Shown here in pieces: positions 1 to 64,000 of a DNA stretch of 64,000 bases. The translations under genes were made by a program, and so were the position numbers. A model generated the notes under the pieces. That model had not been told where the DNA came from. It searched no databases and saw only the letters and a list, made by a program, of their open reading frames with translations. Numbering within the stretch: the first letter of the stretch is position 1; every line of letters starts with the position of its first letter. Source of the stretch: Bythopirellula goksoeyrii (GTDB lineage Bacteria; Planctomycetota; Planctomycetia; Pirellulales; Lacipirellulaceae); NCBI RefSeq assembly GCF_008065115.1, contig NZ_CP042913.1, positions 3,693,658-3,757,657 on the forward strand, given 5' to 3'.

Positions 1-829
1 CCAAGAACATGCCGAATGCCGAACAAAAGCCCATCTGCCATTTCTTGGCATAGCGAAAGATCGTAACGTCTCCCATCCCCATATGCTGGGTGATATTGCA
101 AAGCCATGCCAGACCGACACACGACCAGAATCCGTATTGCATATGTCCTTCATGTGCGACACCGGTCCAAATCTTTTCGTTGGCCACATCCCAAAACTGA
201 CTCAGATTCGACACACCAAGTGAAGGAAGGGATGCGATCGCGCCTGCCAGGAACACAAAAGGCATCCAGGGCGCAACAACCTTGGCAAAGTGGGTCAGTC
301 GCTCGAATCCCAAGACTGCCAACACGGCGATGACGGTTCCGACGCCTATCGCGACCATTATCCATGGCAGACTTGGGAAGGTGTCACCTGCGGCGAAATT
401 GGGACTTGAAATGCCTAGCGTCAACGAAACTGCGGTAGTCGAAACATTGACCATTGAGCCAGCCAGCAGGCACAGGATTAACGCAAACAAGCCTGAATAA
501 AGGACCGTCAGATAAGGTCCGGCGATCTTGCGGATCTGCCAATAGACCGTGAGTCGTTCTTTTACGGCGATCGGAGCACACATCAGAGCCCAGCTTAGTA
601 CCGCCAGCACATTGCCCAAGGCGAGTCCCACGAACACGTCGTAAGCGGTCACTCCATGCAGAACTAAGAGCGTTCCCAGCACAAATTCGGTTCCGGCGAT
701 ATGCTCACTGGCAAACATCGCGATGAAGGTACTCCAGCCATAAAGCTTGTCCTCTTTGACCGGTTCACGGTCGTACTCATAAAGGGCGTCGAGTCGCTCG
801 ATTAGCGTTTGCGAATTGGTGGAGTCCAT
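1..829 (-). CDS. NCS1-type (cytosine/purine permease-like) membrane transporter, 3' end outside window
   Basis: Reading from ATG at 829 toward position 1 gives 276 codons with no stop, so the gene continues beyond the window. After a short cytosolic N-terminus (MDSTNSQTLIERLDALYEYD) come hydrophobic segments at roughly residues 38-60, 66-84, 104-125, 150-170 and 188-205. The segment FASEHIAGTEFVLGTLL near the start resembles the first helix of the nucleobase:cation symporter-1 family, which carries cytosine, purines, allantoin or hydantoins across the inner membrane. It diverges from the glycosidase at 956, with about 126 bp of shared upstream DNA, so it might import a product of the local glycan degradation; that is inference. 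Family membership is fairly likely, substrate unknown. A different APC-superfamily carrier is the main alternative. Confidence 0.72.
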   Translation of the reverse strand, partial: MDSTNSQTLIERLDALYEYDREPVKEDKLYGWSTFIAMFASEHIAGTEFVLGTLLVLHGVTAYDVFVGLALGNVLAVLSWALMCAPIAVKERLTVYWQIRKIAGPYLTVLYSGLFALILCLLAGSMVNVSTTAVSLTLGISSPNFAAGDTFPSLPWIMVAIGVGTVIAVLAVLGFERLTHFAKVVAPWMPFVFLAGAIASLPSLGVSNLSQFWDVANEKIWTGVAHEGHMQYGFWSCVGLAWLCNITQHMGMGDVTIFRYAKKWQMGFCSAFGMFL

Positions 830-955
830 CTACACACTCTCTATTAACGAACCGAACTTCCGGAAGTTCGCAACCATGGAAACTAAGCACAGATTGTTGA
901 TTGATACTTACCAGCGTTTGGCGTATTGTTAGGGAAAACCCCAGCGAGCAATGTG

Positions 956-2683
956 ATGTCTTATCCTAGAAAAGCCTGTCACCACTTCTTGTTTCTTGCC
1001 GCAGCAATGCTCCTCAGTTTTAGTGCATTGAGTACTGTTGCTGCAACAGATGAGGTAGGACTTTATCGAATATTTGAAACTTCGATTGAAAACGACAAAG
1101 CCTACGAGAACAAATTCAACGACGCGGAACTTCGTTGCAAGTACACCGCCCCTTCCTCGCGCGAGGTGGAGTTTGCGGGCTTCTTCGACGGCGATGGCGA
1201 AGGGGGCGGCGATGCCAAAACTGGCAATGTATGGAAACTTCGCTTCTTGCCTGACGAGTTGGGCGAGTGGCAATACAGTTGGTCCTGGAGCGACGGCACC
1301 TCCGGCGGTTCGGGAACATTTACCTGTGTCGCTGAAGGAGCAGGCAAGGGCATTCTGCGACCCTACAAAGAGAATCCCCAATGGTTTGCGTACAACGGCA
1401 CCGAGCCGGTTTGGATCAAATCCTACTACGAAACGGGGCATGGCTCGATCGCTCAGCCTTTCGAGTGGATTACCGCCAATGTTTATCAGCCCATGCTTGA
1501 TCGTGGCTACAACCATTTGCAAGTGAATTGGCTGCTCTCGCTCTGTTGCTTTGGCCAGTACTATCTCGATGGTCCAGCGCCCTCGACCGAAGACTTGGCG
1601 CTCTACGAAGAGGGCAGGGCGTCTAGCACGATGCGACTTGATGTGTGGAAAATGATGGAGCGCCACCTTGGGTGGCTCAACGAGCGAAATGTTGGCGTGC
1701 ATATGTTTCTCGGCTTTGAAGGTCGTAAGAATGAAGGAGCGAGTTGGGAAAAGCTCAGTGAAGAGGAAAAGGATTTCTATGTCCGCTATGTGGTAGCCCG
1801 GGTTGCCCCCTTCGCGAATGTCGCGGGCTGGAATTTTGTTTGGGAAGATCCAGGGCATCGCGAAAGCCATGAACTGGGGCTTGCACGCCTTTTGGAAAAG
1901 TACGACGTATTCAATCACTTGCGCACCTATCAAGATGAGCACCCGCGTGACAATGAATACGAACGTCCCGAGTACACGTTCGCGGCGATTGAAAACCATT
2001 TCATTGCCGCTCCCGAAAAGCCACTCGATCGACTCTATCGCAAAACACCTTGGACGCACCATCAAGCCTGCCTGGTGGGCTACGTCCCTGGAAAGCCCGT
2101 GTTCATGTCCGAGGGCAATGCCCTTTGGCGCCGCTACTGGCATGAACGAACCGGAGCGACGCAGGACGACCTGCGCCAAGCCGCCTGGGGATGTGCCACC
2201 GCAGGGTCATCCTTCTGCTGGAATGGCCATGCCAAGGAATATGAGCTTGCTGTTCGCGGTCCCGAGGGCATTCCTTTCCACGGAGAGGACAATCCTTTTA
2301 CCGTGTCTGCGAAATATATTGATATTCTCAGCAAAGTCATGGCCGATGAAGTTGCCTTTTTCCGTATGAGTCCCCAGGATCATCTGTTGACTCATCATGA
2401 TCCATTCAGGGTCTGGTGTTTGGCGGAAACTGGTAAGCAATATCTCGTGTTTTCTTGTGCTGGTGAACCATTTTGGCTGCATGTCACTGAGGGCAACTAT
2501 GGGGACAATGTTTGGGTTGATGCCAAGACCGGCGAACAGCGTCCTTTTCCAACCTTGAAGGCAACCGCGAAGGAACTCTCCTCTGAAGACCCGGACGAAC
2601 GTCGCATAGGCACCAAGGCTGTCAAAATCACTCCGCCGGATCGCGAGACGGATTGGGTGCTAATCTTGCGCAACGGTGGTTGA
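956..2683 (+). CDS. Secreted DUF5060-containing glycoside hydrolase (GH-A clan, apiosidase-like candidate)
   Basis: About 575 residues. A TTG at 926 would add ten residues, but ATG at 956 places a clean signal peptide (residues 1-30, ending TVAA) at the N-terminus, so I prefer it. Residues about 37-118 form a beta-sandwich resembling DUF5060 (VEFAGFFDGDG, WKLRFLPDELGEW). The rest looks like a TIM-barrel glycosidase: GWNFVWEDPG supplies a likely acid/base Glu near residue 297 and KPVFMSEGN a likely nucleophile Glu near 386, with a WNGH segment after it. A small C-terminal sandwich follows. DUF5060 is usually found next to catalytic domains related to DUF4038, the apiosidase-like fold of GH140. 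That would suit the sugar operon downstream, but exact family and substrate cannot be settled by eye. It is transcribed away from the permease. Confidence 0.82.
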   Translation: MSYPRKACHHFLFLAAAMLLSFSALSTVAATDEVGLYRIFETSIENDKAYENKFNDAELRCKYTAPSSREVEFAGFFDGDGEGGGDAKTGNVWKLRFLPDELGEWQYSWSWSDGTSGGSGTFTCVAEGAGKGILRPYKENPQWFAYNGTEPVWIKSYYETGHGSIAQPFEWITANVYQPMLDRGYNHLQVNWLLSLCCFGQYYLDGPAPSTEDLALYEEGRASSTMRLDVWKMMERHLGWLNERNVGVHMFLGFEGRKNEGASWEKLSEEEKDFYVRYVVARVAPFANVAGWNFVWEDPGHRESHELGLARLLEKYDVFNHLRTYQDEHPRDNEYERPEYTFAAIENHFIAAPEKPLDRLYRKTPWTHHQACLVGYVPGKPVFMSEGNALWRRYWHERTGATQDDLRQAAWGCATAGSSFCWNGHAKEYELAVRGPEGIPFHGEDNPFTVSAKYIDILSKVMADEVAFFRMSPQDHLLTHHDPFRVWCLAETGKQYLVFSCAGEPFWLHVTEGNYGDNVWVDAKTGEQRPFPTLKATAKELSSEDPDERRIGTKAVKITPPDRETDWVLILRNGG

Positions 2684-3898
2684 GTGAAAGTGTCGCTACT
2701 CAACAATTTAAAACTGCGCAAGGCCGACCATCTCTGCTTGCTTCTGTGCAAGCGCGACAAGAGTTGAGACCCTTTCAGATTATTGAAAACCACGAAACAA
2801 AAAACAAAACTCTGGCGACAAACCATGTTTTTCCCGGGTTCTAGCGACATTTGCCAATAGTATTGCAAACAAAACTCCCTTCTCTGATGGACACCACTAC
2901 AGGTGCTTCGCGCCTCCGAAAGCGAGCGGGGAGTAACAACTCCCTGCCGGCGGCTATCCAAAACGGAGTACCTGCAGGGGACTTACATTCCCCGACGCTC
3001 CTTCGGAAGAAAGTATTCGTAATAGCTCGATTGTCAAAGAACTTAGATAGCTATTAGCTATTAGTTATTAGCTGTTGGTCATGGGGCATTCTTGGTGGCG
3101 TGGGTTGTGCAAACTGGTTGATTCTATCTCACACCTGCGCACCAAAAGGGTGGTGTTGTCTTGCTCCGTTTCTTGGAAATCACAAAATCCAAAAAATAAA
3201 TAATTCATTCTGCCGGTCACGAATTGCCACAAAGCGTTGCAGAGTAGAAACTTGCGAAAACGTCTCCTTCTCGGTTTTGTGGAGTTTTTGAAAAACAATT
3301 CCTTTATATAGGTCGCTGCTTGCTCGTCAAAATTGCCAATGTCAAGCGGCGCGCAGACCTAGCGCAAGCAAACCCGTGAGACTTTGCGGGTGCTGGTGCG
3401 TTCTCAGGACATTTAGCGTGCTCCATTATCAGGATGCGGGGGAGATTTTCCACAACTTTTTTTGGGCCACGTGTGAAAGCTTATTATCAACTCGTCCCGA
3501 GGCTCCGCCTCGTGACGCAATGCATTCCAGGCTCCGCCTGTTCTTCACGGGAAAATGAGGGGGAGCTTCAAACATAGTGCGTTACAAAGTGGAGCCTTGG
3601 GACGAGGAATGGAGTTAACTCAGGGCGATAAAGGATAGGCAAGTTCGTCCCAAGCCTAATGCCAGGGTGCGTGGGATTTACCAGACACTTCTTTCAGGAA
3701 AAGGTTTACGACAATGTTTCCTTAAAAATGCTTTCCGAAAGATGCCTTTCCCTTTAGTCTCACCGCTGAAGATAGTCGAAATCGGCCGGCCTAGCCCCCG
3801 CCATAGGGGGTGGTTGCTTTGCGGTGCCTGCCAGCCAAGAATAGAATGTCGGTGAGTCGCGTAGGCAAGCCTCAAGCCCTAAGACGGATTCCTATCCT
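2684..3898. other. Non-coding stretch with small palindromes
   Basis: About 1.2 kb with no convincing gene; the short open frames have no recognisable motif or coding bias. Visible structure: a perfect hairpin GGGAGT-aaca-ACTCCC at 2929-2944, a run of ATTAGCTATTAG-type short repeats at 3045-3076, and two neighbouring palindromes at 3498-3540. It separates the glycosidase from a PEP-CTERM protein of different base composition, so it may be decayed or rearranged DNA. Confidence 0.5.
3498..3540. repeat. Pair of AGGCTCCGCCT-core palindromes
   Basis: CGAGGC-TCC-GCCTCG at 3498-3512 and CAGGC-TCC-GCCTG at 3528-3540 share the core AGGCTCCGCCT, 15 bp apart. Each can fold into a perfect short hairpin on either strand, the form of a REP-like intergenic element. 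I did not notice another copy in the window. Confidence 0.5.
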
Positions 3899-5563
3899 AT
3901 GTCCCTGCGGACGGTTGTTGCGCTGGTCTTAACGCTCCTGACTTCTTCGTGCGCCGACGCGATGGATGTCCGGTTGCAGACAATTGCGGCGACCGGGGTC
4001 TACTACCCTGAGGTTGATGCGACGTTGTCACGGTTTCGCATGATGGACATCGGCGGACCCGGGCAGATGATGTTCCACGCCGAGCTGCAGACGGAGCTTG
4101 ACGTAGAGCAGGCCATCTTCCGCTGGGACGACGACGCGTTGGCGACTATTGTCCGCACGGGCGACGCCGTTCCAGAGGGAGACGGCAAGTTCCGGCAATT
4201 CTTGCGGCCGATGCAGAATGCTTTGGGTGACATCGCCTTCAGCGCCCAGCTGACCGACACGCCGGCCGACTCGGGCATCTACCTTCAGAAGGCCCAAGCG
4301 CTTCATGAGGTGGTCCGCGAAGGCGAGATGGTCAGCGGCGTGACCGGTCCCGCGGAATACTACGGCTCATGGCCGCAGCTGAGTGACGCTGGGATCATCG
4401 CCCTCCGCAGCAACAGCATCAGCAACCGCATCTACCGTGGCGACGAGAACGGGCTGACAATCGCCGCGCCCCGTGGTCTAACCACACCGACGGGAGGGAG
4501 GTTCAACGGATTTTTCAGCGCGTCGAACCCCCTGATCAACTCTCAGGGAGAGGTCGCCTTCTGGACCGGCGTCGACGACCCCGGCGCCACCGGCGTCTAC
4601 CGTACTGCGGGTTCCGGGTATGTCGCGATTGCGACTCGCGACAATCCGACCTCCGATGGCCGAGTCGTCCAGTTCGCCCACCCGAACGCGATGCTCCCGG
4701 ACGGTCGTGTGGTGGTGGCGGCAAACTACATCAGCGACCCCGGCGTGTCGATCTTGATCGGCGACGGGGTTTCCACGACCGTTGTCGCTGAGACAGGTGA
4801 TCTCATTCCGCAGCACGGAGTGAAACTCGACCTAGGCGCCGACTCTGGGGGGCTGCTGGGGTACATCACCGCGAACCGCTCGGGTGATGTGGCGTTCGCC
4901 GGACTACTAGCCGAAGGGTACGGCGACGTCACGTCCGAGAACGATCTCGCGGTGATTCGCGTCGTTGGCGGAGAAATCGAGCTGCTCGTTCAGGAGGGCG
5001 ATGCCTTCGACAACGGCGCGATGGTTTTCCGCCGCGCGACTAGCCCTCCCGCCATGAATGACCGCGGCTCGGTGATTTTCGTCGGCGAGCTACGGGCGGG
5101 CGCGTCATATGTGGATGGGCTGTTCGCCTCGGTCAACGGCGCCCCCGTGGAATTGCTCGTTGCGACGGGCGACTCCATCGAGGTCACGCCCGGCGTTCAT
5201 AAGACTATCACCGAGCTTTCGGTATTCAACGAGGTCCGCCTCAACGGTGGCGACGCCGGCTGGCGCAATACGCTCAACGAGGCGGACGAATCTTACTTCT
5301 GGGCGGAGTTTGCCGACGAGTCGCAAGCGCTATTCCTGGTGTCGTTGGATTCAGGCGTATCGGGCGACTTTTCCGGGGATGGCGTGGTAGACGGGCTCGA
5401 TTTTCTAATTTGGCAGAGAGATCCAAGCATTGGATCGTTAAGTGATTGGGAAGCGAACTACGGCGCTAGTGCCACCACGGCTGCAGCTAATACTGTCCCC
5501 GAGCCGAGGGGTATGGCCCTCGCTCTTGTGGCAATCTTTGTGGCAGTTCACCGCCGTCGCTAA
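3899..5563 (+). CDS. Secreted choice-of-anchor repeat protein with dockerin-like module and PEP-CTERM tail
   Basis: 554 residues. Residues 1-22 are a signal peptide. The body (about 25-480) repeats a pattern in which a G-D-V-A-F or V-A-F-W-type strand alternates with an A-x-x-G-D turn (IVRTGDAVPEGDG, VAETGDLIPQHG, LVQEGDAFDNGA, LVATGDSIEV), matching the choice-of-anchor tandem-repeat proteins common in planctomycetes. A dockerin-like calcium module (SGDFSGDGVVDGLDFLIWQRD) lies near 486-520 and a VPEP-type sorting tail near 533-554 (VPEPRG, hydrophobic helix, HRRR). It is probably a cell-surface or exported protein; function unknown. The body is visibly richer in G and C than the flanking genes, whereas the last 170 bp return to local composition. 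Confidence 0.8.
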   Translation: MSLRTVVALVLTLLTSSCADAMDVRLQTIAATGVYYPEVDATLSRFRMMDIGGPGQMMFHAELQTELDVEQAIFRWDDDALATIVRTGDAVPEGDGKFRQFLRPMQNALGDIAFSAQLTDTPADSGIYLQKAQALHEVVREGEMVSGVTGPAEYYGSWPQLSDAGIIALRSNSISNRIYRGDENGLTIAAPRGLTTPTGGRFNGFFSASNPLINSQGEVAFWTGVDDPGATGVYRTAGSGYVAIATRDNPTSDGRVVQFAHPNAMLPDGRVVVAANYISDPGVSILIGDGVSTTVVAETGDLIPQHGVKLDLGADSGGLLGYITANRSGDVAFAGLLAEGYGDVTSENDLAVIRVVGGEIELLVQEGDAFDNGAMVFRRATSPPAMNDRGSVIFVGELRAGASYVDGLFASVNGAPVELLVATGDSIEVTPGVHKTITELSVFNEVRLNGGDAGWRNTLNEADESYFWAEFADESQALFLVSLDSGVSGDFSGDGVVDGLDFLIWQRDPSIGSLSDWEANYGASATTAAANTVPEPRGMALALVAIFVAVHRRR

Positions 5564-5906
5564 AGTGCTGAGGTCACTTCGACCGAGCGTATTTGGTCAG
5601 AATTCGGATTGACAGAATTGGATAAACTTCAGCAGCGTAAAGTCTCGTCCACCTGTAGGCGATTAATTGCACCTCTGCGAGTTAGCATTTTCTGTTCGAC
5701 GCACGAGATGTCCCCTCTTGCGTTAACAGGGGGCACTCCAATGTAGCTCTTTCTGTCTTCATCTTGATGACGCAGTGTGGCGGAAAGTACCATCGTGTTA
5801 TTCCGACTCTCGTATGCTCATGTCGAGACATCCGCTGGTAATAATATATGTGCTTAATCTGAATCGGCCGAAATGACCAACGCAAGAAACGCAATTGGCT
5901 TCGTGC

Positions 5907-5971
5907 GTTCGGAGCGAAACGCCGAACCTTCTACGCACGTAAGATCAGTCGAAACTGTGCGTCCGAAGGTT
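5907..5971. terminator. Hairpins between two convergent genes
   Basis: Two overlapping hairpins lie in the 436-bp gap (5564-5999) between convergent genes: GTTCGG/CCGAAC at 5907-5927, and AACCTTC-ACGCAC pairing with GTGCGT-CGAAGGTT at 5925-5938 and 5957-5971, with a one- or two-base bulge. They could stop transcription from either side. There is no long T run, so intrinsic termination is plausible, not certain. I see no gene in the rest of the gap. Confidence 0.45.
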
Positions 5972-5999
5972 TCTTCTGCTTGGCAAGTCCTGGTCCAGA

Positions 6000-7478
6000 T
6001 TACAGCACCCGGCGGACGGCTGCTTGCCACTCGTTGTGAAGTTCGGCTGCTTTCTCAGAAGACAATTGAGGAGCGTATTGCTTGTCTTCGCGAGGAAGTC
6101 TCTCTAGTTCTTCTAGCGTTGATATCGTTCCCAACCCCAGCAAACCGGCCATCGCGGCGCCAAAAGCGGAGGACTCGGCTACGCTTGAGACGTTCCAAGT
6201 AAGCTGAGTGATGTCGGCAGTAAACTGCATGAGGAAATCATTTCGAGTGGGTCCGCCGTCGGCCTGCATCAACTGGGGGGTGATTCCAGATTCAGCTCGG
6301 ATCATGTCCAGGACGTCGCGGATTTGATAGGCGATGGACTCGAGTGCTGCTCGCACGATGTGGGCCTTGGTCGTATGGCCACTCATGCCCAGGATTGCTG
6401 CGCGGGCGTCTGAGTTCCAATGCGGTGCGCTGAGCCCGGCAAAGGCGGGGACCAGGTAGACCCCGCCGTTGTCTTTGACTTCTCTTGCCAGTGCCTCGCT
6501 CTCGGATGCGACTTCAATCAGTCCCAGTTGATCCTTGAGCCAGGCGATCGTTGCAGAAGAGTAGTTGATGAGTCCTTCCAAGGCATAGGTGGGCTGACCG
6601 TCAATCATCCATGCCAAAGCCAACACGGCACCCTGTGGAGAAAGCTCAGACTTTTGGCCCACGTTCACCATCACGGACGTGCCAGTGCCAAACGTGGCTT
6701 TTCCCCTCCCTGGCTGGTAACACTGCTGTGCAAAGAGCGATGCCTGGGAGTCTCCCATCACGCCGCAGATCGGGACTTTCGCGGGAAGAACGCGAGCTAC
6801 GTCTGTTTCACCAAACAGGGCGTTGCATTCACGTACCTCGGGCAGAGCATTCTTCGGAATCTCAAACAACGAGCACAGTTCGTTGTCCCATTGAAGTTTG
6901 TGAACATCAAAAAGCAGCGTGCGGCTGGCATTGGTGTAATCGGTGGCGAATACTTCGCCGTGGGTCAGGCGGTGAACAAGAAAAGCATCGATCGTGCCGA
7001 TGACCGCTTCGCCGGATTGGAGTTTGGCAGCGATTAGCGGGTTCTCGCGCATCAGCCAAGCGATTTTCGAGGCAGGAAAATAGGTATCCAGCTTGAGACC
7101 CGTACGCTCCTCAACTAGCTTATCACCGCCGCGACTGCTCAGTTCTTCGCACAGTGGAGCGCCGCGTCGGCACTGCCAGACGATGGCGTTGTGGAGGGCT
7201 TTTCCTGTTTGCCGATCGAAGACAACAAACGTCTCTCTCTGATTGGCAATGCTGAGGCCAATAATCTGATCGCGAATCTTGCTGTTCCGCTCCGCGAGTT
7301 TGGCAACGACGGCACGCACGTTGCTCCAAATCTCCTCGGGGTCGTGTTCGACCCAGCCAGCTTGGGGATAGATCTGGCGATGATCGGCGGAGGCCTTGTC
7401 GATCAGGCAGCCTGATTCGTCGAACAGGATTGCCTTGGTCGCGGACGTGCTCTGATCGAGTGCGAGGATCAGACTCAT
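6000..7478 (-). CDS. FGGY-family carbohydrate kinase, glycerol-kinase-like (candidate ketose kinase of the operon)
   Basis: 492 residues, the full length of glycerol kinase. The N-terminal phosphate-binding strand LALDQSTSATKA, WVEHDPEEIW, NQRETFVVFD, AIVWQCRR, TDYTNASRTLLFD and ESIAYQIRDVLD all match GlpK-type FGGY kinases, which transfer phosphate from ATP to a polyol or ketose in the cytosol. By sequence alone it would be called glycerol kinase. The context argues for another substrate: it is the last gene of an operon with a sugar isomerase and a two-part transketolase, and its ATG overlaps the transketolase stop in an ATGA, suggesting coupled translation. FGGY kinases accept many sugars, and phosphorylation of apulose or another branched or short ketose is my inference. 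No glycerol facilitator or glycerol-3-phosphate dehydrogenase is nearby. Confidence 0.9.
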   Translation of the reverse strand: MSLILALDQSTSATKAILFDESGCLIDKASADHRQIYPQAGWVEHDPEEIWSNVRAVVAKLAERNSKIRDQIIGLSIANQRETFVVFDRQTGKALHNAIVWQCRRGAPLCEELSSRGGDKLVEERTGLKLDTYFPASKIAWLMRENPLIAAKLQSGEAVIGTIDAFLVHRLTHGEVFATDYTNASRTLLFDVHKLQWDNELCSLFEIPKNALPEVRECNALFGETDVARVLPAKVPICGVMGDSQASLFAQQCYQPGRGKATFGTGTSVMVNVGQKSELSPQGAVLALAWMIDGQPTYALEGLINYSSATIAWLKDQLGLIEVASESEALAREVKDNGGVYLVPAFAGLSAPHWNSDARAAILGMSGHTTKAHIVRAALESIAYQIRDVLDMIRAESGITPQLMQADGGPTRNDFLMQFTADITQLTWNVSSVAESSAFGAAMAGLLGLGTISTLEELERLPREDKQYAPQLSSEKAAELHNEWQAAVRRVL

Positions 7479-8491
7479 GCGAGCGATTCCGATTTTTCTA
7501 GCAGCTCGAGGGCCGTCTGAGAGAGCCCTTCCATCGAGATGCCATAGTGGCGGAAGATATCGGCCTGGCTGCCGGTCACGGTGTCTTCATCGGGAATACC
7601 GACAATCCGCAGCGGCACTGCCACACCAGCCTGCATCAAGACGCCGGCACATGCTTCGCCCAAGCCCCCGTGAATGGAGTGTTCTTCCGCAGTGACAACG
7701 GCCCGACATTCGCGGCCTGCTTCAAGAATTGCTTTTTCGTCGAGGGGCTTGATGGTATGCATGCTCACAACTCTCGCTTGAATGCCATCCTGGGCCAGTT
7801 TCTCTGCAGCAAGCAAGCAGTGGATCACCGTCTCGCCGGTGGCGATGAAGGCCACATCCGTGCCTTCTCGCAGGGTGATGGCCTTACCAACTTCAAATCT
7901 TGCCTCGGGTTCTTGCAGGTCGATCATGGCTGCTTTACCAAAGCGGACGTAGACCGGATGGGGAGAGGCAGCGGCAGCTTGGATCGCTGCGCGAGTTTCA
8001 AAATTATCGGCGGGAACCAGGATGGTGATATTGGAGATTGCTCGTAGGGCGGCCAGATCGTGCAGCGAGTGGTGCGTGCTCCCCAGGGCACCATAGCTTA
8101 CCCCTGCGCTGATGCCCACCAATGTGGCCGGGACATCGGAGTAGCAGACATCGTTCTTGATCTGCTCCAGCGCGCGGGCAGTCAAGAAGCAGGCAGGCGA
8201 GACGCCGAAGGATTGCTTTCCTCCAGCAGCCAAGCCAGCAGTGATCCCGACTAGATTCTGCTCAGCAATGCCAACTTCAACGATTTGCTTCGGCAGAGCC
8301 TTACCGAATGGCCCCAGTTTTCCAGATCCCCGGGAGTCACTCGTGACGGCAATGATCTGGTGGTCTTGCTCGGCAAGCTCCTGGAGCGTCGCGGCAAACT
8401 CTTCTAGATTGGCGCGGCCTCTCACCAGCCCAAGTTGCGCAATCATGGCCTGGGCTTCGGGAGAAAACAGCGAAGGAGCGGGAGCACTCAT
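7475..8491 (-). CDS. Transketolase-like, C-terminal subunit (pyrimidine-binding and C-terminal domains)
   Basis: 338 residues, the C-terminal half of a transketolase. VEVGIAEQNLVG carries the conserved Glu (residue 77) that activates the thiamine diphosphate ring; THHSLHDLAALR and the VRFGKA strand complete the pyrimidine domain, followed by a C-terminal alpha/beta domain (about 205-330). With the partner encoded just upstream it should form a heteromeric enzyme transferring a two-carbon ketol unit between sugar phosphates. It overlaps its neighbours by 4 bp on both sides (ATGA), so all three are probably co-translated. Split transketolases of this kind often belong to dedicated catabolic pathways and not to the central pentose phosphate route, and the surrounding isomerase and kinase support that. 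A 1-deoxyxylulose synthase subunit is an unlikely alternative. Confidence 0.92.
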   Translation of the reverse strand: MSAPAPSLFSPEAQAMIAQLGLVRGRANLEEFAATLQELAEQDHQIIAVTSDSRGSGKLGPFGKALPKQIVEVGIAEQNLVGITAGLAAGGKQSFGVSPACFLTARALEQIKNDVCYSDVPATLVGISAGVSYGALGSTHHSLHDLAALRAISNITILVPADNFETRAAIQAAAASPHPVYVRFGKAAMIDLQEPEARFEVGKAITLREGTDVAFIATGETVIHCLLAAEKLAQDGIQARVVSMHTIKPLDEKAILEAGRECRAVVTAEEHSIHGGLGEACAGVLMQAGVAVPLRIVGIPDEDTVTGSQADIFRHYGISMEGLSQTALELLEKSESLA

Positions 8492-9321
8492 CGAATTTCA
8501 CTCAGTTCGTTCTCAGCTTGGACTAATTCGGCCTGGGCAGTTTCATATTGCTCAGGGGAGGGGACACCGTGGTGCCAACTCACAACATTCTCCATGAAGC
8601 TAACGCCTCTCCCTTTGGTGGTGTTGGCGATCACGATGGTCGGTTTCCCTTCCACAGGTTTAGCAGTGAGGACTTCGGTGAGGGCTGCGAAGTCATGGCC
8701 ATCTACAGTGACGACATGCCAGCCGAAGCTGGCGAATTTTTCATCGACCGGTTCATTGCTGCATACGTCTCGGGTATGGCCCGTGATTTGAAGCGTGTTG
8801 TGATCGAGGATTGCAGTGAGATTGTCGAGGCCGTAGTGGGCAGCACTCATGGCGGCTTCCCAGTTGGAACCTTCGGCCAATTCGCCGTCCCCTAGCAGCG
8901 TGAAGATGCGATGCTGTGCTCCGTCCAGTTTGGCGGCGATCGCCAGTCCCACGCAAATCGGCAGACCATGCCCAAGGGCGCCGGTATTCATTTCGATGCC
9001 GGGAACTTTGCGAGTTGGATGGCCCACGAATGGCGACTGATAGCGGCAAAGGGTTTCAAGTTCTGATTCCGGATAAAACCCTTTGTCTGCCAAGACGACG
9101 TAGAGCGCTTCGACCGAATGACCTTTACTCTGGATATAGCGATCGCGATCAGGTCGATTAAAGTTTTCGGGTGAAACGTTCATCACCCGATTGTAAAGTA
9201 CGTTGAGAATATCGACGCACGAAAGGCTCCCCCCCGTGTGGCCTGCTCCCGCCTCGGTGATGTAGCGCAGGAGTTTCTGCCGGTACTGATTCGACTTGAG
9301 TTGTAATTCGTGGTCGGTCAT
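8488..9321 (-). CDS. Transketolase-like, N-terminal (thiamine diphosphate-binding) subunit
   Basis: 277 residues, the N-terminal half of a transketolase. GHTGGSLSCVDIL near 27-39, SKGH (65-68), GALGHGLPICVGLA (114-127) and the metal/thiamine diphosphate motif GDGELAEGSNW (144-154) through ILDHN (171-175) are all in place, so cofactor binding looks intact. It lies 39 bp after the isomerase gene and overlaps the C-terminal subunit by 4 bp. The two products together should make one transketolase active site at their interface. In an apiose-type pathway it would move a glycolaldehyde unit from apulose-4-phosphate to glyceraldehyde-3-phosphate. That substrate is inferred; only the enzyme class is seen. 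Confidence 0.92.
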   Translation of the reverse strand: MTDHELQLKSNQYRQKLLRYITEAGAGHTGGSLSCVDILNVLYNRVMNVSPENFNRPDRDRYIQSKGHSVEALYVVLADKGFYPESELETLCRYQSPFVGHPTRKVPGIEMNTGALGHGLPICVGLAIAAKLDGAQHRIFTLLGDGELAEGSNWEAAMSAAHYGLDNLTAILDHNTLQITGHTRDVCSNEPVDEKFASFGWHVVTVDGHDFAALTEVLTAKPVEGKPTIVIANTTKGRGVSFMENVVSWHHGVPSPEQYETAQAELVQAENELSEIR

Positions 9322-9360
9322 TTTCTGCCGAAATGCTATGTTAAAGTTTTCTCTATTCGC

Positions 9361-10788
9361 CTAGCAATGCACTTTGCTGCGATGCTCGTAGGTTTCCCAG
9401 CCGAGGTAATTCTCGAACGCTTCTTTTAGGATGCTGCCGGAATGCGAGCCGGTCATCACGACGTGGTGCTCGAACCCTTCGCGGCAGACATATTGCAGCA
9501 ACTGCTGTAACCGAGGCACATGGGCCACGGCACGCGTGCCAAAAGTATCTAGCTCGTCGTTGGTAAGTTCACCCTCACCAACATAGGCACGAATGCGTCC
9601 TTCGCAGTCGGCTGTGGAAAGCCGCCCGTATGTGAGGGGCCCTGCTGGCGTACGGCCCTCTAGTGCGCCATAAGTGTTTTCAACTCCCAGCGTACTTCCC
9701 AAAATGGGAGCGTTGGCGATGGTGATATCTGGCAGGAAACTCTTAGCCCAGTTCCCACAGTGAAAGAGGGTGCATTTGTCTTCGTCTTCGCCGTAATTGT
9801 TGTTCCAGTCCACGATCGCCGCAGGAGAATTGGCAGCCAGTTGCATGGCGTACATCGTGAGCACTCCGAGTACGTCGACTTCACAAGCACTCGGAAGAAA
9901 GTTTTCGCTCATCATGCTCATCAACGTGCAGACGTTGCAGCCGAGATTCTGTTGCACCGAGGTCCAGCATTGGATCGCGGTAGCGTCGATGGCGTTGTCC
10001 TGCATCCAACGTTCTAGCACAACACCTAGCTTTGCCATCTGAAGCAGTTTCTCGCCTGGCACTCCTGGAGCAGGGGCATACGATTTGATGGCGTCCAGTT
10101 TAGAATGGACCGAATCTTCGGCGTCTTTGATTTGGTCCACTTGAGCGATGATTTCCGAGAGATCGACCGTGGTGACACTGATGCCATGTCGCTCCAGTAT
10201 TTTTTCGCTATAGCGGACTGTATTGAAGGCACCGGGCCTAGCGCCCACAGCTCCGAGACGCACTCCCCGCATGCCGTTTACGACTCGACATGCTCCGACA
10301 AAGCGGGCGAGGTCTTGTTTGAAGTCTTCCGCCGAAGGGTGAGTGACATGTTTTTTCGTAAGGGAAAAGTTGATTCCAGCCTGCACGAGGTTATTGCAAA
10401 CAGAAATCTTGCCACAGAAAGCATCTCGTCGACGTTCGACTCCCAGTTGCCCTAGGTCGTCAGGATAGGCCTGTACCAGGACGGGCACATCGAGTTTGGC
10501 CATCTTCAAGACATCTGCCACCCCCTTCTCATCACCGAAGTTCGGCAGACAGACCAGCACTCCTTGGATGTCGTCACGATGACGACGAAAAAGTTCCGCA
10601 CAAAGTCGTGCCTCGGCGTGAGTTTCCACACCACCAAGTTTGGTTTCTTCTGGCGAGACCCAGATCGGCTGGATATTGTATTTCTCAAACAGCGTATTGA
10701 GGTCGGCTCGTGCTTCGGTAATCAATTGATCGGGAAAGAAATCACGATTGCCAATGATCACACCAAGTGTCGTGGCTGTTTTTTGCAT
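9361..10788 (-). CDS. L-fucose/L-arabinose isomerase-family protein (sugar isomerase)
   Basis: 475 residues, cytosolic. It has the layout of the L-fucose isomerase-like family: an N-terminal Rossmann-like half with VLVCLPNFGDEKGVADVL and VPVLVQAYPDD, then a C-terminal half holding AIQCWTSVQQNLGCNVCT, ACEVDVLG and FHCGNWAKSF. The Glu of ACEVDVLG and His of FHCGNW are reasonable metal ligands, since these enzymes use a divalent metal to interconvert aldose and ketose. It is 28 bp downstream of the GH43-GH29 gene and 39 bp upstream of the transketolase pair, so it very likely makes the ketose that the FGGY kinase phosphorylates. L-fucose is the obvious guess given the fucosidase, but no fuculose-phosphate aldolase is present, so apiose or another pentose must be considered. 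Confidence 0.85.
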   Translation of the reverse strand: MQKTATTLGVIIGNRDFFPDQLITEARADLNTLFEKYNIQPIWVSPEETKLGGVETHAEARLCAELFRRHRDDIQGVLVCLPNFGDEKGVADVLKMAKLDVPVLVQAYPDDLGQLGVERRRDAFCGKISVCNNLVQAGINFSLTKKHVTHPSAEDFKQDLARFVGACRVVNGMRGVRLGAVGARPGAFNTVRYSEKILERHGISVTTVDLSEIIAQVDQIKDAEDSVHSKLDAIKSYAPAPGVPGEKLLQMAKLGVVLERWMQDNAIDATAIQCWTSVQQNLGCNVCTLMSMMSENFLPSACEVDVLGVLTMYAMQLAANSPAAIVDWNNNYGEDEDKCTLFHCGNWAKSFLPDITIANAPILGSTLGVENTYGALEGRTPAGPLTYGRLSTADCEGRIRAYVGEGELTNDELDTFGTRAVAHVPRLQQLLQYVCREGFEHHVVMTGSHSGSILKEAFENYLGWETYEHRSKVHC

Positions 10789-10816
10789 GTAAAAAACCTT
10801 GTTGATCTAATTGAGG

Positions 10817-13315
10817 TCACTCTGGTGAACCAGCGGGCTGATTAAGCTTGAGCCCGGTGATTTTTAAAGTAATGGCAAACTCTGATATTCTCTCAGGGGG
10901 GAGATCGACTGCCAAACCTTTGTCCGACTGACTCCATTCTAAGGAATCATCAGAACCCAAGACCGATACCGACTCGATGTTACCTGTCGTCGTGGAGAGT
11001 GATTTGACCAGTAGCTTTTCGTTCTCGGGCGGGGCAAGCGCGATAGCATATAAGGTGTCTCCCTTGGTGGTGAAGCGAAAATCTTCGCCGGTAAATGGCT
11101 GACGTTTAGTATCCGCAAACGATCCTCCTACCGCCAGCGTAGGGCCCTCGCCGAACATTTTCCAGGGGCGCGTGCTGTAGATTGCTTCGCCGTTCACTTT
11201 GAGCCAAGCACCGATTGTGCGAAGCATCCGCTGCTCAGGCTCAGGAATCGTGCCGTCTGCTTTCGGGCCAATGTTGAGAAGCAGTGCGCCATTTTTGCTC
11301 ACGACGTCGATCAGATCGTCGATGATACTGTCTACATCTTTGTACTCATGGTTTGAGACGTATCCCCATGAGTTCTTGGAGACCGACGTATCGGTTTGCC
11401 AGAAATCCGGCCGGATACCTGGAGCCAAGCCCCGCTCGATGTCGAACACGCCGGTTCCCTCGGGAAATGACTGGCCTTCCCATTGCTTGTAATCAATGGT
11501 CACTTGTTTGCCCCACTCGGCGCCGCGGTTGTAGTAATAAGCGGCAAACCGCTGCAAGTAGGGCTGAAAGACAGGCTGGCAAATCCACCAATCGAAGTAA
11601 ATGACCTCGGGTTGATACTTGTCAACGATTTCACAAGTACGCAGCAGCCAATCGTCGAGAAACTGCTTGTCCGGCATCTCGGCGTGGGTCTCGGCTACGC
11701 GCTTGTTGTTAGCGGGACCATAGAGGCTACTGTTTCGTGGGTCCAACACGTCAGAATCGATCAGCATTCCTTGATCAAAAAACCACCAGTGTTCGGCACG
11801 GTGGGATGAAGCACCAAAGACGATTTCCCGCTCGCGAAGGGCAGGGGCAAGCTCACCAAGAATGTCCCGCTGAGGGCCTTTCTTGGCAGCGGACCACTCA
11901 GTGAACTCACAGTCGTACATCGGAAAACCATCGTGATGCTCAGCCACGGGGATCACATACTTTACTCCCGCCTCGTGAAACAAATCTGCCCACGCAGCTG
12001 GATCGAACTTCTCGGCTTTGAATAATGGGATAAAATCTTTGTAGCCAAACTCCGCATGGGGGCCAAACTCCTTGAGATGATGGTCGTATTCGGGTGTTCC
12101 CTTGGAGTACATGTTGCGGGGATACCATTCGCTGCCAAAAGCAGGAACTGAGTACGGCCCCCAATGGATAAAAATGCCAAATTTCCCGTCGCGGAGCCAT
12201 TCGGGAGTCTGGAAGCCTTTGAGTGAATCCCAGTTCGGTTGGAAAGGCCCCTTTTTGGCAACCTGATCGATGGCAGCAAGGCGCTTATCGATGTCCGTCT
12301 GGGGAAGGGCTGGTTCTACTGGTAATCTCACGTCGCGGATCTGCTCGCTTCCCACACGAATCAAATAAGCGAGTTCCTTGCGTGTGATTTTGAGTGCGGT
12401 CCCATGTTTGTGCCCCTCGGGGAACGCCACCTCTGAATCAATATTGGTAAATGATTTGAAATCGCGAGTTTTTACTGCCCCATAAGAGTAATCCTGATAG
12501 GCATCATAATAGATGAGCCACTCATCTTCCAAATTGAGGACTGTAGGTCCCTCTGTAAACTTGCGCGTAAACGGTGGAGAAATGTTTTCCCAGGGGCCGA
12601 GTGGCGTCTCGCCAAACGCCACTCGTAGATTCCTCTCTGGTCGAGTATTGTCTTTGAGGACGAGCACGTAATCATGGTCGCGTTTCACGATTCTACAGTC
12701 GATGACGCTGAAATCGGGATCAAGGAACAACTTGGAGGGAGTGAAAGTCTTAAAATCCTTGGTTGTGGTGTAGTACATCCGGTGGTTGTTGTCGTGGTCT
12801 TCCTGGTAGTCGGGAAAACGCCCGGGAATGGTTGATGCCCAGCAGATGATATATTGCATTTGGACATCGTCGTAAAATAACTCGGGTGCCCACACATTGA
12901 CCGTGGTGGGTTCATGCTGCATGACGGGCACGAATTGTTGTGGTGACCAATGGACAAGGTCGGCGGAACTCGAGTGCCCAAACCCTTGGTCCCCTTTCCA
13001 GCCGGTGGTCCACACAAGATGGAAAGTACCATCAGGGCCACGCAACAGGCTCGGATCCCGCATCAGTTTGCTGTCGCCCACGAGTGGTTTCAAAAACCTG
13101 CCAGGGACATTGGCCCACTGCAGCCCGTCAAAACTGTAAGCGAAGCGTAAACCATCCTCACCGTTCCCACGAAATGTAGTAAACAGGTAAACGTCTTCCT
13201 GTTGGTCTGCTTCTGGCTCATCGGTTGCAGCAACTGCCGATGCAGTACAGTGCAGGAAACAAGCGACCGTCAGCAATGAGATCAGTGCCACTCTAAGAGG
13301 ATAAAAAAAATTCAT
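10817..13315 (-). CDS. Secreted GH43-GH29 fusion: arabinofuranosidase-like propeller plus alpha-L-fucosidase
   Basis: 832 residues. Signal peptide 1-30. Residues about 40-335 form a GH43-type five-bladed propeller with the expected acidic trio: Asp87 in MRDPS, Asp206 in VIDCRIV and Glu255 in FTEGPTV. Residues about 370-740 are a GH29 alpha-L-fucosidase with GKFGIFIHWG, EHHDGF (about 460) and the nucleophile Asp in IYFDWW (about 573). A C-terminal sandwich (about 745-830) closes the protein. Expected action is removal of arabinose-like and fucose residues from a branched glycan outside the cytoplasmic membrane. Start and preceding stop share one base (TAATG), so it is coupled to the pectate lyase gene. 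Both catalytic domains look intact, and having the two in one chain is unusual. Confidence 0.9.
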   Translation of the reverse strand: MNFFYPLRVALISLLTVACFLHCTASAVAATDEPEADQQEDVYLFTTFRGNGEDGLRFAYSFDGLQWANVPGRFLKPLVGDSKLMRDPSLLRGPDGTFHLVWTTGWKGDQGFGHSSSADLVHWSPQQFVPVMQHEPTTVNVWAPELFYDDVQMQYIICWASTIPGRFPDYQEDHDNNHRMYYTTTKDFKTFTPSKLFLDPDFSVIDCRIVKRDHDYVLVLKDNTRPERNLRVAFGETPLGPWENISPPFTRKFTEGPTVLNLEDEWLIYYDAYQDYSYGAVKTRDFKSFTNIDSEVAFPEGHKHGTALKITRKELAYLIRVGSEQIRDVRLPVEPALPQTDIDKRLAAIDQVAKKGPFQPNWDSLKGFQTPEWLRDGKFGIFIHWGPYSVPAFGSEWYPRNMYSKGTPEYDHHLKEFGPHAEFGYKDFIPLFKAEKFDPAAWADLFHEAGVKYVIPVAEHHDGFPMYDCEFTEWSAAKKGPQRDILGELAPALREREIVFGASSHRAEHWWFFDQGMLIDSDVLDPRNSSLYGPANNKRVAETHAEMPDKQFLDDWLLRTCEIVDKYQPEVIYFDWWICQPVFQPYLQRFAAYYYNRGAEWGKQVTIDYKQWEGQSFPEGTGVFDIERGLAPGIRPDFWQTDTSVSKNSWGYVSNHEYKDVDSIIDDLIDVVSKNGALLLNIGPKADGTIPEPEQRMLRTIGAWLKVNGEAIYSTRPWKMFGEGPTLAVGGSFADTKRQPFTGEDFRFTTKGDTLYAIALAPPENEKLLVKSLSTTTGNIESVSVLGSDDSLEWSQSDKGLAVDLPPERISEFAITLKITGLKLNQPAGSPE

Positions 13316-15576
13316 TATTCGCTATAGCCGTTGGTAGCCATCCACTGGTGGTACTCTTCGATATTGGTGTAACCATCGCCATTCGCGTCATCATTTGATT
13401 CCGAGAAATCGTTGGGTGCCGAATTGGGATTGAGCCCCTGGCGTTTTTCCCACCATTTTGGCATTCCGTCGCCATCGGTGTCCCAATCGGCAGGGCGATG
13501 GGTTTCGGGATATTCTTCCCAACCTCCGACATCTTCTTGAGAATCAGGCAGACCTGGATACCCTGTGACACTTCCTTCGTATGTCGTCGTCCCCGAACGA
13601 GTCTCTTCGATCACGCGCTTGTCGTGATCGTCGAGGACGGGGCGATTACATCCTACGTCTGCCAAGACGTCTTCAAAAGCGTCTTCAGCGGTGGTCGTTG
13701 ACACATAGGACTTGAAGAAAGGCTCTTCGACAATCCAGTTTTCATGCGGCTCGCCATGTCTTTCGAACACGCCAGAGAGCTTTTGACTGGCATCAAAGCG
13801 ACCTTCCATCACATTGCCATCGACATAGTACTTTTGGGGACCGAAGCTCGGCACGGCCTCGCGCTCGGCCATTAGCACGTGGAAAACCTTAGTCGATGCG
13901 CCAGGCTTATAGTAGTTATTGACGAAGTTGACCTCGCGGGCTCCACCATCGGTCGTGCGGTGACTCCAGTTGTAAACGACGTTGTTGCGGATATCGAGCC
14001 TACCGGCATGCCTGGTTGCCTTGTCGAGCCCTCCCGCCAGGCTCCAGTTGCGTCCTGCACAGTGGGCTAACAGATTGTGATGAAAACTGCCGATGTCGCC
14101 GCCGATGCTGGCCGCATAGCCATGCTGGGTTCCTTCTTTGTATTTCTTGTGTCCCGCGACATTCAATGCCTCTGATATTAGAGTACGCTGCAGGGTAATA
14201 TCCTTGGCTCCTCGGGAACTGAAGGCTTCGTCCTGCGTCCAACTGATGGAGCAATGATCCACGATGCTGTTGTCGCAACTCGCCATCCCCATGCCGTCCA
14301 AGGTTTTACCCGACGTATCGCCGGGCCGAACCCTTAAGAATCGTAGGATGCAATCATGGGCTCCCAACAATCCCAGGTTGTAGTTCGAGATACAAATCCC
14401 TTTGCCAGGAGCGGTTTGACCAGCCAGCGTAAGGTAGGGGTCACGAATAATAAGCCGATCTTGAAGAACTATGCGGCCACCGACGTCAAAAACTACGGTC
14501 CGAGGTCCTTTTGCTTCGACTGCTGCACGCAGGCTTCCCGGCCCGCTATCGTCAAGATTGGTGACCTTAATCACACGGCCACCACGTCCGCCGATCGCAA
14601 AGCGACCATAGCCCTCTGCTCCAGGAAATGCGAGGTGGCGAACACGGAACTTCCAAACATCGCCGCGAGTCACTTTGCCGGCACCATCAACCGAATCTAC
14701 TCGCCAGCAGTAAAAGAGTTGACTGGCGTTGGGGTCGACTTTGAGGTCAAAGCTGCTGTCCGTGGTGCTACCGAGCATCAACTCAGACTCTTCCACTGCA
14801 TTGGCAATCTTCTTTTCTGCTCGGTCGGCATCTTCATCAGAAGTCACATATACCAAGTGTTTCTTGGATGATGCGGCCGGATTCCAAGTCAGGTGAAGCT
14901 GCCCGCTATCGCCGTCAGCGTGTGAATCACCATTTTCGGGTGCTGGTACGCGTGCCTTGTGCTTGGGGTCGGAACCGTCGATTTCGATTCCATTGATAAT
15001 GACATGGTTCCTGTCTCCAGAATCGGCGGAGACACTAACTATTACGGGCTGACCTAGTTTGGTATCGAATTCCAGATACGCGCTCTCCGCATCTTCATTA
15101 ACAGGGACTCGCGATGTCGGCGTCACACCTTCAACCGCCGGGTTGCTATTAATAGAAATGGAATAGGATCCGGCCGCAGAATCTGAAACTGTGTTGTGGT
15201 AGGTGACGAGCGAATGGCGTCCCGGTTTCAAACCATCTATTTCGAGTTCGATGGATGCAGGCCCTTCATTGCTCTGGACAGCTACCCCGTCGGTCGCCAT
15301 TGTTGCCCCGGTCGCCAGAGCAGCTTTATACCATTGGCCTTCGATCGCTTTCCCCCCACCCGCAGGACGTAGCCTGACTTGAATTCCTTCGAAAGTCTTC
15401 GATGCTTCTGTGCCATTGGGGACTTGCCATTCTACCCATCCTGGAGTCGCCGTATCGCTGCGACCCGTGTCCATGCCCAAATCTATTCGTAACGGGGCGA
15501 CCGCGCAAGCAGTTGTTCCAATCGATAATAATGCTGAGATGGACACTACTCTGCATAAGCACAGGATGAACTTCAT
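13315..15576 (-). CDS. Secreted pectate-lyase-like parallel beta-helix protein
   Basis: 753 residues, first gene of the operon. Signal peptide 1-27. Residues about 28-310 hold beta-sandwich modules, one resembling a carbohydrate-binding or malectin-like unit and one fibronectin-like (residues about 215-305, ending VWKFRVRH). The catalytic beta-helix begins with FPGAEGYGRFAIGGRGG (about 318) and contains VVFDVGGRI, LTLAGQTAPG, IVDHCSISWTQDEA and the FHHNLLAHCAGRN stretch typical of PL1-like pectate lyases, which split polygalacturonan by beta-elimination with calcium. The C-terminus (about 690-745) has thrombospondin-3/EF-hand-like calcium loops (DTDGDGMPKWWE, DANGDGYTNIEEY). There is no PEP-CTERM tail, unlike the related protein at 16113. 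Exact lyase family not resolved. Confidence 0.87.
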   Translation of the reverse strand: MKFILCLCRVVSISALLSIGTTACAVAPLRIDLGMDTGRSDTATPGWVEWQVPNGTEASKTFEGIQVRLRPAGGGKAIEGQWYKAALATGATMATDGVAVQSNEGPASIELEIDGLKPGRHSLVTYHNTVSDSAAGSYSISINSNPAVEGVTPTSRVPVNEDAESAYLEFDTKLGQPVIVSVSADSGDRNHVIINGIEIDGSDPKHKARVPAPENGDSHADGDSGQLHLTWNPAASSKKHLVYVTSDEDADRAEKKIANAVEESELMLGSTTDSSFDLKVDPNASQLFYCWRVDSVDGAGKVTRGDVWKFRVRHLAFPGAEGYGRFAIGGRGGRVIKVTNLDDSGPGSLRAAVEAKGPRTVVFDVGGRIVLQDRLIIRDPYLTLAGQTAPGKGICISNYNLGLLGAHDCILRFLRVRPGDTSGKTLDGMGMASCDNSIVDHCSISWTQDEAFSSRGAKDITLQRTLISEALNVAGHKKYKEGTQHGYAASIGGDIGSFHHNLLAHCAGRNWSLAGGLDKATRHAGRLDIRNNVVYNWSHRTTDGGAREVNFVNNYYKPGASTKVFHVLMAEREAVPSFGPQKYYVDGNVMEGRFDASQKLSGVFERHGEPHENWIVEEPFFKSYVSTTTAEDAFEDVLADVGCNRPVLDDHDKRVIEETRSGTTTYEGSVTGYPGLPDSQEDVGGWEEYPETHRPADWDTDGDGMPKWWEKRQGLNPNSAPNDFSESNDDANGDGYTNIEEYHQWMATNGYSE

Positions 15577-16112
15577 AAGATTTACCTTTAAGCGGGATCA
15601 TGTACCCACAGACAAGCCGAAACAATGAGGGGCTGGAATAGGAATGGTTTGTGCCAAACTACTGATTTAACACTCAAGTACAAACTACCGCTTTTTCTTC
15701 GTGCATTCAGCGAGCGTTTCTTGCAAAAACACTCCGGCAAATTGCAATGCAATTGTTGGGTGGTCCGACCTCCAAACGGTCATCCCTCTCGTTCGGACAA
15801 GAAGAATTGCAAAAATCACCATGGAAAGTAGGGCAACGTTCAACTTTACTGGAATAGGACTGTCCAAGAAGCATTCCGAAACCCTGATCGATACGAGGTT
15901 CATAAAACTGCGTATATTTGGCGGTCAATTGCAATTCTGTCTGCTATATCGCTTACCCTCTTATGACTATGATTGATTTGTTAAGTGCCTTTTGATTGCC
16001 GGTCGCACTATATTCTTTTGCTGTCAGCGAATCTTCTTGGCCTCATCTCGAGTTCCATTTCAGTGGCAGCTAGTCCCATCCAGAACCCACCAATTGAGAA
16101 TTCCGCCATTAA
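15577..16112. promoter_or_regulatory. Divergent promoter region with repeated TTGCAA palindromes
   Basis: 536 bp between two divergent pectate-lyase genes, no convincing gene inside. TTGCAA occurs repeatedly: TTGCAAAAAC at 15721, the 15-bp palindrome AATTGCA-A-TGCAATT at 15740-15754, AATTGCAAAAA near 15807 and AATTGCAATT at 15927-15936. Spacing and symmetry suggest binding sites for a regulator, possibly the XylR-like protein encoded at 28910, downstream of which (30293) AATTGCAAAAA also occurs. The link to a specific regulator is inference. Confidence 0.45.
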
Positions 16113-18737
16113 ATGACATTAACCATACTATCTCAGAATTGTCTCAAATACTTTGGATTACTATTCCTATCCCTGCAAGTTAGTTCGTTCCTTCTTCTAT
16201 CCAATTCCTCCCAGGCAATGGCCCAGTTGCCCGCTTTCCCAGGTGCTGATGGAGCAGCTGCGTACTCTACGGGTGGGCGTGGTGGAATCGTGTATCACGT
16301 CACGAAGTTGAATTCGGCGCTCGATGATTCTGAGAAAAACGATTTCGGTACTATTCGCTATGGATTAAATAATAGTAATTTTCCTGCTGGGCCTCGTACG
16401 ATCGTCTTCGATGTTGGCGGGGTATTCGATCTCGGACGAGGGTTCCTTCCAAGTTTTCCCGAATGGGACGCCAACGGAAATGGCTGGGACGCGCAATCTC
16501 GACTCACCATCGGTGGTACCAATATTACGCTCGTCGGACAAACGGCTCCAGGGGCGGGAGTCATCTTCATGGGGGGCGGACTTAAGCCACAGGGAAACAG
16601 CAACATCATCCGCAATATCACGGTGGCCTCAGGTTATGGTATGCGGAATTGGTGGAAACCGGGAGATCCATTTCCCGAGCAGCCTGTGCCAAATCCCAGC
16701 AGCCTGGGCCCTGGGATTTTTCCCGATTCAACGGTATACGACTCGTTGGATATTTCTGGAACGAATCTGATGATCGATCACGTCAGCACGCTCTATGCTA
16801 CCGACGAAACGATCTCGATGAACGAAGTTGCCAATAATATCACAGTCCAATACAGCAACATCTCCCAAGGACAGAATTACCCTCAGTGGGATGCCGAAGG
16901 GGGTGGTTTCACAGGGCACGCTCTTGGCTCCCTATTGGAAGCCGGTACGGGGGCCGCTATTAGTTTTCACCACAACCTCTATGCACACCAAAAATCGCGG
17001 ATGCCTCAGACCCAGGGCGATGCTGCTTACTATGACTTCCGCAATAACGTCTTCTACAACTGGATGGGAACCGCCGGGTCCATCAGGAGCCCAACGAATG
17101 CAAACCTAATCGGCAACTTCTACCTCGCCGGCCACGGTGGCGATAATCCAATCGGTGGCTCGAACACTGGCATTACGACAACTAACGGTGGCACCAGCGT
17201 TACGGGTGGCAGTAGTAGGGTCTACCGCGAAGGCAATCTGCTCGACACAAACAGAGATGACGATCCTGATGACGGGACGGTTGTATCGGGTGGCGCCTCC
17301 AATCCTCTTTGGTCTGGTGGCACGTCAACTTATGCTGGAACGACCGACAACGCTCGTGATGCTTTCGATCGTGTGCTCGACTATGTGGGAGCCAATTGGT
17401 GGACACGCGACGACGTGATCGACACACCAGATGAACGGATCATTGACGAGACCCGCACAGGTACCGGCAAGATCGTGGCCTGGGCGGATGATCCTTGGAA
17501 CAACGATCCGAACGAAGGCGTGGAGTGGCGGGCGCTAAAGAACACGCCTCAAGCTAATCGCGCTACGGATTGGGATTCCGAGGCCAGTGTTGGCTATGGC
17601 GTGGGAGACGGAATGCCGACCTACTGGGAGTTGCAGCATGGACTCGATCCGAATGCCCGCGACGACACGGGGGACTTCGACAACGATGGATACACAAATC
17701 TAGAGGAATACCTTAACGAAATCGCTGCATGGCCAGCACCGAATGCGATCGTGTTCAATAATGCAAATTCCGACGGACGTTTTGCCCACATTCTCAATTG
17801 GGATGCAAATCCTGATGTCGGCTCCGTCCATCCTTGGCAACCCTCTAAGTATGACACGGCTGTTATCGACAACGGCGTCGTGGCGGTCGACTCGGTCGGT
17901 CAGCATGCAGGAAACTTGCTACTGGCGACGAATCCTGGCGACAACGCGACGCTGAACATCACAGATGGTTGGATAAAAGTCCAAGATGCTTCGCATGGCA
18001 TGAGCGACGGCATCACCGTGATTGGTGACAATCCAGCCGCGACTGCCGAACTCAATCTCTCCGGCGGCAAGCTCACGACCAAGACCCTGCTCCGAGGTGC
18101 CGGCGGATCTTTCAATTTCACAGGTGGGACGCTGAGCGCCGAGACCGTGGGCTTTGATCTGGTAAACAGTGGTGGCACCATCTCTCCTGGCGCGAGCCCT
18201 GGCTTGACCCATGTGATGGGTAATCTGACTATAAACAGTGGTTCACTCGCTATTGAAATTGGTGGCACTAATCCGGGAATTACCTTCGACCGTATCGAAG
18301 TCGATGGATTTGCGGACTTGATGGGAACGCTCGATGTGACCTTGACGGATAGTTTTACCCCGACACTTGGCGAGAGTTTCGGCTTTCTGTTTGCCAACGG
18401 GGGATTCAACAGCAACTTCAGTGCCCTTAATCTGCCAGATATATCCGGCCTGGGTCTTGGCTGGCAACTCAACCCAGGGGGATCAACACTTTTTCTGGAA
18501 GTCGTTGCTGGAGGCCTCTCCGGAGACTTTGACCAGGATGGAGACGTTGATGGAAATGATTTCCTCGTCTGGCAACGCGATTCTAGTGTTGGTAATCTCG
18601 CCGATTGGCAGACTAACTATGGCTTAGCCGCGCCACTCGCAGCCAATTCGTCAGCCGTGCCAGAACCGTCTTCGCTGACATTACTTGCTCTCGTCACCTG
18701 TTGTGGTGCACTACTCCGCGATCGGAAGAGGAGTTGA
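16113..18737 (+). CDS. Secreted pectate-lyase-like protein with dockerin-like module and PEP-CTERM tail
   Basis: 874 residues. Signal peptide about 1-37 (ends QAMAQ). A beta-helix of the same type as the divergent gene follows: FPGADGAAAYSTGGRGG, VVFDVGG-type FDVGGVFDLG, ITLVGQTAPGAG, MIDHVSTLYATDETIS and ISFHHNLYAHQKSRMPQ (about 38-470). Calcium loops lie near 488-546 (GDGMPTYWELQHGLDPN, DFDNDGYTNLEEY), then a repetitive autotransporter-like beta region (about 560-790, LNLSGGKLTTKT). A dockerin-like module (GDFDQDGDVDGNDFLVWQRD) sits near 803-835 and the VPEPSS tail with hydrophobic helix and RDRKRS end at 848-874. It probably acts on pectin at the cell surface. The aromatic/acidic residues of the helix are not enough to fix the lyase family. 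Confidence 0.85.
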   Translation: MTLTILSQNCLKYFGLLFLSLQVSSFLLLSNSSQAMAQLPAFPGADGAAAYSTGGRGGIVYHVTKLNSALDDSEKNDFGTIRYGLNNSNFPAGPRTIVFDVGGVFDLGRGFLPSFPEWDANGNGWDAQSRLTIGGTNITLVGQTAPGAGVIFMGGGLKPQGNSNIIRNITVASGYGMRNWWKPGDPFPEQPVPNPSSLGPGIFPDSTVYDSLDISGTNLMIDHVSTLYATDETISMNEVANNITVQYSNISQGQNYPQWDAEGGGFTGHALGSLLEAGTGAAISFHHNLYAHQKSRMPQTQGDAAYYDFRNNVFYNWMGTAGSIRSPTNANLIGNFYLAGHGGDNPIGGSNTGITTTNGGTSVTGGSSRVYREGNLLDTNRDDDPDDGTVVSGGASNPLWSGGTSTYAGTTDNARDAFDRVLDYVGANWWTRDDVIDTPDERIIDETRTGTGKIVAWADDPWNNDPNEGVEWRALKNTPQANRATDWDSEASVGYGVGDGMPTYWELQHGLDPNARDDTGDFDNDGYTNLEEYLNEIAAWPAPNAIVFNNANSDGRFAHILNWDANPDVGSVHPWQPSKYDTAVIDNGVVAVDSVGQHAGNLLLATNPGDNATLNITDGWIKVQDASHGMSDGITVIGDNPAATAELNLSGGKLTTKTLLRGAGGSFNFTGGTLSAETVGFDLVNSGGTISPGASPGLTHVMGNLTINSGSLAIEIGGTNPGITFDRIEVDGFADLMGTLDVTLTDSFTPTLGESFGFLFANGGFNSNFSALNLPDISGLGLGWQLNPGGSTLFLEVVAGGLSGDFDQDGDVDGNDFLVWQRDSSVGNLADWQTNYGLAAPLAANSSAVPEPSSLTLLALVTCCGALLRDRKRS

Positions 18738-18762
18738 GTCTCTAGTCAGGGACAACCGAAGT

Positions 18763-18781
18763 CTCTCAAGGGCCGTGAGAG
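18763..18781. terminator. Short hairpin between convergent genes
   Basis: CTCTCA at 18763-18768 pairs with TGAGAG at 18776-18781 around a 7-base loop, in the 79-bp gap between the convergent genes ending at 18737 and 18817. It may terminate both; no strong T run is present. Confidence 0.35.
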
Positions 18782-18816
18782 AGTTGGCAAGATGTTGAAC
18801 TGACTACGAGGCAAGT

Positions 18817-20163
18817 TCAGATTCGCAGCCAATGCTGGATACCTGCACGCTTTGTTTGCTGTTGGAAGCAGATGACGCCCAGCAGCATTAAGATCATGCT
18901 GCTTGGTTCTGGTACCGGAGTAAGCGTATCCACCAGACTCGATCCATACTGACGCTGCCACACGAGAAAATCACTGCCGTCCACGTTGCCATCCGAATTC
19001 GCATCCCCGATGTTAACTTTGGCTCCACCAGCAATACTGTATCCAGCCTGCCAGATGGTGAGGTCATGCGAGTCGACAGATTGATTCGCGTCGAAATCTG
19101 CTTCAAAGTCGGAAGCTACGACTAAGTCTTGGTTGGCGTTGATTGTCGAACCTGCTACAGGCCCCAGGCCCAAAAGGTGGAGCGCCAAGTTGCCGGTGTC
19201 CCCGTTGCGAATGGGCTGAGCACTTGCGGTATAGCTCGGTCGATTTGCTCCAGGATCGAGTCGGGAAAGTGGATTCAATGAATAGAGATCTGCCCCCGGT
19301 GCCACTCCTGCTCCCCAAACAAGTACGGGGATCGTGTAGTTTGCGGGATCCGTGGCAGTTCCATGCCCCGTACCCGTTCCACCATGATCAGCAGTGAGAA
19401 CAATGATTGTGTCGTCAATGAGGCTGGCATTGGTCTCGATCAGGTCAAACATATCTCCCATATAAGTATCCATCGTTTTCACGGAGTTGTTCCAGGACTC
19501 TGAATCCCAGCCCGCGCTATGCCCAACCCCATCGGGAAGCAGATAGTGAAGAAAAGAATAATTGATTCCAACCGTTGCCATATCGCTCAGAAAACTATTG
19601 TGCATGGATATGAAATTAGGTGTGATGAGGTGGATGTCGATCTTGTCACGGCCATTGTCCGCGCCTGTTGTGTCAGGAGCCCCAGTGGAAGCAGTGTAGC
19701 TCTGTGCGTAGATGGCAAACTTATCTTTCGACGCATAAAGAGCCGTGGATAGTCCGTTGTCGTGAACGATGTCGAACGTGCTGGAAATATAAGAAAGGTT
19801 TGGATTCCCCGAATTATGCAGCGTTGAAGTTGGAGAAAGTGATCCGTTATCCAGATATCCATGATGAGTTGTGTTCGGCACCCCATCAGGCTGCTCCACC
19901 GGGCGGCCGGTCAACATTGAAGTATGGTTCGGTAGCGTTTCCGTGTTGGAGTAGTCAGTTCGACCATTGAACGTTGTGGCTCCCTCGTCGACAAATCGCT
20001 TGAAATTTGGAAAGTCTTGTGGCGAAGAGTTGATGTAGGATTCGAGCAAGTCACCGCGTAGTCCATCAATACTAATGTGTATGACGTGAGAAACCGCAGC
20101 AAACGATGTCTCCACAGCGAGCAGGCAAAGACACAATTGCAATACCACAATAATGCTTCGCAT
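18817..20163 (-). CDS. Secreted alkaline-phosphatase-fold phosphodiesterase with dockerin-like module and PEP-CTERM tail
   Basis: 448 residues from ATG at 20163, chosen because it begins a compact signal peptide (MRSIIVVLQLC to TSFA); an upstream ATG at 20256 would add 31 residues. The catalytic domain has the alkaline-phosphatase/nucleotide pyrophosphatase layout: HISIDGLRGDLL (first metal Asp), TETLPNHTSMLTGR (nucleophile Thr or Ser), HYLLPDGVGHSAGWDSE (metal Asp and His) and VLTADHGGTGTGHG (metal Asp and His pair). It should hydrolyse phosphodiester or phosphonate-type bonds outside the cytoplasm; some relatives act on sulfate or phosphoglycans. Two dockerin-like segments (DFDANQSVDSHDLTIWQAGY, DANSDGNVDGSDFLVWQRQY) and a VPEPSS tail end the protein. 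Confidence 0.85.
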   Translation of the reverse strand: MRSIIVVLQLCLCLLAVETSFAAVSHVIHISIDGLRGDLLESYINSSPQDFPNFKRFVDEGATTFNGRTDYSNTETLPNHTSMLTGRPVEQPDGVPNTTHHGYLDNGSLSPTSTLHNSGNPNLSYISSTFDIVHDNGLSTALYASKDKFAIYAQSYTASTGAPDTTGADNGRDKIDIHLITPNFISMHNSFLSDMATVGINYSFLHYLLPDGVGHSAGWDSESWNNSVKTMDTYMGDMFDLIETNASLIDDTIIVLTADHGGTGTGHGTATDPANYTIPVLVWGAGVAPGADLYSLNPLSRLDPGANRPSYTASAQPIRNGDTGNLALHLLGLGPVAGSTINANQDLVVASDFEADFDANQSVDSHDLTIWQAGYSIAGGAKVNIGDANSDGNVDGSDFLVWQRQYGSSLVDTLTPVPEPSSMILMLLGVICFQQQTKRAGIQHWLRI

Positions 20164-20504
20164 AAATGAAAAAAATTTAATCACGAAATCCCTTGTGGAA
20201 TGCCAGTAGAAAAGAAACGTCGAGATGCCAATGCTTATAAAGGAGATGAAGCACACAGTACATAATAAATATTATCACATCTAATCACATTCTATGCACG
20301 TTTACTTTTTTTCGGACGGCCACAAATGACCGGACTGGCAAGAACGAGAATTCATTACGTTCGACCCTTGAACGTTTGGAAAAGAAGCATCTTGCAAGCT
20401 AAAGACCAATTAACGCAAACCGGCTTTCCTGCCGCCATTTCCTAGTGAGAATCGAGCAATTCACGATTATAAAGAAGGTATTAAGGAACAGTTCTTCTCG
20501 AATG

Positions 20505-20521
20505 CCGTCCCGTCGGGACGG
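20505..20521 (+). terminator. CCGTCCC-gtc-GGGACGG hairpin upstream of the CotH-like gene
   Basis: A perfect 7-bp stem with a 3-base loop followed by a pyrimidine run (tctcctttctctt). It is terminator-like on the plus strand although no plus-strand gene lies immediately before it, so it may act in the leader of the gene at 20579. The rest of the 415-bp gap from 20164 to 20578 shows only A/T-rich DNA suited to promoters for the two flanking genes. Confidence 0.45.
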
Positions 20522-20578
20522 TCTCCTTTCTCTTACTAAATCTTGCAACCGATCTACACCTTGAGAGTGCTCAATCGA

Positions 20579-23500
20579 ATGAATTACAATCGACAGACCA
20601 AAGGCAAATCCCTAAAGACCTGGTTACCTGGTATCTCCCGAAGTTCGAGATCAAGGAAGTCGACCGTCCGAGGTGGCTCATCGAATTCACTTAGATTCGA
20701 ACAGTTGGAAGAGCGTCTTGCTTTGACCGTTGTGATTAACGAGTTTCTCTCCGATAACGAAGATGGCCATAGGGACAACGCAGGTCATCGTCACGATTGG
20801 ATTGAACTAAAGAACACGGGCGTGGTTGCTGAAAATATCGCCGGATGGTATCTGACCGATGATTCTGGAGACCTTACCAAGTTCCAGATCCCCTCTGCCG
20901 GTGCACTTACCACGCTTGATCCGGGTGAAATCCTGTTAGTTTATGCTTCGGGTTCTAACGGCGAGGTTGGACTTGTTGGGGGCGAAATTCATACGAACTT
21001 TCAGCTCTCTCAGGAGCCCGGATTTCTGGCTTTGGTGCAGTCGAACGGCTCGACCATCGAAGATCAGTACAACTTCTACCCCCAACAGTTTGCTGACATA
21101 TCTTATGGGTTAGGTGTCGGAGTGGGCTCAACCACAACAGAGACATTGCTCGGAGGTGGAACCTCCTCAACTGGCGATGGGTCACCGGCCCAATTCAGGC
21201 GGTTTACCGGACCGAACGCGAGTATTGACGATCACTGGACCGAGATTGACTACGTGGCGACTGGTGGAGACGGTTGGTCGAACACGACTAACGGCCTCGG
21301 GTTTGGTTATGGCAGTCCATGGCAGGACAGCACTGTCTCTTTGGGTGGAGAAATTAGTGCTTATGTCCGTATGCCATTTTCGGTAGCGAACAAGGCAGAA
21401 CTTGCTTCGATGAATTTGGACCTGCGTGTCGACAACGGCTACATCCTGTTTCTCAATGGCAGGGAAGTACAACGCGAGCGGGTCACGACCGACTTGAAAA
21501 TCGGAAATGACTGGGAGTTGAATTCTCGTCAAAACATAAGCAATTCGACGATCACGGGTTCGCCAAGTGAGATCGATCTCACTGCGTGGCTCGATACGAT
21601 CGAGGAAGGCAACAATGTGTTGGCTATCTATGCAGCCAACCACACCAGTGATTCAGGAGATTTTCTAGTTCATGCCGAATTAACTGCTGAAAGAGCGAAC
21701 GGTGCTATCGCCGACACGTTTATGGTCACACCCACGCCGGGCTTGGAGAATGGAGCTGGTTATCTCGGCATCGTCGAAGACACCAATTTCTCACACGATC
21801 GTGGCTTTTACGATGCACCATTTCCGCTGACGATTTCCACGTTAGAACCTGGGACTACGATTCGCTACACAACGGATGGTACAAGACCCACCCTAACCAA
21901 CGGTATAACTTATACAACTCCGATCACAATCGATCCGGCAACTTTGAGCCACTCCGATGCGGGTGTTGTCATGGTGCGTGCAGCCGCATTCAAGACAGGC
22001 TACTTCGCAACGAATGTCGACACGCAGTCGTATATTTTCCTGGACGAAGTTTTGAACCAGGATGGCAGCGGACTACCCACATTTAGCGATTGGGGACATT
22101 CCAGTGATCCCGACTGGGAAATCGATCAGAGCATAGTTTCTGCCGTTGGTGCGGATAACCTCAAGGAAGATCTGAAATCCATTCCGACAATGTCTCTTGT
22201 CATGGACTGGGAAGAGTTGTTTGGCAACGGAACAAGCAGCGATGGCCACGGCATATATACACAGACCGATGGTTGGCGGGATCGCAGTGATGAGCGATTT
22301 GCGTCTCTCGAGTATTTCACCGAGGGACTGACTGAAGAATTTCAGATCGATGCAGTCGTCGAAATCCAGGGCCATTCGAGCGCCAACCGCTGGAATGAAG
22401 ACAAGCTGTCTTTCCAGGTGAAATTCAAACAACCCTACGATACGCGATTGCAATCGGAAACGTTGTTCGGCAATTCAGCCGTCGATGGACAGAATGCAGC
22501 CACGGCGTTCGACACCTTGATTCTCGATGCCCAGCATAATTACTCGTTTACGCACGCCAATACGTCCGTTCAGAGTCGGTATGCCACCATCATTCATGAT
22601 CAGGTGGTTGCCGATCTCTCCAACCTCGCGGGGAGTGAAGCCCCGCATGGCCGATGGGTGCATCTTTATATCAATGGGATGTACTGGGGAATCTACAATG
22701 CCCACGAACGCCCGGACGATTCCTTTGCCGAGGAATACTATGGTGGAGATAAAGACGATTATCTGGTGGTCAAGGGCTTTGATGGCATCAACATGAGCCA
22801 TGGCGGGACTCACGAAAAGTTTCTCCAAGTCGACGGCGGTTTAACTGCAGAAAATGCGTACCGCGATCTGTTGAATACCGTTGGAGGCAACATGTCGAAC
22901 CTTGCCGAGTATCAACAAGTCGAAAACATTCTCGACATTGACTCGTTCATCGATTATATGGTCGTGTTGTATTATGCAGGCAACTATGATTGGGGAGAGA
23001 ACAATTGGTTTGCCTCATTTGACAGCGTCGCTCCCAGCGGACAATGGCATTTCCACTCCTGGGACCAAGAACACGCGTTTCCAAATAATCAAAACGCGGG
23101 CGCTGGTGACAGTCGCAATCAAGACTACGATCACACCTTGCAGGTCGCTGGAGATTTTGGTGAACACCAATACGGTCCGACCGGCATTCATCACATGTTG
23201 ATGAGCAGCCAGGAATATCGTTTGCGATTCTCTGATCGCGTCGAAGAACTCATGCAAAACGATGGCGTGTTGACACCTGCCCGCGCACAGAGTGTTTGGC
23301 AAGCTCGGGTGGACGAACTCTCCGACGCCATTAATGGTGAGGCGGCGCGATGGGGAGACAACCGAAGCCCAGACAAAGACGGAGACACTTGGGCTACCAA
23401 TGTGCAATACACGAGCGATCACTTCTTCTTTGCCAATGGTTCCTATCAAAGCCGCACTGACGAGATGATCGACATCTTCAACAACACCAGCGGATCGGGC

Positions 23501-24838
23501 GTTGGCAAGACCGATTGGCTAGTAAATTTGGAATCGCCAGATTTCAATCAATTCGGCGGCACTGTTACGACGCCGTTCAATCTCACGATGACCAACCCCA
23601 ACGGCGGTGGCACGATTTACTACACCTTGGATGGAACAGACCCTCGCACGGCAGGTGGGGGTATCAGCGCTTCCGCCTTGGTTTACTCGGGTACAGTCAG
23701 CTTGACGGATTCGACACAGGTGAGAGCACGTGTACGTGACACGTCCCAGTCGGGTACGGCAAATGATTGGAGTGCCGAGGTCAATAAGACCTTCAACAAA
23801 GATGAGCCGTTGACACTACGGATTGTCGAACTCATGTACAATCCTGCCACCGCCGGCGATCTGGAATACATCGAGTTACTGAATACCGGTGCCTCAATCA
23901 TTGATCTCACTGGAGTTCAGCTCGCTGACTTTTCTTCTGGCGGATACACGTTTGCAGGAGGTACCCTGGCGGCCGGTGAGCGAATTGTCGTTGCCCAGGA
24001 CGTGGCCGCTTTCCAGAGCCAGTATCCTCTGGTAACCAATGTCGAGGCGAGCCCATTCTCTGGTAGTTTGAGTAATAGCGGCGAGACCGTAACCCTGAAG
24101 GATTCTTTTGGCGTCGTGATCCAATCCTTCGCCTATAGCGACGATGGCCTGGCAGGTTGGCCGACCACGCCCGACGGCGGGGGACGGTCCTTGGAGTACG
24201 TCGGTCCACTCAATGCGGGCGAGAACCCACTCGACGGCGCACCTGGGGATCCTTTTGAGGTAGCCAGCAACTGGCAAGCCAGTGCCCAAAATGGTGGTTC
24301 CCCAGGCGTGGACGGCAACACTGTCGAAGATGCAGACTTCGACGACGACACTTCAGTTTCTGGATCAGATTTCTTAGTTTGGCAGCGAAACATTGGAAGA
24401 ACCTCTGGAGTAAGCAACTCCACTGGCGACGCCAATGGAGACAGCCAAGTTAACGGTACAGATCTTACCATCTGGCAGGCTCAGTATGGTTCGACGGTTC
24501 CTGTTGCCTTGACTACGACCAGTAGCTTGGTCGCTGAAAGCGAGACATCGCAGCTGCAACCTATAACGGCTAGTTCACAACTAACTGGCGTGACTGGTTT
24601 GTATTATTCCTCAGGAACGAGTAACTCAGCTGACAAGGACGCCATTTTCGCAGATGAGACTATCGAGCTTCTATTTGTTGACTCTGCAATCGAACTTCCT
24701 GGACAAGTTGCTGGGAGTGAACAGTCTGCTCACGACGAAGCCCTTTCGATATTCGGAACCCAAGATTCAGATCAAGATCCAGCGGAAGAAGAAGTTCTTA
24801 CTCTACTTGCGGAGCATGCAATTGGATTCGCAGGATAG
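20579..24838 (+). CDS. Giant surface protein: lamin-tail domains, CotH-like kinase domain, chitobiase-C-like domains, dockerin-like module
   Basis: 1419 residues from ATG at 20579; a TTG at 20543 would add 12. Residues about 35-55 carry LRFEQLEERLALT, the planctomycete LEPR-XLL-type N-terminal motif of very large exported proteins. Then come a lamin-tail domain (about 52-160, VVINEFLSDNED, DWIELKNTG), a galactose-binding-like sandwich (about 215-375), a chitobiase-C-like unit (about 410-500, IRYTTDGTRPT), a CotH-like domain (about 530-960; LYINGMYWGIYNAHERPDD near 695 and SWDQEHAF near 825), a second chitobiase-C-like unit (IYYTLDGTDPR), a second lamin-tail domain (LRIVELMYNP, about 1080-1190) and a dockerin-like pair (about 1255-1310). 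CotH of Bacillus is a kinase of spore-coat protein; the role here is unknown. No PEP-CTERM tail is visible. Confidence 0.85.
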   Translation: MNYNRQTKGKSLKTWLPGISRSSRSRKSTVRGGSSNSLRFEQLEERLALTVVINEFLSDNEDGHRDNAGHRHDWIELKNTGVVAENIAGWYLTDDSGDLTKFQIPSAGALTTLDPGEILLVYASGSNGEVGLVGGEIHTNFQLSQEPGFLALVQSNGSTIEDQYNFYPQQFADISYGLGVGVGSTTTETLLGGGTSSTGDGSPAQFRRFTGPNASIDDHWTEIDYVATGGDGWSNTTNGLGFGYGSPWQDSTVSLGGEISAYVRMPFSVANKAELASMNLDLRVDNGYILFLNGREVQRERVTTDLKIGNDWELNSRQNISNSTITGSPSEIDLTAWLDTIEEGNNVLAIYAANHTSDSGDFLVHAELTAERANGAIADTFMVTPTPGLENGAGYLGIVEDTNFSHDRGFYDAPFPLTISTLEPGTTIRYTTDGTRPTLTNGITYTTPITIDPATLSHSDAGVVMVRAAAFKTGYFATNVDTQSYIFLDEVLNQDGSGLPTFSDWGHSSDPDWEIDQSIVSAVGADNLKEDLKSIPTMSLVMDWEELFGNGTSSDGHGIYTQTDGWRDRSDERFASLEYFTEGLTEEFQIDAVVEIQGHSSANRWNEDKLSFQVKFKQPYDTRLQSETLFGNSAVDGQNAATAFDTLILDAQHNYSFTHANTSVQSRYATIIHDQVVADLSNLAGSEAPHGRWVHLYINGMYWGIYNAHERPDDSFAEEYYGGDKDDYLVVKGFDGINMSHGGTHEKFLQVDGGLTAENAYRDLLNTVGGNMSNLAEYQQVENILDIDSFIDYMVVLYYAGNYDWGENNWFASFDSVAPSGQWHFHSWDQEHAFPNNQNAGAGDSRNQDYDHTLQVAGDFGEHQYGPTGIHHMLMSSQEYRLRFSDRVEELMQNDGVLTPARAQSVWQARVDELSDAINGEAARWGDNRSPDKDGDTWATNVQYTSDHFFFANGSYQSRTDEMIDIFNNTSGSGVGKTDWLVNLESPDFNQFGGTVTTPFNLTMTNPNGGGTIYYTLDGTDPRTAGGGISASALVYSGTVSLTDSTQVRARVRDTSQSGTANDWSAEVNKTFNKDEPLTLRIVELMYNPATAGDLEYIELLNTGASIIDLTGVQLADFSSGGYTFAGGTLAAGERIVVAQDVAAFQSQYPLVTNVEASPFSGSLSNSGETVTLKDSFGVVIQSFAYSDDGLAGWPTTPDGGGRSLEYVGPLNAGENPLDGAPGDPFEVASNWQASAQNGGSPGVDGNTVEDADFDDDTSVSGSDFLVWQRNIGRTSGVSNSTGDANGDSQVNGTDLTIWQAQYGSTVPVALTTTSSLVAESETSQLQPITASSQLTGVTGLYYSSGTSNSADKDAIFADETIELLFVDSAIELPGQVAGSEQSAHDEALSIFGTQDSDQDPAEEEVLTLLAEHAIGFAG

Positions 24839-25227
24839 TTATATTCCTCAAACGAATATTGCATATAGATAGGCTCGATACACAGCACTTGCTATCTCAG
24901 TGCAAGCACTCTCCTTAGTCACCTGTAAATTAGCTGAGGTTGGCTATTTCACCAGCCAGAGAAAGCTGACGACCAGTCCAGCAACAGCGATCCAGCCGGT
25001 GGTACCTCACTGATTTATCAACCATTGGAGATTCTGATAGGTTGGCTGAAAGTGAATTGTTCGAAAGTACTCAGTAGTCTAATGTATCACAGAAGTGAGA
25101 TTCTTACTCAATTGCCAATCCCCACAACACAAGAAGAAGTCTGCTGGGGATTGTCGCATCCATGAGATTCATCAACGAGCATTGTGTAGTATCATCTGAG
25201 TTGCTGGTGGAATTCTAGTAGGCAATC
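24839..25227. other. Intergenic region, no gene seen
   Basis: 389 bp between the CotH-like gene and the GH28 gene. I see no coding frame with a plausible start, no strong hairpin and no repeat. It presumably contains the promoter of the GH28 gene. Confidence 0.4.
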
Positions 25228-26898
25228 TTGCAAACAAACGGGTACTGTCCGCAAGAGCGGGCATTGCTGATTTCACAGAAAGTGCATTTGATCGTGAGTC
25301 GGACTTATCTAGTTTTGTTGACCTCCTGTTTGTTCACTATGTCGCAAGCCTATGCGGCAGAATTTCCAATGCCAACACTCGATACTGTAGGGCCGCAAGC
25401 CATGTTGGCTGAGGTCGCCACGCTTGATCCGCCGTTTGAAATGACTCAGCCTGCCCGACCAAGTTTTCCAAACCACTCAGTCGACATCCGTCATGAAGGC
25501 GCCCATCCTGGCTTGAACGAGCCCGTCACTAAGATCATCCAGAAATGCATCGACCAAGTCTCGCAAGCGGGAGGCGGCACCGTGGTTGTTCCCACGGGGC
25601 GGTGGCTCACCGGAAGGATCCAATTGAAGTCAGGCGTCGAATTGCATTTGGCCGAAGGGGCGGAGCTTCATTTTTCTGGCCGCATTGAAGACTACCTCCC
25701 TGTGGTTTTCTCTCGTTACGAAGGAGTAGAGATCATGGGGCTTGGAGGCCTGATCTATGCCCATCAAGAGAAGAACATCGCAGTTACGGGGATAGGCATT
25801 CTTGTGGGGCCAAAAACAGGGCCAGTACGTGAAGCACGCCCAGGGCTCTCTGACAAAGTGGTAGACCCACACCTGAGAGTCGCAGAGCGAATTCTTGACG
25901 GTCGTGAGGGACGACACTACTTTCGACCCTATTTCATCAATCTAATCGAATGCCAGGATGTCTTGATTGAGGGTGTCACGCTTCGAAATGGTCCGATGTG
26001 GAACATTGTGCCGATTTACTGTGAGCGAGTGATAGTCCGTGGTGTAACCATTGATAGCCGTAGTGTCGTGAACGGCGATGGTGTGAATATCGAATCAAGT
26101 CGCGACGTGCTGGTTGAATACTGTCGTGTCACTACGGGTGATGATTGCTTCGCCCTGAAATCGGGTCGAAACTTGGATGGCCTACGTACGGGACGCGCGG
26201 TAGAGAACGTCGTATTCCGACACAATCACGCCCTCGGTGGGTTTGGCGGAATCACTTGCGGGAGCGAAACTGCAGGGGGAATACGCAATATCCATGTTCA
26301 CGATTGCCTCTTCGAGAATGTCCGCCATGCGGTTTATTTCAAAACACGCCGACCTCGAGGTGGAGGAGGAGAAAACTTCCTGGCCGAGCGAATCGCCTTC
26401 TCTGCCTACAACCATGCGATCTTCTTCGACATGCTGGGAGCAACCATGTATGTGGGCGAACTTGCCAACCGCCTGCCGATACGGCCTATTACAGACCTAA
26501 CTCCCTATTATCGCAATATTACGCTGCGCCGCTTCCAGGGTGAGTGCAAAGGAGACGCACTCAAAGTCAAGGGGATCCCCGAGAGTCCTGCCTCCGACAT
26601 CACCCTGGATCAATGCGACATCCGCAGCAACGGACTGATCCATCTCGCCGATGTGGAAGATGTCGAGATTCAAGATTCACAGTTTCACGCGGCTGAGCCG
26701 GAGATTCTGCTGCTTGACGCAAACGGCGTCCACTTCAAGCGAGTGAACTTTGAAACTGCCCGATCACGCCTGGTGGTAACAGCCAGCGGCAACAAGACAA
26801 AGAGTGTTACCTTTGAACAATGCGATCCCCAATTGGACCGAATGGAGATCCAGACTAGCGATGGCACCGAGGGCGATGATCTGCAAGAGTTACGTTAG
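25228..26898 (+). CDS. Secreted GH28 polygalacturonase-family protein with altered active-site motif
   Basis: 556 residues from TTG at 25228; a GTG at 25294 would give a tighter signal peptide (VSRTYLVLLTSCLFTMSQAYAA), so the true start is uncertain. The N-terminal part (HPGLNEPVTKIIQKCIDQVSQAGGGTVVVPTGRW) and beta-helix are typical of GH28, which hydrolyses galacturonan by inversion. The motif set reads NGDGVNIES, TGDDCFALKSGRN and then GGFGGITCGSETAGG (about 337-351), followed by AVYFKTRRPRGGGG. Where the family normally has Gly-His-Gly, this protein has Gly-Phe-Gly, so the catalytic-site histidine seems replaced. Both Asp of the DD pair and the first Asp remain. It could be a specialised exo-enzyme or rhamnogalacturonan-type hydrolase, or impaired. 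It fits the pectin theme of the locus. Confidence 0.88.
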   Translation: MQTNGYCPQERALLISQKVHLIVSRTYLVLLTSCLFTMSQAYAAEFPMPTLDTVGPQAMLAEVATLDPPFEMTQPARPSFPNHSVDIRHEGAHPGLNEPVTKIIQKCIDQVSQAGGGTVVVPTGRWLTGRIQLKSGVELHLAEGAELHFSGRIEDYLPVVFSRYEGVEIMGLGGLIYAHQEKNIAVTGIGILVGPKTGPVREARPGLSDKVVDPHLRVAERILDGREGRHYFRPYFINLIECQDVLIEGVTLRNGPMWNIVPIYCERVIVRGVTIDSRSVVNGDGVNIESSRDVLVEYCRVTTGDDCFALKSGRNLDGLRTGRAVENVVFRHNHALGGFGGITCGSETAGGIRNIHVHDCLFENVRHAVYFKTRRPRGGGGENFLAERIAFSAYNHAIFFDMLGATMYVGELANRLPIRPITDLTPYYRNITLRRFQGECKGDALKVKGIPESPASDITLDQCDIRSNGLIHLADVEDVEIQDSQFHAAEPEILLLDANGVHFKRVNFETARSRLVVTASGNKTKSVTFEQCDPQLDRMEIQTSDGTEGDDLQELR

Positions 26899-26971
26899 CC
26901 AGATTATGGAAGGAGAGGTCACCTACTCTTCAATACATACGAGAAAAGGGTGGCAATTGAATTAGCAATTC

Positions 26972-27604
26972 TCAACGACGACGGCTCTTCTTCCCAAGAT
27001 GGATTTCGATGAGCTGGTATTCCTCGCTAGGCCGGTCCGGGCAAAATTCAACGCCGACCTGTGTTTGCTCGTTGTACTTTTTGGGGATTCTTTCCTTGCC
27101 ACCAACTTCTTTGGAAACTTTGATACGGTAATAACCCATATTCATGCCGGGGAGTTCACGAGAGATCTGAGGAGTACATTTCCCATGCTCGTTTGTGCTT
27201 ACTGTCTTTGGTTCAATCCATTCAGATAAGAATGATTCAGGCTCAATAATAATAGTGGCGCCCGGTACGAGCCGCCCATTGAATTGCACTTCCAATTCCG
27301 GACCCACTAGCCTTAAAATTGAATCGTTCCAACTCTTGATGCGACTTGCCAGCTCTTCTTGGCTCACTTGACCGTCACCATTCGTGTCCGCTCGTGACTT
27401 TCCCTCAGCCAGTCCCGGTGCACCTTGCAATTCAGCGTCATTCAGCAAACCGTCCGAGTTCTTGTCGAGCAACTCAAAGGCTTTCGCCGAAGCTATCCCA
27501 GGATCGATGCCAGGCTTATTACTTGCTCCCGACCCACCACAAGAAAGCAATGGTGCCAACAAAGTAATCACCACTAATTGTCGATTACAAATTAGAGCTG
27601 ACAA
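26972..27604 (-). CDS. Lipoprotein with EF-hand pair and carboxypeptidase-regulatory-like domain
   Basis: 210 residues. The N-terminus is a lipoprotein signal (lipobox LLSC near residues 19-22), so it should be lipid-anchored outside the cytoplasm. Residues about 42-90 contain two calcium loops, DKNSDGLLNDAEL and DTNGDGQVSQEEL. The C-terminal half (about 100-205) is a small beta-sandwich (VQFNGRLVPGATIIIEPE) like the regulatory domain found in many planctomycete lipoproteins that pair with DUF1559 proteins. It lies 78 bp downstream of the DUF1559 gene on the same strand, the usual arrangement, and the two may be co-transcribed. Specific function unknown. Confidence 0.78.
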   Translation of the reverse strand: MSALICNRQLVVITLLAPLLSCGGSGASNKPGIDPGIASAKAFELLDKNSDGLLNDAELQGAPGLAEGKSRADTNGDGQVSQEELASRIKSWNDSILRLVGPELEVQFNGRLVPGATIIIEPESFLSEWIEPKTVSTNEHGKCTPQISRELPGMNMGYYRIKVSKEVGGKERIPKKYNEQTQVGVEFCPDRPSEEYQLIEIHLGKKSRRR

Positions 27605-27682
27605 GGGGGTAATCCAATGCGCAAGAAGTATAGATCCAATCCAACGAATAATGTTACGAGTTATCCAGTCAACGAATCGAGA

Positions 27683-28708
27683 TCAATTGACCTTGCCGTC
27701 GTCTCGTGCGGACAAGTTTCCCCACGTCTCCTCATCAATATCGTATGCTATAGCATGGACCGATCCGTCCACGTAAGCAACATTCACCGTCGCAGGGTGG
27801 GCGCTCCCCATCAATTTATGCCCCAGCTCAACATCATTATCTCGGGTTGGCATAGCACTCCCACTGGGAAACCGGACCGTGTCCCAATCGTAGCCTTCCC
27901 ACATGGAGTTGTTATCGCCGGGGTTATCGCTCCCTGTTGGGTTTTCATTGCCTACGACAACCTCTTCGTAATGGCGAGGATGCGCGAATTTCTCACCTGC
28001 CATGATCGTATTCGCCGTCCCATCAGTGATCTCCCTCATCCTCGCGCCCGTCCGCAAAGTCACAATACCTCTAAAAGTATTATTGATTGAAGCGTCATCA
28101 GTTTTCCAATCACAAGCGGGATACTTATTTCTGCAGTCATTGAATTCAGGACTAGGCGCCGGTCCAGGCTCAGTAGCTACACTAGCTGGCCCGCCAGAAG
28201 CAGCGTAATCGGTTTTAGCATCTACTTCAGGCATATCAGCATTGAATGACAACTCTACTGCAGGAAGTGGCTTCGCAGCCCTCCTGCTTGCGCAATTGAA
28301 TAGAGGGACTACGACAGATCGTTGTTGGGCAAGTGCAGCTTTCAAGGCAGTCCCAGTGAGACCAGCGCCAAGCAAGTTCACATTACCTTGCTCCAGGAGA
28401 GGGGCAACCTGGTAGATCCAACCGCCCGGCTGACTTGGGCCGACACCTCGATCAGGAACTCCCATCCACCGGAAACCCCAACCACCCGCGGGGAACTCTT
28501 TGTGAGTACTCTCGTAGTTCAACATACCGATGGCGATCTGCCGAAGACTGTTTTTGCATTGGGCGTTGCGAGCTGCCTCGCGGGCTGCTTGAATCGCGGG
28601 CAACAACAAGGCCACCAAGACACCGATGATTGCAATCACTACCAACAGCTCCACCAAAGTGAAACCTCGGAGTGTCCGGATTGAGGTACGACGCATAGAC
28701 ATGCCCAT
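27683..28708 (-). CDS. DUF1559 pilin-like protein
   Basis: 341 residues from ATG at 28708, supported by GGGAGAG seven bases upstream; a longer frame to 28771 lacks this. [34 protein letters not shown] (about residues 12-45, overlapping the N-methylation motif) is the class III/type II pseudopilin start, with cleavage expected before Phe. The remainder is the DUF1559 globular domain, ending with the [27 protein letters not shown] stretch that typifies the family. These proteins are massively multiplied in planctomycetes and are thought to be exported pseudopilin-like proteins; the job is not known. The next gene downstream is a regulatory-domain lipoprotein, as is common for this family. Confidence 0.9.
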
Positions 28709-28909
28709 GTGAATACTCTCCCATGAAAAGAGAAAACAAAAAGTGAGAAGGCTCTTGCACCCGCCTTTCAATCATCGTACAAGACTAGAACATTGCATCC
28801 CAGTGTCGGTTTTTGCAATAAAGACACCAAATGACGCAATCTCTGTGGATATCTTATCTCTTCAAACAGAATAAATCAAACTCAAAGCGTTTTAAGTGGC
28901 GAATGACCG

Positions 28910-30070
28910 ATGACTCAACCCCAAGATATTGCCTTGGCATTTCCCCGTGGCGGGCACCTGGAACTCTTGATCGAAGGGGTGCTCAGTTACGTCAACGAGA
29001 AAGAGCTGAACTGGTGCTACATCACGGCCCTTGAGTCCCATGTGATAAGCGTCCTTGATCTGGTGAGCTGGCCAGGCGACGGCATCCTCGCGGCGATCAA
29101 TACCGAAGAGGAAGCCGCTTGTGCGAAGGCCTCGAAGGTACCGATTGTCAATATTTCCAGCGCCTTGCCCGATCTGCCCGTCCCCAGTTGTATTATCGAC
29201 AATGCCGCCATGGGCGTGCTTGCCGCCGACCACTTGATCAGCAAAGGCTTTCGTTCCTTTGCATACTATGGCCTAGCAGATGTTGAGTATTCTCGGCAAA
29301 GACAACAAGGCTTCAATGACAAGCTAGAAACCGCCGATTTCAGTTCGGATGAGTTCCTGTCACCTCCAACCTATGCCCATGAGGCGAGCGATTGGATGTC
29401 GCATAATCATGAACTTGCTCAGTGGCTCGAGGCGTTGCCCAAACCGCTCGGATTGTTTGCTGTCTCCGATTATCGCGCGAGACAGGCACTTGATGCATGT
29501 AACAATTCGGGACTCCGAGTTCCTGAAGAAGTGGCTATCGTCGGCACCGGCAACGAAGACTTGGTCTGTGGACACGTTCGTCCCACGCTGACCAGTGTGG
29601 CGAGAAATAATTTCCTCCAAGGCTATCGTTCTGCAGAACTTCTCGACCAACTCATGCAGGGCGTAGAAGTCCCTGACGAACTGCTTCCCATCCCACCATT
29701 GGAAATCGTCGAGAGGGATTCGACGAGGACCTTCGCAGTCTCCGACGCACGACTTCGCGATTCACTTGAGTACCTACATGAACATTTGCATGAACCCTTG
29801 TTTTCGATTGATGACATCACTCGGCAGGCAAGTGTCTCGCGGCGGTGGTTGGAATATGCGTTTCGTGATGCTCTGGGTGAAACCCCGTATCAGTATCTGC
29901 GCCGACAAAGGTTGGCACGAGCGAAACGACTGTTGGTCGAAGAGCCAAAAACAAAAATCTACAAGATTGCTCAAAGCAGCGGTTTCTCCTCGGCAAAGCA
30001 ACTTGCGATGACCTTCCAGCAGGACTTTGGCATGAGTCCACGCGAATACCGCCGGGTAACTAAAAACTAG
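28910..30070 (+). CDS. XylR-type AraC-family transcriptional regulator
   Basis: 386 residues. Residues about 5-265 have the periplasmic-binding-protein/LacI-type sensor fold (IALAFPRGGHLELLIEGVL, VPIVNISS, DNAAMGVLAADHLISKGFRSFAYYG, PLGLFAVSDYRARQAL, VAIVGTGNED), and residues about 285-385 an AraC helix-turn-helix pair (SIDDITRQASVSRRWLEYAFRDALG, YKIAQSSGFSSAKQLAMTFQQDFGMSPREYRR). This is the domain order of E. coli XylR, an activator responding to xylose. Here it probably senses a sugar released by the locus and activates the glycan genes. It is divergent from the DUF1559 gene with about 200 bp between starts. Effector and targets are unproven. Confidence 0.9.
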   Translation: MTQPQDIALAFPRGGHLELLIEGVLSYVNEKELNWCYITALESHVISVLDLVSWPGDGILAAINTEEEAACAKASKVPIVNISSALPDLPVPSCIIDNAAMGVLAADHLISKGFRSFAYYGLADVEYSRQRQQGFNDKLETADFSSDEFLSPPTYAHEASDWMSHNHELAQWLEALPKPLGLFAVSDYRARQALDACNNSGLRVPEEVAIVGTGNEDLVCGHVRPTLTSVARNNFLQGYRSAELLDQLMQGVEVPDELLPIPPLEIVERDSTRTFAVSDARLRDSLEYLHEHLHEPLFSIDDITRQASVSRRWLEYAFRDALGETPYQYLRRQRLARAKRLLVEEPKTKIYKIAQSSGFSSAKQLAMTFQQDFGMSPREYRRVTKN

Positions 30071-30524
30071 TAAGTGGGCAGAATGCCTTCAGCCAATAGC
30101 TAAACAAAGATATCTCCGAAATCTTGCAAATTCATTTGCCTTAAATGCTGTTCTATATGATAATACCCAGTGAAACATGACTTTCGCTTGTCTCTTGGCT
30201 ATGTGAATTCGACTTGTAAGCATGCAAGTTAGCACCGACAGAATGCAAGGATTAGCCCAATCCACGCAATGCACTGCGTTAAATAAGAACTAAATTGCAA
30301 AAAGCGCATGTTTACCGAAATGATTGGGCAAATAGAATGAATGATGTCGGTTGAGGAATTTAGACGTGGGGGAAGCGGCCCCTTGCTGATCGTAGGAGAG
30401 GCAGCTGACTTTTCGTTCCGTACTTCAGTTATTCCTTAATCGACAAACGGCGGCAGTATGCCGGCCAACACCGGTTTTTCTAGTCACTAACTTTTGTTGA
30501 ATTGTTGATCTCTTTTTTATTTGT

Positions 30525-30551
30525 GCTGACGGGTAGGTCAGCGGCCTTTTT
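30525..30551 (+). promoter_or_regulatory. Leader hairpin with T-run just upstream of a PEP-CTERM gene
   Basis: GCTGAC-gggtag-GTCAGC (30525-30542) then GGCC and five T, ending about 23 bp before the ATG at 30574, with the strong ribosome site GAGGAGAAG between. It looks like an intrinsic terminator placed in the 5' leader, hence a possible attenuator, or the end of a short upstream transcript. The remaining gap from 30071 has no gene I can support. Confidence 0.45.
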
Positions 30552-30573
30552 CACCTATTGAGGAGAAGTTCTA

Positions 30574-31482
30574 ATGAGTTTCCGAAAATCTGTTTCTCTT
30601 TGCGCGGCGCTTGCCGTCATGAGCTTGCTGGCAGTCGATGCCCAAGCTGGTCGCATCTTCACCTATGATCCAGGTGGTGCAGATGCAGAGTTGCGTGAAT
30701 CGACACCAACAACTGCTCGTGGTACTGGTACTGAAATTGCATCGCGTATTGCCCCGGGAACAAACGGACGCAATAGTGTGATCTATCTCAAGTTCGGCGT
30801 GGGTAACATTACTCCTGCAGAATTGGCTGGCAATATTAAGGTTAGGACAACGATCCGAAACACCAATATCACCGCTGGGCGAATTGAGATCCCCAATGTA
30901 CAAAATGGAGCGAATGCTGGCTTCGATTATTTCGTCCTCGACCCTACGCTGGCAGGTGCAGACTGGGATGAAACAACGATTGCTCCACTGACTAACGCTA
31001 TGGCGGGCACTGTAGCAGCACCTGGCTATGCCTTTGATGGTAATTTTTCAACCAAACCCACTGGTACCCCCGGAACGCCAACTGCAGGATTAACCTATCT
31101 CGGTAGCAACTCCTTTGATAGTGCCGGTCTCCAACCGAGTGGACATTTGCTCGTTGGCTCGCCTTTCGATTTAGTTTCCCTACCGCCCAATAGTGCTTTG
31201 CACCAAGCAATTGCCATTGCTCAGGGAACCGCTCATCAAACTGTCACGGTTGTCATGGGCGTTTCGCACCCTGCTGACAGTCCCAATGGTAATTGGATTA
31301 ACTTCAACTACCTCTTTAATCCTAAAGAGCAAACTATGTTGAACAATGATCCGGCTAGCCCTTACAGCGGTTCCAAGGCAAACGCATTTGCCCCGGCATT
31401 GATTACCATACCAGAACCAGCCAGCTTTGCTTTGTTGGGCATTGCGAGCTTGGCTTTGGTCGGTTTCCGAAAACGAAGCTGA
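30574..31482 (+). CDS. Small secreted PEP-CTERM protein, DNRLRE-like beta-sandwich
   Basis: 302 residues with a strong ribosome site (GAGGAGAAG). Signal peptide 1-25 (VDAQAG). The body (about 28-275) is a single beta-rich domain with IYLKFGVGNITPAELAG and PNGNWINFNYLFNP; the way it describes paired coordinates of strands recalls DNRLRE-type adhesin domains, but this is weak. The C-terminus is a clear PEP-CTERM tail: IPEPASFALLGIASLALVGF then RKRS. Such tails are recognised by an exosortase, not in this window, and removed during anchoring or export. It has a hairpin terminator downstream (31518-31546), so it is probably transcribed alone. Function unknown. Confidence 0.85.
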   Translation: MSFRKSVSLCAALAVMSLLAVDAQAGRIFTYDPGGADAELRESTPTTARGTGTEIASRIAPGTNGRNSVIYLKFGVGNITPAELAGNIKVRTTIRNTNITAGRIEIPNVQNGANAGFDYFVLDPTLAGADWDETTIAPLTNAMAGTVAAPGYAFDGNFSTKPTGTPGTPTAGLTYLGSNSFDSAGLQPSGHLLVGSPFDLVSLPPNSALHQAIAIAQGTAHQTVTVVMGVSHPADSPNGNWINFNYLFNPKEQTMLNNDPASPYSGSKANAFAPALITIPEPASFALLGIASLALVGFRKRS

Positions 31483-31517
31483 TAGTTCGCAGTAGAGATT
31501 AGTTTTAGTTTCTTGGC

Positions 31518-31546
31518 CCCCCCTTCGTGAATTCCCACGAGGGGGG
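31518..31546 (+). terminator. GC-rich hairpin after the PEP-CTERM gene
   Basis: CCCCCCTTCGTG (31518-31529) pairs with CACGAGGGGGG (31536-31546) with a single bulged base and a 6-base loop, 35 bp after the stop codon. The stem is very stable although no T run follows. Confidence 0.6.
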
Positions 31547-31615
31547 AGGTCTCTAGCGTTGTAATGAAATCTGCGATTTTCGCAAATTTATTGCCAAAGC
31601 AAATCAAGGGGCAGC

Positions 31616-31670
31616 GATCTCGAGGTTACTCGAGATCCTACGAGGATCTTCGTTCGGCAAGAGACCGAAC
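31616..31670 (+). promoter_or_regulatory. Overlapping, mutually exclusive hairpins in the leader of the next gene
   Basis: Three hairpins in 55 bp: GATCTCGAG-gtta-CTCGAGATC (31616-31637), GATCCT-acg-AGGATC (31634-31648) and GTTCGG-caagaga-CCGAAC (31652-31670). The first two share 31634-31637 and cannot form together, the arrangement of a structural switch. They lie about 120 bp before the ATG at 31792, in a gene-free 309-bp gap, so they may belong to its leader RNA. GTTCGG/CCGAAC pairing is also seen at 5907-5927. Confidence 0.4.
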
Positions 31671-31791
31671 TTACAACCTCAAGGTGTTTGGCCAGAGATT
31701 TTATGTGCCATCCCATTTTCTTGTTCGCTCAATTGTTCCTGCAGCAAACGCTGCTCTAGAGCGCGTATAGTCTATTTACGGAGTAGAGAAG

Positions 31792-34725
31792 ATGTCCAGT
31801 ATTAAGAAAACCGTGTCGATAGTCTCTCTTGGCTTACTGATTCACTTTGGGAGTTCACCTGCCTTTTCGCAGCTCACTGAGTTTTCGTGGAATGGCTCGA
31901 CGGGGGCTCAGAACTGGCAACAAAATGGCAACTGGGACATGGCCAATTTCCCCAACGGTCCGCAGCAAGTCGCCAATCTAGCCGTACCCCTGGCTGGTAA
32001 CTTGACACTCAACTTAGGCTCCACAGGGAACAATGTCACCGCAGCTGGAGTCTATTTTGGTAGTACCACGGGCGCAAGGACCACGGATATTATCAGTAGT
32101 GGTGCAATACTGCGGCTGCAAAACGATTTTTCGCAACCACTGGGGAACGCCGACTTCAACAAGAACAGTCATGTCGACGGAGGTGACTTCTTAAACTGGC
32201 AACGAGGTTACGGCATTACGAACCCTGTGCCAACGAACGCAACGGGCGATGCAAATGGCGATTTGGCGGTTAATGGCATTGATCTGGGTATCTGGCAGGA
32301 CAATTATGGTCTCAGTGCTACAGGCATCGAGGGTGGCAGGTCCATACTCAACTCAGGAGGGCTTGCTGGCTCTGTCAACCGGATTTCTGCCCCAGTACGG
32401 TTGGTAGCCGAGAACGTGGATGTGATCGGAACTACGGATCTCATCATTCAGGGAGGACTCTCCTATGAACAAGAGACCTCCGTAGAAGGAACCCCGAGCG
32501 CGTCATTCAACAATATTGCGAACATTACGACAACCATTAATGGCAATATCAACCTGAACAACCAATTTACCGGGATGCGTGGCGACTTCGCCCTGAATCA
32601 GTCTGACGGATCTCAAGGTACCCTCATCATCAATGCAGTTATCGACGACGGAGCAAATGACAGTGATCTATTTATCGGTGCACCTACCAATAGTGTAAAG
32701 CTGCCCCTTAGCACTGTCAGGCTGAACCAGGCGAACACTTACAGCGGTGGGACTATCCTAAGGCGCGCCAATATTGAAATCGCCAACGATGGCGCCTTCG
32801 GAACGGGGCCGATGAGACAGCAAGGTCCTGCCAATCAGTACGGTTACAATATCATTGCAATTGGTGGAGATCGCACCATTGCCAACGACATGACGATGGC
32901 CCAATGGCAGACCTTCAAAGGGAGTAATTCGATCACTCTCTCCGGGGCAATCACACAGACCAATAGTCGTGGCATGATCAACCTGCTCGACGCAGGCAAG
33001 ACGCTTACGCTGACTGGTCAGCTTGACATTTGGGAAGACGACGAAGCTTTAGATCGCCGATTCTCATTCGATGGTACGGGCACCACGGTGTTTGCAGGGA
33101 TTATCCGCGATGATCCACTATTTTCTGGACAGGTGCGACAGATTCATAAGACAGGTACTGGAGTTTTGCTCATCGACGTGGGCCCGGGAGACAACCAACA
33201 TTCTGGCGACACAATTATTGAAATGGGGAACCTTCACTATGCTGACAACGATTCCTTAAACACCGGACCAGGATTGATCAGTGGTCGTGGAGGTGCAGTT
33301 GGTGTCGATACCGGCATCGCAAACAATACCACCTTCTTCAACAAGATCAGCCCCGGTAGTCGGGGAGGGTTGATGCTTGCTCCCAGTGATGCAGCTGCAA
33401 ATCTGAACTTTACTAGTTTCCCCTACTCGAACGCCGGGAGCATGACAGTCGCTGCTCCAGAAACAGGACTGACCTATACGGGAATGATTACACCTGCCAA
33501 CTCGACTTATGGATTAGGAGGAGGTAGTGGAACGTTGACACTACCCAACGCTCAGTTGGTTGGGTCGAACTCTCTTGAAGTTCGTAATGGTGGTACCGTT
33601 GAACTGCTAGGCGACAACACTTACTCAGGTAAAACAACGATTATCACGAAGTATACCGACACCGCTCAGCAGCAGGCGGCAGCCGACTCTCGCGGTGGAG
33701 CTGATGGCCTTTTTTACGATACGTTGGTTTCACCCACGCTGGTCGTTGACGACCTTGCCAACGGTGGCGTTGCGAGCAGTATCGGTTCAGCCTCTGCCGA
33801 TGCCTCGAATCTATTCATTCAAGGTTCGACGCTGAAATATGTCGGTACGGGTGATTCGACCAATCGCTTGTTTACTATTGGAACAGGTGGTGCAACGATT
33901 GATTCTTCGGGAACCGGGGCTGTCGCGTTCACTAACGCTGGACTACTAGGTCGCGACGATGCAGAAACTCGGACTGGCACGCTGGACGATTTTTCTGGCC
34001 AACCGAATGTTATTATTGAGGTGTCCGATACCTCGGACATCGTCATTGGAATGGCCGTGAGCGATCCCTCCCCTGGCGGTACGTTCACTCAGGCTCCGTG
34101 CAATCCGGATGGCTCGCATTGTATCCCTGCGGATACAGAGGTTACAGGAGTTACGAGCTCAAGCATTGGCTTGAGTAATAGCTTCCCATTCATTCTCAAA
34201 GAAAATACCGATATCGTCTTTGGGACCGTCGAACGAACTCTGACACTTGCTGGTTCTAACTCGAACAATAATACGATCGCCTCAGTTATTAGTGACTCCG
34301 ACGCCGGAGGGGTTGTGGCAATCGATAAGACTGGGCCAGGTAAGTGGGTACTCTCGGGCAGCAACACCTACTCGGGAGACACAGCTGTGGAAGCCGGAAT
34401 TCTCAGTATTACCAACGCTTTCTTGGATGATGATTCAGCAGTGCGATTGGCGGGTGGCGTATTGGATCTAAACTTCGCAGGTACAGACGTCATTGGCGAT
34501 TTGTTCTTCAACGGCGTCGAACAATCGAACGGCATCTGGGGTAGCCTTACTTCCACTGCAACCAACAAGAGCGCGTTCTTCACGGGCAATGGTCTGCTCA
34601 ACGTGGGTGGAGGTGCTTTGGGAGCTTTAGCTGCTGTACCAGAACCTAATGCTTTCGTGTTGGCCACGATTGCTTCGCTTGCGTTGGCGGGTGTCAGAAG
34701 GAGGTCCCTCCACGCCATGGGTTAG
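31792..34725 (+). CDS. Autotransporter-like beta-repeat protein with internal dockerin-like module and PEP-CTERM tail
   Basis: 977 residues. Signal peptide 1-25 (SPAFSQ). The first segment (about 28-115) is the FSWNGSTGAQNWQQNGNWD type unit that starts many PEP-CTERM beta-repeat proteins. A dockerin-like pair sits unusually early, about 120-175 (ADFNKNSHVDGGDFLNWQRGYG and GDANGDLAVNGIDLGIWQDNYG). From about 180 to 940 there are autotransporter-associated strands with TYSGGTILRRANIEI, KTGTGVLLIDVG, NTYSGKTTIITK and KTGPGKWVLSGSNTYSGDTAVEAG. The end is VPEPNAFVLATIASLALAGVRRRS. This is a large filamentous or beta-helical surface protein with no obvious catalytic residues. Role unknown. Confidence 0.85.
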   Translation: MSSIKKTVSIVSLGLLIHFGSSPAFSQLTEFSWNGSTGAQNWQQNGNWDMANFPNGPQQVANLAVPLAGNLTLNLGSTGNNVTAAGVYFGSTTGARTTDIISSGAILRLQNDFSQPLGNADFNKNSHVDGGDFLNWQRGYGITNPVPTNATGDANGDLAVNGIDLGIWQDNYGLSATGIEGGRSILNSGGLAGSVNRISAPVRLVAENVDVIGTTDLIIQGGLSYEQETSVEGTPSASFNNIANITTTINGNINLNNQFTGMRGDFALNQSDGSQGTLIINAVIDDGANDSDLFIGAPTNSVKLPLSTVRLNQANTYSGGTILRRANIEIANDGAFGTGPMRQQGPANQYGYNIIAIGGDRTIANDMTMAQWQTFKGSNSITLSGAITQTNSRGMINLLDAGKTLTLTGQLDIWEDDEALDRRFSFDGTGTTVFAGIIRDDPLFSGQVRQIHKTGTGVLLIDVGPGDNQHSGDTIIEMGNLHYADNDSLNTGPGLISGRGGAVGVDTGIANNTTFFNKISPGSRGGLMLAPSDAAANLNFTSFPYSNAGSMTVAAPETGLTYTGMITPANSTYGLGGGSGTLTLPNAQLVGSNSLEVRNGGTVELLGDNTYSGKTTIITKYTDTAQQQAAADSRGGADGLFYDTLVSPTLVVDDLANGGVASSIGSASADASNLFIQGSTLKYVGTGDSTNRLFTIGTGGATIDSSGTGAVAFTNAGLLGRDDAETRTGTLDDFSGQPNVIIEVSDTSDIVIGMAVSDPSPGGTFTQAPCNPDGSHCIPADTEVTGVTSSSIGLSNSFPFILKENTDIVFGTVERTLTLAGSNSNNNTIASVISDSDAGGVVAIDKTGPGKWVLSGSNTYSGDTAVEAGILSITNAFLDDDSAVRLAGGVLDLNFAGTDVIGDLFFNGVEQSNGIWGSLTSTATNKSAFFTGNGLLNVGGGALGALAAVPEPNAFVLATIASLALAGVRRRSLHAMG

Positions 34726-34821
34726 GCATCGACCCGGCAACTCTCAGCAAAGCTTTTCTGTGAGTTGGCTGATCGCATTAAACCGGTGTTTTTTCGGCTT
34801 TCCCCTTTGCCGAGGTGAACT

Positions 34822-35751
34822 ATGTATAGGCTTTCTCGAACTGCCTTTACCTTAGTCGAACTCCTGGTTGTCATTGCAATCATTGGTGTATTGGTAGGAC
34901 TTCTGCTCCCCGCTGTGCAGACCGCTCGTGAATCTGCACGACGACTTGAGTGCATGGACAAGCTCAGGCAGTGGTCCACTGCCATGCACAATTACCATGG
35001 CACCAAGAAAACCTTGCCACCAGGGGCTCGGGAAAACCCACGGCAAACCTGGGTGATGCATCTCTGGCCGTTCACGGAACAGATGTCTTTGGACCAGCAG
35101 AACGATTTTGACACACCCTTTTTCTTGCCTCCAGCAACCATCCCCTATACTCTGAATGGTTTGACGGGGAAACACGTTTCGCTCTATTACTGCCCAAGCG
35201 ATATCGGTTCCGACCAAATCGTCGGCGAATACCAGCGGCGGCGCGGCAACTATGTGGTCAACTGGGGCAATACTCCCTATGGATGGCCACTTGATCCTGC
35301 GGGCCTGGCCCCCTTTTCTTATATCGGCGGCAACGGTGCAAAGCCTCGCAAGACTGATTTTTCACACATCACTGATGGAACTTCACAGACGCTCCTGATG
35401 TCAGAAACTCTCAAGGCCTGGAGCAATGAGGACAACGACTGGCGTGGCGATATTCAAAACGACCAGGGTAATTTCCGCTTTCAAACCTTGTTGACCCCCA
35501 ACACTTCTGCGCCCGATATCATCAAGGGGGGATGGTACCGCCCGAACATCGATCCTTCGATGCCTGCCGCTGCCGGAAGTCGACAGATCTATGCTGCGCG
35601 CAGCAGGCACTCTGGGGGAGTGAATGCTGCATACTGCGACGGCTCAGTCCATTTTATAGCCGATACCATCGCCCTTATCCCTTGGAAAGAAATGGGAAGT
35701 ATGAATGGGGGCCTGAAAGAATCATTTGACCAGGAGTATTGGAATCGCTAA
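34822..35751 (+). CDS. DUF1559 pilin-like protein
   Basis: 309 residues. The N-terminus [16 protein letters not shown] followed by [19 protein letters not shown] is the pseudopilin start (residues about 7-40), and the globular DUF1559 domain ends with [21 protein letters not shown]. Two cysteines in the pattern CMDKLRQW and YYCPSD are conserved in the family. It lies 96 bp after the large PEP-CTERM gene and only 4 bp before the start of a small lipoprotein, so these three may form a transcription unit. It is a shorter paralogue of the protein encoded at 27683-28708. Function of the family is not established. Confidence 0.9.
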
Positions 35752-35755
35752 TCAA

Positions 35756-36160
35756 ATGCGGCCTTCGTTGCCAAACTACTTGATCTTAGTACTTTCGTGC
35801 TTGTCATGTGCCAGCTGCGGTGACCCCAGCGTGGGCTTGCTATCCGGGACAATCACCGTAGATGGAGACCCTGCTCAGATGGGTTCCATCTCGTTCTTTC
35901 CCGTGGATGGGAATTCGTTCACAGCCGGGGGCATGATCAACGGGGGGAAGTATCGCGCTCGTGTTCCGATCGGCGAATCGATAGTCGAAATTCGCATTCC
36001 CAAGGTTATCGGCGAGAGTAAGCTCTACGATGTCCCCAACAGCCCTACACAGCCCTTGCTAGAAGAGGCTCTTCCTGCAAGGTTCAACGACCGCAGCACA
36101 CTGCGGATTACAGTGGAAGCCGGTCGTAGCGAGCATGATTTTGAGGTGACTACGAAATAA
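35756..36160 (+). CDS. Small lipoprotein with carboxypeptidase-regulatory-like domain
   Basis: 134 residues from ATG at 35756, four bases after the stop of the DUF1559 gene; a frame opening at 35726 would overlap that gene and is less likely. The N-terminus is a lipoprotein signal with the lipobox CASC. The mature part is one beta-sandwich, with GLLSGTITVDGDPAQMGSISFFPVDG and GKYRARVPIGESIVEI, the form seen beside many planctomycete DUF1559 genes. Probably lipid-anchored and exported with its neighbour. Function unknown. Confidence 0.8.
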   Translation: MRPSLPNYLILVLSCLSCASCGDPSVGLLSGTITVDGDPAQMGSISFFPVDGNSFTAGGMINGGKYRARVPIGESIVEIRIPKVIGESKLYDVPNSPTQPLLEEALPARFNDRSTLRITVEAGRSEHDFEVTTK

Positions 36161-36507
36161 TCGTGTTCGTCAGCAATGGTGTCACCTCAAGTTCTAGCGA
36201 AAATAGTTGCAAGGATCACAAGAGGTAGAGCAGCTATTTGTCCCGACCGGTTGTATTTCCAGGCATTGAGTTGTCCGAGTTCGAACACTTCCGATATAAT
36301 GGGTGAAATCGAACGCTTTCAAACCATCGCTGGAGGCCGGGTGTCAAATTTTGGGGTGTGATGCATTTGAGTTAGCTTGAGACTCGGCCTACAAAGCAAT
36401 AGACTTTCAACCTGATGGCCCTCGATTATTGGTTTTGAAAGAACGCTTCTGGAATGCGTAAATTTCTTTTCCCTTGAACCCTTTCGAATTGTCTGCCCAA
36501 ATCGCTG
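36161..36507. other. Intergenic region, no gene seen
   Basis: 347 bp with no gene, repeat or strong hairpin that I can support; presumably it holds the promoter of the 639-residue gene that follows. Confidence 0.4.
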
Positions 36508-38427
36508 ATGTCCCAAACAGGAAACGCCGGAGCTAGAAAAGCAGGGGTTCCCGCAGAGCTGCGGACCCATTTCGAGTCGCTTCCCTGCATGGAAAAGCTC
36601 AACAGAGCCTCGCGTCAGCAGTTCTTCCACTGGCTAGCCATCTGCTTGCCTTTTCGCGATCTAAACGACTTTCACGACCAACTTTCTGCGACAGAGATCA
36701 AAGGACTAAAACCGGAGGACAAACGAGCGATTGCCGATTCCTTTCGAACACAACTTACGCGGCGCTCACTCCTCGCTACTCTCAGCGTAGGGTCGATTGG
36801 TTCTCTCCTGATCGGGGTGAATGCTTCGGCAGACAGTAACACCGGCGAATTTCCACCCCTCGGCTCTATCCGGCCGCAAATCGCAGAGATTCAGCAACGT
36901 CAGCAAACCGTTGGCGAGGCGCTGCAAAGTGCGCTTGGTAAGCATGAAGCCAAGACACCAATTGACGAGGTATTCCTCCACGCACTGGATATGAGCAATT
37001 GGATGCGTGCAGCTGATACCTTTCGTCAGTCCAGCTTTCATGTGGCAGCGCGGGACTCCAATTCAACATCTCCCTGGAATTCGCTCTTTGCAGCACTGCG
37101 AACCTTGCAACTTGCCTGGGAATTTCTACTTTCTACGAAACAGCAATGGCAGGAAGAATACTTCGTTGCCTACGCTTTTGGCCGGATGCCTGCCCTCTCG
37201 CCAGGGTCTCCCGACCTTGCACCACTGCCGAATTACGATCACCAGGCCGAATTGCATGCGGCTAAGATTCTTGAACTTGCACCCTTGTTTCATGCCTTCG
37301 AGATTCTTAACCAACGATTCCAACCAGTCGGCGTTTCGACCGGGGGATCACCGGTGCGATGTACTCAAGGCCATAACTTCAGTTTTGCCCATCTGGCAAC
37401 CGACCTGTTGGCAGTTGAAAACTTTCAACGCGATCAGCCGCCAGTGCTGGTGAATTGGGACGCCCATGCGGATCTCGGTGATCCGTTTGACAATCCCTCG
37501 ATGCCTATCGACAACCCATTCGCACAATTGAGCGACGCTGCAACCTTTGCTCAGCGTATTGTGATTGCCAGCAATATGAGCATTGCCGGCTGGATCTTGC
37601 CACTCATCTATCAAGGTTTGCTATCCAATAAGACCACTCCAGCACAAGTTATCTGGGTTGTACCGCGCGAATCGCAAACTACTTCACGGAAGTACATGCC
37701 TGACTACGGAAGATATTCAATCACCGTCGGCGACTGGTTACTACCAACTTCGGCGGACGAAATCGCTCGAGTTAGTACTACCCGTCTAGGCGATTGGAAC
37801 CAGCCAGGTACCCGCGAAATCCGCCGCTATAGCGAGCACGAGCTTCTGCGATCAGTTACACACTCTAAGTCGCTTGAAAATCAACAAAACTGTGAACTGT
37901 ATATTGTCGATCCTGACGACAGCGAACAACTTGCCAGCTTGCTCACCGATCGAGATATCGTGCTGAGCGTCGACGCCGACTATTCTGGCACGATCGAACC
38001 TGGTACGCGGCCTCGCAAGGGATTCTTGCCTCACTACCCGCTCAATACTTCCGCAGCAGGGCAATTGCGGCATCGTGAGTTACTCGCCCAGTTCAACGCT
38101 TTTTACAATCGTTTCCAGTCCAACGTTCGTTCGATAACTGTTGCAAATTCTCCCGGCTTTACCTCCGACGATGAAATCCGCCGGCCAGTAAGCCACATTC
38201 TCCGCACCGTCGTGGGCAACTCGCTTTCCAACCAACCAACCTGGCTCCACCGTGAAGTTGAACAGCCACCTCTGAATTCTTTCAGCTCACAAAGTTCTCT
38301 AGCCACTCTGCTCACAACAGGCGGGTTGGCTGGGCTGGTGGCGACCGCGGCCCTCCTAAGCAAAGATCGGTGGAAGGTAAGTAAGCTGCAGCGTTTGCTA
38401 TTCGAGCAGTCCGCAACATCTTCGTAG
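36508..38427 (+). CDS. UPF0489-like (arginase-fold) protein with internal twin-arginine-type segment
   Basis: 639 residues. Residues 1-80 are soluble; a twin-arginine-like stretch (LTRRSLLATLSVGSIGSLLIG, split near 82-103) follows, so the true export start may be internal or this may be a membrane anchor. Residues about 120-300 are helical with no recognised motif. From about 310 the sequence resembles UPF0489: NWDAHADL near 316 and LSVDADYSG near 488 are the paired Asp/His metal motifs of the arginase/deacetylase-like fold. A hydrophobic helix near 600-620 (LLTTGGLAGLVATAALLS) followed by KDRWK ends the protein. The reaction is unknown. It stands alone between the lipoprotein gene and the tRNA fragment. 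Confidence 0.65.
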   Translation: MSQTGNAGARKAGVPAELRTHFESLPCMEKLNRASRQQFFHWLAICLPFRDLNDFHDQLSATEIKGLKPEDKRAIADSFRTQLTRRSLLATLSVGSIGSLLIGVNASADSNTGEFPPLGSIRPQIAEIQQRQQTVGEALQSALGKHEAKTPIDEVFLHALDMSNWMRAADTFRQSSFHVAARDSNSTSPWNSLFAALRTLQLAWEFLLSTKQQWQEEYFVAYAFGRMPALSPGSPDLAPLPNYDHQAELHAAKILELAPLFHAFEILNQRFQPVGVSTGGSPVRCTQGHNFSFAHLATDLLAVENFQRDQPPVLVNWDAHADLGDPFDNPSMPIDNPFAQLSDAATFAQRIVIASNMSIAGWILPLIYQGLLSNKTTPAQVIWVVPRESQTTSRKYMPDYGRYSITVGDWLLPTSADEIARVSTTRLGDWNQPGTREIRRYSEHELLRSVTHSKSLENQQNCELYIVDPDDSEQLASLLTDRDIVLSVDADYSGTIEPGTRPRKGFLPHYPLNTSAAGQLRHRELLAQFNAFYNRFQSNVRSITVANSPGFTSDDEIRRPVSHILRTVVGNSLSNQPTWLHREVEQPPLNSFSSQSSLATLLTTGGLAGLVATAALLSKDRWKVSKLQRLLFEQSATSS

Positions 38428-38632
38428 GGGCAGGACGCTTTATTGGGAATGGCTTTGCAGGGTACCATTTGGGACGCCCTGTGGACTTCGAGCGAATAAG
38501 ATACCACACCTCTGCAACTACCTGAGAAACAAACTCTGATCGCTCTGAACCGATTCCAAGAGAAGGAAACCGCAACAGATTCGACCATCAACAGGTATCG
38601 AAACTAGCGATTCAGCAAAGAGTTAAGTAAAG

Positions 38633-38679
38633 TCGGGCCGACAAGATTTGAACTTGCGACCTTTTGACCCCCAGTCAGA
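38633..38679 (-). other. 3' half of a tRNA resembling tRNA-Pro(GGG): candidate attachment site
   Basis: On the minus strand, 38679 to 38633 reads as an anticodon arm with TGGGG in the loop, a 5-base variable loop, a T-arm with loop TTCAAAT and 5-bp stem (one G-T pair), and a 7-base acceptor strand with discriminator A. No CCA follows. The matching 5' half (acceptor CGGGCCG and D-arm) is not found in the next 80 bases, so it is not a whole tRNA gene. Integrases that use tRNA genes leave just such a 3' copy at the island edge. Confidence 0.6.
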
Positions 38680-38689
38680 TTTTAGATTA

Positions 38690-38721
38690 GAACGCAAGTC
38701 CCTATGTGAACGTAAATCCCT
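38690..38721. repeat. Short direct repeat beside the tRNA fragment
   Basis: GAACGCAAGTCCCT (38690-38703) and GAACGTAAATCCCT (38708-38721) match at 12 of 14 positions with an 18-bp period, right next to the tRNA fragment. A second pair, TTTTGGTGCAT repeated in tandem, occurs near 38791-38811. Such repeats can be integrase or excisionase arm sites. The rest of the gap from 38428 to 38869 holds no gene. Confidence 0.5.
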
Positions 38722-38869
38722 GTCAACTAAGCTACTTATGACATTGTATGAATCGTCTTGTTTGTTGCAATAGGCATGGATTGGAAAGATTTTGGTGCAT
38801 TTTTGGTGCATCTTGATAGCACGTTTCGCTTCGTCTTCAGCTGCCTTTCGTATCTCCTGAAGATTGCCC

Positions 38870-39315
38870 TTACAATCCACCTCCCATAGAATCTCTACTA
38901 TCATCGCGTGGCGATTGCGTGTCCTCATAAACCAAGTCCGAGAGTTCTTGCGAGGAGTTGAGTGACAATATTGCCTTGAAATTCTGTCTAACTAACTGAC
39001 GGTGTTGCGCTGGAGGCAGATTCGACCCACGCAATAGGTTTCGGACTCTCTTGATGTACTGGGTCGCGGGCCCGTCTTCTGACATGGCTGCTACTAATGT
39101 TCGTGCCTCATACTCATCGAGTGTTCTGAAGGCGGCTCTTTCCAGGAACACTCATAATTCCTTGACATCTCGTTCTGGAAGGGTTGCTTCTTCACAATCT
39201 ATTAGTGCTTGGTGTAAATTGTGTATCAACCGTCGATCCCAGGAGCCGTGTGCTGTAAGTATAGTATCGCGATTATGTTATTTAGCAAAGCACTTTCATC
39301 AAGATTGGCCTCCAT
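38870..39315 (-). pseudogene. Frameshifted and nonsense-interrupted gene remnant of unknown family
   Basis: An ATG at 39315 opens MEANLDESALLNNI, then coding-like sequence continues in another frame (DTILTAHGSWDRRLIHNL, ALIDCEEATLPERDVKEL), hits an in-frame TGA and resumes in the same frame (VFLERAAFRTLDEYEARTL to VYEDTQSP, ending at 38870). The segments together read like one soluble alpha-helical protein of about 145 residues. At least one frameshift and one stop must have occurred, or a sequencing error is present. I recognise no family. It lies between the tRNA fragment and the YHS-tailed gene. Confidence 0.5.
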
Positions 39316-39371
39316 GAATTTCGGACGAGAGATTTCACCGCATGAAATTGCTGGACTTACTGTGGGAATTG

Positions 39372-40037
39372 CTAGGCAGACACCCCAAAGTCTTCAGGCT
39401 GTTCGACAAACCGCTCCAGGCAGTGCTGGGAACAGAAGAAATAGGTTTGACCATCGTGTTCGCAAGTCAATCCTTTAGGCTTCGCCACCCTCATTCCACA
39501 CACAGGATCGAGTGCAATATTGTCACGTTGATATTGCTCGTGAGTTTCGATTTGCAGATAGGAATCGATAAAACCGAGGACTTTCTGTTCTACCCACTGT
39601 CGCACAGCGTCTCCATCAAACTCATTCATGCACTGAGTTAGAGTGTCACTTCGTTCAAATCGAATAAACACTGGAAGAATCTCGGCTTCGTAGTGAATGG
39701 AAATAGCTTCGATCTTCTCATCATGAGTTATTTGAAATCTTACAGTCGCCACCGCTGGAAAACGGATTGAATGGCGAAACTCACACTGCACAGAAGGCCC
39801 CACAGTATTGTCATCGAGTTGTACATTGTCAAAATAGCCTGTCAGGGTTTGCACTGTAGGGCGCAATATTTCATTGAGAAGTTGGCCAGCAATCTGATTA
39901 AACTTAGTTTCTTGCTCTTCGAGATTCACCATGACGACATTCATCGTCTCTCGCTCTTGCTCCACTTTCGATTGAACTACCTTGAGTCGCTGCTCGATCT
40001 GCTGACAAAATTCCGATGATGGGTGGTGTTCGGACAT
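39372..40037 (-). CDS. YHS-tailed metal-binding protein, paralogue of the protein at 53097
   Basis: 221 residues, no signal peptide, probably cytosolic. Residues 1-60 are a helical coiled-coil-like stretch. Residues about 60-165 form a domain with CEFRHSIRFPAVATVRFQITHD and ILPVFIRFERSD. The end (about 175-218) is a YHS/TRASH-type metal-binding finger: DPVCGMRV, YFFCSQHC and CLERFVEQPEDF. YHS domains bind copper, silver or other soft metals. It is last in the minus operon, 14 bp after cusA, so it should bind or deliver the metal exported by the efflux pump, or sense it. The N-terminal domain is shared with the 53097 gene and I know no name for it. Confidence 0.82.
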   Translation of the reverse strand: MSEHHPSSEFCQQIEQRLKVVQSKVEQERETMNVVMVNLEEQETKFNQIAGQLLNEILRPTVQTLTGYFDNVQLDDNTVGPSVQCEFRHSIRFPAVATVRFQITHDEKIEAISIHYEAEILPVFIRFERSDTLTQCMNEFDGDAVRQWVEQKVLGFIDSYLQIETHEQYQRDNIALDPVCGMRVAKPKGLTCEHDGQTYFFCSQHCLERFVEQPEDFGVSA

Positions 40038-40051
40038 TACATCCTCCGTTG

Positions 40052-43000
40052 CTAAGCGTTTTCTGCAAAACGCGGATCATTAATGCCTAGTCTGAGTTTC
40101 CATTCCATGGCCGAGCAGTAAAGCACGGGGACGACCAGCATCGTCATGATTTCGATTGTCATGCCACCAAAACTGGGGATTGCCATCGGCACCATGATAT
40201 CGCTGCCGCGACCAGTGGATGTTAGCACCGGAATCAAAGCAAGTAACGTTGTGGCAGTCGTCATCAGACAAGGTCGAACTCGACGCATCCCAGCCGTAAC
40301 GGTGGCTTCGCGTGCGTGTTTTCCATTTGCAATACGATCTTTTCTAAAGCTTTCATCAAGATAAGATGCAATGACGACACCATCATCGCTGGCAATACCG
40401 AACAAAGCGAGGAAGCCAACCCAGACGGCAACACTAAGATTGATCGTGTGAACTTGAAACAACGTTCGCATGTTGGTTCCAAAGACGTTAAAGTCCAAAA
40501 ACCAATCTGTGCCATAGAGCCACAGCATGATGAAACCGCCTGCCCAAGCAATCATAATCCCGCTGAACACCAGTGATGTTGTGATGACTGATTTGAACTG
40601 GAAATAGAGAATTAAGAAGATGACTCCCAGAGCTAAAGGGAGCACAACCATCAAGGTCTTCTGAGAGCGAATCTGATTCTCATAGTTTCCTGCAAACGTA
40701 TAGCTCACTCCTGCTGGCAAAACCAGTTCACCACTCTCGACCTTTGCTTGCAAGAATGCTTGAGCATCCTCGACTACGTCAACTTCCGCATTGCCGACTT
40801 TCATGTCAAATAGTACATAACCGAGCAAAAACGTGTCCTCACTCTTGATTACTTGCGGGCCGCGGATGTAATTGATTTTGGCCAATTGCTCCAGTGGAAT
40901 CTGTTGTCCCATCGCCGTGGGCACCAGAATCCGTCCCAATGACTCTGCTTCGTCTCTTAATTCACGTGCATAACGCACTCGCACTGGATAGCGTTCACGA
41001 CCTTCGACGGTTGTCGTGATACGACGGCCACCAATCGCTACTTCAATCACGTCTTGAACGGTGCGGATATGTAACCCGTATCGCTTGATCGCATCGCGGT
41101 CGATGTCGATTTCCAAGTAGGGTTTGCCTACAATGCGGTCAGCGATGACGGCGGACGCTTGCACAGTGGGAACCTGCTTAAGCAATCCCTCAATTTGTAA
41201 TGCAACACGCTCAATTGTCTCCAGGTCCGGGCCTTTGACTTTCATCCCCATCGGCGCTCGCATGCCGCTTTGCAGCATGACGATTCGTGCCGCGATCGGT
41301 TGTAGCTTTGGAGCAGAGGTTGTTCCCGGAATGTCGGCTGCTTCGGTGATTTGTTCCCAGATATCACTAGGCGTCTTGATCTCGTCGCGCCACTGGCGAA
41401 ATGGTCGCCCCCCATCATCTTCAATCAATTCGCCTTGTGCATCACGGGCGAATTCATCCGCCTCTTCATTAAAGCGAAATTTAAGACGATTGCCGTTCTC
41501 ATCCGTTTTGTACTCTGATTTGTAGGCGATGAACGTCTCGATCATCGAGATGGGCGCCGGGTCGAGCGGACTCTCTGCACGCCCAATTTTTCCTACTACC
41601 GATTCCACTTCAGGGATCGAAATAAGGAATTTGTTTTGTAGTTGCAGCACGTCCATTGCTTCACCAATCGAGGCATGCGGCATGGTGGTCGGCATGTAAA
41701 GAAATGAACCTTCGTCCAATGGAGGCATGAACTCTTTGCCTAGCCCAGGCAAAATAGAACTTGCTGCTACCCACGGCCGTGATTCTCGTATCGTCGAATC
41801 GGAAATACCCAGAATTGAGGCCGTACCAGGTATAAATGAAAAGATCCGATCAAATCCCAGCCAAGCACATCCACCGAAGAGAAGAAATGAGGTGGGCAAC
41901 GACAAGAAAAGAAGTTTGTGGGCAAGGCACCAGCGGAGGATTGGTTCGTACAAGTAGCGTTGAAACACAGTGAAGAATCCTAGTAGGCCACCAATCAGTA
42001 TCCCAACGAACAAGAAGTTCCGTAGCACTCCTTTGTCAGGCCCAAGTGGCAACCAGTGGTCTGTCAGAAGGAGACCGACGACAACGACTGCCACAGCACT
42101 TGCAGCATAGGGCCCATATTTCTGATAGTCGGTGGGAATACGTTCTTCCAAGAGCTTATAGAAGCCCAGAGCAGCAACGATCGCTCCGACCCACCAGGAA
42201 ATAAAGAGGGATAATAAGAAGCCTGCACACATCAATGCAATCATCAAGAAGCGACGAAGAGTGTTCGACTTGATCCGCCCCCCCATCAGAATATGAGCCG
42301 CTGGAGGTATGATCGTTAGTGCCACAATGACAGAGGCCGAGAGGGCAAATGTCTTGGTAAACGCTAGCGGGCGGAATAGTTTGCCTTCGGCCGCGACCAT
42401 GGTAAATACAGGCAGAAAGCTCACGACCGTCGTTGAAACGGCTGTCAACACCGCACTGGCCACTTCGTTGGAGGCGCGAAAAATAACATGTCCACGATCT
42501 TCTGCTGGATCCGCTTCCTCCAAGTGTTTGAGAATGTTCTCGCAAAGAATAATCCCCATATCAACCATCGTACCAATAGCAATCGCTATACCTGAAAGAG
42601 CGACGATATTTGCATCGATACCGAAAGTCTTCATGGCGATAAAACACATGAGGACTGCCAAAGGCAGCAGGGAGCTGATCAGAATTGAGCTGCGCATGTG
42701 TAGCACCATCACCAAGATCACGATAATGGTGACGAGGATTTCTTCCGCAAGCGCTGAGTTCAGAGTTCCAAGCGTCTCATAAATTACTCCCGTACGATCA
42801 TAGTACGGCACTACATGAATCTGACTGGTTGTGATCCAATTGGGCCACTGCTCTCGTGGTAGCTTCCGCAGATGAGTTACCCACGATTCAAAATCTGGAT
42901 TTGCACCGCTGATTGGCTCTAGATTGTTGGCAACTGCGTAGTCATCAACTTGTTCTTTAGTTGTTCGAGTGTAGTCAACGACGACTTTCGTCGGCAGTCC

Positions 43001-44044
43001 CGGTGTGATTTCCTCGATTGTTTTCTTGACGTTCTTGATGGCTTGGAGCGGATTGAACCCATAGCGAACGACCACGATACCACCAACCGCTTCAGAACCT
43101 GCCTTATCCAACGCACCTCGCCTGAGCGCTGGGCCGAGGGCAACATTGGCGACATCCTTGATCGTGATCGGCACATTGTCCGTGACTTTGACCACTGTTT
43201 TTTCAATGTCTTCAACTTCCTCGATGAAACCCAGGCCGCGAATCACGTACTCCGCTTTATTAAGCTCGATGGTTCTTGCTCCCACATCAACGTTGGTCAT
43301 TTTCACCGATTGAAACACGTCACCCAACGAAACCTTGGCTGCTCGCATTGCATCAGGGTCCACGTCGATCTGGTATTCTCGAACAAAACCGCCAATCGAC
43401 GCAACTTCACTGATACCCTCGGACGCAGTCAAAGAGTAACGAACGTACCAATCCTGAGTTGTTCTTAATTCATCCAGGTCCCAGCCTCCGGTCGGGTTTC
43501 CATCGGGGTCTAGGCCTTCAAGCGTGTAGAGAAAAATTTGTCCCAGTGCGGTTGCGTCAGGTCCAAGCGCGGGCTGAACACCCTCAGGGAGAGTGCCCGA
43601 TGGCAAGCTGTTAAGTTTTTCTAAAACACGAGAGCGTGACCAATAGAATTCTGCATCTTCGTTGAAAATAATAAAGATTGTCGAGAAACCAAACAACGAA
43701 TAGCTACGGATGGTTTTGACTTCTGGAAGGCCAAGCAGGGCAACCGTTAGCGGGTAACCGATCTGATCTTCGACGTCTTGGGGCGAGCGTCCCATCCATT
43801 CCGTGAAAACAATTTGCTGATTCTCGCCAATGTCAGGAATCGCATCCACAGGGACCTGATCACGAGGCAGGTCGCCGACTTGCCAGTCAAACGGCGCGAC
43901 CATCACTCCCCAAGTTAACGTCGCAAGGACTAGCAAGCATACAACTAGCTTATTGTTGAGGCAAAACCAAATGATGCTGCCCAGCATCGTATGGCGACTA
44001 GCTTCAATATCAGGTGCGATCGTATTTTCGGTAGTATCAGTCAT
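40052..44044 (-). CDS. cusA: CusA/CzcA-family RND heavy-metal efflux pump (inner-membrane subunit)
   Basis: 1330 residues, about 280 longer than typical CusA. The N-terminus has FTEWMGRSPQDVEDQIGYPLTVALLGLPEVKTIRS and the core has VGKIGRAESPLDPAPISMIET, which in CusA is FGKTGRAET...PLEMIET, and ALSGIAIAIGTMVDMGIILCENIL. These support Cu(I)/Ag(I)-type export, powered by the proton gradient, in a complex with the adaptor and outer-membrane proteins encoded upstream. The extra length is in two insertions: an approximately 50-residue one near 375-425 (ANPDFESWVTHLRKLP) and a membrane-rich one near 590-780 with additional predicted helices (LLGFFTVFQRYLYEP among them). 89 bp separate it from cusB. 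The metal is inferred. Confidence 0.93.
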   Translation of the reverse strand: MTDTTENTIAPDIEASRHTMLGSIIWFCLNNKLVVCLLVLATLTWGVMVAPFDWQVGDLPRDQVPVDAIPDIGENQQIVFTEWMGRSPQDVEDQIGYPLTVALLGLPEVKTIRSYSLFGFSTIFIIFNEDAEFYWSRSRVLEKLNSLPSGTLPEGVQPALGPDATALGQIFLYTLEGLDPDGNPTGGWDLDELRTTQDWYVRYSLTASEGISEVASIGGFVREYQIDVDPDAMRAAKVSLGDVFQSVKMTNVDVGARTIELNKAEYVIRGLGFIEEVEDIEKTVVKVTDNVPITIKDVANVALGPALRRGALDKAGSEAVGGIVVVRYGFNPLQAIKNVKKTIEEITPGLPTKVVVDYTRTTKEQVDDYAVANNLEPISGANPDFESWVTHLRKLPREQWPNWITTSQIHVVPYYDRTGVIYETLGTLNSALAEEILVTIIVILVMVLHMRSSILISSLLPLAVLMCFIAMKTFGIDANIVALSGIAIAIGTMVDMGIILCENILKHLEEADPAEDRGHVIFRASNEVASAVLTAVSTTVVSFLPVFTMVAAEGKLFRPLAFTKTFALSASVIVALTIIPPAAHILMGGRIKSNTLRRFLMIALMCAGFLLSLFISWWVGAIVAALGFYKLLEERIPTDYQKYGPYAASAVAVVVVGLLLTDHWLPLGPDKGVLRNFLFVGILIGGLLGFFTVFQRYLYEPILRWCLAHKLLFLSLPTSFLLFGGCAWLGFDRIFSFIPGTASILGISDSTIRESRPWVAASSILPGLGKEFMPPLDEGSFLYMPTTMPHASIGEAMDVLQLQNKFLISIPEVESVVGKIGRAESPLDPAPISMIETFIAYKSEYKTDENGNRLKFRFNEEADEFARDAQGELIEDDGGRPFRQWRDEIKTPSDIWEQITEAADIPGTTSAPKLQPIAARIVMLQSGMRAPMGMKVKGPDLETIERVALQIEGLLKQVPTVQASAVIADRIVGKPYLEIDIDRDAIKRYGLHIRTVQDVIEVAIGGRRITTTVEGRERYPVRVRYARELRDEAESLGRILVPTAMGQQIPLEQLAKINYIRGPQVIKSEDTFLLGYVLFDMKVGNAEVDVVEDAQAFLQAKVESGELVLPAGVSYTFAGNYENQIRSQKTLMVVLPLALGVIFLILYFQFKSVITTSLVFSGIMIAWAGGFIMLWLYGTDWFLDFNVFGTNMRTLFQVHTINLSVAVWVGFLALFGIASDDGVVIASYLDESFRKDRIANGKHAREATVTAGMRRVRPCLMTTATTLLALIPVLTSTGRGSDIMVPMAIPSFGGMTIEIMTMLVVPVLYCSAMEWKLRLGINDPRFAENA

Positions 44045-44133
44045 CTAAGTCATATAGGGATATCAGTAAATCGATATACGCAATCCTCTAATCTTCATAG
44101 CTTGAGAGCTTCGTCTCCTTAGGACGACATTGC

Positions 44134-46512
44134 TCATCCATGATCGTGTCCCGAGTCTTTTACAGTCAATGGCTCAACTCGGTCTGCACACTTGAGCATT
44201 GACCCTCCATAGTATGGATTGCGAACTGTCTCATCAGCCTGAATCCAACTGGCTCCTCGCCCGTCGAAGATCATCGGACAATGCAACTCAAAGAGTTGGT
44301 GAGCGCCCGCGAAGCCGAACGTACGTTGCAGCGAAAGCATTTGCTCCGATAGTAATGCAAATGCCGACCGCAGACCGTCCAGATCGTTCGCCTTTGCCAA
44401 CTGTTCTGTAATCTTTATTAGGTCATTGTGCTCCGCCTTCCAGCGATTGTCCGTCGCACCTTCCAGCGATTGATTTTTGAGTGAACTAACGCTCTGCTCT
44501 AGACTTTCAACGGCCATCTTGGCTCCATTTGCATCGTCGGCAGCCAAGGCTTCACTGAGGGCCAGATAAGATGGAATGAGTTGGCTTAACTGCTGCCGAA
44601 AGGCATCGGGGACATCGAGTTTTATTTCTGCCATCTGATGACCGGTATCAAAGAGACCGAACATTTCCTGCAGACGTTCTGCATGTCGGTTCGTAATCTG
44701 AGTGACATGTTCCGCATCTTGCAAAGTTTGGACGTCGCCACCTTCAATGGAATCATTTCGTAAGAGCATGACGAACTCTTGTAATTGGTCCCCCATATCG
44801 CCTGGCAATTGCATTGCATTGACTGCTGCAATCAATTCACCAAGGGTTATGTATGACTCATGAATTCTATCCAAATCCTTCGACTTGACTGCTTGGGATA
44901 TGGCTTCGACACTTTCCATCGTGTGAAATAGCTTCGTCTTGAGTTCCGGCGGCAAGGTCATCCCAGAGCCACCTGACATTTTCATCTCGTCGCCGTTACC
45001 TCCCGCCTTCGTTTCACCCCCATGATTGTGACCTCCTGCTGAACCGCCCCCTTCAGGCGTCATCATGGAAGGCTTGGCCGAGATCTGCAGCGCGCTATCC
45101 AGCTTGAAGTTGCCGTTTGTTACTACAAGCTCACCTTCTTTGAGTCCGGATTTAACCAGATAGTAATCGCCTGCGCGTGGGCCGAGGACGATTTCGCGGC
45201 CTTCGTAAGTCGGCTCTTCGGTGTTGGGAACCTGGACATACACAATTGCACGGGTTCCAGTTAATAACGCCGCAGAAACTGGGATTACCAAGGGTTTAGC
45301 TGTATCGCTCGGTTCAGCCGTCACATAGCCAAGTGTTTCCGCTCTCACTAAGGGCATTCCACAAATGTCACAGTTGCCCGGTTCATCTTTAACTATTTCT
45401 GGATGCATCGGACCGATCCACTTACCAGCCAACGAAGGATCGATTACACGACCACCCGCAGCGACCTTAGAGCGCACGATGGCACTCACAAACATTTCCG
45501 GTTTCAATCGCCCGTCTTCGTTCGGAACATTCACTCGCACCTTCACCGTCCGCGTCATTTCATTCAGCACGGGATCAATGAAAGCGATCCGACCCTTAAA
45601 AACTTCACCGGGGTAAGCTTCCGTCGTAAACTCGACTTCTTGTCCATAGCGTAGCCAAGCGAGATCGGACTCATAGGCGTCCATCTGCATCCATAATTGA
45701 GTTAGATCAGCCAAAGTATAGATTCGATCTCCTGTGTTAACGCGATCACCTTCCTGCCTCAGCTTAGCAATCACGATGCCACTCACCGGCGAATAAATCG
45801 TAATGTGATCGATCGGTTTCCCCCGCTGTTCGATCTCTTGAATCTGTTTCTCAGTGATGCCGAGAAGACGCAGTTTTTCACGTGCCGATTTAACGAGATC
45901 AATGGGAGCGCTAAAGCGATTTGAGTTTTGACTTTCAGATCGATATTTCAGTGCCTGAATTAGCTCTTCTTGTGCTGAGTAGAGTTCCTCGCTATATATC
46001 GAAACCATATGATCCCCTTTGTGGACCTCTACGCCTGTAAAATCAACGAAAAGGCGATCCAGTCGTCCCGATACCCATGCAGTGACGTAGGCTAAACGAG
46101 TTTCGTCGTATTCAATCTTGCCTACCATCCTCACGTTTGCCGTCACGTACTGACGTGCGACTGGGACCGTTTGCAAATTCATCAGCTTCTTTATTTCGGA
46201 ACCAATCGAGATAGTACGAACCCCACCGGCAGATTTCTTGACGGGAACCAGGTCCATACCACAGATGGGGCACTTGCCGGGCTTATCGCTGCGTATTTGG
46301 GGATGCATCGAACAAGTCCACATGGTCGGGACCGAGGCCACTTCGGTGGTCAGCACATTACTTGTGCTGGTTTCACTTGGCGGTGTACTATCGAATATCC
46401 ACGCAGCCGAAAACCCAATCACAAGAAGTAATACTCCCTGAATCACCCACAGTTTGAAGCGATGCTTGCCGTAGAAGGTATTCCACCAGCGCATTTGCGT
46501 TGTGTTATCCAT
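44134..46512 (-). CDS. cusB: CusB-type periplasmic adaptor with two heavy-metal-binding fingers and DUF3347-like tail
   Basis: 792 residues. A single membrane anchor (about 19-37) is followed by the heavy-metal-binding motif MWTCSMHPQIRSDKPGKCPICGMDLVPVK in residues about 60-90, a hairpin/lipoyl/barrel adaptor body (about 95-370; YSEELYSAQEELIQALKY, PVSGIVIAKLRQEGDRV) and a second, inserted finger (WIGPMHPEIVKDE, CDICGMPLV) near 363-393. The C-terminal third includes a His/Gly-rich linker and a DUF3347-like domain with ELHCPMIFDGRGASWIQ and a HDHG end. It links the inner-membrane pump to the outer-membrane channel and presents metal to the pump. Two fingers plus DUF3347 is longer than E. coli CusB (about 400 residues). 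Confidence 0.92.
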   Translation of the reverse strand: MDNTTQMRWWNTFYGKHRFKLWVIQGVLLLVIGFSAAWIFDSTPPSETSTSNVLTTEVASVPTMWTCSMHPQIRSDKPGKCPICGMDLVPVKKSAGGVRTISIGSEIKKLMNLQTVPVARQYVTANVRMVGKIEYDETRLAYVTAWVSGRLDRLFVDFTGVEVHKGDHMVSIYSEELYSAQEELIQALKYRSESQNSNRFSAPIDLVKSAREKLRLLGITEKQIQEIEQRGKPIDHITIYSPVSGIVIAKLRQEGDRVNTGDRIYTLADLTQLWMQMDAYESDLAWLRYGQEVEFTTEAYPGEVFKGRIAFIDPVLNEMTRTVKVRVNVPNEDGRLKPEMFVSAIVRSKVAAGGRVIDPSLAGKWIGPMHPEIVKDEPGNCDICGMPLVRAETLGYVTAEPSDTAKPLVIPVSAALLTGTRAIVYVQVPNTEEPTYEGREIVLGPRAGDYYLVKSGLKEGELVVTNGNFKLDSALQISAKPSMMTPEGGGSAGGHNHGGETKAGGNGDEMKMSGGSGMTLPPELKTKLFHTMESVEAISQAVKSKDLDRIHESYITLGELIAAVNAMQLPGDMGDQLQEFVMLLRNDSIEGGDVQTLQDAEHVTQITNRHAERLQEMFGLFDTGHQMAEIKLDVPDAFRQQLSQLIPSYLALSEALAADDANGAKMAVESLEQSVSSLKNQSLEGATDNRWKAEHNDLIKITEQLAKANDLDGLRSAFALLSEQMLSLQRTFGFAGAHQLFELHCPMIFDGRGASWIQADETVRNPYYGGSMLKCADRVEPLTVKDSGHDHG

Positions 46513-46719
46513 AATTGACCTCTCTCATTGCAACAACTGACGACTGAAGGTAATTTACCACATCAATACTTTGGGGGTGGTTCGTTGACTACCACCATAC
46601 TCGCGCGTGAGGTCACAAAATAAAAAGCGAAGAACCTCTTTACGACGTTTTCAACTCCAGCTGTAGAGATGCACAGATCAGTTTGAACCCTATCGTATTG
46701 TGTCATATCTTTCCATAAG

Positions 46720-48327
46720 TCAGCAACCGACTGTTCGTTCTATCTGAGCAATCGTACCGGCGAGGCTTGCCTTCGCGCGAGCAAGCTGAAGCCTGTGGGT
46801 TAACAATTCTTCATACACATCGACAACCCCAAAGAAATCGCCGCGCTCGGCACGATAATCTGCTGTAGCGAGTTCCAGATTCTGTTCTGTACGCGGAATC
46901 AGTGTCTGCTCATAAAGTGCTATTTGTTCGGCCAAGGCATCAGCCGCCGCAACGAGACGACGGAGCATACCCCGCAATTCATCCCACCCCGCCTCATATC
47001 GCGCAGCAGTGCTCTTAAACGTATGCTTCGCCTCCTCCCTGCCGGAATCGATTTTTTCTCGCCAGATTGGTAGCGTAATCGCCACATTAATTCCGAGACT
47101 GTCTCGGCCATTGGCGACGGGGCTTAAGGCATCATGGTCGTCGCTAATCTGTGCCCACATAAGACCAAATTCAAAGTCAGGATAGTTCTTGAGCCTCGCA
47201 AGCTTGCGACGGTCACGATCACGAGACTTTTCTGCAACAAGGCTCATAAGATTTGGATTACAGCGGTGGCTTGATTCAACTAGCTCATCCAGTGCTAGTG
47301 GAATACGCTGGGTGTTCGGCTCTTCCAACTTTGTAAATTGGAAATCTAAGGGATTTCTGACTAACGTGCCCAGATCAGCTTTCGCTTCCTCTTTACTCCG
47401 GCGGAGTGAGATAAGCTGATCTTCAAGTTTTTCAGTTTCCAGCTCGGCTCTTACGACGTCTTGCTGACTCCCACCTGCACGATAACGCGCTTCGGATACT
47501 TTAATAAGATTCCGTGCCAAAGCTTGATTTGCTTCGACAATACTTGTTGCCTCTTCATAAAGCCAAAGCTCGTAGTATGCAAGCTGCACAGCCTCTTTAA
47601 TCTCCTGCACCGAATTGGCGAGCTCCGCCTCAGCCATTACTAATTCATGTGAGGCAATTGCCTCCTGAGTGTAAAGCTTGCCTGGCCACGGCACACCTTG
47701 CTTGAGCGATAACTGACTGCTAATGCGTCCACTTGCCGTCTGCGGCGATTGCTCACGAACGGGCCATAGACTATTGGCTAAAACGGGATCCGGTAATGCA
47801 CGTGCCTGAGGAATTCGGTTGGCAGCAGCAGCCACGCGTTGTCGAGCAGCAATAATGCTAGGATGCGAGTCGATTGCGGCCGCAATTATTTCGTGAAGCA
47901 CAAGCGGTGCGTCACTCTGGGTCGTATGAGCGAACACAACGTTAGCCGAACTTTTGGATTGTTCGAGAACGTGATCTGAGTCGCCTTCGGCTGACACTGT
48001 GGAGTTTGTTTCTTTGATCTGGATGACTTGTTTAGGAAGAAATGTTTCCGATAGGACAGTCCTCCCCTCACCCGACACAGCCGATAGAGTTCTTACATCG
48101 AATCTCTCCACCTCCGGGCCATTACTCTCAGGCAATCCAATTTCTCTCTGGGAGACGCAGCTTGCAGCACTGAGTAGAGCTAGGGTAAGAACAGTGACGA
48201 CAAGTCGAACAAATAGTTTGTGCGTAACATGACTCACACCTGCGGTGGGGTACGCCAGGACACATGATCCCCAAGATAACGGAGTATTACCTGTGCTTTT
48301 GTGTGATCGAATCTGATGATCGGTCAT
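46720..48327 (-). CDS. TolC/CusC-family outer-membrane efflux lipoprotein
   Basis: 535 residues from ATG at 48327, supported by AGGA seven bases upstream; another ATG at 48345 would add six. A hydrophobic signal (LFVRLVVTVLTLALLSAAS) ends in the lipobox SAASC near residue 57. The mature part (about 145-530) has the paired outer-membrane efflux repeats of the TolC family: HPSIIAARQRVAAAANRIPQA, LAYYELWLYEEATSIVEAN and ADYRAERGDFFGVVDVYEELL. It would form the outer-membrane tunnel for CusB and CusA, whose genes follow on the same strand after a 207-bp gap. That gap could contain a second promoter. The long unmatched N-terminus may be partly non-coding. Confidence 0.87.
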   Translation of the reverse strand: MTDHQIRSHKSTGNTPLSWGSCVLAYPTAGVSHVTHKLFVRLVVTVLTLALLSAASCVSQREIGLPESNGPEVERFDVRTLSAVSGEGRTVLSETFLPKQVIQIKETNSTVSAEGDSDHVLEQSKSSANVVFAHTTQSDAPLVLHEIIAAAIDSHPSIIAARQRVAAAANRIPQARALPDPVLANSLWPVREQSPQTASGRISSQLSLKQGVPWPGKLYTQEAIASHELVMAEAELANSVQEIKEAVQLAYYELWLYEEATSIVEANQALARNLIKVSEARYRAGGSQQDVVRAELETEKLEDQLISLRRSKEEAKADLGTLVRNPLDFQFTKLEEPNTQRIPLALDELVESSHRCNPNLMSLVAEKSRDRDRRKLARLKNYPDFEFGLMWAQISDDHDALSPVANGRDSLGINVAITLPIWREKIDSGREEAKHTFKSTAARYEAGWDELRGMLRRLVAAADALAEQIALYEQTLIPRTEQNLELATADYRAERGDFFGVVDVYEELLTHRLQLARAKASLAGTIAQIERTVGC

Positions 48328-48888
48328 GAACTCATCCTGACACAAAATTCACTACGCACCCAGTCAACTGAGTTTACGTAACAGCGGGGCTAGCGTTACA
48401 AAGGGGCCGCCAGTTCAAACACGAAACATGTTTTCCTCGCATGGCAAATGCCACATATCCATAACACAATATGCATTAGATTAGCCAGCCTCTCACAAAG
48501 TGGTATCCTTCTCCGAATTTGAACCGAATCGTATCTCATGTCAACTTCGCGAGAAAGTTCATTGTTCTTTGACTATACACTAGTCTCTTACGTTATTAGA
48601 TGCTTCGGATGTGGCATTTCTTCATCCCAGTGGCCGAAAATTCTCGTCCTTGCTGCAGCCCTCGCTGTGATGTAGACATCCTTGCCGTTTAGGAGTGAAC
48701 AGCTGCGAGATGGTTAATTAAACGTTTTTGACTCGGCGGACCACTACGTTCATTCTCAACGAAAATATGACGGTACAAAACTTTTCTTCTTGCGCTTAGA
48801 TGCAAGCCTCGCATTCATAGATTACTCATCAACACGAGCAATAGGATGTTCTGTAATCAGAATGCTCTTTGTGGCATTTACAATAAAA
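48328..48888. other. Intergenic region upstream of the efflux operon
   Basis: 561 bp without a gene I can support. A 46-codon frame at 48539-48679 on the plus strand lacks any motif. The region must contain the efflux-operon promoter and the terminator of the BON gene. No inverted repeat stands out. Confidence 0.4.
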
Positions 48889-49188
48889 TTACTTTTGTCG
48901 CTCAGTGCTTAAACCTATGGCGTTCGTCACATCCACTTCATTCACAAGTCGTTGTACATATTTAATGTCTAAGAGCATTGTCTGGAGAATCTGCTTCAGG
49001 TGGAATGTTGCAACGCTTCCACGGAGCGTAAGCGTACCTTGGAAATAGTAGCAATAGACTTTGTTGAAATGGAAGGCATAGGGGCAATGACAAATGCGCT
49101 CTTTGATCGTCTTTTGAACTTCTCCAGTTACACTGAGGGTAACATCCGCATGGTCTCTCAGATCTGTAGCGCATTCGGATTGATTCAT
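48889..49188 (-). CDS. BON-domain-like small protein
   Basis: 99 residues from ATG at 49188 with AGGA seven bases before it. The pattern VTLSVTGEVQKTIKERICHCPYAF, then YFQGTLTLRGSVATFHLKQILQTMLLDIKYVQRLVNEVDV fits one BON repeat (residues about 17-90): a beta-hairpin, the LRGSV turn, a helix and VQRLVNEVDV. BON domains bind membranes, phospholipids or other proteins and occur in OsmY-type stress proteins and metal-stress islands. No clear signal peptide, so location is uncertain. It lies between the anti-sigma factor gene and the efflux operon on the same strand, with 211 bp before it. Confidence 0.68.
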   Translation of the reverse strand: MNQSECATDLRDHADVTLSVTGEVQKTIKERICHCPYAFHFNKVYCYYFQGTLTLRGSVATFHLKQILQTMLLDIKYVQRLVNEVDVTNAIGLSTERQK

Positions 49189-49399
49189 CGTTTCCTATCC
49201 ACACAGGCTGTCGACAAGTCGTCTGTTTTGGGCATTCCAGCTCCTTGGTGCAGAGGTTTTCCACAAAACTGAGGAAAGGTTCGCTGAGAGGTGACTCTCC
49301 TTAAATCTGCAGTTTGCCTGTTCTATAGTGTTTGATGCTAGAACTTGCCCGTTTCTTCAGACGTGGTTTAGAAGAGGCTTCCGGGACCTAAGAAACATA

Positions 49400-50236
49400 T
49401 CACCCTTTGACAGGAAATACTCCCTTAAAGTGAGCAATAAATTCCGTCACCTCGTCGAGATCCGTTGCCCCGATAATAGTGATGAATCGCTGACCCTCTT
49501 TCCAGGTAGCGGCAAGCCGGTTACCCATTTGAGTGACACTCGTAGGAATGTCATGACAAAGGCATTCAACCGTGGGTCTGTCACCAAACCAAACTGGTTG
49601 ATCAATCGCGTGCTCGAAAATGGCAATTGATTGGCCCTCCTTGTTTTTGCATACAATTTGGGCGCAGGTGCAACAAGGCATGTCCAGCAAATATACTTGG
49701 TCCATTCTATATTCAGGTGGTAATTTGTTGGCTGCTACCGGTTCATAGCCGAGGACGTCTGTGACTTCCTGAAGTGTGCTTTGCCGGCCATTGTAGTTGG
49801 CCAAAAGAATCTGTTGTGCTTCCTCAGGCCGCTGCTCGAATTCCTCCAGGAAGTGAGAGAAATTCATGGCTAGATGATTATGTTCAGAATGCGAAGACCA
49901 ATTGAGATACGCTAGAACTCCTATTCCAAAGGCGATTAGCAGTGAAGCAGCCAACACCAGTCGTTGTTGCGGAAGATAATCGGGCAGATGTCGTGCGATT
50001 CTTTTCCAAGACGTTGTTGGTGTATCGAGTTTCGACTGCAATTCTGCCCATAATTGCTCCGGCACCGGTGGATCAATTAGTCGTCTGGATAAGCCCGACA
50101 ACCGCACGTAAGATGCCAGCTCTTCTGTACAGGTAGGGCACTTGGCCAGGTGAGCCGCAACTTGCGCAGCATCCTCTTGTGACAGCTCGCTGTCGTGATA
50201 TGCGGAAAGTCGATCATAGACCTTAGAGCAATTCAA
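49400..50236 (-). CDS. Zinc anti-sigma factor with membrane anchor and Cys-rich extracytoplasmic domain
   Basis: 278 residues. I chose the TTG at 50236, one base after the sigma-factor stop (TAA-C-TTG), because the frame then starts LNCSKVYDRLSAYHDSEL with Cys3, and with His29, Cys33 and Cys36 gives the zinc anti-sigma signature Cys-x25-His-x3-Cys-x2-Cys; GGGAG nine bases upstream supports it. A helix near 90-108 (VLAASLLIAFGIGVLAYL) anchors the protein. The extracytoplasmic part contains MPCCTCAQIVCKNKEG and VECLCHD, a cluster of six or seven cysteines well suited to binding a soft metal. It should hold its sigma factor at the membrane and release it when metal arrives. Signal proposed, not shown. 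Confidence 0.85.
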   Translation of the reverse strand: MNCSKVYDRLSAYHDSELSQEDAAQVAAHLAKCPTCTEELASYVRLSGLSRRLIDPPVPEQLWAELQSKLDTPTTSWKRIARHLPDYLPQQRLVLAASLLIAFGIGVLAYLNWSSHSEHNHLAMNFSHFLEEFEQRPEEAQQILLANYNGRQSTLQEVTDVLGYEPVAANKLPPEYRMDQVYLLDMPCCTCAQIVCKNKEGQSIAIFEHAIDQPVWFGDRPTVECLCHDIPTSVTQMGNRLAATWKEGQRFITIIGATDLDEVTEFIAHFKGVFPVKG

Positions 50237-50237
50237 G

Positions 50238-50846
50238 TTATGGCTCCCAACCCAGTTGAGCAAGATGAAGTTTGAGTTCCTGACGAGCACGATTTAAGCG
50301 GGAGCCGACCGTTCCCTCAGGAATCTCTAGCGCATCCGCTATCTCTCGATACGACAACCCTTCCACTTCGCGGAGCAGAAAGGCAGATCTCAATTCTGGA
50401 TCCAACTGCCCGAGCGCCCGCTCTAATAATTCTTTGTCATCCATATTCTCGCGGCTAGTTACAGAACGGTCCATCGGTTCCTGTTCCAGAGGCTCAAATT
50501 GCCGTCGCTTCCTCTTGCGAAGGTGCTGCAAGGCTTCGTTCACAGCCACTCGATACATCCAGGTGCCAATTTGGGATTTGCCAGAAAACTGGCTAATCTT
50601 ACGAAACGCCTGAAGAAACACTTGCTGAGTGACATCTGCGGCATCCTGAATGCCTACCATACGGACCACCAAGCGATACACATTCTGATGCGTTACGTCG
50701 TAAAGGCGACGTTGCGCAATTGGATCACCTTGTTGGCAAGCATCCGCGACTGCTGTAGCTTCTTGCATATCAGCCCACGCGAGCATTCCTTCATCGCTTT
50801 TAGATGCGGAAAGAGGTTCAGTTCTTCGCGTGGTGGCAAATTTCAT
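50238..50846 (-). CDS. ECF-family RNA polymerase sigma factor
   Basis: 202 residues from ATG at 50846, with GGAGA eight bases upstream. Region 2 lies near residues 35-105 (AQRRLYDVTHQNVYRLVVRMVG, VTQQVFLQAFRKISQFSG, TWMYRVAVNEALQHLRKRKRR) and region 4 near 140-195 (LGQLDPELRSAFLLREVEGLSYREIADALEIPEGTVGSRLNRARQEL). This is the ECF layout with no region 3. Its gene is followed directly by a zinc anti-sigma factor. It probably drives its own operon and the surrounding metal genes. The name of the subgroup cannot be given by eye; functionally it is comparable to CnrH-type metal-responsive systems, by inference. Confidence 0.92.
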   Translation of the reverse strand: MKFATTRRTEPLSASKSDEGMLAWADMQEATAVADACQQGDPIAQRRLYDVTHQNVYRLVVRMVGIQDAADVTQQVFLQAFRKISQFSGKSQIGTWMYRVAVNEALQHLRKRKRRQFEPLEQEPMDRSVTSRENMDDKELLERALGQLDPELRSAFLLREVEGLSYREIADALEIPEGTVGSRLNRARQELKLHLAQLGWEP

Positions 50847-51251
50847 GAGGATTGTCTCCCGAAGTAAGGAAGTAAGGAAGACATAAGTTCTTACGTACCT
50901 GAAACCGTTCGTGGATCAATTGCTCCCGGATGAGCCCACTTCTCCTAGTTTACCCTCTGTGGAGGTAGGAAACAGGTGGCTTATGCTTTGGTTGGCTGAT
51001 TGCCGAGAAAAACTGCTCCCTATCTGGTTTCTCCCGGCTTTTCGCCGCATTGAGAAGGCGGTTTTGGCAACTAGGTTTTTGTTTTTAGGCCGTGAAGAAA
51101 TCGTATCGACTCCGCATCTAAGAGGGCATAAGCGGGTGAGTCCGTCAACCTGATGGAACTGACATACCGCCACCGAAACAATTGCTTGGATCGTGTAGTC
51201 CTTATAGTAAGGGCTTCAAAGGCCGAGCATATTTTGAGGAGAGTTAGTGCC
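50847..51251. promoter_or_regulatory. Divergent upstream region of the sigma factor and a secreted protein gene
   Basis: 405 bp between the divergent starts. It should contain both promoters; a TATAGT at about 51206 could be a -10 element for the rightward gene. GGAACT at 51155 resembles the -35 box of ECF promoters but no matching -10 element was found at the proper distance. No gene seen. Confidence 0.35.
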
Positions 51252-51785
51252 ATGTTACGTCAAAGAAGAATAGTAGTCAGCTTATTTACTTTGGTTGCCG
51301 TGCTGGCAGCCTCATCATCCGTATTTGCTCAGCGAGATCGGATTGAACAGCGCACACGCCCTACGGGTCAAATAGGGTCTTGGTCCAACCAGCGGGCATC
51401 GCGTAGCGTGCAACACGCTCGTAACTACTCGCGAGACATCTACCGCTATTCCCGAGACGCCAAATCCATGGAGCCAGCGGTAGCCAAATCCCAGTCCGAA
51501 GAATTGGGTAGAAACATTACCAAGGCACAGCAGGAATTGGTCACTGTCCAGAAGGAAGTCGGTAGCGACCCCGCTGCTGTCTCAGCATTGAAATCAATCA
51601 ACGAGCACCTCGCAGCCGCAGTGAAGCATCATAAGATGCTTCACGAAGAATGCTGCAAGGACTCAGTGGATGGCTCAATCTGCATGAATTGCTGCAATAC
51701 GATTATTCTGGAATTGGACAAAGCCCAGGCAGAGCACGATGCTCTAATGCGTTCGATGGAAATGAAAGAGAAACCCTCGAACTGA
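51252..51785 (+). CDS. Small secreted Cys/His-containing protein, unknown
   Basis: 177 residues from ATG at 51252 with GAGGAGAG before it; a longer frame to 51153 has no ribosome site. Signal peptide 1-26 (SSVFAQ). The mature part is helical with DIYRYSRDAKSMEPAV, then a cluster HHKMLHEECCKDSVDGSICMNCC with five cysteines and two or three His near residues 120-145. That is a likely metal-binding site, and the gene lies beside a metal-type sigma operon. I recognise no named family. It is transcribed toward a similar cysteine-rich secreted protein. Confidence 0.7.
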   Translation: MLRQRRIVVSLFTLVAVLAASSSVFAQRDRIEQRTRPTGQIGSWSNQRASRSVQHARNYSRDIYRYSRDAKSMEPAVAKSQSEELGRNITKAQQELVTVQKEVGSDPAAVSALKSINEHLAAAVKHHKMLHEECCKDSVDGSICMNCCNTIILELDKAQAEHDALMRSMEMKEKPSN

Positions 51786-52138
51786 TTCTTGCGACCGTAC
51801 GCAGTCTGAAATGGTTACTAGTGACGTTGGACGCATCATCGACTCTCCATCTGGATGAGTCGATGTTGTCTAGTTGATTAGTTTTGCAGCGAGTCTGGTG
51901 CGACAAGTCTCTTTGGCCAAACGAATGCCCTAACTTCGTGGGTCCTCCTGGTATTGGTAGCAATTGACAAAATTCCCAGACAAATTCGATTTTGTGAGAT
52001 GAAATTGTATTTGCCACGCATCTAATTTTACTACCTTTGTCTCCTTGATGTGCGAATGGTACTAGGTGAGTTTGCTCTCGCCTGCGTTCGCATCTCAATG
52101 ACTTTGTCCCCCCCGTCCCAAAAAAAAGGATTTATGAA
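51786..52138. other. Intergenic region, no gene seen
   Basis: 353 bp between two secreted metal-binding protein genes on the same strand. Near its end the run ccccccgtccc and eight A precedes AAGGA, a plausible ribosome site for the gene at 52139. No hairpin or repeat stands out. Confidence 0.4.
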
Positions 52139-52789
52139 ATGACAATTCTACGATCTCACTTAATGTTGACCCTGGCCATAGCGTTGTTTGTCAACGGTTT
52201 GGGTTCAAGTTCCCTCTTGGCCGACGATTCACCTAGCCATGGAACGTCTACCAATCACGATCACGACGCAATGAAGATGGAAAAGAAAATTACGGATGCA
52301 CTTGCTTCCCTTTCGCCTGAGGATCGCAAGCAAGCTGAGGCACAACGGTTTTGTCCAATCATGCAGTACAGTCGGCTTGGTTCAATGGGCGCCCCGCTGA
52401 AAGTTACGGTTGCAGGACAGCAAGTTTTCGTGTGCTGCGAGGGATGTGTCGAAGACGCCATTGCAGGAGGCCAAGAGACTCTCAAGACTGCTCAGAAACT
52501 GACGGACGTCTCGGCTAATTTGGCGAAACTACCTGCCAATGAGCGGGCAGCAGCCGAGGCTCAGAAATTCTGTGCCGTTGCCAACAAGAACCTCCTCGGA
52601 GCGATGGGTGAGCCAGTCAAGTTGAAAATCAATGGCAAGCCAGTCTACCTATGCTGTAAAGGATGCACTGGCAAAGCACAAGCGAATCCAGCCGCCACGC
52701 TTGCTAAAGTTGAAGTGCTTAAGAAGGCCGGTATGAAAGCAGGCCACGATCACAGTGACCACAATCATGAACGCGATCATAACAACTGA
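52139..52789 (+). CDS. Secreted protein with two TRASH-like metal-binding repeats and His-rich tail
   Basis: 216 residues. Signal peptide 1-29. An N-terminal His patch (HGTSTNHDHDAMKMEKK) is followed by two homologous units, one near 55-112 and one near 125-185. Each follows KQAEAQRFCPIMQYSRLGSMGAPLKV with VFVCCEGCVEDAI, or AAAEAQKFCAVANKNLLGAMGEPVKL with VYLCCKGCTGKAQ. Each unit thus has one Cys, a Gly-Met-Gly turn and a CC-x-GC cluster, as in TRASH/YHS fingers. The C-terminus (AGHDHSDHNHERDHNN) is His-rich. It probably buffers copper or another soft metal in the periplasm. The hairpin at 52849 follows. Confidence 0.8.
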   Translation: MTILRSHLMLTLAIALFVNGLGSSSLLADDSPSHGTSTNHDHDAMKMEKKITDALASLSPEDRKQAEAQRFCPIMQYSRLGSMGAPLKVTVAGQQVFVCCEGCVEDAIAGGQETLKTAQKLTDVSANLAKLPANERAAAEAQKFCAVANKNLLGAMGEPVKLKINGKPVYLCCKGCTGKAQANPAATLAKVEVLKKAGMKAGHDHSDHNHERDHNN

Positions 52790-52848
52790 TCTCCTATAAG
52801 CACGCCGACTTGCTAGGCCACACCATGTGGTCTCGATGTCAAACGGAT

Positions 52849-52906
52849 AAGCGACCCCAGTCCGGAACGGTAAAAGATATTTTCTTCGATTCCGGACTGG
52901 TCGCTT
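52849..52906 (+). terminator. Long inverted repeat after the TRASH-protein gene
   Basis: AAGCGACC-cc-AGTCCGGAA (52849-52867) pairs with TTCCGGACTGGTCGCTT (52890-52906): 17 paired bases with a two-base bulge and a 22-base loop. It lies 60 bp after the stop codon. The stem is long for a terminator; a role as protein-binding operator for the gene at 53097 is possible too. The remainder of the 307-bp gap shows only a small CCACA/TGTGG hairpin. Confidence 0.55.
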
Positions 52907-53096
52907 TGAGAATCGAAAGTCACGGCCATATTCGTTAATCGAGGAACCATCTCCAGTTTGAGGGTTGCCGATCAACTGAAAGCATTTACTCGAAAACCCA
53001 GCCAAGCATCGGTGTAGGTTGAAAATCCGCGCGAGCACAAGTCGATGCTTAGCACTGTTTGGCTGGCAGAGGCACGAACAGAATAGAAGAAGTATC

Positions 53097-53759
53097 ATGC
53101 CAGACCTTACCACTTTCGCCAAGCACGTGCAGGATGTATTGAGCGACGCCTTTCGAGAACCGCATTGGACGCCAGAGGAATTAGAAAGGTATATGGCCGA
53201 AGTCGAATTGCGGCGAGTAGCCTTCGAAAACCTGGCCGATCAGCTAAACCAGACCGTCGTAAGACCTCGGCTGGAGATCCTAGCCAAGCAGTTTCCGAAC
53301 ACCGCGTTGCTGGAAGAGCAACAGTCACACCAGTCGAGTTGCACTTTCGAGTATTGCGACCGATTTCCCGCTTTCGCAACTATCGAATTCTCCATTGAAC
53401 ACGACATGCGATTTGAAACTCTATTCGTGCATTTGCGATGCCGCATTGTACCGGTGTTTGTGAAGTTTGTTGAGCAGGACAACCTGCCGTTGCCATCGGA
53501 TTCAGTGGAGGAGGAAGAAGTGGCTGACTGGGTGGAAGAACGTCTCTTGGAATTTCTCGATACCTACATGCAACTCGATGCTGAGAGTGATTCAGAAGAG
53601 GAGCTGACAACAGATCCTGTTTGTGGAATGAAGATACTCCACTCTGCTGCCGCTGGGACTGAGTCTTACTACGGACATCCCTATTACTTTTGTTCCAAGG
53701 GCTGTTTGACAAAGTTTCAAGACGACCCAGAGCAATACGCTCAAATTAAGACAATTTAG
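53097..53759 (+). CDS. YHS-tailed metal-binding protein, paralogue of the protein at 39372
   Basis: 220 residues from ATG at 53097. No signal peptide. The N-terminal half is helical (TPEELERYMAEVELRRVAFENL, LADQLNQTVVRPRLEIL), the middle is CTFEYCDRFPAFATIEFSIEHD and IVPVFVKFVEQDNLP, then WVEERLLEFLDTYMQL, and the end is the YHS finger DPVCGMKI, YYFCSKGC, LTKFQDDPEQY. Every block corresponds to one in the 39372 protein (for example RFPA-AT, PVF-F, WVE, FSI-HD), so the two are paralogues in the same island. Role probably metal binding in the cytosol. Start choice could also be further upstream at 53019, but that stretch shares nothing with the paralogue. Confidence 0.82.
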   Translation: MPDLTTFAKHVQDVLSDAFREPHWTPEELERYMAEVELRRVAFENLADQLNQTVVRPRLEILAKQFPNTALLEEQQSHQSSCTFEYCDRFPAFATIEFSIEHDMRFETLFVHLRCRIVPVFVKFVEQDNLPLPSDSVEEEEVADWVEERLLEFLDTYMQLDAESDSEEELTTDPVCGMKILHSAAAGTESYYGHPYYFCSKGCLTKFQDDPEQYAQIKTI

Positions 53760-53915
53760 CGAAACCATGTATGAGACTTGCCGAGTCTTTCCAACTTCAA
53801 GAATTAACCGTCTGGAAACGATCTCACAGGTGACAAATGGAAAAACAACATAACTTCTGAGCAGCCTAACCGTTGTGGGTGATCGACCCTGATGTAGCAA
53901 CACCTAGAAAAATAA

Positions 53916-54512
53916 ATGAATGACAGGATATATATTCAGAAATTACTGACTACTATTGTGATGGCTACCATGGTCTTTATGTCAACTAACACGCAAGGTC
54001 AAGGTACAGAATCGCAGGAGGCAATTATCAATGCGTATTCTGAAAACGTGCAAGTACGCTATGCCCGCGCAATTTTACGCTTAACTGAAGTGGAGTTGCA
54101 AATTGCGCTCACTGGAAATGAAAAGATTGCGAATTTGTATTCTGCCCGGACTGTAGAGCGACTTCGCAACAGTGTGGCCTATGCACAAGAGATGCTTCGT
54201 TACGAGACAGATCGTGGAGCGAATGACTCACACAAGCTGCATTTGCAAGAAGTTATGGGAGCGTTGGCACTGGCAGAGTCCGACCTGGCGGCTGCGGTGG
54301 CGGCTAATGAACAGACCCCCGGCTCCGTCAATGATTTGGAGATTATGAGGCTGCGTGCGGCTACTGAGGTAGCTCGGTTAGCCTTGGAAAAGGCTCGCGA
54401 TCCTGACGTGACGGAATCCCCCATGGACCATCTACAGTGGCAATTAGACCGAATGCGTTTTGAACTTACACGCCTGTATGTGTTGTTAGATAAGGTCTCG
54501 ACTCGAAACTAA
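53916..54512 (+). CDS. Secreted helical protein, unknown
   Basis: 198 residues. Signal peptide about 1-30 (MVFMSTNTQGQ). The rest is almost entirely helix-forming and could be coiled coil: VQVRYARAILRLTEVELQIAL, ARTVERLRNSVAYAQEMLR, ALALAESDLAAAVAAN, LRAATEVARLALEKAR, QWQLDRMRFELTRLYVLLDKV. No cysteine, no catalytic motif. It sits among small secreted metal genes on the same strand, so a periplasmic scaffolding or stress role is possible. I recognise no named family. Confidence 0.72.
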   Translation: MNDRIYIQKLLTTIVMATMVFMSTNTQGQGTESQEAIINAYSENVQVRYARAILRLTEVELQIALTGNEKIANLYSARTVERLRNSVAYAQEMLRYETDRGANDSHKLHLQEVMGALALAESDLAAAVAANEQTPGSVNDLEIMRLRAATEVARLALEKARDPDVTESPMDHLQWQLDRMRFELTRLYVLLDKVSTRN

Positions 54513-54610
54513 TTCGCTTCAATGGAAGCGTCACGGCTACCAACGTCCAAAACCAAAGGCATCAGTGGACGAGTGGCCAATCGGTTCATAAATATTGAGA
54601 GGACAAAGCA

Positions 54611-55582
54611 ATGGAAACGTTTGCGAAAAACATCGGCATTTCCCGCACAATAGTTTACTTGGTCCTGAGCTTGCCCATAGTCGGCAATATGGAGACAACG
54701 AGCAATGCCAAGCAATCGGAAGAAGATCATCCATCTCACCAATCCCATTCTGCAAATGAGTCGTCATCGCCAGAGGATGATGCATCTCTTTTGGAGCAGT
54801 TTCAAAAACTACAAGGCAAGATTGCCGCCCTCGAAGCAGCCCTAAAGCAAAACCACCAGGCGACGTCACCTCCCGCCCAAGGTGGAATGTCGATGGGCAA
54901 TATGCAAAACAATTCCGAGCCGAACATGGCGATGATGCAAAAGGGACAAATGGCAACGATGTCAGACAGACAGTCGATGCAATCAGGCCAAGGGATGGGC
55001 ATGGGAAACATGGGCAAGGGAATGTCAGGAATGGACGCGGGAGGCATGGGTATGATGTCGGGCATGGGTTCGATGCAGTCCGGCCAAGGCATGGGTGGCA
55101 TGGGTATGGGCGGCATGGGCATGATGGGAGGCGAAGGGATGGCAATGATGGGTCGCATGCCTGGGATGGGGCAGATGCAAATGCCTTCGGCTCTTCCCGG
55201 TTTTCCTGGTGCTTCGCACATCTACCATGTCGGGTCATCAAACTTTTTTCTCGACCACATGCAGCACATCGAACCGTCGCAAGACCAGCAAACTAAACTG
55301 AATCAAATCAAGCAACAGACCTTAATGAGTCAAGCCACCTACGACCGTTCGATTGCTGAGGCAGAGCAAGATTTGTGGGGGCTTACCAGCGCGGAATTTC
55401 CCAGTGCGGCGGAGATTGAGGCAAAAATCCGCGAGATTGAGAAACTGCAGAGTGACAAGCGGATCGCCTTCATCCGCGCCGTCGGAGAAGCGGCCCAAGT
55501 GCTATCAGACGAGCAACGACAAGCTTTGGTTGGGGTATTGCCGTTAGAACATACGACGACGGGCAACACTAACCAGCACTAA
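54611..55582 (+). CDS. Secreted Met/Gly-rich protein with Spy/CpxP-like C-terminus
   Basis: 323 residues, ribosome site GAGAGGA. Residues about 1-30 are a signal peptide or anchor. A His/Ser patch (HPSHQSHSANESSS) leads to a coiled coil (about 58-83) and then a long Met/Gly/Gln repeat (about 90-200) made of units such as GMGMGNMGKGM, GMGGMGMGGMGMMGG and GMGQMQM, a composition that binds Cu(I) or Ag(I) through methionine sulphur. The end (about 225-310) is helical, with QQTKLNQIKQQTLMSQATYDR and DKRIAFIRAVGEAAQVLSDEQRQAL, like periplasmic Spy/CpxP proteins. It likely chaperones or buffers soft metal in the periplasm. The repetitive region should be checked for length errors. Confidence 0.78.
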   Translation: METFAKNIGISRTIVYLVLSLPIVGNMETTSNAKQSEEDHPSHQSHSANESSSPEDDASLLEQFQKLQGKIAALEAALKQNHQATSPPAQGGMSMGNMQNNSEPNMAMMQKGQMATMSDRQSMQSGQGMGMGNMGKGMSGMDAGGMGMMSGMGSMQSGQGMGGMGMGGMGMMGGEGMAMMGRMPGMGQMQMPSALPGFPGASHIYHVGSSNFFLDHMQHIEPSQDQQTKLNQIKQQTLMSQATYDRSIAEAEQDLWGLTSAEFPSAAEIEAKIREIEKLQSDKRIAFIRAVGEAAQVLSDEQRQALVGVLPLEHTTTGNTNQH

Positions 55583-55718
55583 AGCAGAAACGGGTACGAC
55601 TATTAAGGCGAAGAGCATCGAAGTCGTAATCGCGTTCTCCCACGCAGACTCCGGAAGAACGCGTATCGCGAAATGACTTGTTAATCACTTTCATTGGTAC
55701 ACGTAAGGAGCAAATCTG

Positions 55719-56009
55719 ATGTCGAAAGTAAAAGCAAAACTAACTCAGTTCAGTTGCCATGCACCTGATGCCAGCGCGGTGTTTCTGGCTGGCACATTCA
55801 ATGACTGGCAAACCGATGCGACTCCATTGGCAAACGTCGACCAAGGCAATTGGAAAGTGCAAATGGAGTTGGCACCTGGTCACTACGAATACAAGTTCTT
55901 TGTGGACGGCCAGTGGTGCTGCGAGCCGGGTTGTCAGCCCTTAGAGGCATGTCCGAAATGCGTATCGAATTCCTTCGGCACGATGAACCGATTCATGGAC
56001 ATCGAATAA
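55719..56009 (+). CDS. Stand-alone CBM48-like (isoamylase N-terminal-type) protein with Cys-rich loop
   Basis: 96 residues, ribosome site AAGGAG. The fold follows the glycogen-binding CBM48/isoamylase early set type: FSCHAPDASAVFLAGTFNDWQ, then W-KVQMELAPGHYEYKFFVDGQW. After VDGQW, where relatives have a loop with one or two prolines, this protein reads CCEPGCQPLEACPKC and ends VSNSFGTMNRFMDI. The five cysteines in 15 residues could bind metal. Proteins of this shape occur in other metal islands, from my memory and not checked. No signal peptide, so cytosolic. Role unknown; glycogen binding is not obvious here. Confidence 0.82.
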   Translation: MSKVKAKLTQFSCHAPDASAVFLAGTFNDWQTDATPLANVDQGNWKVQMELAPGHYEYKFFVDGQWCCEPGCQPLEACPKCVSNSFGTMNRFMDIE

Positions 56010-56109
56010 TTCTTCTTTTACACAACAGACCCTCAAAGAAGACACAAAGTACTCACGAATTTCAGTCAGACACGTATTCAACTCTTAACCAAGAGAAAAG
56101 GAGCTTCCG

Positions 56110-56547
56110 ATGAAAAAGCCACTTACCAGCGTAGCCAGTCTCGGTTCGGTTCTTGCGATCTTATTGGCAGTGTCCTGGTCCGTTACGGTCCAAGGGGCGG
56201 ATGAAGATCACGGTGCGAACTCAGGCCAGCATGTCATGCACATGAACCACATCTCGACTCAAGCGGAGGCCGAAGCCCTGAAGCCGGGCGATGCAATCGC
56301 TATGGCATGCAGCATGTGCAAACATGTAATGGTCCAGCATGTGACAAACGACAATTCACACGTCACACTGATGACCAAAGGCCAAAAGCACAAATGCGTT
56401 TGTGGCGGGACTGTCACTGTCATGGGCACTAGCAAAGGCCAAGGAAAGTATGAAGAAGTGAAACACGTCTGCTCGAAGTGTGGCGACGATGTGATGTTTG
56501 TCTGCGCGACACACTCTGATAACGACAAAAGTAATCATCAGCACTAG
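56110..56547 (+). CDS. Small secreted Cys/His-rich metal-binding protein
   Basis: 145 residues, ribosome site AAAGGAGC. Signal peptide 1-29 (TVQGAD). The mature part has HVMHMNHIST, ACSMCKHVMVQHV, KHKCVCGGTV and VKHVCSKCGDDVMFVC, ending DNDKSNHQH. That is three CxxC or CxC sites with several His and Met, laid out like a zinc or copper-binding ribbon, in about 100 residues. A periplasmic scavenger is likely; no named family recognised. Confidence 0.76.
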   Translation: MKKPLTSVASLGSVLAILLAVSWSVTVQGADEDHGANSGQHVMHMNHISTQAEAEALKPGDAIAMACSMCKHVMVQHVTNDNSHVTLMTKGQKHKCVCGGTVTVMGTSKGQGKYEEVKHVCSKCGDDVMFVCATHSDNDKSNHQH

Positions 56548-56684
56548 TTTTACAAGAGAGACCGCCTTGTCGTAAGACCTTAGATTGCAACACCCTGCGT
56601 TACTGTATAAGCTAGTGTTGCTTTTGCCAGCCAAGGTGTGTGCGGAACTATGCGAAAAGGTCTTTCACAATTGAGAGTAAAGTC

Positions 56685-57221
56685 ATGCGCATTGGCATTT
56701 TTGCCGACAGTCACGATCACTTGGACAATATCCGGCGGGCCGTCGATGTTTTCAATGAGAATGGCTGCGAACTGGTTGTGTTTGCGGGGGATCTTGTCTC
56801 GACGATTGCGATACCTCCTCTTCGGGCTTTGCGTTGCCCACTTGTCGGCTGTTTTGGAGACAATGAAGGAAACCGCATAGGCATTCGGGGTGGCATGCGC
56901 ATCATCGGTCCTCTGGCGGAACCTCCTTTTGGTTTTCGTGCCCCAGACGGAACCCGAATTGTTGTGACACACCAACGAGAACTACTTCGCGGTCAGATAG
57001 AAGGTTGCGAAGTTGCTATTTTCGGCCACACGCATCGTGCCTCGATTCAAAAAGATTGCGCCGGAAGACTGATTGTCAATCCAGGTGAAACGAGCGGTTG
57101 GATCTTCGGACAACCATCGGTCACCATCTTGGAAACACAACCACTTCAAGCCAAACTGGTTTTGCTGCAAAACGACACCAAGACACATGGAGAAGATGTG
57201 CTACTCCTTTCGGATAGGTGA
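56685..57221 (+). CDS. YfcE/MJ0936-family metallophosphoesterase
   Basis: 178 residues from ATG at 56685, after which MRIGIFADSHDHLDNIRRAVDVF begins the family's first metal motif (Asp-x-His); an upstream frame to 56640 is not part of the domain. Other metal sites are VVFAGDLVS (GD), CFGDNEGN (GDN), VVTHQREL (His) and IFGHTHRA (GHTH). This is the complete set for a two-metal phosphodiesterase of about 170-180 residues, probably cytosolic. Its substrate cannot be told. It is followed by a bidirectional terminator and may not be functionally tied to the metal genes. Confidence 0.9.
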   Translation: MRIGIFADSHDHLDNIRRAVDVFNENGCELVVFAGDLVSTIAIPPLRALRCPLVGCFGDNEGNRIGIRGGMRIIGPLAEPPFGFRAPDGTRIVVTHQRELLRGQIEGCEVAIFGHTHRASIQKDCAGRLIVNPGETSGWIFGQPSVTILETQPLQAKLVLLQNDTKTHGEDVLLLSDR

Positions 57222-57303
57222 CGCTATAGAGTGAGTTCAGCAAGTGATGGTGTGATACTCCTTATCATGCCAAACTAAAGGACGAGCAATTCAAAGAAAA
57301 AGC

Positions 57304-57341
57304 GGTTGTGGACAGCGTCGTCCAAGACGTTGCCCACAACC
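57304..57341. terminator. Strong bidirectional terminator
   Basis: GGTTGTGG (57304-57311) pairs with CCACAACC (57334-57341), with CGTC/GACG pairing inside. On the minus strand the stem is followed by TTTTTCTTTG. It lies between the convergent genes ending at 57221 and 57356. Confidence 0.8.
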
Positions 57342-57355
57342 ATCTAGACAATGCC

Positions 57356-58111
57356 TTACGCAGCGGCCATTCTTCGCATATCATTACTCTCGCTGTTAGG
57401 CTCGCACCATTCGCTCATTAGCTCGACGATTGTTTCCGACAGGCTGAATAAGTCGCCTTGGTAGTCTAGCAACTCATCGACATTCAAGAAGTTGACCAAG
57501 CCAAGATCGTATCCAGAGGATTCTGTCTGGTAGAGCCAAATGCGAGTGCCTCGATCGACGAACCGGAGTTTGGCAGCGAGTAGCCAGCCGGTTTGGTCGG
57601 GGAGATCGACATTAGCAACTACCAAGACCGGCGTATCCTTCCCGCATAGCTTAAGAGCTTCGGTTGCCGACTTGGCTCGGACAACGCGTACCCCATGCTC
57701 GGCCATATCGGTCGCGAGCCGTGCGAATACTTCGTCCCGAGGCTCAACCAGAACCGCCGTAGGCAGCAGCTCTGCTTCGGTTTCCTCTGCTTCGAGTGTG
57801 GAGAGGTAAAAATCTTCAGCCAATCCAAAATTGTCCGGCACAGAAACCGACGTAGATGGCTCCTGGCAGCAACGATTTCCTAATAGCGTCGATGTACCAC
57901 TCGTGGCGCACAACAACTGTTCTACCCGCCCCAGCAAGTCCGTGCCATCTCGATTAGCGGTAGACAACAATCCGTCATCGGTTTCATATACGAAGAACTC
58001 TCCACGGCAGTGACCGCATGCGATCTCGTGATTGATTAACTGCGATTGCAATTCCAGGGGACGACCACAAATCGGACAATCGACAACATGATGGGTATTC
58101 TGCAGAATCAT
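57356..58111 (-). CDS. Zinc-ribbon plus pseudo-receiver protein
   Basis: 251 residues, ribosome site AAGGAGAG. A zinc ribbon comprises Cys12, Cys15, Cys32 and Cys35 (CPICGRPLE, ACGHCRGEFF). Residues about 110-235 look like a response-regulator receiver fold: AVLVEPRDEVFARLATDMAEHGVRVVRAKSATEAL and VLVVANVDLPDQTGW. Where receivers have the phosphorylated Asp (in VLLD), this reads VVAN, and the lysine at the end is not evident, so it is probably a pseudo-receiver that binds partners and is not phosphorylated. Middle linker is acidic. It lies opposite the phosphoesterase. Function unknown. Confidence 0.75.
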   Translation of the reverse strand: MILQNTHHVVDCPICGRPLELQSQLINHEIACGHCRGEFFVYETDDGLLSTANRDGTDLLGRVEQLLCATSGTSTLLGNRCCQEPSTSVSVPDNFGLAEDFYLSTLEAEETEAELLPTAVLVEPRDEVFARLATDMAEHGVRVVRAKSATEALKLCGKDTPVLVVANVDLPDQTGWLLAAKLRFVDRGTRIWLYQTESSGYDLGLVNFLNVDELLDYQGDLFSLSETIVELMSEWCEPNSESNDMRRMAAA

Positions 58112-58277
58112 GACTCTCTCCTTCTAAACGTACCGCTCGCGCGGAATCGGTTAAATAACTGAAAACTCTCAAAGAAAAAACAGGGGACGCGGAATCCAAC
58201 AAGAATTCCTAACGTCCGGCGACAACGATCATTCTGCAACTACATTGAGCAGCAGACCCGCGTCGGATGAGAGAGCC

Positions 58278-58724
58278 TCAAATTTGATAACGACATAGAA
58301 GGACGCAGCGCTGAGATCCGCTGGTCAAAATATCGATAGCCGAATGTGGATACCATTTGCGAGAAGAGTGACCAACTGAGTTAAACGAGATTGGTGAGAC
58401 CTCGGCAAACGTCCACGCATCGGTCACCGAGGTAGTGTCCGTCGTAGGGGCGACAGCGGTTGGGATCTTCAAGCCGCAAAGTCCTGCAGGACACCGGCAC
58501 GGCTTGGACCCGGAATGACCAGCGCAGCAAGATTGGCAATCAGTACTGCAGCAAGCCCCCTGAACCTGTGAATAGCAACTAATTTGTGATCCGACTGAGA
58601 CATGCCTTCCAGCAACACTACTGCCGTGACAGCAACAGGTTGCCGCCAGCGTTTGCTCCACCGGCAGCAATAAGACTGCCAGTAGAGTCAAGGACTTCGA
58701 GATATTAAGTGTCAGTTGGTTCAT
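58278..58724 (-). CDS. Secreted cysteine-rich protein, unknown
   Basis: 148 residues from ATG at 58724; an upstream ATG at 58775 would add 17 residues ahead of the signal peptide. Signal peptide about 1-28 (VEQTLAA). The first half of the mature protein is dense in cysteine (TCCCHGSS, CYSQVQGACCSTDCQSCCAGH, PCRCPAGLCG), about 14 Cys in 55 residues, then a variable tail ending WYPHSAIDILTSG. It fits a metal-buffering role like its neighbours, but no family is recognised. No clear ribosome site. Confidence 0.66.
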   Translation of the reverse strand: MNQLTLNISKSLTLLAVLLLPVEQTLAATCCCHGSSVAGRHVSVGSQISCYSQVQGACCSTDCQSCCAGHSGSKPCRCPAGLCGLKIPTAVAPTTDTTSVTDAWTFAEVSPISFNSVGHSSRKWYPHSAIDILTSGSQRCVLLCRYQI

Positions 58725-59137
58725 CGTTGCATTGTTGATTAGGCCGTGCGGCAATTGACCGCAGGATTTGTCCATTCCTAATCATCGACCAGTTTGAACG
58801 GACTTATTAACGGAATATTTGCTTTTCTGCTCAGCACCTTTTCGTAACGTATCGCTAAATCCGAGCGAGGGTCAAGGCCGGTTGATGACCAATTCTTGAC
58901 TTAGAGCCCGTGTAGCAACGCCTCAATAAAAAGAAGTTGTTTTGGGCACTTTTCCGCATAGAAAGAAGCCATCTCGTGAAGAAATCGGTCAGGCCATGCA
59001 TCTAAATCTAGGCAGCTACTATTTATACCGCTACACCGCACGCTAGCGGAACGTTCAATGATACATCACAGCTCAAACAAAATTATACGGATGATCTTAG
59101 TACGCGAGATAAGCCTGCTAAGTTTACTAAAATTGAC
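58725..59137. other. Divergent intergenic region
   Basis: 413 bp between divergent starts. No gene, hairpin of note or repeat seen. It should contain promoters for the cysteine-rich gene and for the redox operon. Confidence 0.4.
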
Positions 59138-59149
59138 GTGCAGCCACTT

Positions 59150-61135
59150 ATGATATTTAAGACAGCTATCATTGTGTTGCTTGCCGCTAGCTTGGCGTCT
59201 TCTAGCAACGCTCAAATCTCCCCCGAAGAACACGCAAGTCATCACCCTGGTCAATCCCAAGGAGGTGAGCCGCCTGATGCTCAGAGCAGTGGAACACCAA
59301 ATCCTGGTCCCGCAGGTGGAATGGGCGGCCCAGGTGGGATGATGGGTGGTGGCATGGGCGGAATGATGGAGGGCATGATGGAGAAGATGGGTGCGCCCAA
59401 GCCCAAGCAGATCTATCCCCAGCTAATGGCGTTGCCCGATTTGCCGATGGAACAGCGGGCTGCCATCGAGCAGGAAGCACACCTGCGAATGATCGAAGGC
59501 ACAAAACTTCTAGCTCAGGGACTTGACGAGCTGACTCGTGCAGCGCCGACGAACCACTTCGATGCGATGCAATCGGCCACCGCCAAAATGCGCGAGGGCC
59601 TGGCACAGTTTGAAAGTGGTCTGGCTGCCCATCGAGCGATAGCCGAAGGGAAAGCACCGCAAAACGTGGCTCTGCAATGGTTTAAGCGTGAAATGAACCT
59701 GCTTCCACCACCGGGTACGCAACACACTGGCTTTCGGCTGTGGGGTATGACACTTTTTCACACCCTGCTGATGGTGGTGTTAGTTCTCTTCGCCGTTGCC
59801 ATGATTGCCATGTATTTTTTCAAAATGCGCCGTGCATCGGCGTTACTGGAGAAGCTGGCCATGGCTGAAACAGCCAATGGACCTGCAACGGAGATGGCTT
59901 TGCCAGCTAACAGCCCGCCGTCAAATGCATCGACGGCCTCCAGCTCTTCAACAAATGCGAAAGATGCTGCTAAATCGTCTGCGGCGATGGCCGCCGATTG
60001 TTGCGATAATTCGGAAGAGACTTGTCCCAGCAACGAGAAAGCAACAGATCGATCAGATATTTCGGAAGGCCTGCTGCCAATCCGCAAGAAGAAACTTTGT
60101 CGGTTACGGGTTGCCCGCATCGACCAGGAAACGCCCGACGTAAAAACTTTTCGGCTTGTCGCTTGTCATGGTGGCGGCATCCCTTTCAGCTATCTTCCCG
60201 GTCAGTTTCTCACCTTGAAACTACCTGTCGGCGAGAAACCGATCCGAAGGAGCTACACCATCTCTTCGTCACCAACACAAGGATACTATTGTGAAATTAC
60301 GGTCAAGCGAGAGGAGTATGGCACTGGCTCGCGTTTTCTTCATGATCAGGTCAAGGTGGGTGACACTCTCGAAGTGCAAGCGCCAAGTGGAAAATTCGTA
60401 TTCACGGGTAAAGAATCGGAAGACATTGTCTTGATCGGCGGTGGCGTGGGTATCACACCGATGATGAGCGTGACCCGCGCCCTAACAGACATGGCATGGA
60501 ACGGCGACATCTACTTTATCGTGGCCTGCCATGATCCTGAGCATTTCATCTTTGAATCTAAGCTAAGAAGGCTTCAGGAACGGCACGATAATCTACATAT
60601 CTTTGTCGCAATGAGTCGCATCAAAGAAGACATCAATGGCTATCGCAAAGCTCGTCTCTCGCGAGAACTGCTAACCGAATGGGTCCCTTCCATCGCGGCC
60701 AAACGGATCCACATCTGTGGACCTCCAGCAATGATGGATGCGGTCAAGGAAATGCTAATGGAACTCGATGTGCCGCCAGAGAACATCCATAGCGAGAACT
60801 TTGGTGGCGAGCAAAAGCCACGTGTGCGAGCTGAGCAACGGGCGAAAATTGCCGAGACGGACATCGCGGAGACCGGCGGTACGGTTACTTTCAGTAAGTC
60901 AGCCAAGTCGACGGAGTTCCAGCCGGATGAGACCATCTTGGAGGCATCCGAACGAGTCGGCGTTGACATCGACTATTCATGCCGAATCGGAACATGCGGG
61001 GTTTGTATTGTCAAACTTCTGTCAGGAAAAGTATCGATGGAAGTCGAGGACGGACTAGAGCCAGAAGAAAAGAAATTGGGAATGATTCTTTCGTGTCAAG
61101 CGAAGTCCACAGGCAGCGTGGCCGTGGAGGCGTGA
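59150..61135 (+). CDS. Membrane-anchored flavin/2Fe-2S reductase with Met-rich periplasmic head
   Basis: 661 residues from ATG at 59150; GTG at 59138 would add four. Signal peptide 1-22. A Met/Gly-rich stretch (GMGGPGGMMGGGMGGMMEGMM, about 55-80 in pieces) and a helical periplasmic part (about 85-190, MEQRAAIEQEAHL, QSATAKMREGLAQFESGL) precede a membrane helix near 204-226 (FHTLLMVVLVLFAVAMIAMYFF). The cytosolic part starts with a Cys-containing linker (CCDNSEETC), then an FAD domain (RSYTISSSP near 367) and NAD(P)H domain (GGGVGITPMMS, HICGPPAMMDAV). The end is a plant-type 2Fe-2S domain with Cys611, Cys616, Cys619 and Cys649 (C-x4-C-x2-C-x29-C). Probably passes electrons from NAD(P)H across to the cytochromes encoded next. 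Confidence 0.86.
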   Translation: MIFKTAIIVLLAASLASSSNAQISPEEHASHHPGQSQGGEPPDAQSSGTPNPGPAGGMGGPGGMMGGGMGGMMEGMMEKMGAPKPKQIYPQLMALPDLPMEQRAAIEQEAHLRMIEGTKLLAQGLDELTRAAPTNHFDAMQSATAKMREGLAQFESGLAAHRAIAEGKAPQNVALQWFKREMNLLPPPGTQHTGFRLWGMTLFHTLLMVVLVLFAVAMIAMYFFKMRRASALLEKLAMAETANGPATEMALPANSPPSNASTASSSSTNAKDAAKSSAAMAADCCDNSEETCPSNEKATDRSDISEGLLPIRKKKLCRLRVARIDQETPDVKTFRLVACHGGGIPFSYLPGQFLTLKLPVGEKPIRRSYTISSSPTQGYYCEITVKREEYGTGSRFLHDQVKVGDTLEVQAPSGKFVFTGKESEDIVLIGGGVGITPMMSVTRALTDMAWNGDIYFIVACHDPEHFIFESKLRRLQERHDNLHIFVAMSRIKEDINGYRKARLSRELLTEWVPSIAAKRIHICGPPAMMDAVKEMLMELDVPPENIHSENFGGEQKPRVRAEQRAKIAETDIAETGGTVTFSKSAKSTEFQPDETILEASERVGVDIDYSCRIGTCGVCIVKLLSGKVSMEVEDGLEPEEKKLGMILSCQAKSTGSVAVEA

Positions 61136-61253
61136 CATGCGGGAGGGTGAACGGCTGATATTGAACTGCTAAGAACGTAGAACATGAATCAGTATTGGAA
61201 CGGCTAGAATGCACGGATTGATCGTTTCCTTAACCTAGATCGAGGTGAAATGA

Positions 61254-61469
61254 ATGAATCACACAATGCGAATGTTGCTGGGCTGCATAATCCCGCTATT
61301 GCTTCTTTTCTTGTTGCCACTATTCGGTCTAGGTGAGGGAGTATCTTTGTATGTTGCCATCGTACTAATGTTTGCCTGTCATTTGTTCATGGTCGGTGGT
61401 GACCATCGGCGAAACGTCCACAAGAACAACCACAAGTCAAATCAAGGAGATCATCATGCAAACCATTAG
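61254..61469 (+). CDS. Small DUF2933-like membrane protein with His-rich tail
   Basis: 71 residues. Two hydrophobic helices (about 6-25, LLGCIIPLLLLFLLPLFG; about 31-47, LYVAIVLMFACHLFMVGG) are followed by a short tail HRRNVHKNNHKSNQGDHHANH with eight His. The pattern MLLGCIIPLLLLFLLPLFG is that of DUF2933 proteins found in copper/silver islands. It overlaps the next gene by 14 bp. The tail could hold metal. Function unknown. Confidence 0.75.
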   Translation: MNHTMRMLLGCIIPLLLLFLLPLFGLGEGVSLYVAIVLMFACHLFMVGGDHRRNVHKNNHKSNQGDHHANH

Positions 61470-61770
61470 CATCAAGCAACTTGGTTTTGCTCTCGGAGCT
61501 ACTGCCGCACTCCTGTATTTCGGCTGTGTCTTTGTCATGCTGACTGTCCCCCATGACATGACCATTCGCTTTTTCAACAGTCTCTTGCACGGCTGGGATG
61601 TTACCTCCATTATGCGTTGGGACATGCCGTGGTGGGAGGCAATCACCGGCGTGCTGGAAACCTTTATCTTGGCCTGGCTGGTTGGAGCCGTTGTGGCTCT
61701 CTTTTACAACTTGGGAAACAATTCACGACACTGTGAGACATCTGCTCGCACATCAGAGGTAAACCAATGA
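61456..61770 (+). CDS. DUF5676-like inner-membrane protein
   Basis: 104 residues, strong ribosome site AAGGAGATCATC-ATG, which decides this start over an earlier one at 61372. Two or three hydrophobic helices: about 8-32 (LGFALGATAALLYFGCVFVML), and about 65-90 (ITGVLETFILAWLVGAVVALFYNLG), with a conserved-looking WDMPWWEA between them. It resembles DUF5676 proteins that co-occur with DUF2933 in metal islands. Start lies within the previous gene. Function unknown. Confidence 0.75.
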   Translation: MQTISIKQLGFALGATAALLYFGCVFVMLTVPHDMTIRFFNSLLHGWDVTSIMRWDMPWWEAITGVLETFILAWLVGAVVALFYNLGNNSRHCETSARTSEVNQ

Positions 61771-61837
61771 GTCAACAGCAGCAAGGGTCTCCCCCACATT
61801 GTTGATTTCACTTGTATCAACAGCTTCTATGTGAGTA

Positions 61838-62614
61838 ATGTTTATGAAGGAACGCGAGCGAATCTTGGTCACTGCCTTGGTGGTATTGATGCTCATCACC
61901 TGGCTCGGATTTCCGTTTCATGAGTCACCGCGATTCGCAGGAAGCTTGTGGGGCGGTGTGTTCGGTGTGACAGGCGCGCTGCTCATGCTTGCTCCGCTTG
62001 CTTACATGATCGTCAAACGCGTCAAGCCGCTCAAGCAATACACCACGAAGTTTGTCTCGAAGCGAACATTACTGGCGTGGCATATTTACGCAGGAGTACT
62101 TGGGCCGATCCTGGTTGTAATCCATAGTGGACACAAATACGAAAGCCCGTTAGGGATCGCCTTGACGGCCATGACACTGCTAGTCGTGTTAAGCGGGTTT
62201 GTGGGACGCTATTTGATGCAGCAATTCTCTCAAGAGATCCGCGAGAAAAAAACGCTGCTCGATGGGTTAAAAGCCATCTACGACCAGATCAGAACAAAGT
62301 TAGTCACCCAGCACCAACCGGCTCTGGCCATTCAACCGTTTACCGGTTTCTTTTCACGTCTCACAGCGAGTTTTTTTCTGAGCGAGAATAGCGCGGACTT
62401 CTCCAGCTCTGCTGAGACTCCATCGCCCCGCGAGATGGTGCGGCTGGCAGAATCGATTGCCGATGTCGAATACGCAATCGACACCCATGGAAAATTCAAA
62501 ACTTGGTTCGGAAAATGGCTCAAGTTTCACATTGTCATATCGTTCATACTATACGGCCTACTGATACTACATGTCTGGACAGCGATTCACTTCGGGCTGA
62601 GGTGGGTTAGATGA
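61838..62614 (+). CDS. Ferric-reductase-like di-heme cytochrome b membrane protein
   Basis: 258 residues. Hydrophobic helices lie near 10-28, 38-58, 80-98, 105-125 and 228-250. His82 and His96 (WHIYAGVLGPILVVIH) and His231 and His245 (FHIVISFILYGLLILH) form two pairs, each with exactly 13 residues between, the spacing that ligates two stacked b hemes in ferric reductases and NADPH oxidases. A loop of about 100 residues between the fifth and last helix has no recognised motif. Its stop overlaps the next start by 4 bp (ATGA), coupling it to a multiheme cytochrome c. With the flavin reductase upstream it can form an electron path across the membrane. Confidence 0.78.
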   Translation: MFMKERERILVTALVVLMLITWLGFPFHESPRFAGSLWGGVFGVTGALLMLAPLAYMIVKRVKPLKQYTTKFVSKRTLLAWHIYAGVLGPILVVIHSGHKYESPLGIALTAMTLLVVLSGFVGRYLMQQFSQEIREKKTLLDGLKAIYDQIRTKLVTQHQPALAIQPFTGFFSRLTASFFLSENSADFSSSAETPSPREMVRLAESIADVEYAIDTHGKFKTWFGKWLKFHIVISFILYGLLILHVWTAIHFGLRWVR

Positions 62615-63393
62615 GCCTCAAATGGACACTCATCGGTATACCTGTCAGTGCTGGCGTAATCCTAGCCTTCTGGTTAGCCACACCGGGAGAATCCACTTTC
62701 AAGCAACCGGCTGCCTGGCAACGAATGGCCGAGCCGGGTGCGCTATCGGCTGCTCACGCACATCTAGAAAGCAATTGTGCAGCATGTCACACATCCGTCA
62801 AAGGAGTTGAGACTGCCAATTGCATCATTTGTCATGCCAACAATGAATCGATACTACAACGACAGCCGACCTCTTTTCATGCCAATATCAACAGTTGCGT
62901 GGAGTGTCATCTGGAGCATCAGGGCAGAGCGAGCCGTCCTACAAAGATGGATCACTCCGTATTGGCAGAGATCGGTTTGCGTCAACTGAAGGACGACGCT
63001 GATAGTCAGATCGAGTTGCTGCGCCTCCAATTTATCATTGGCATATACCACGGTTCATCCCCTCATGCCCTCATCACGTCCGAGGAAGCGGTACTGGACT
63101 GCGCGACTTGCCACTCTAATGACGACCGCCATTTCCAACTGTTTGGACAAGACTGCGCCCAGTGTCACGCCACGGATCGCTGGACCATCCCCGAATTCAG
63201 GCATCCATCTCCTAACTCACTGGACTGCGCCCAATGCCATCAAGCACCTCCCAGCCATTACATGATGCACTTCAAGATGATCTCGGCTCGTGTAGCTGGC
63301 AAGCCGCATGCTCGCGTCGATCAATGTTTTCAATGCCACCAAACCACGTCGTGGAACGACATTCTGGGGGCAGGCTGGTATAAGCACCACTGA
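62611..63393 (+). CDS. Membrane-anchored seven-heme cytochrome c
   Basis: 260 residues. A single N-terminal hydrophobic segment (about 5-24, VSAGVILAFWLAT) anchors the protein; the rest should be periplasmic. Seven heme-binding CxxCH motifs are visible: CAACH, CIICH, CVECH, CATCH, CAQCH, CAQCH and CFQCH. Further His (AHAHLESN, FHANINS, HYMMHFKM, HARVDQ) can serve as distal ligands. It resembles class III/NapC-type multiheme cytochromes and would take electrons from the coupled cytochrome b, and pass them on to a periplasmic acceptor or reductase. Alternatively it is part of an electron-export path. Acceptor unknown. Confidence 0.88.
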   Translation: MSLKWTLIGIPVSAGVILAFWLATPGESTFKQPAAWQRMAEPGALSAAHAHLESNCAACHTSVKGVETANCIICHANNESILQRQPTSFHANINSCVECHLEHQGRASRPTKMDHSVLAEIGLRQLKDDADSQIELLRLQFIIGIYHGSSPHALITSEEAVLDCATCHSNDDRHFQLFGQDCAQCHATDRWTIPEFRHPSPNSLDCAQCHQAPPSHYMMHFKMISARVAGKPHARVDQCFQCHQTTSWNDILGAGWYKHH

Positions 63394-63462
63394 TACTTAA
63401 GCAATCATCTCGGAAAACAGTCCATTTGTATCCTGTTCACAGTAGCAAAAGGTTTTTGACTG

Positions 63463-64000
63463 ATGTTGAAGAGCAATGCTTTCGCAAGCCAAACTGACTC
63501 TTACAAGTCTTCGCAATCAAAGGTGTTTAGTAGGTCGATTCGCACTCAATTACTTTTCGCCGTCAACCTACCTCTCGTGGTGCTGGTCACGGTTTTTCTC
63601 GTGTACGATTACAACCGCATGATGGGCGAACGAGTTATAGATATGCACCTAGCACTGGAGGAAGAAGCTAAAACTTTGCTTCCGGCCATTACCCGACTAA
63701 GTAAAGGCGGCACGCATGACGTACAACAATACATCGACAGCGTATGCGAACAAATGCAAACCGAGAAGTCACCCGGGCATCATATTGCTGTTCAGACTCC
63801 ATCTGAAACTCTTCAGGCGACTTCGCACGGACGCGAATCGCCGGAAATGCTGGCCGCCCTTCATCGTGCGGGCGATTCATCCACCGGTAGAGCATCGATC
63901 AGCAATCAGGAGTTCGTTGTGGGCACCGCCAAGTCGAACAAATTCATTGTTTACGTTGCTGAGAGGCTCTCAAATGTCAAGCACCGGGTCCGCCAAGCAG
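63463..64000 (+). CDS. Sensor histidine-kinase-like protein, N-terminal part only
   Basis: From ATG at 63463 the frame stays open to the window edge, giving 179 residues. It has a short cytosolic start, one membrane helix near 32-50 (LLFAVNLPLVVLVTVFLVY) and an extracytoplasmic sensor-like segment with ALEEEAKTLLPAITRLSKGG and VQQYIDSVCEQMQTEKSPGHH, layout typical of the periplasmic input domain of histidine kinases. The kinase core is outside the window, so the call is an inference from layout; a methyl-accepting or other one-helix sensor is possible. Last in the redox gene group, it may control it. Confidence 0.6.
   Translation, partial: MLKSNAFASQTDSYKSSQSKVFSRSIRTQLLFAVNLPLVVLVTVFLVYDYNRMMGERVIDMHLALEEEAKTLLPAITRLSKGGTHDVQQYIDSVCEQMQTEKSPGHHIAVQTPSETLQATSHGRESPEMLAALHRAGDSSTGRASISNQEFVVGTAKSNKFIVYVAERLSNVKHRVRQA

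Follow-up and report, generated by a model that had tools for sequence, protein, structure and literature searches.

The window analysed here, a 64,000-nucleotide stretch of the genome of Bythopirellula goksoeyrii, carries close to its end genes for a flavin-dependent reductase, a cytochrome b-like membrane protein and a multiheme c-type cytochrome (Table 1). Their proximity raises the question of whether the three proteins act as one unit and, if so, from which donor to which acceptor such a unit would carry electrons. The initial annotation had proposed a transmembrane electron chain in a copper-type island, composed of these three proteins and a sensor as the fourth part.

Components of the locus

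The reductase comprises 665 residues from a GTG start at 59138, with a later ATG at 59150. FAD_binding_6, NAD_binding_1 and Fer2 all score above their Pfam cut-offs, which places the protein in the FAD/[2Fe-2S] NAD(P)H reductase superfamily, whose members oxidise NADH or NADPH, a putative activity here. The top NCBIfam scores, each below the respective equivalog cut-off, are with GbcB, PRK10684 (which we take to be Hcr) and PaaE. The order of the FAD, NAD and C-terminal [2Fe-2S] domains is that of the Hcr/PaaE-type reductases, to which the window protein adds a predicted hydrophobic N-terminus (residues 4–22), a single predicted transmembrane segment (residues 210–228) and a Met-rich head containing nine Met and 18 Gly within residues 25–90. 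The earlier description of an anchored NAD(P)H-flavin/[2Fe-2S] reductase with a Met-rich head is borne out by these features.

The cytochrome b-like protein (258 residues) has five hydrophobic segments and, as had been claimed, two H-x13-H pairs (His82/His96 and His231/His245). At least two such pairs, with invariant His residues, are found in all 43 aligned members, the window protein included, and all 43 show the ferric reductase-like arrangement of two pairs spaced 13 residues apart on two helices. The likeness to ferric reductases drawn in the initial annotation stands for the His spacing but not for the profile PF01794 (ferric reductase-like). No Pfam family matches the window protein even at E 1, and 13 of the 43 members match PF01794 with a best E of 0.00058, which was placed below the cut-off of 28 bits by comparison with another match (E 0.0004, 20.9 bits). 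Among five more divergent members, three match at 16.5 bits or less and two do not match. Cytochrome b561 (PF01292) is likewise below its cut-off, with matches in two of the 43 members (best E 0.014) and in one divergent member at E 0.0013 (19 bits against a cut-off of 30.1). A structure model of the protein (mean pLDDT 83.4) gave a best E of 0.43 against the PDB fold library, with ABC transporters at the top and cytochrome b561 entries at E 1.1–1.8; because these matches lack significance, no fold is claimed. A sequence search of the PDB returned four matches to unrelated proteins at E 0.49 or worse. DUF547 is present in all four of the long cytochrome b genes tested.

In the ferric reductase, NADPH oxidase and STEAP group, electrons pass from NAD(P)H through FAD to two stacked hemes across the membrane, with His-x13-His spacing, and some members reduce metal. 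Ferric reductase-like proteins have six helices and often a fused flavin/NAD domain, whereas here five helices are predicted, the reductase and heme parts are separate proteins and the electrons would continue to a heptaheme cytochrome.

This cytochrome c (260 residues) carries CxxCH motifs at residues 56, 71, 96, 164, 182, 206 and 239 and a hydrophobic segment at residues 6–24, and scores above the cut-offs of PF02085, PF14537 and PF14522, which identifies it as a class III/c7 cytochrome c. Its ATG overlaps the stop codon of the cytochrome b gene, in agreement with the coupled seven-heme cytochrome described initially. The model of this protein is less well defined than that of cytochrome b (mean pLDDT 65.3), and no relative was found among PDB sequences at E 0.01. 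It shares the class III/c7 Pfam families with the periplasmic cytochromes c3/c7 of metal reducers such as Desulfovibrio and Geobacter but differs in having seven hemes, a membrane anchor and its own reductase and cytochrome b. Desulfovibrio cytochrome c3 has been described as a metal reductase (PMC6357080).

In this genome two small genes lie between the reductase and cytochrome b. No Pfam family is matched at E 0.01 by the 71-residue membrane protein, and the DUF5676 protein was rejected as a core part, since a tblastn match anywhere in the locus was obtained for only 11 of the 83 loci described below.

Table 1. Features of the window, with the cytochrome b-centred unit and its surroundings
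Feature	Position	Strand	Basis
CusA/CzcA-type heavy-metal RND efflux system (permease, adaptor, outer-membrane channel)	40052..48345	-	TIGR00914, TIGR01730 over cut-off; OEP
ECF sigma factor and zinc-finger anti-sigma factor	49400..50846	-	Profiles
Met-rich protein, probably exported; frequent partner	54611..55582	+	Weak Metal_resist/LTXXQ similarity, under cut-off
Stand-alone glycogen-binding module (AMPK1_CBM/CBM48); recurrent neighbour	55719..56009	+	PF16561 E 2.3e-14
Membrane-anchored NAD(P)H-FAD-[2Fe-2S] reductase with Met-rich periplasmic head; core part 1	59138..61135	+	Pfam/NCBIfam, TM prediction
71-aa small membrane protein, between core parts 1 and 2	61254..61469	+	Translation
DUF5676 two-TM protein; accessory	61456..61770	+	PF18926 E 3.2e-22
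Cytochrome b-like transmembrane protein, two H-x13-H pairs; core part 2	61838..62614	+	Motifs, TM prediction
Seven-CxxCH c-type cytochrome with N-terminal membrane anchor; core part 3	62611..63393	+	Pfam, motifs, TM prediction
HAMP-SpoIIE (PP2C) phosphatase; neighbour, not core	63463..64000, continues beyond window end	+	Profiles

Conservation of the triad

A set of 83 loci was assembled with cytochrome b as the search query, so that its presence in all 83 is by construction; 30 genomes with weak matches alone (E 5e-13 to 1e-5) were left out. Judged by their titles, the loci span about ten phyla, and many derive from metagenome bins. The redox core of the reductase is matched in every locus, always in the same order and on the same strand as cytochrome b, and the gap between the two genes is 60 nt or less in 73 of the 83. 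Cytochrome c follows in 80 loci, the other three ending at that point; in 62 of these 80 the matches to cytochrome b and cytochrome c are no more than 150 nt apart, and seven CxxCH motifs are present in 78 of the 80 matched stretches (the remaining two have three and six). The distance matrices of the three proteins from 75 loci correlate with r = 0.62–0.73, against a permutation maximum of 0.14. On this comparative evidence the reductase, cytochrome b and cytochrome c are a real module, and the co-conservation and gene order on which the initial annotation had staked its interpretation are present. The proposed fourth part is not retained: the gene is that of a HAMP-SpoIIE phosphatase (496 residues at full length; locus L002, 5121–6611) rather than a recognisable metal sensor, and occurs in six of the 83 loci.

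The triad was not recognised as a named unit in the open-access literature searched, in line with the earlier remark that no named system has exactly this set. Flavinylation-linked extracytosolic electron transfer (PMC8238504) is similar in that modular lines across the membrane connect donors in the cytosol with extracytosolic acceptors. Of the five apparatuses described there (NapH-, MsrQ-, PepSY-, DsbD- and NQR/RNF-like), none corresponds to the triad, and neither 'copper' nor 'multiheme' occurs as a word in the accessible main text.

Genomic neighbourhood and candidate partners

The markers counted for copper were P1B-ATPase, multicopper oxidase, HME-RND and CopB, which occur in 26, 31, 10 and 14 of the 83 loci, respectively; a Csp query matched nothing. 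At least one marker is present in 49 loci. Among the 46 loci longer than 18 kb the count is 35, compared with one of 20 control stretches, drawn from two genomes of the phylum only (Fisher p 4.9e-8), an enrichment that agrees with the copper-type island of the initial annotation and suggests that the triad is a component of copper-resistance islands. Representatives exceeded the NCBIfam cut-offs for copper P-type ATPase (two of two tested) and for copper-resistance multicopper oxidase (one of three tested). HME-RND is not enriched by itself (10/83 against 1/20 controls), and such pumps export other metals too. The 11 long loci with no copper marker are, to judge from title or kinship, all planctomycete. 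L033 and L047, to which the window's copy is most closely related, are among them, so that the association with copper is at its weakest close to the window. The window's own island nevertheless holds two heavy-metal RND systems, the second located past the window end (locus L002, 7963–15702).

Relatives of the cytochrome b are found on 52 plasmid records. Nine of the 13 plasmid regions inspected have 'copper' in an annotated product, Bradyrhizobium BTAi1 having no copper product in its stretch. In four of the 13 a heavy-metal-responsive regulator is encoded on the same strand at most 2 kb upstream, that of Sphingobium sp. SYK-6 being a MerR protein by Pfam, and on one plasmid a cytochrome c maturation cluster lies a few kilobases downstream of the triad. 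In the window, the ECF sigma and anti-sigma factors are a possible regulator of the island; they occur in nine and five of the 83 loci, respectively, and in none of the 20 controls.

The commonest neighbour among those tested is the Met-rich protein, with relatives in 51 of the 83 loci and in none of the 20 controls. Together with the Met-rich head of the reductase itself, this could point to a periplasmic repair or redox-homeostasis line that, under copper stress, maintains Met-rich metal-binding proteins or thiols in the reduced state. MsrPQ with the flavin reductase Fre offers a parallel, combining a cytosolic NAD(P)H flavoprotein, a periplasmic acceptor and, in MsrQ (relatives of which are among the five apparatuses listed above), a two-heme transmembrane protein fed by the flavin reductase. 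However, MsrPQ has neither a membrane-anchored [2Fe-2S] reductase with a Met-rich head nor a multiheme cytochrome c, and a seven-heme cytochrome is not known to belong to it; none of the scanned members of the triad's cytochrome b reaches the PF01794 cut-off, and no MsrP-like molybdoenzyme was noticed among that part of the neighbour clusters which was identified. A repair line is considered improbable.

The multicopper oxidases, which occur in none of the 20 controls, raise a different alternative, in which the triad would be a general-purpose electron line that feeds a redox enzyme in the periplasm (a copper-resistance multicopper oxidase with O2 reduction, a hydrogenase or another oxidoreductase) rather than free metal, its task in metal islands being to provide that enzyme with electrons. 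A hydrogenase partner is suggested by the Alteromonas macleodii plasmid pAM1A3, on which the triad lies directly upstream of an [NiFe] hydrogenase cluster. In Alteromonas strain AltDE the published gene order is orf1/cyt/orf2/hynD/hupH/hynS/hynL (PMC3102683), from which orf1 and cyt would correspond to cytochrome b and the heptaheme cytochrome, with the hydrogenase genes immediately downstream. The accessible text of that report gives Orf1 and Cyt no role and, citing its reference 16, states that they are not needed for maximal HynSL activity in Escherichia coli; since that result concerns maturation, a role in electron transfer is still compatible with it. On the other hand, 52 of the 83 loci, many of them short contigs, have no multicopper oxidase in the fetched stretch, and the hydrogenase small subunit was found in none of the 83 loci at E 1e-25 and in one of the 13 plasmid regions. 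A redox-enzyme partner is regarded as rather unlikely.

The same hydrogenase linkage would also be compatible with reverse flow, in which periplasmic donors (H2 via hydrogenase, or others) reduce cytoplasmic NAD(P)+, such wires being reversible in principle. The potential of Cu(I), however, does not suffice to reduce NAD(P)+, and the recurrent cytoplasmic neighbours can themselves make NAD(P)H; reverse flow is considered highly improbable.

Proposed electron path and terminal acceptor

The preferred reading, which is judged probable, is that the triad is a transmembrane conduit from NAD(P)H to the periplasm with a role in metal stress. In the cytoplasmic portion of the reductase, FAD would accept a hydride from NAD(P)H, and electrons would leave the FAD one by one through the [2Fe-2S] cluster to a cytoplasmic-side heme of the five-helix cytochrome b (His82/His231), from there to a periplasmic-side heme (His96/His245) and finally, in the periplasm, to the anchored heptaheme cytochrome c. 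This scheme presumes that the hemes are occupied and paired in this way, and NADPH may be the preferred donor. Flow from NAD(P)H to the periplasm, as envisaged in the initial annotation, is consistent with the way the domains are ordered, with the predicted topology and with the dehydrogenases encoded nearby.

Several neighbours could supply the reductant. Glutamate dehydrogenase occurs in 26 of the 83 loci (0/20 controls) and is NADP-specific by NF006929 in the one copy tested, the glycogen-binding module occurs in 17 (0/20 controls), and in locus L070 genes for G6PD, 6PGD, a small ORF, ADH and glutamate dehydrogenase lie upstream of the triad. NADP-specific glutamate dehydrogenase is usually biosynthetic, however, and would then use up NADPH, which counts against a supply role. 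A more elaborate proposal, which is doubtful, is a plasmid-borne metal-defence module with its own redox power, in which dehydrogenases fed by sugar stores or glutamate (glycogen-binding module, GlgP, G6PD, 6PGD, NADP-specific glutamate dehydrogenase and ADH) would drive electrons from NADPH through seven hemes to periplasmic copper or silver. Accounts of how bacteria withstand copper and silver usually name export, sequestration and Cu(I) oxidation; such a module would provide resistance through reduction, beside pumping and Cu(I) oxidation.

In the terminal step of the conduit, periplasmic Cu(II), or another oxidised metal or partner, would most probably be reduced, so that it could be dealt with by the Cu(I) exporters and the Met-rich binders that these islands encode. 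Copper as the final acceptor is a conjecture, and Cu(II) can be named only tentatively as the physiological one. The multicopper oxidases present in 31 loci are of a kind thought to oxidise Cu(I), an activity that would oppose that of a Cu(II) reductase. The unit probably spreads among bacteria within metal islands and is active mainly under copper or silver stress; a mobile, co-inherited line from NAD(P)H to the periplasm that recurs in copper islands across many phyla would extend these defences by an active redox branch. The conduit predicts that periplasmic Cu(II) or Ag(I) is reduced at the expense of NADPH, and offers a testable function for a conserved cytochrome b-like protein that most of the 40 listed plasmid records label 'hypothetical protein'.

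The three-gene unit and its conservation

The triad of the window (the genome being a single contig of 6.47 Mb) comprises a reductase, a cytochrome b and a cytochrome c. The 665-residue reductase starts with a hydrophobic N-terminus and a Met/Gly-rich stretch; one transmembrane segment (residues 210-228) comes next, with basic residues behind it, and the FAD-, NAD- and [2Fe-2S]-binding domains lie beyond these. By the positive-inside rule, the basic residues would make the redox part cytoplasmic and the Met-rich head periplasmic. The membrane protein cytochrome b contains five hydrophobic segments along with two His-x13-His pairs; its stop codon is overlapped by the start codon of cytochrome c, which has an N-terminal hydrophobic segment followed by seven CxxCH motifs. 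Two small genes separate the reductase from cytochrome b in this genome, and the gene after cytochrome c, cut by the window end and complete in L002 (a stretch of the same genome reaching past it), encodes a HAMP-SpoIIE phosphatase.

A cytochrome b search among 392 genomes of the phylum produced matches at E 1e-5 or better in 40, of which ten, B. goksoeyrii included, are set clearly apart (E 1e-61 or better, identity at least 47%). All ten have the reductase upstream and the seven-heme cytochrome downstream, with the reductase truncated by the contig end in L037 and its head and redox core in separate frames in L041. A cross-species scan (one genome per species, 84,980 species) gave 125 relatives, and the best 80 of these plus three loci from the phylum search form a set of 83, in which the closest relatives of the window's locus are Planctomycetota. 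The reductase core is matched in 83/83 loci and cytochrome c in 80, always in the same order and on the same strand; the three loci lacking a cytochrome c match end within or just after cytochrome b. Reductase and cytochrome b lie no more than 60 nt apart in 73 of the 83 loci and over 500 nt apart in four, the window's included. Seven CxxCH motifs are present in 78 of the 80 matched cytochrome c stretches (three and six in the others), and over 75 loci the distance matrices of the three proteins show correlations of 0.73, 0.62 and 0.68 (permutation maximum 0.14, n = 500).

Judged by record title, the hosts include Planctomycetota, Pseudomonadota, Bacteroidota, Nitrospirota, Nitrospinota, Verrucomicrobiota, Acidobacteriota, Hydrogenedentota, Omnitrophota, Chloroflexota and Myxococcales, many being metagenome bins in which contigs may be misplaced. 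Planctomycetota require ten changes on the tree, which suggests transfer, short of proof.

Coordinates of the triad and of other features
Feature	Stretch	Position	Strand
Reductase	Window	59138-61135	+
Cytochrome b	Window	61838-62614	+
Cytochrome c	Window	62611-63393	+
Glycogen-binding module (AMPK1_CBM)	Window	55719-56009	
ECF sigma/zinc-finger anti-sigma pair	Window	49400-50846	
CsoR-type metal-sensitive repressor (PF02583)	L002	17441-17767	
DUF547-extended cytochrome b	L066	10001-11626	
IS3 transposase/shortened reductase, pBBta01	L129	10244-11998	
Cytochrome c maturation (ccm) cluster, Methylophaga pinxianii plasmid	L131	16751-23977	
Cytochrome-b-like gene with large c-type cytochrome	L042	8969-15915	
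Fused Ferric_reduct-FAD-NAD protein (NOX-like)	L041	999-2336	

Copper genes around the triad

At least one of P1B-ATPase, multicopper oxidase, heavy-metal RND pump and CopB occurs in the fetched stretches of 49 of the 83 loci, and in 35 of the 46 loci longer than 18 kb versus 1 of 20 control stretches (Fisher p 4.9e-8); the controls, each 20 kb long, were drawn from two genomes of the phylum. The single control stretch that scored did so through an RND pump, a class that by itself shows no enrichment (10/83 loci versus 1/20 controls). The curated cut-off for a copper P-type ATPase was exceeded by both representatives tested, and that for a copper-resistance multicopper oxidase by one of three. 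A Met-rich protein is present in 51/83 loci, and two heavy-metal RND systems flank the window's triad. The 11 long loci without any copper marker are all planctomycete, L033 and L047, the window's nearest relatives, among them. The window shares this affiliation, which slightly weakens the reading of the triad as a transmembrane electron conduit with a role in metal stress; we consider that reading fairly probable.

The copper association is sharper on plasmids than in the 83-locus set. Relatives of cytochrome b were found by tblastn in 52 plasmid records (26 predicted conjugative; identity below 60% in all). Twelve of the 13 regions opened have an annotated flavin/[2Fe-2S] reductase before cytochrome b and a c-type cytochrome or unnamed protein after it; in Sphingobium SYK-6 and in one Bradyrhizobium BTAi1 copy Pfam confirms that this last protein, named or not, is a cytochrome. 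The incomplete gene table of the Methylocystis rosea region has no entry at the position of the cytochrome. Nine of the 13 regions contain a product named for copper. No such product appears in the opened regions of BTAi1, Methylophaga, Pontibacter and Rhizorhabdus, the last three nonetheless carrying heavy-metal or RND genes. SYK-6 and Caulobacter FWC26 share one arrangement: a heavy-metal-responsive regulator comes first, then small genes and the triad, and after these DUF1622, a four-helix copper-binding protein, aldehyde and alcohol dehydrogenase, a copper-resistance oxidase and CopB; the stretch also carries an RND efflux system.

The BTAi1 plasmid pBBta01 bears one triad copy whose shortened reductase gene overlaps at its start with an IS3 transposase gene, and another with the reductase annotated at full length. 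The ccm cluster of M. pinxianii lies a few kilobases after the triad, the CsoR-type repressor at the far end of L002 beyond the window, and relatives of the sigma/anti-sigma pair occur in 9 and 5 of the 83 loci.

Predicted electron path and relation to known systems

The four cytochrome b histidines are invariant across 43 aligned members. If the N-terminus is internal, the five predicted segments, taken with a structure model, would place His82 and His231 towards the cytoplasmic side and His96 and His245 towards the periplasmic side, and the C-terminus would be external. A subgroup carries a DUF547 domain on a C-terminal extension (4/4 long genes tested; L054, L061, L063 and L066), which would be periplasmic given this topology. 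The invariant cytochrome c histidines outside CxxCH (49, 90, 103, 115, 174, 198 and 216) would just suffice to give each of the seven hemes its second ligand, probably leaving the extra His and Met of a conserved SHYMxHFxM stretch and final KHH without an obvious heme role. Together, the invariant histidines, topology and ligand count make the predicted path appear chemically complete: electrons would pass from NAD(P)H through FAD, [2Fe-2S] and two b hemes to the seven c hemes.

The reductase and cytochrome c are members of known superfamilies, and cytochrome b resembles ferric reductases in its His spacing. The window's cytochrome b has no Pfam family match at E 1 and no significant PDB match by sequence or fold search; other members match PF01794, PF01292 and DUF4405 weakly, below the cut-off where scores are shown or comparable. 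Among the papers listed by searches of an open-access library, no description of the triad was recognised, and the five apparatuses listed in passages of a survey of extracytosolic electron lines (PMC8238504) are all other than the triad. We therefore regard the triad as a transmembrane NAD(P)H reductase line, linked to copper islands, whose cytochrome b is new and whose outlet is a heptaheme cytochrome.

Possible acceptors, reductant supply and further electron lines

Three readings remain for the periplasmic acceptor. Metal ions are favoured by the copper neighbours, the Met-rich partners and the exporters of Cu(I) type. A periplasmic redox enzyme is favoured by the multicopper oxidase in 31/83 loci and by the hydrogenase cluster that immediately follows the triad on Alteromonas macleodii pAM1A3. 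The electrons could also serve repair of periplasmic proteins. From gene order, Orf1 and Cyt of the AltDE cluster (orf1/cyt/orf2/hynD/hupH/hynS/hynL in the account of PMC3102683) would correspond to cytochromes b and c; according to earlier work cited there, both are dispensable for maximal activity in E. coli. HOT1A3, the pAM1A3 host, is described in PMC4781885 as growing at concentrations of zinc, mercury and copper at which other A. macleodii strains are inhibited, but the plasmid's many other resistance genes limit what this says about the triad.

Glutamate dehydrogenase occurs in 26/83 loci versus 0/20 controls. Its ORF cluster covers 21 loci, and in 9 of these the gene lies upstream of the reductase at a distance of no more than 100 nt; the one copy tested is NADP-specific by NCBIfam. 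Other single dehydrogenase families are rare (2-3/83 loci each); any of six NAD(P)H-capable families is found in 34/83 loci, 1/20 controls and 7/13 plasmid regions. In Parahaliea (L070) the triad is preceded by glucose-6-phosphate dehydrogenase, 6-phosphogluconate dehydrogenase, a small ORF, alcohol dehydrogenase and glutamate dehydrogenase. The stand-alone glycogen-binding module, near a Met-rich protein in the window, has relatives in 17/83 loci versus 0/20 controls. Our reading is that these genes supply NAD(P)H; alternatively, they could belong to a general stress metabolism that the islands also carry.

In L042 to L046, large c-type cytochromes, with as many as 23 CxxCH in a single frame, neighbour distant cytochrome-b-like relatives. 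In L042 the upstream gene encodes a [4Fe-4S] plus pyridine-nucleotide oxidoreductase, and a 555-residue protein without a Pfam match is downstream; this is possibly a second, larger electron line, perhaps reaching the cell surface. The NOX-like protein of L041 has a Met-rich protein on either side and shares its contig with a triad copy, as though the two types of transmembrane reductase worked in combination.
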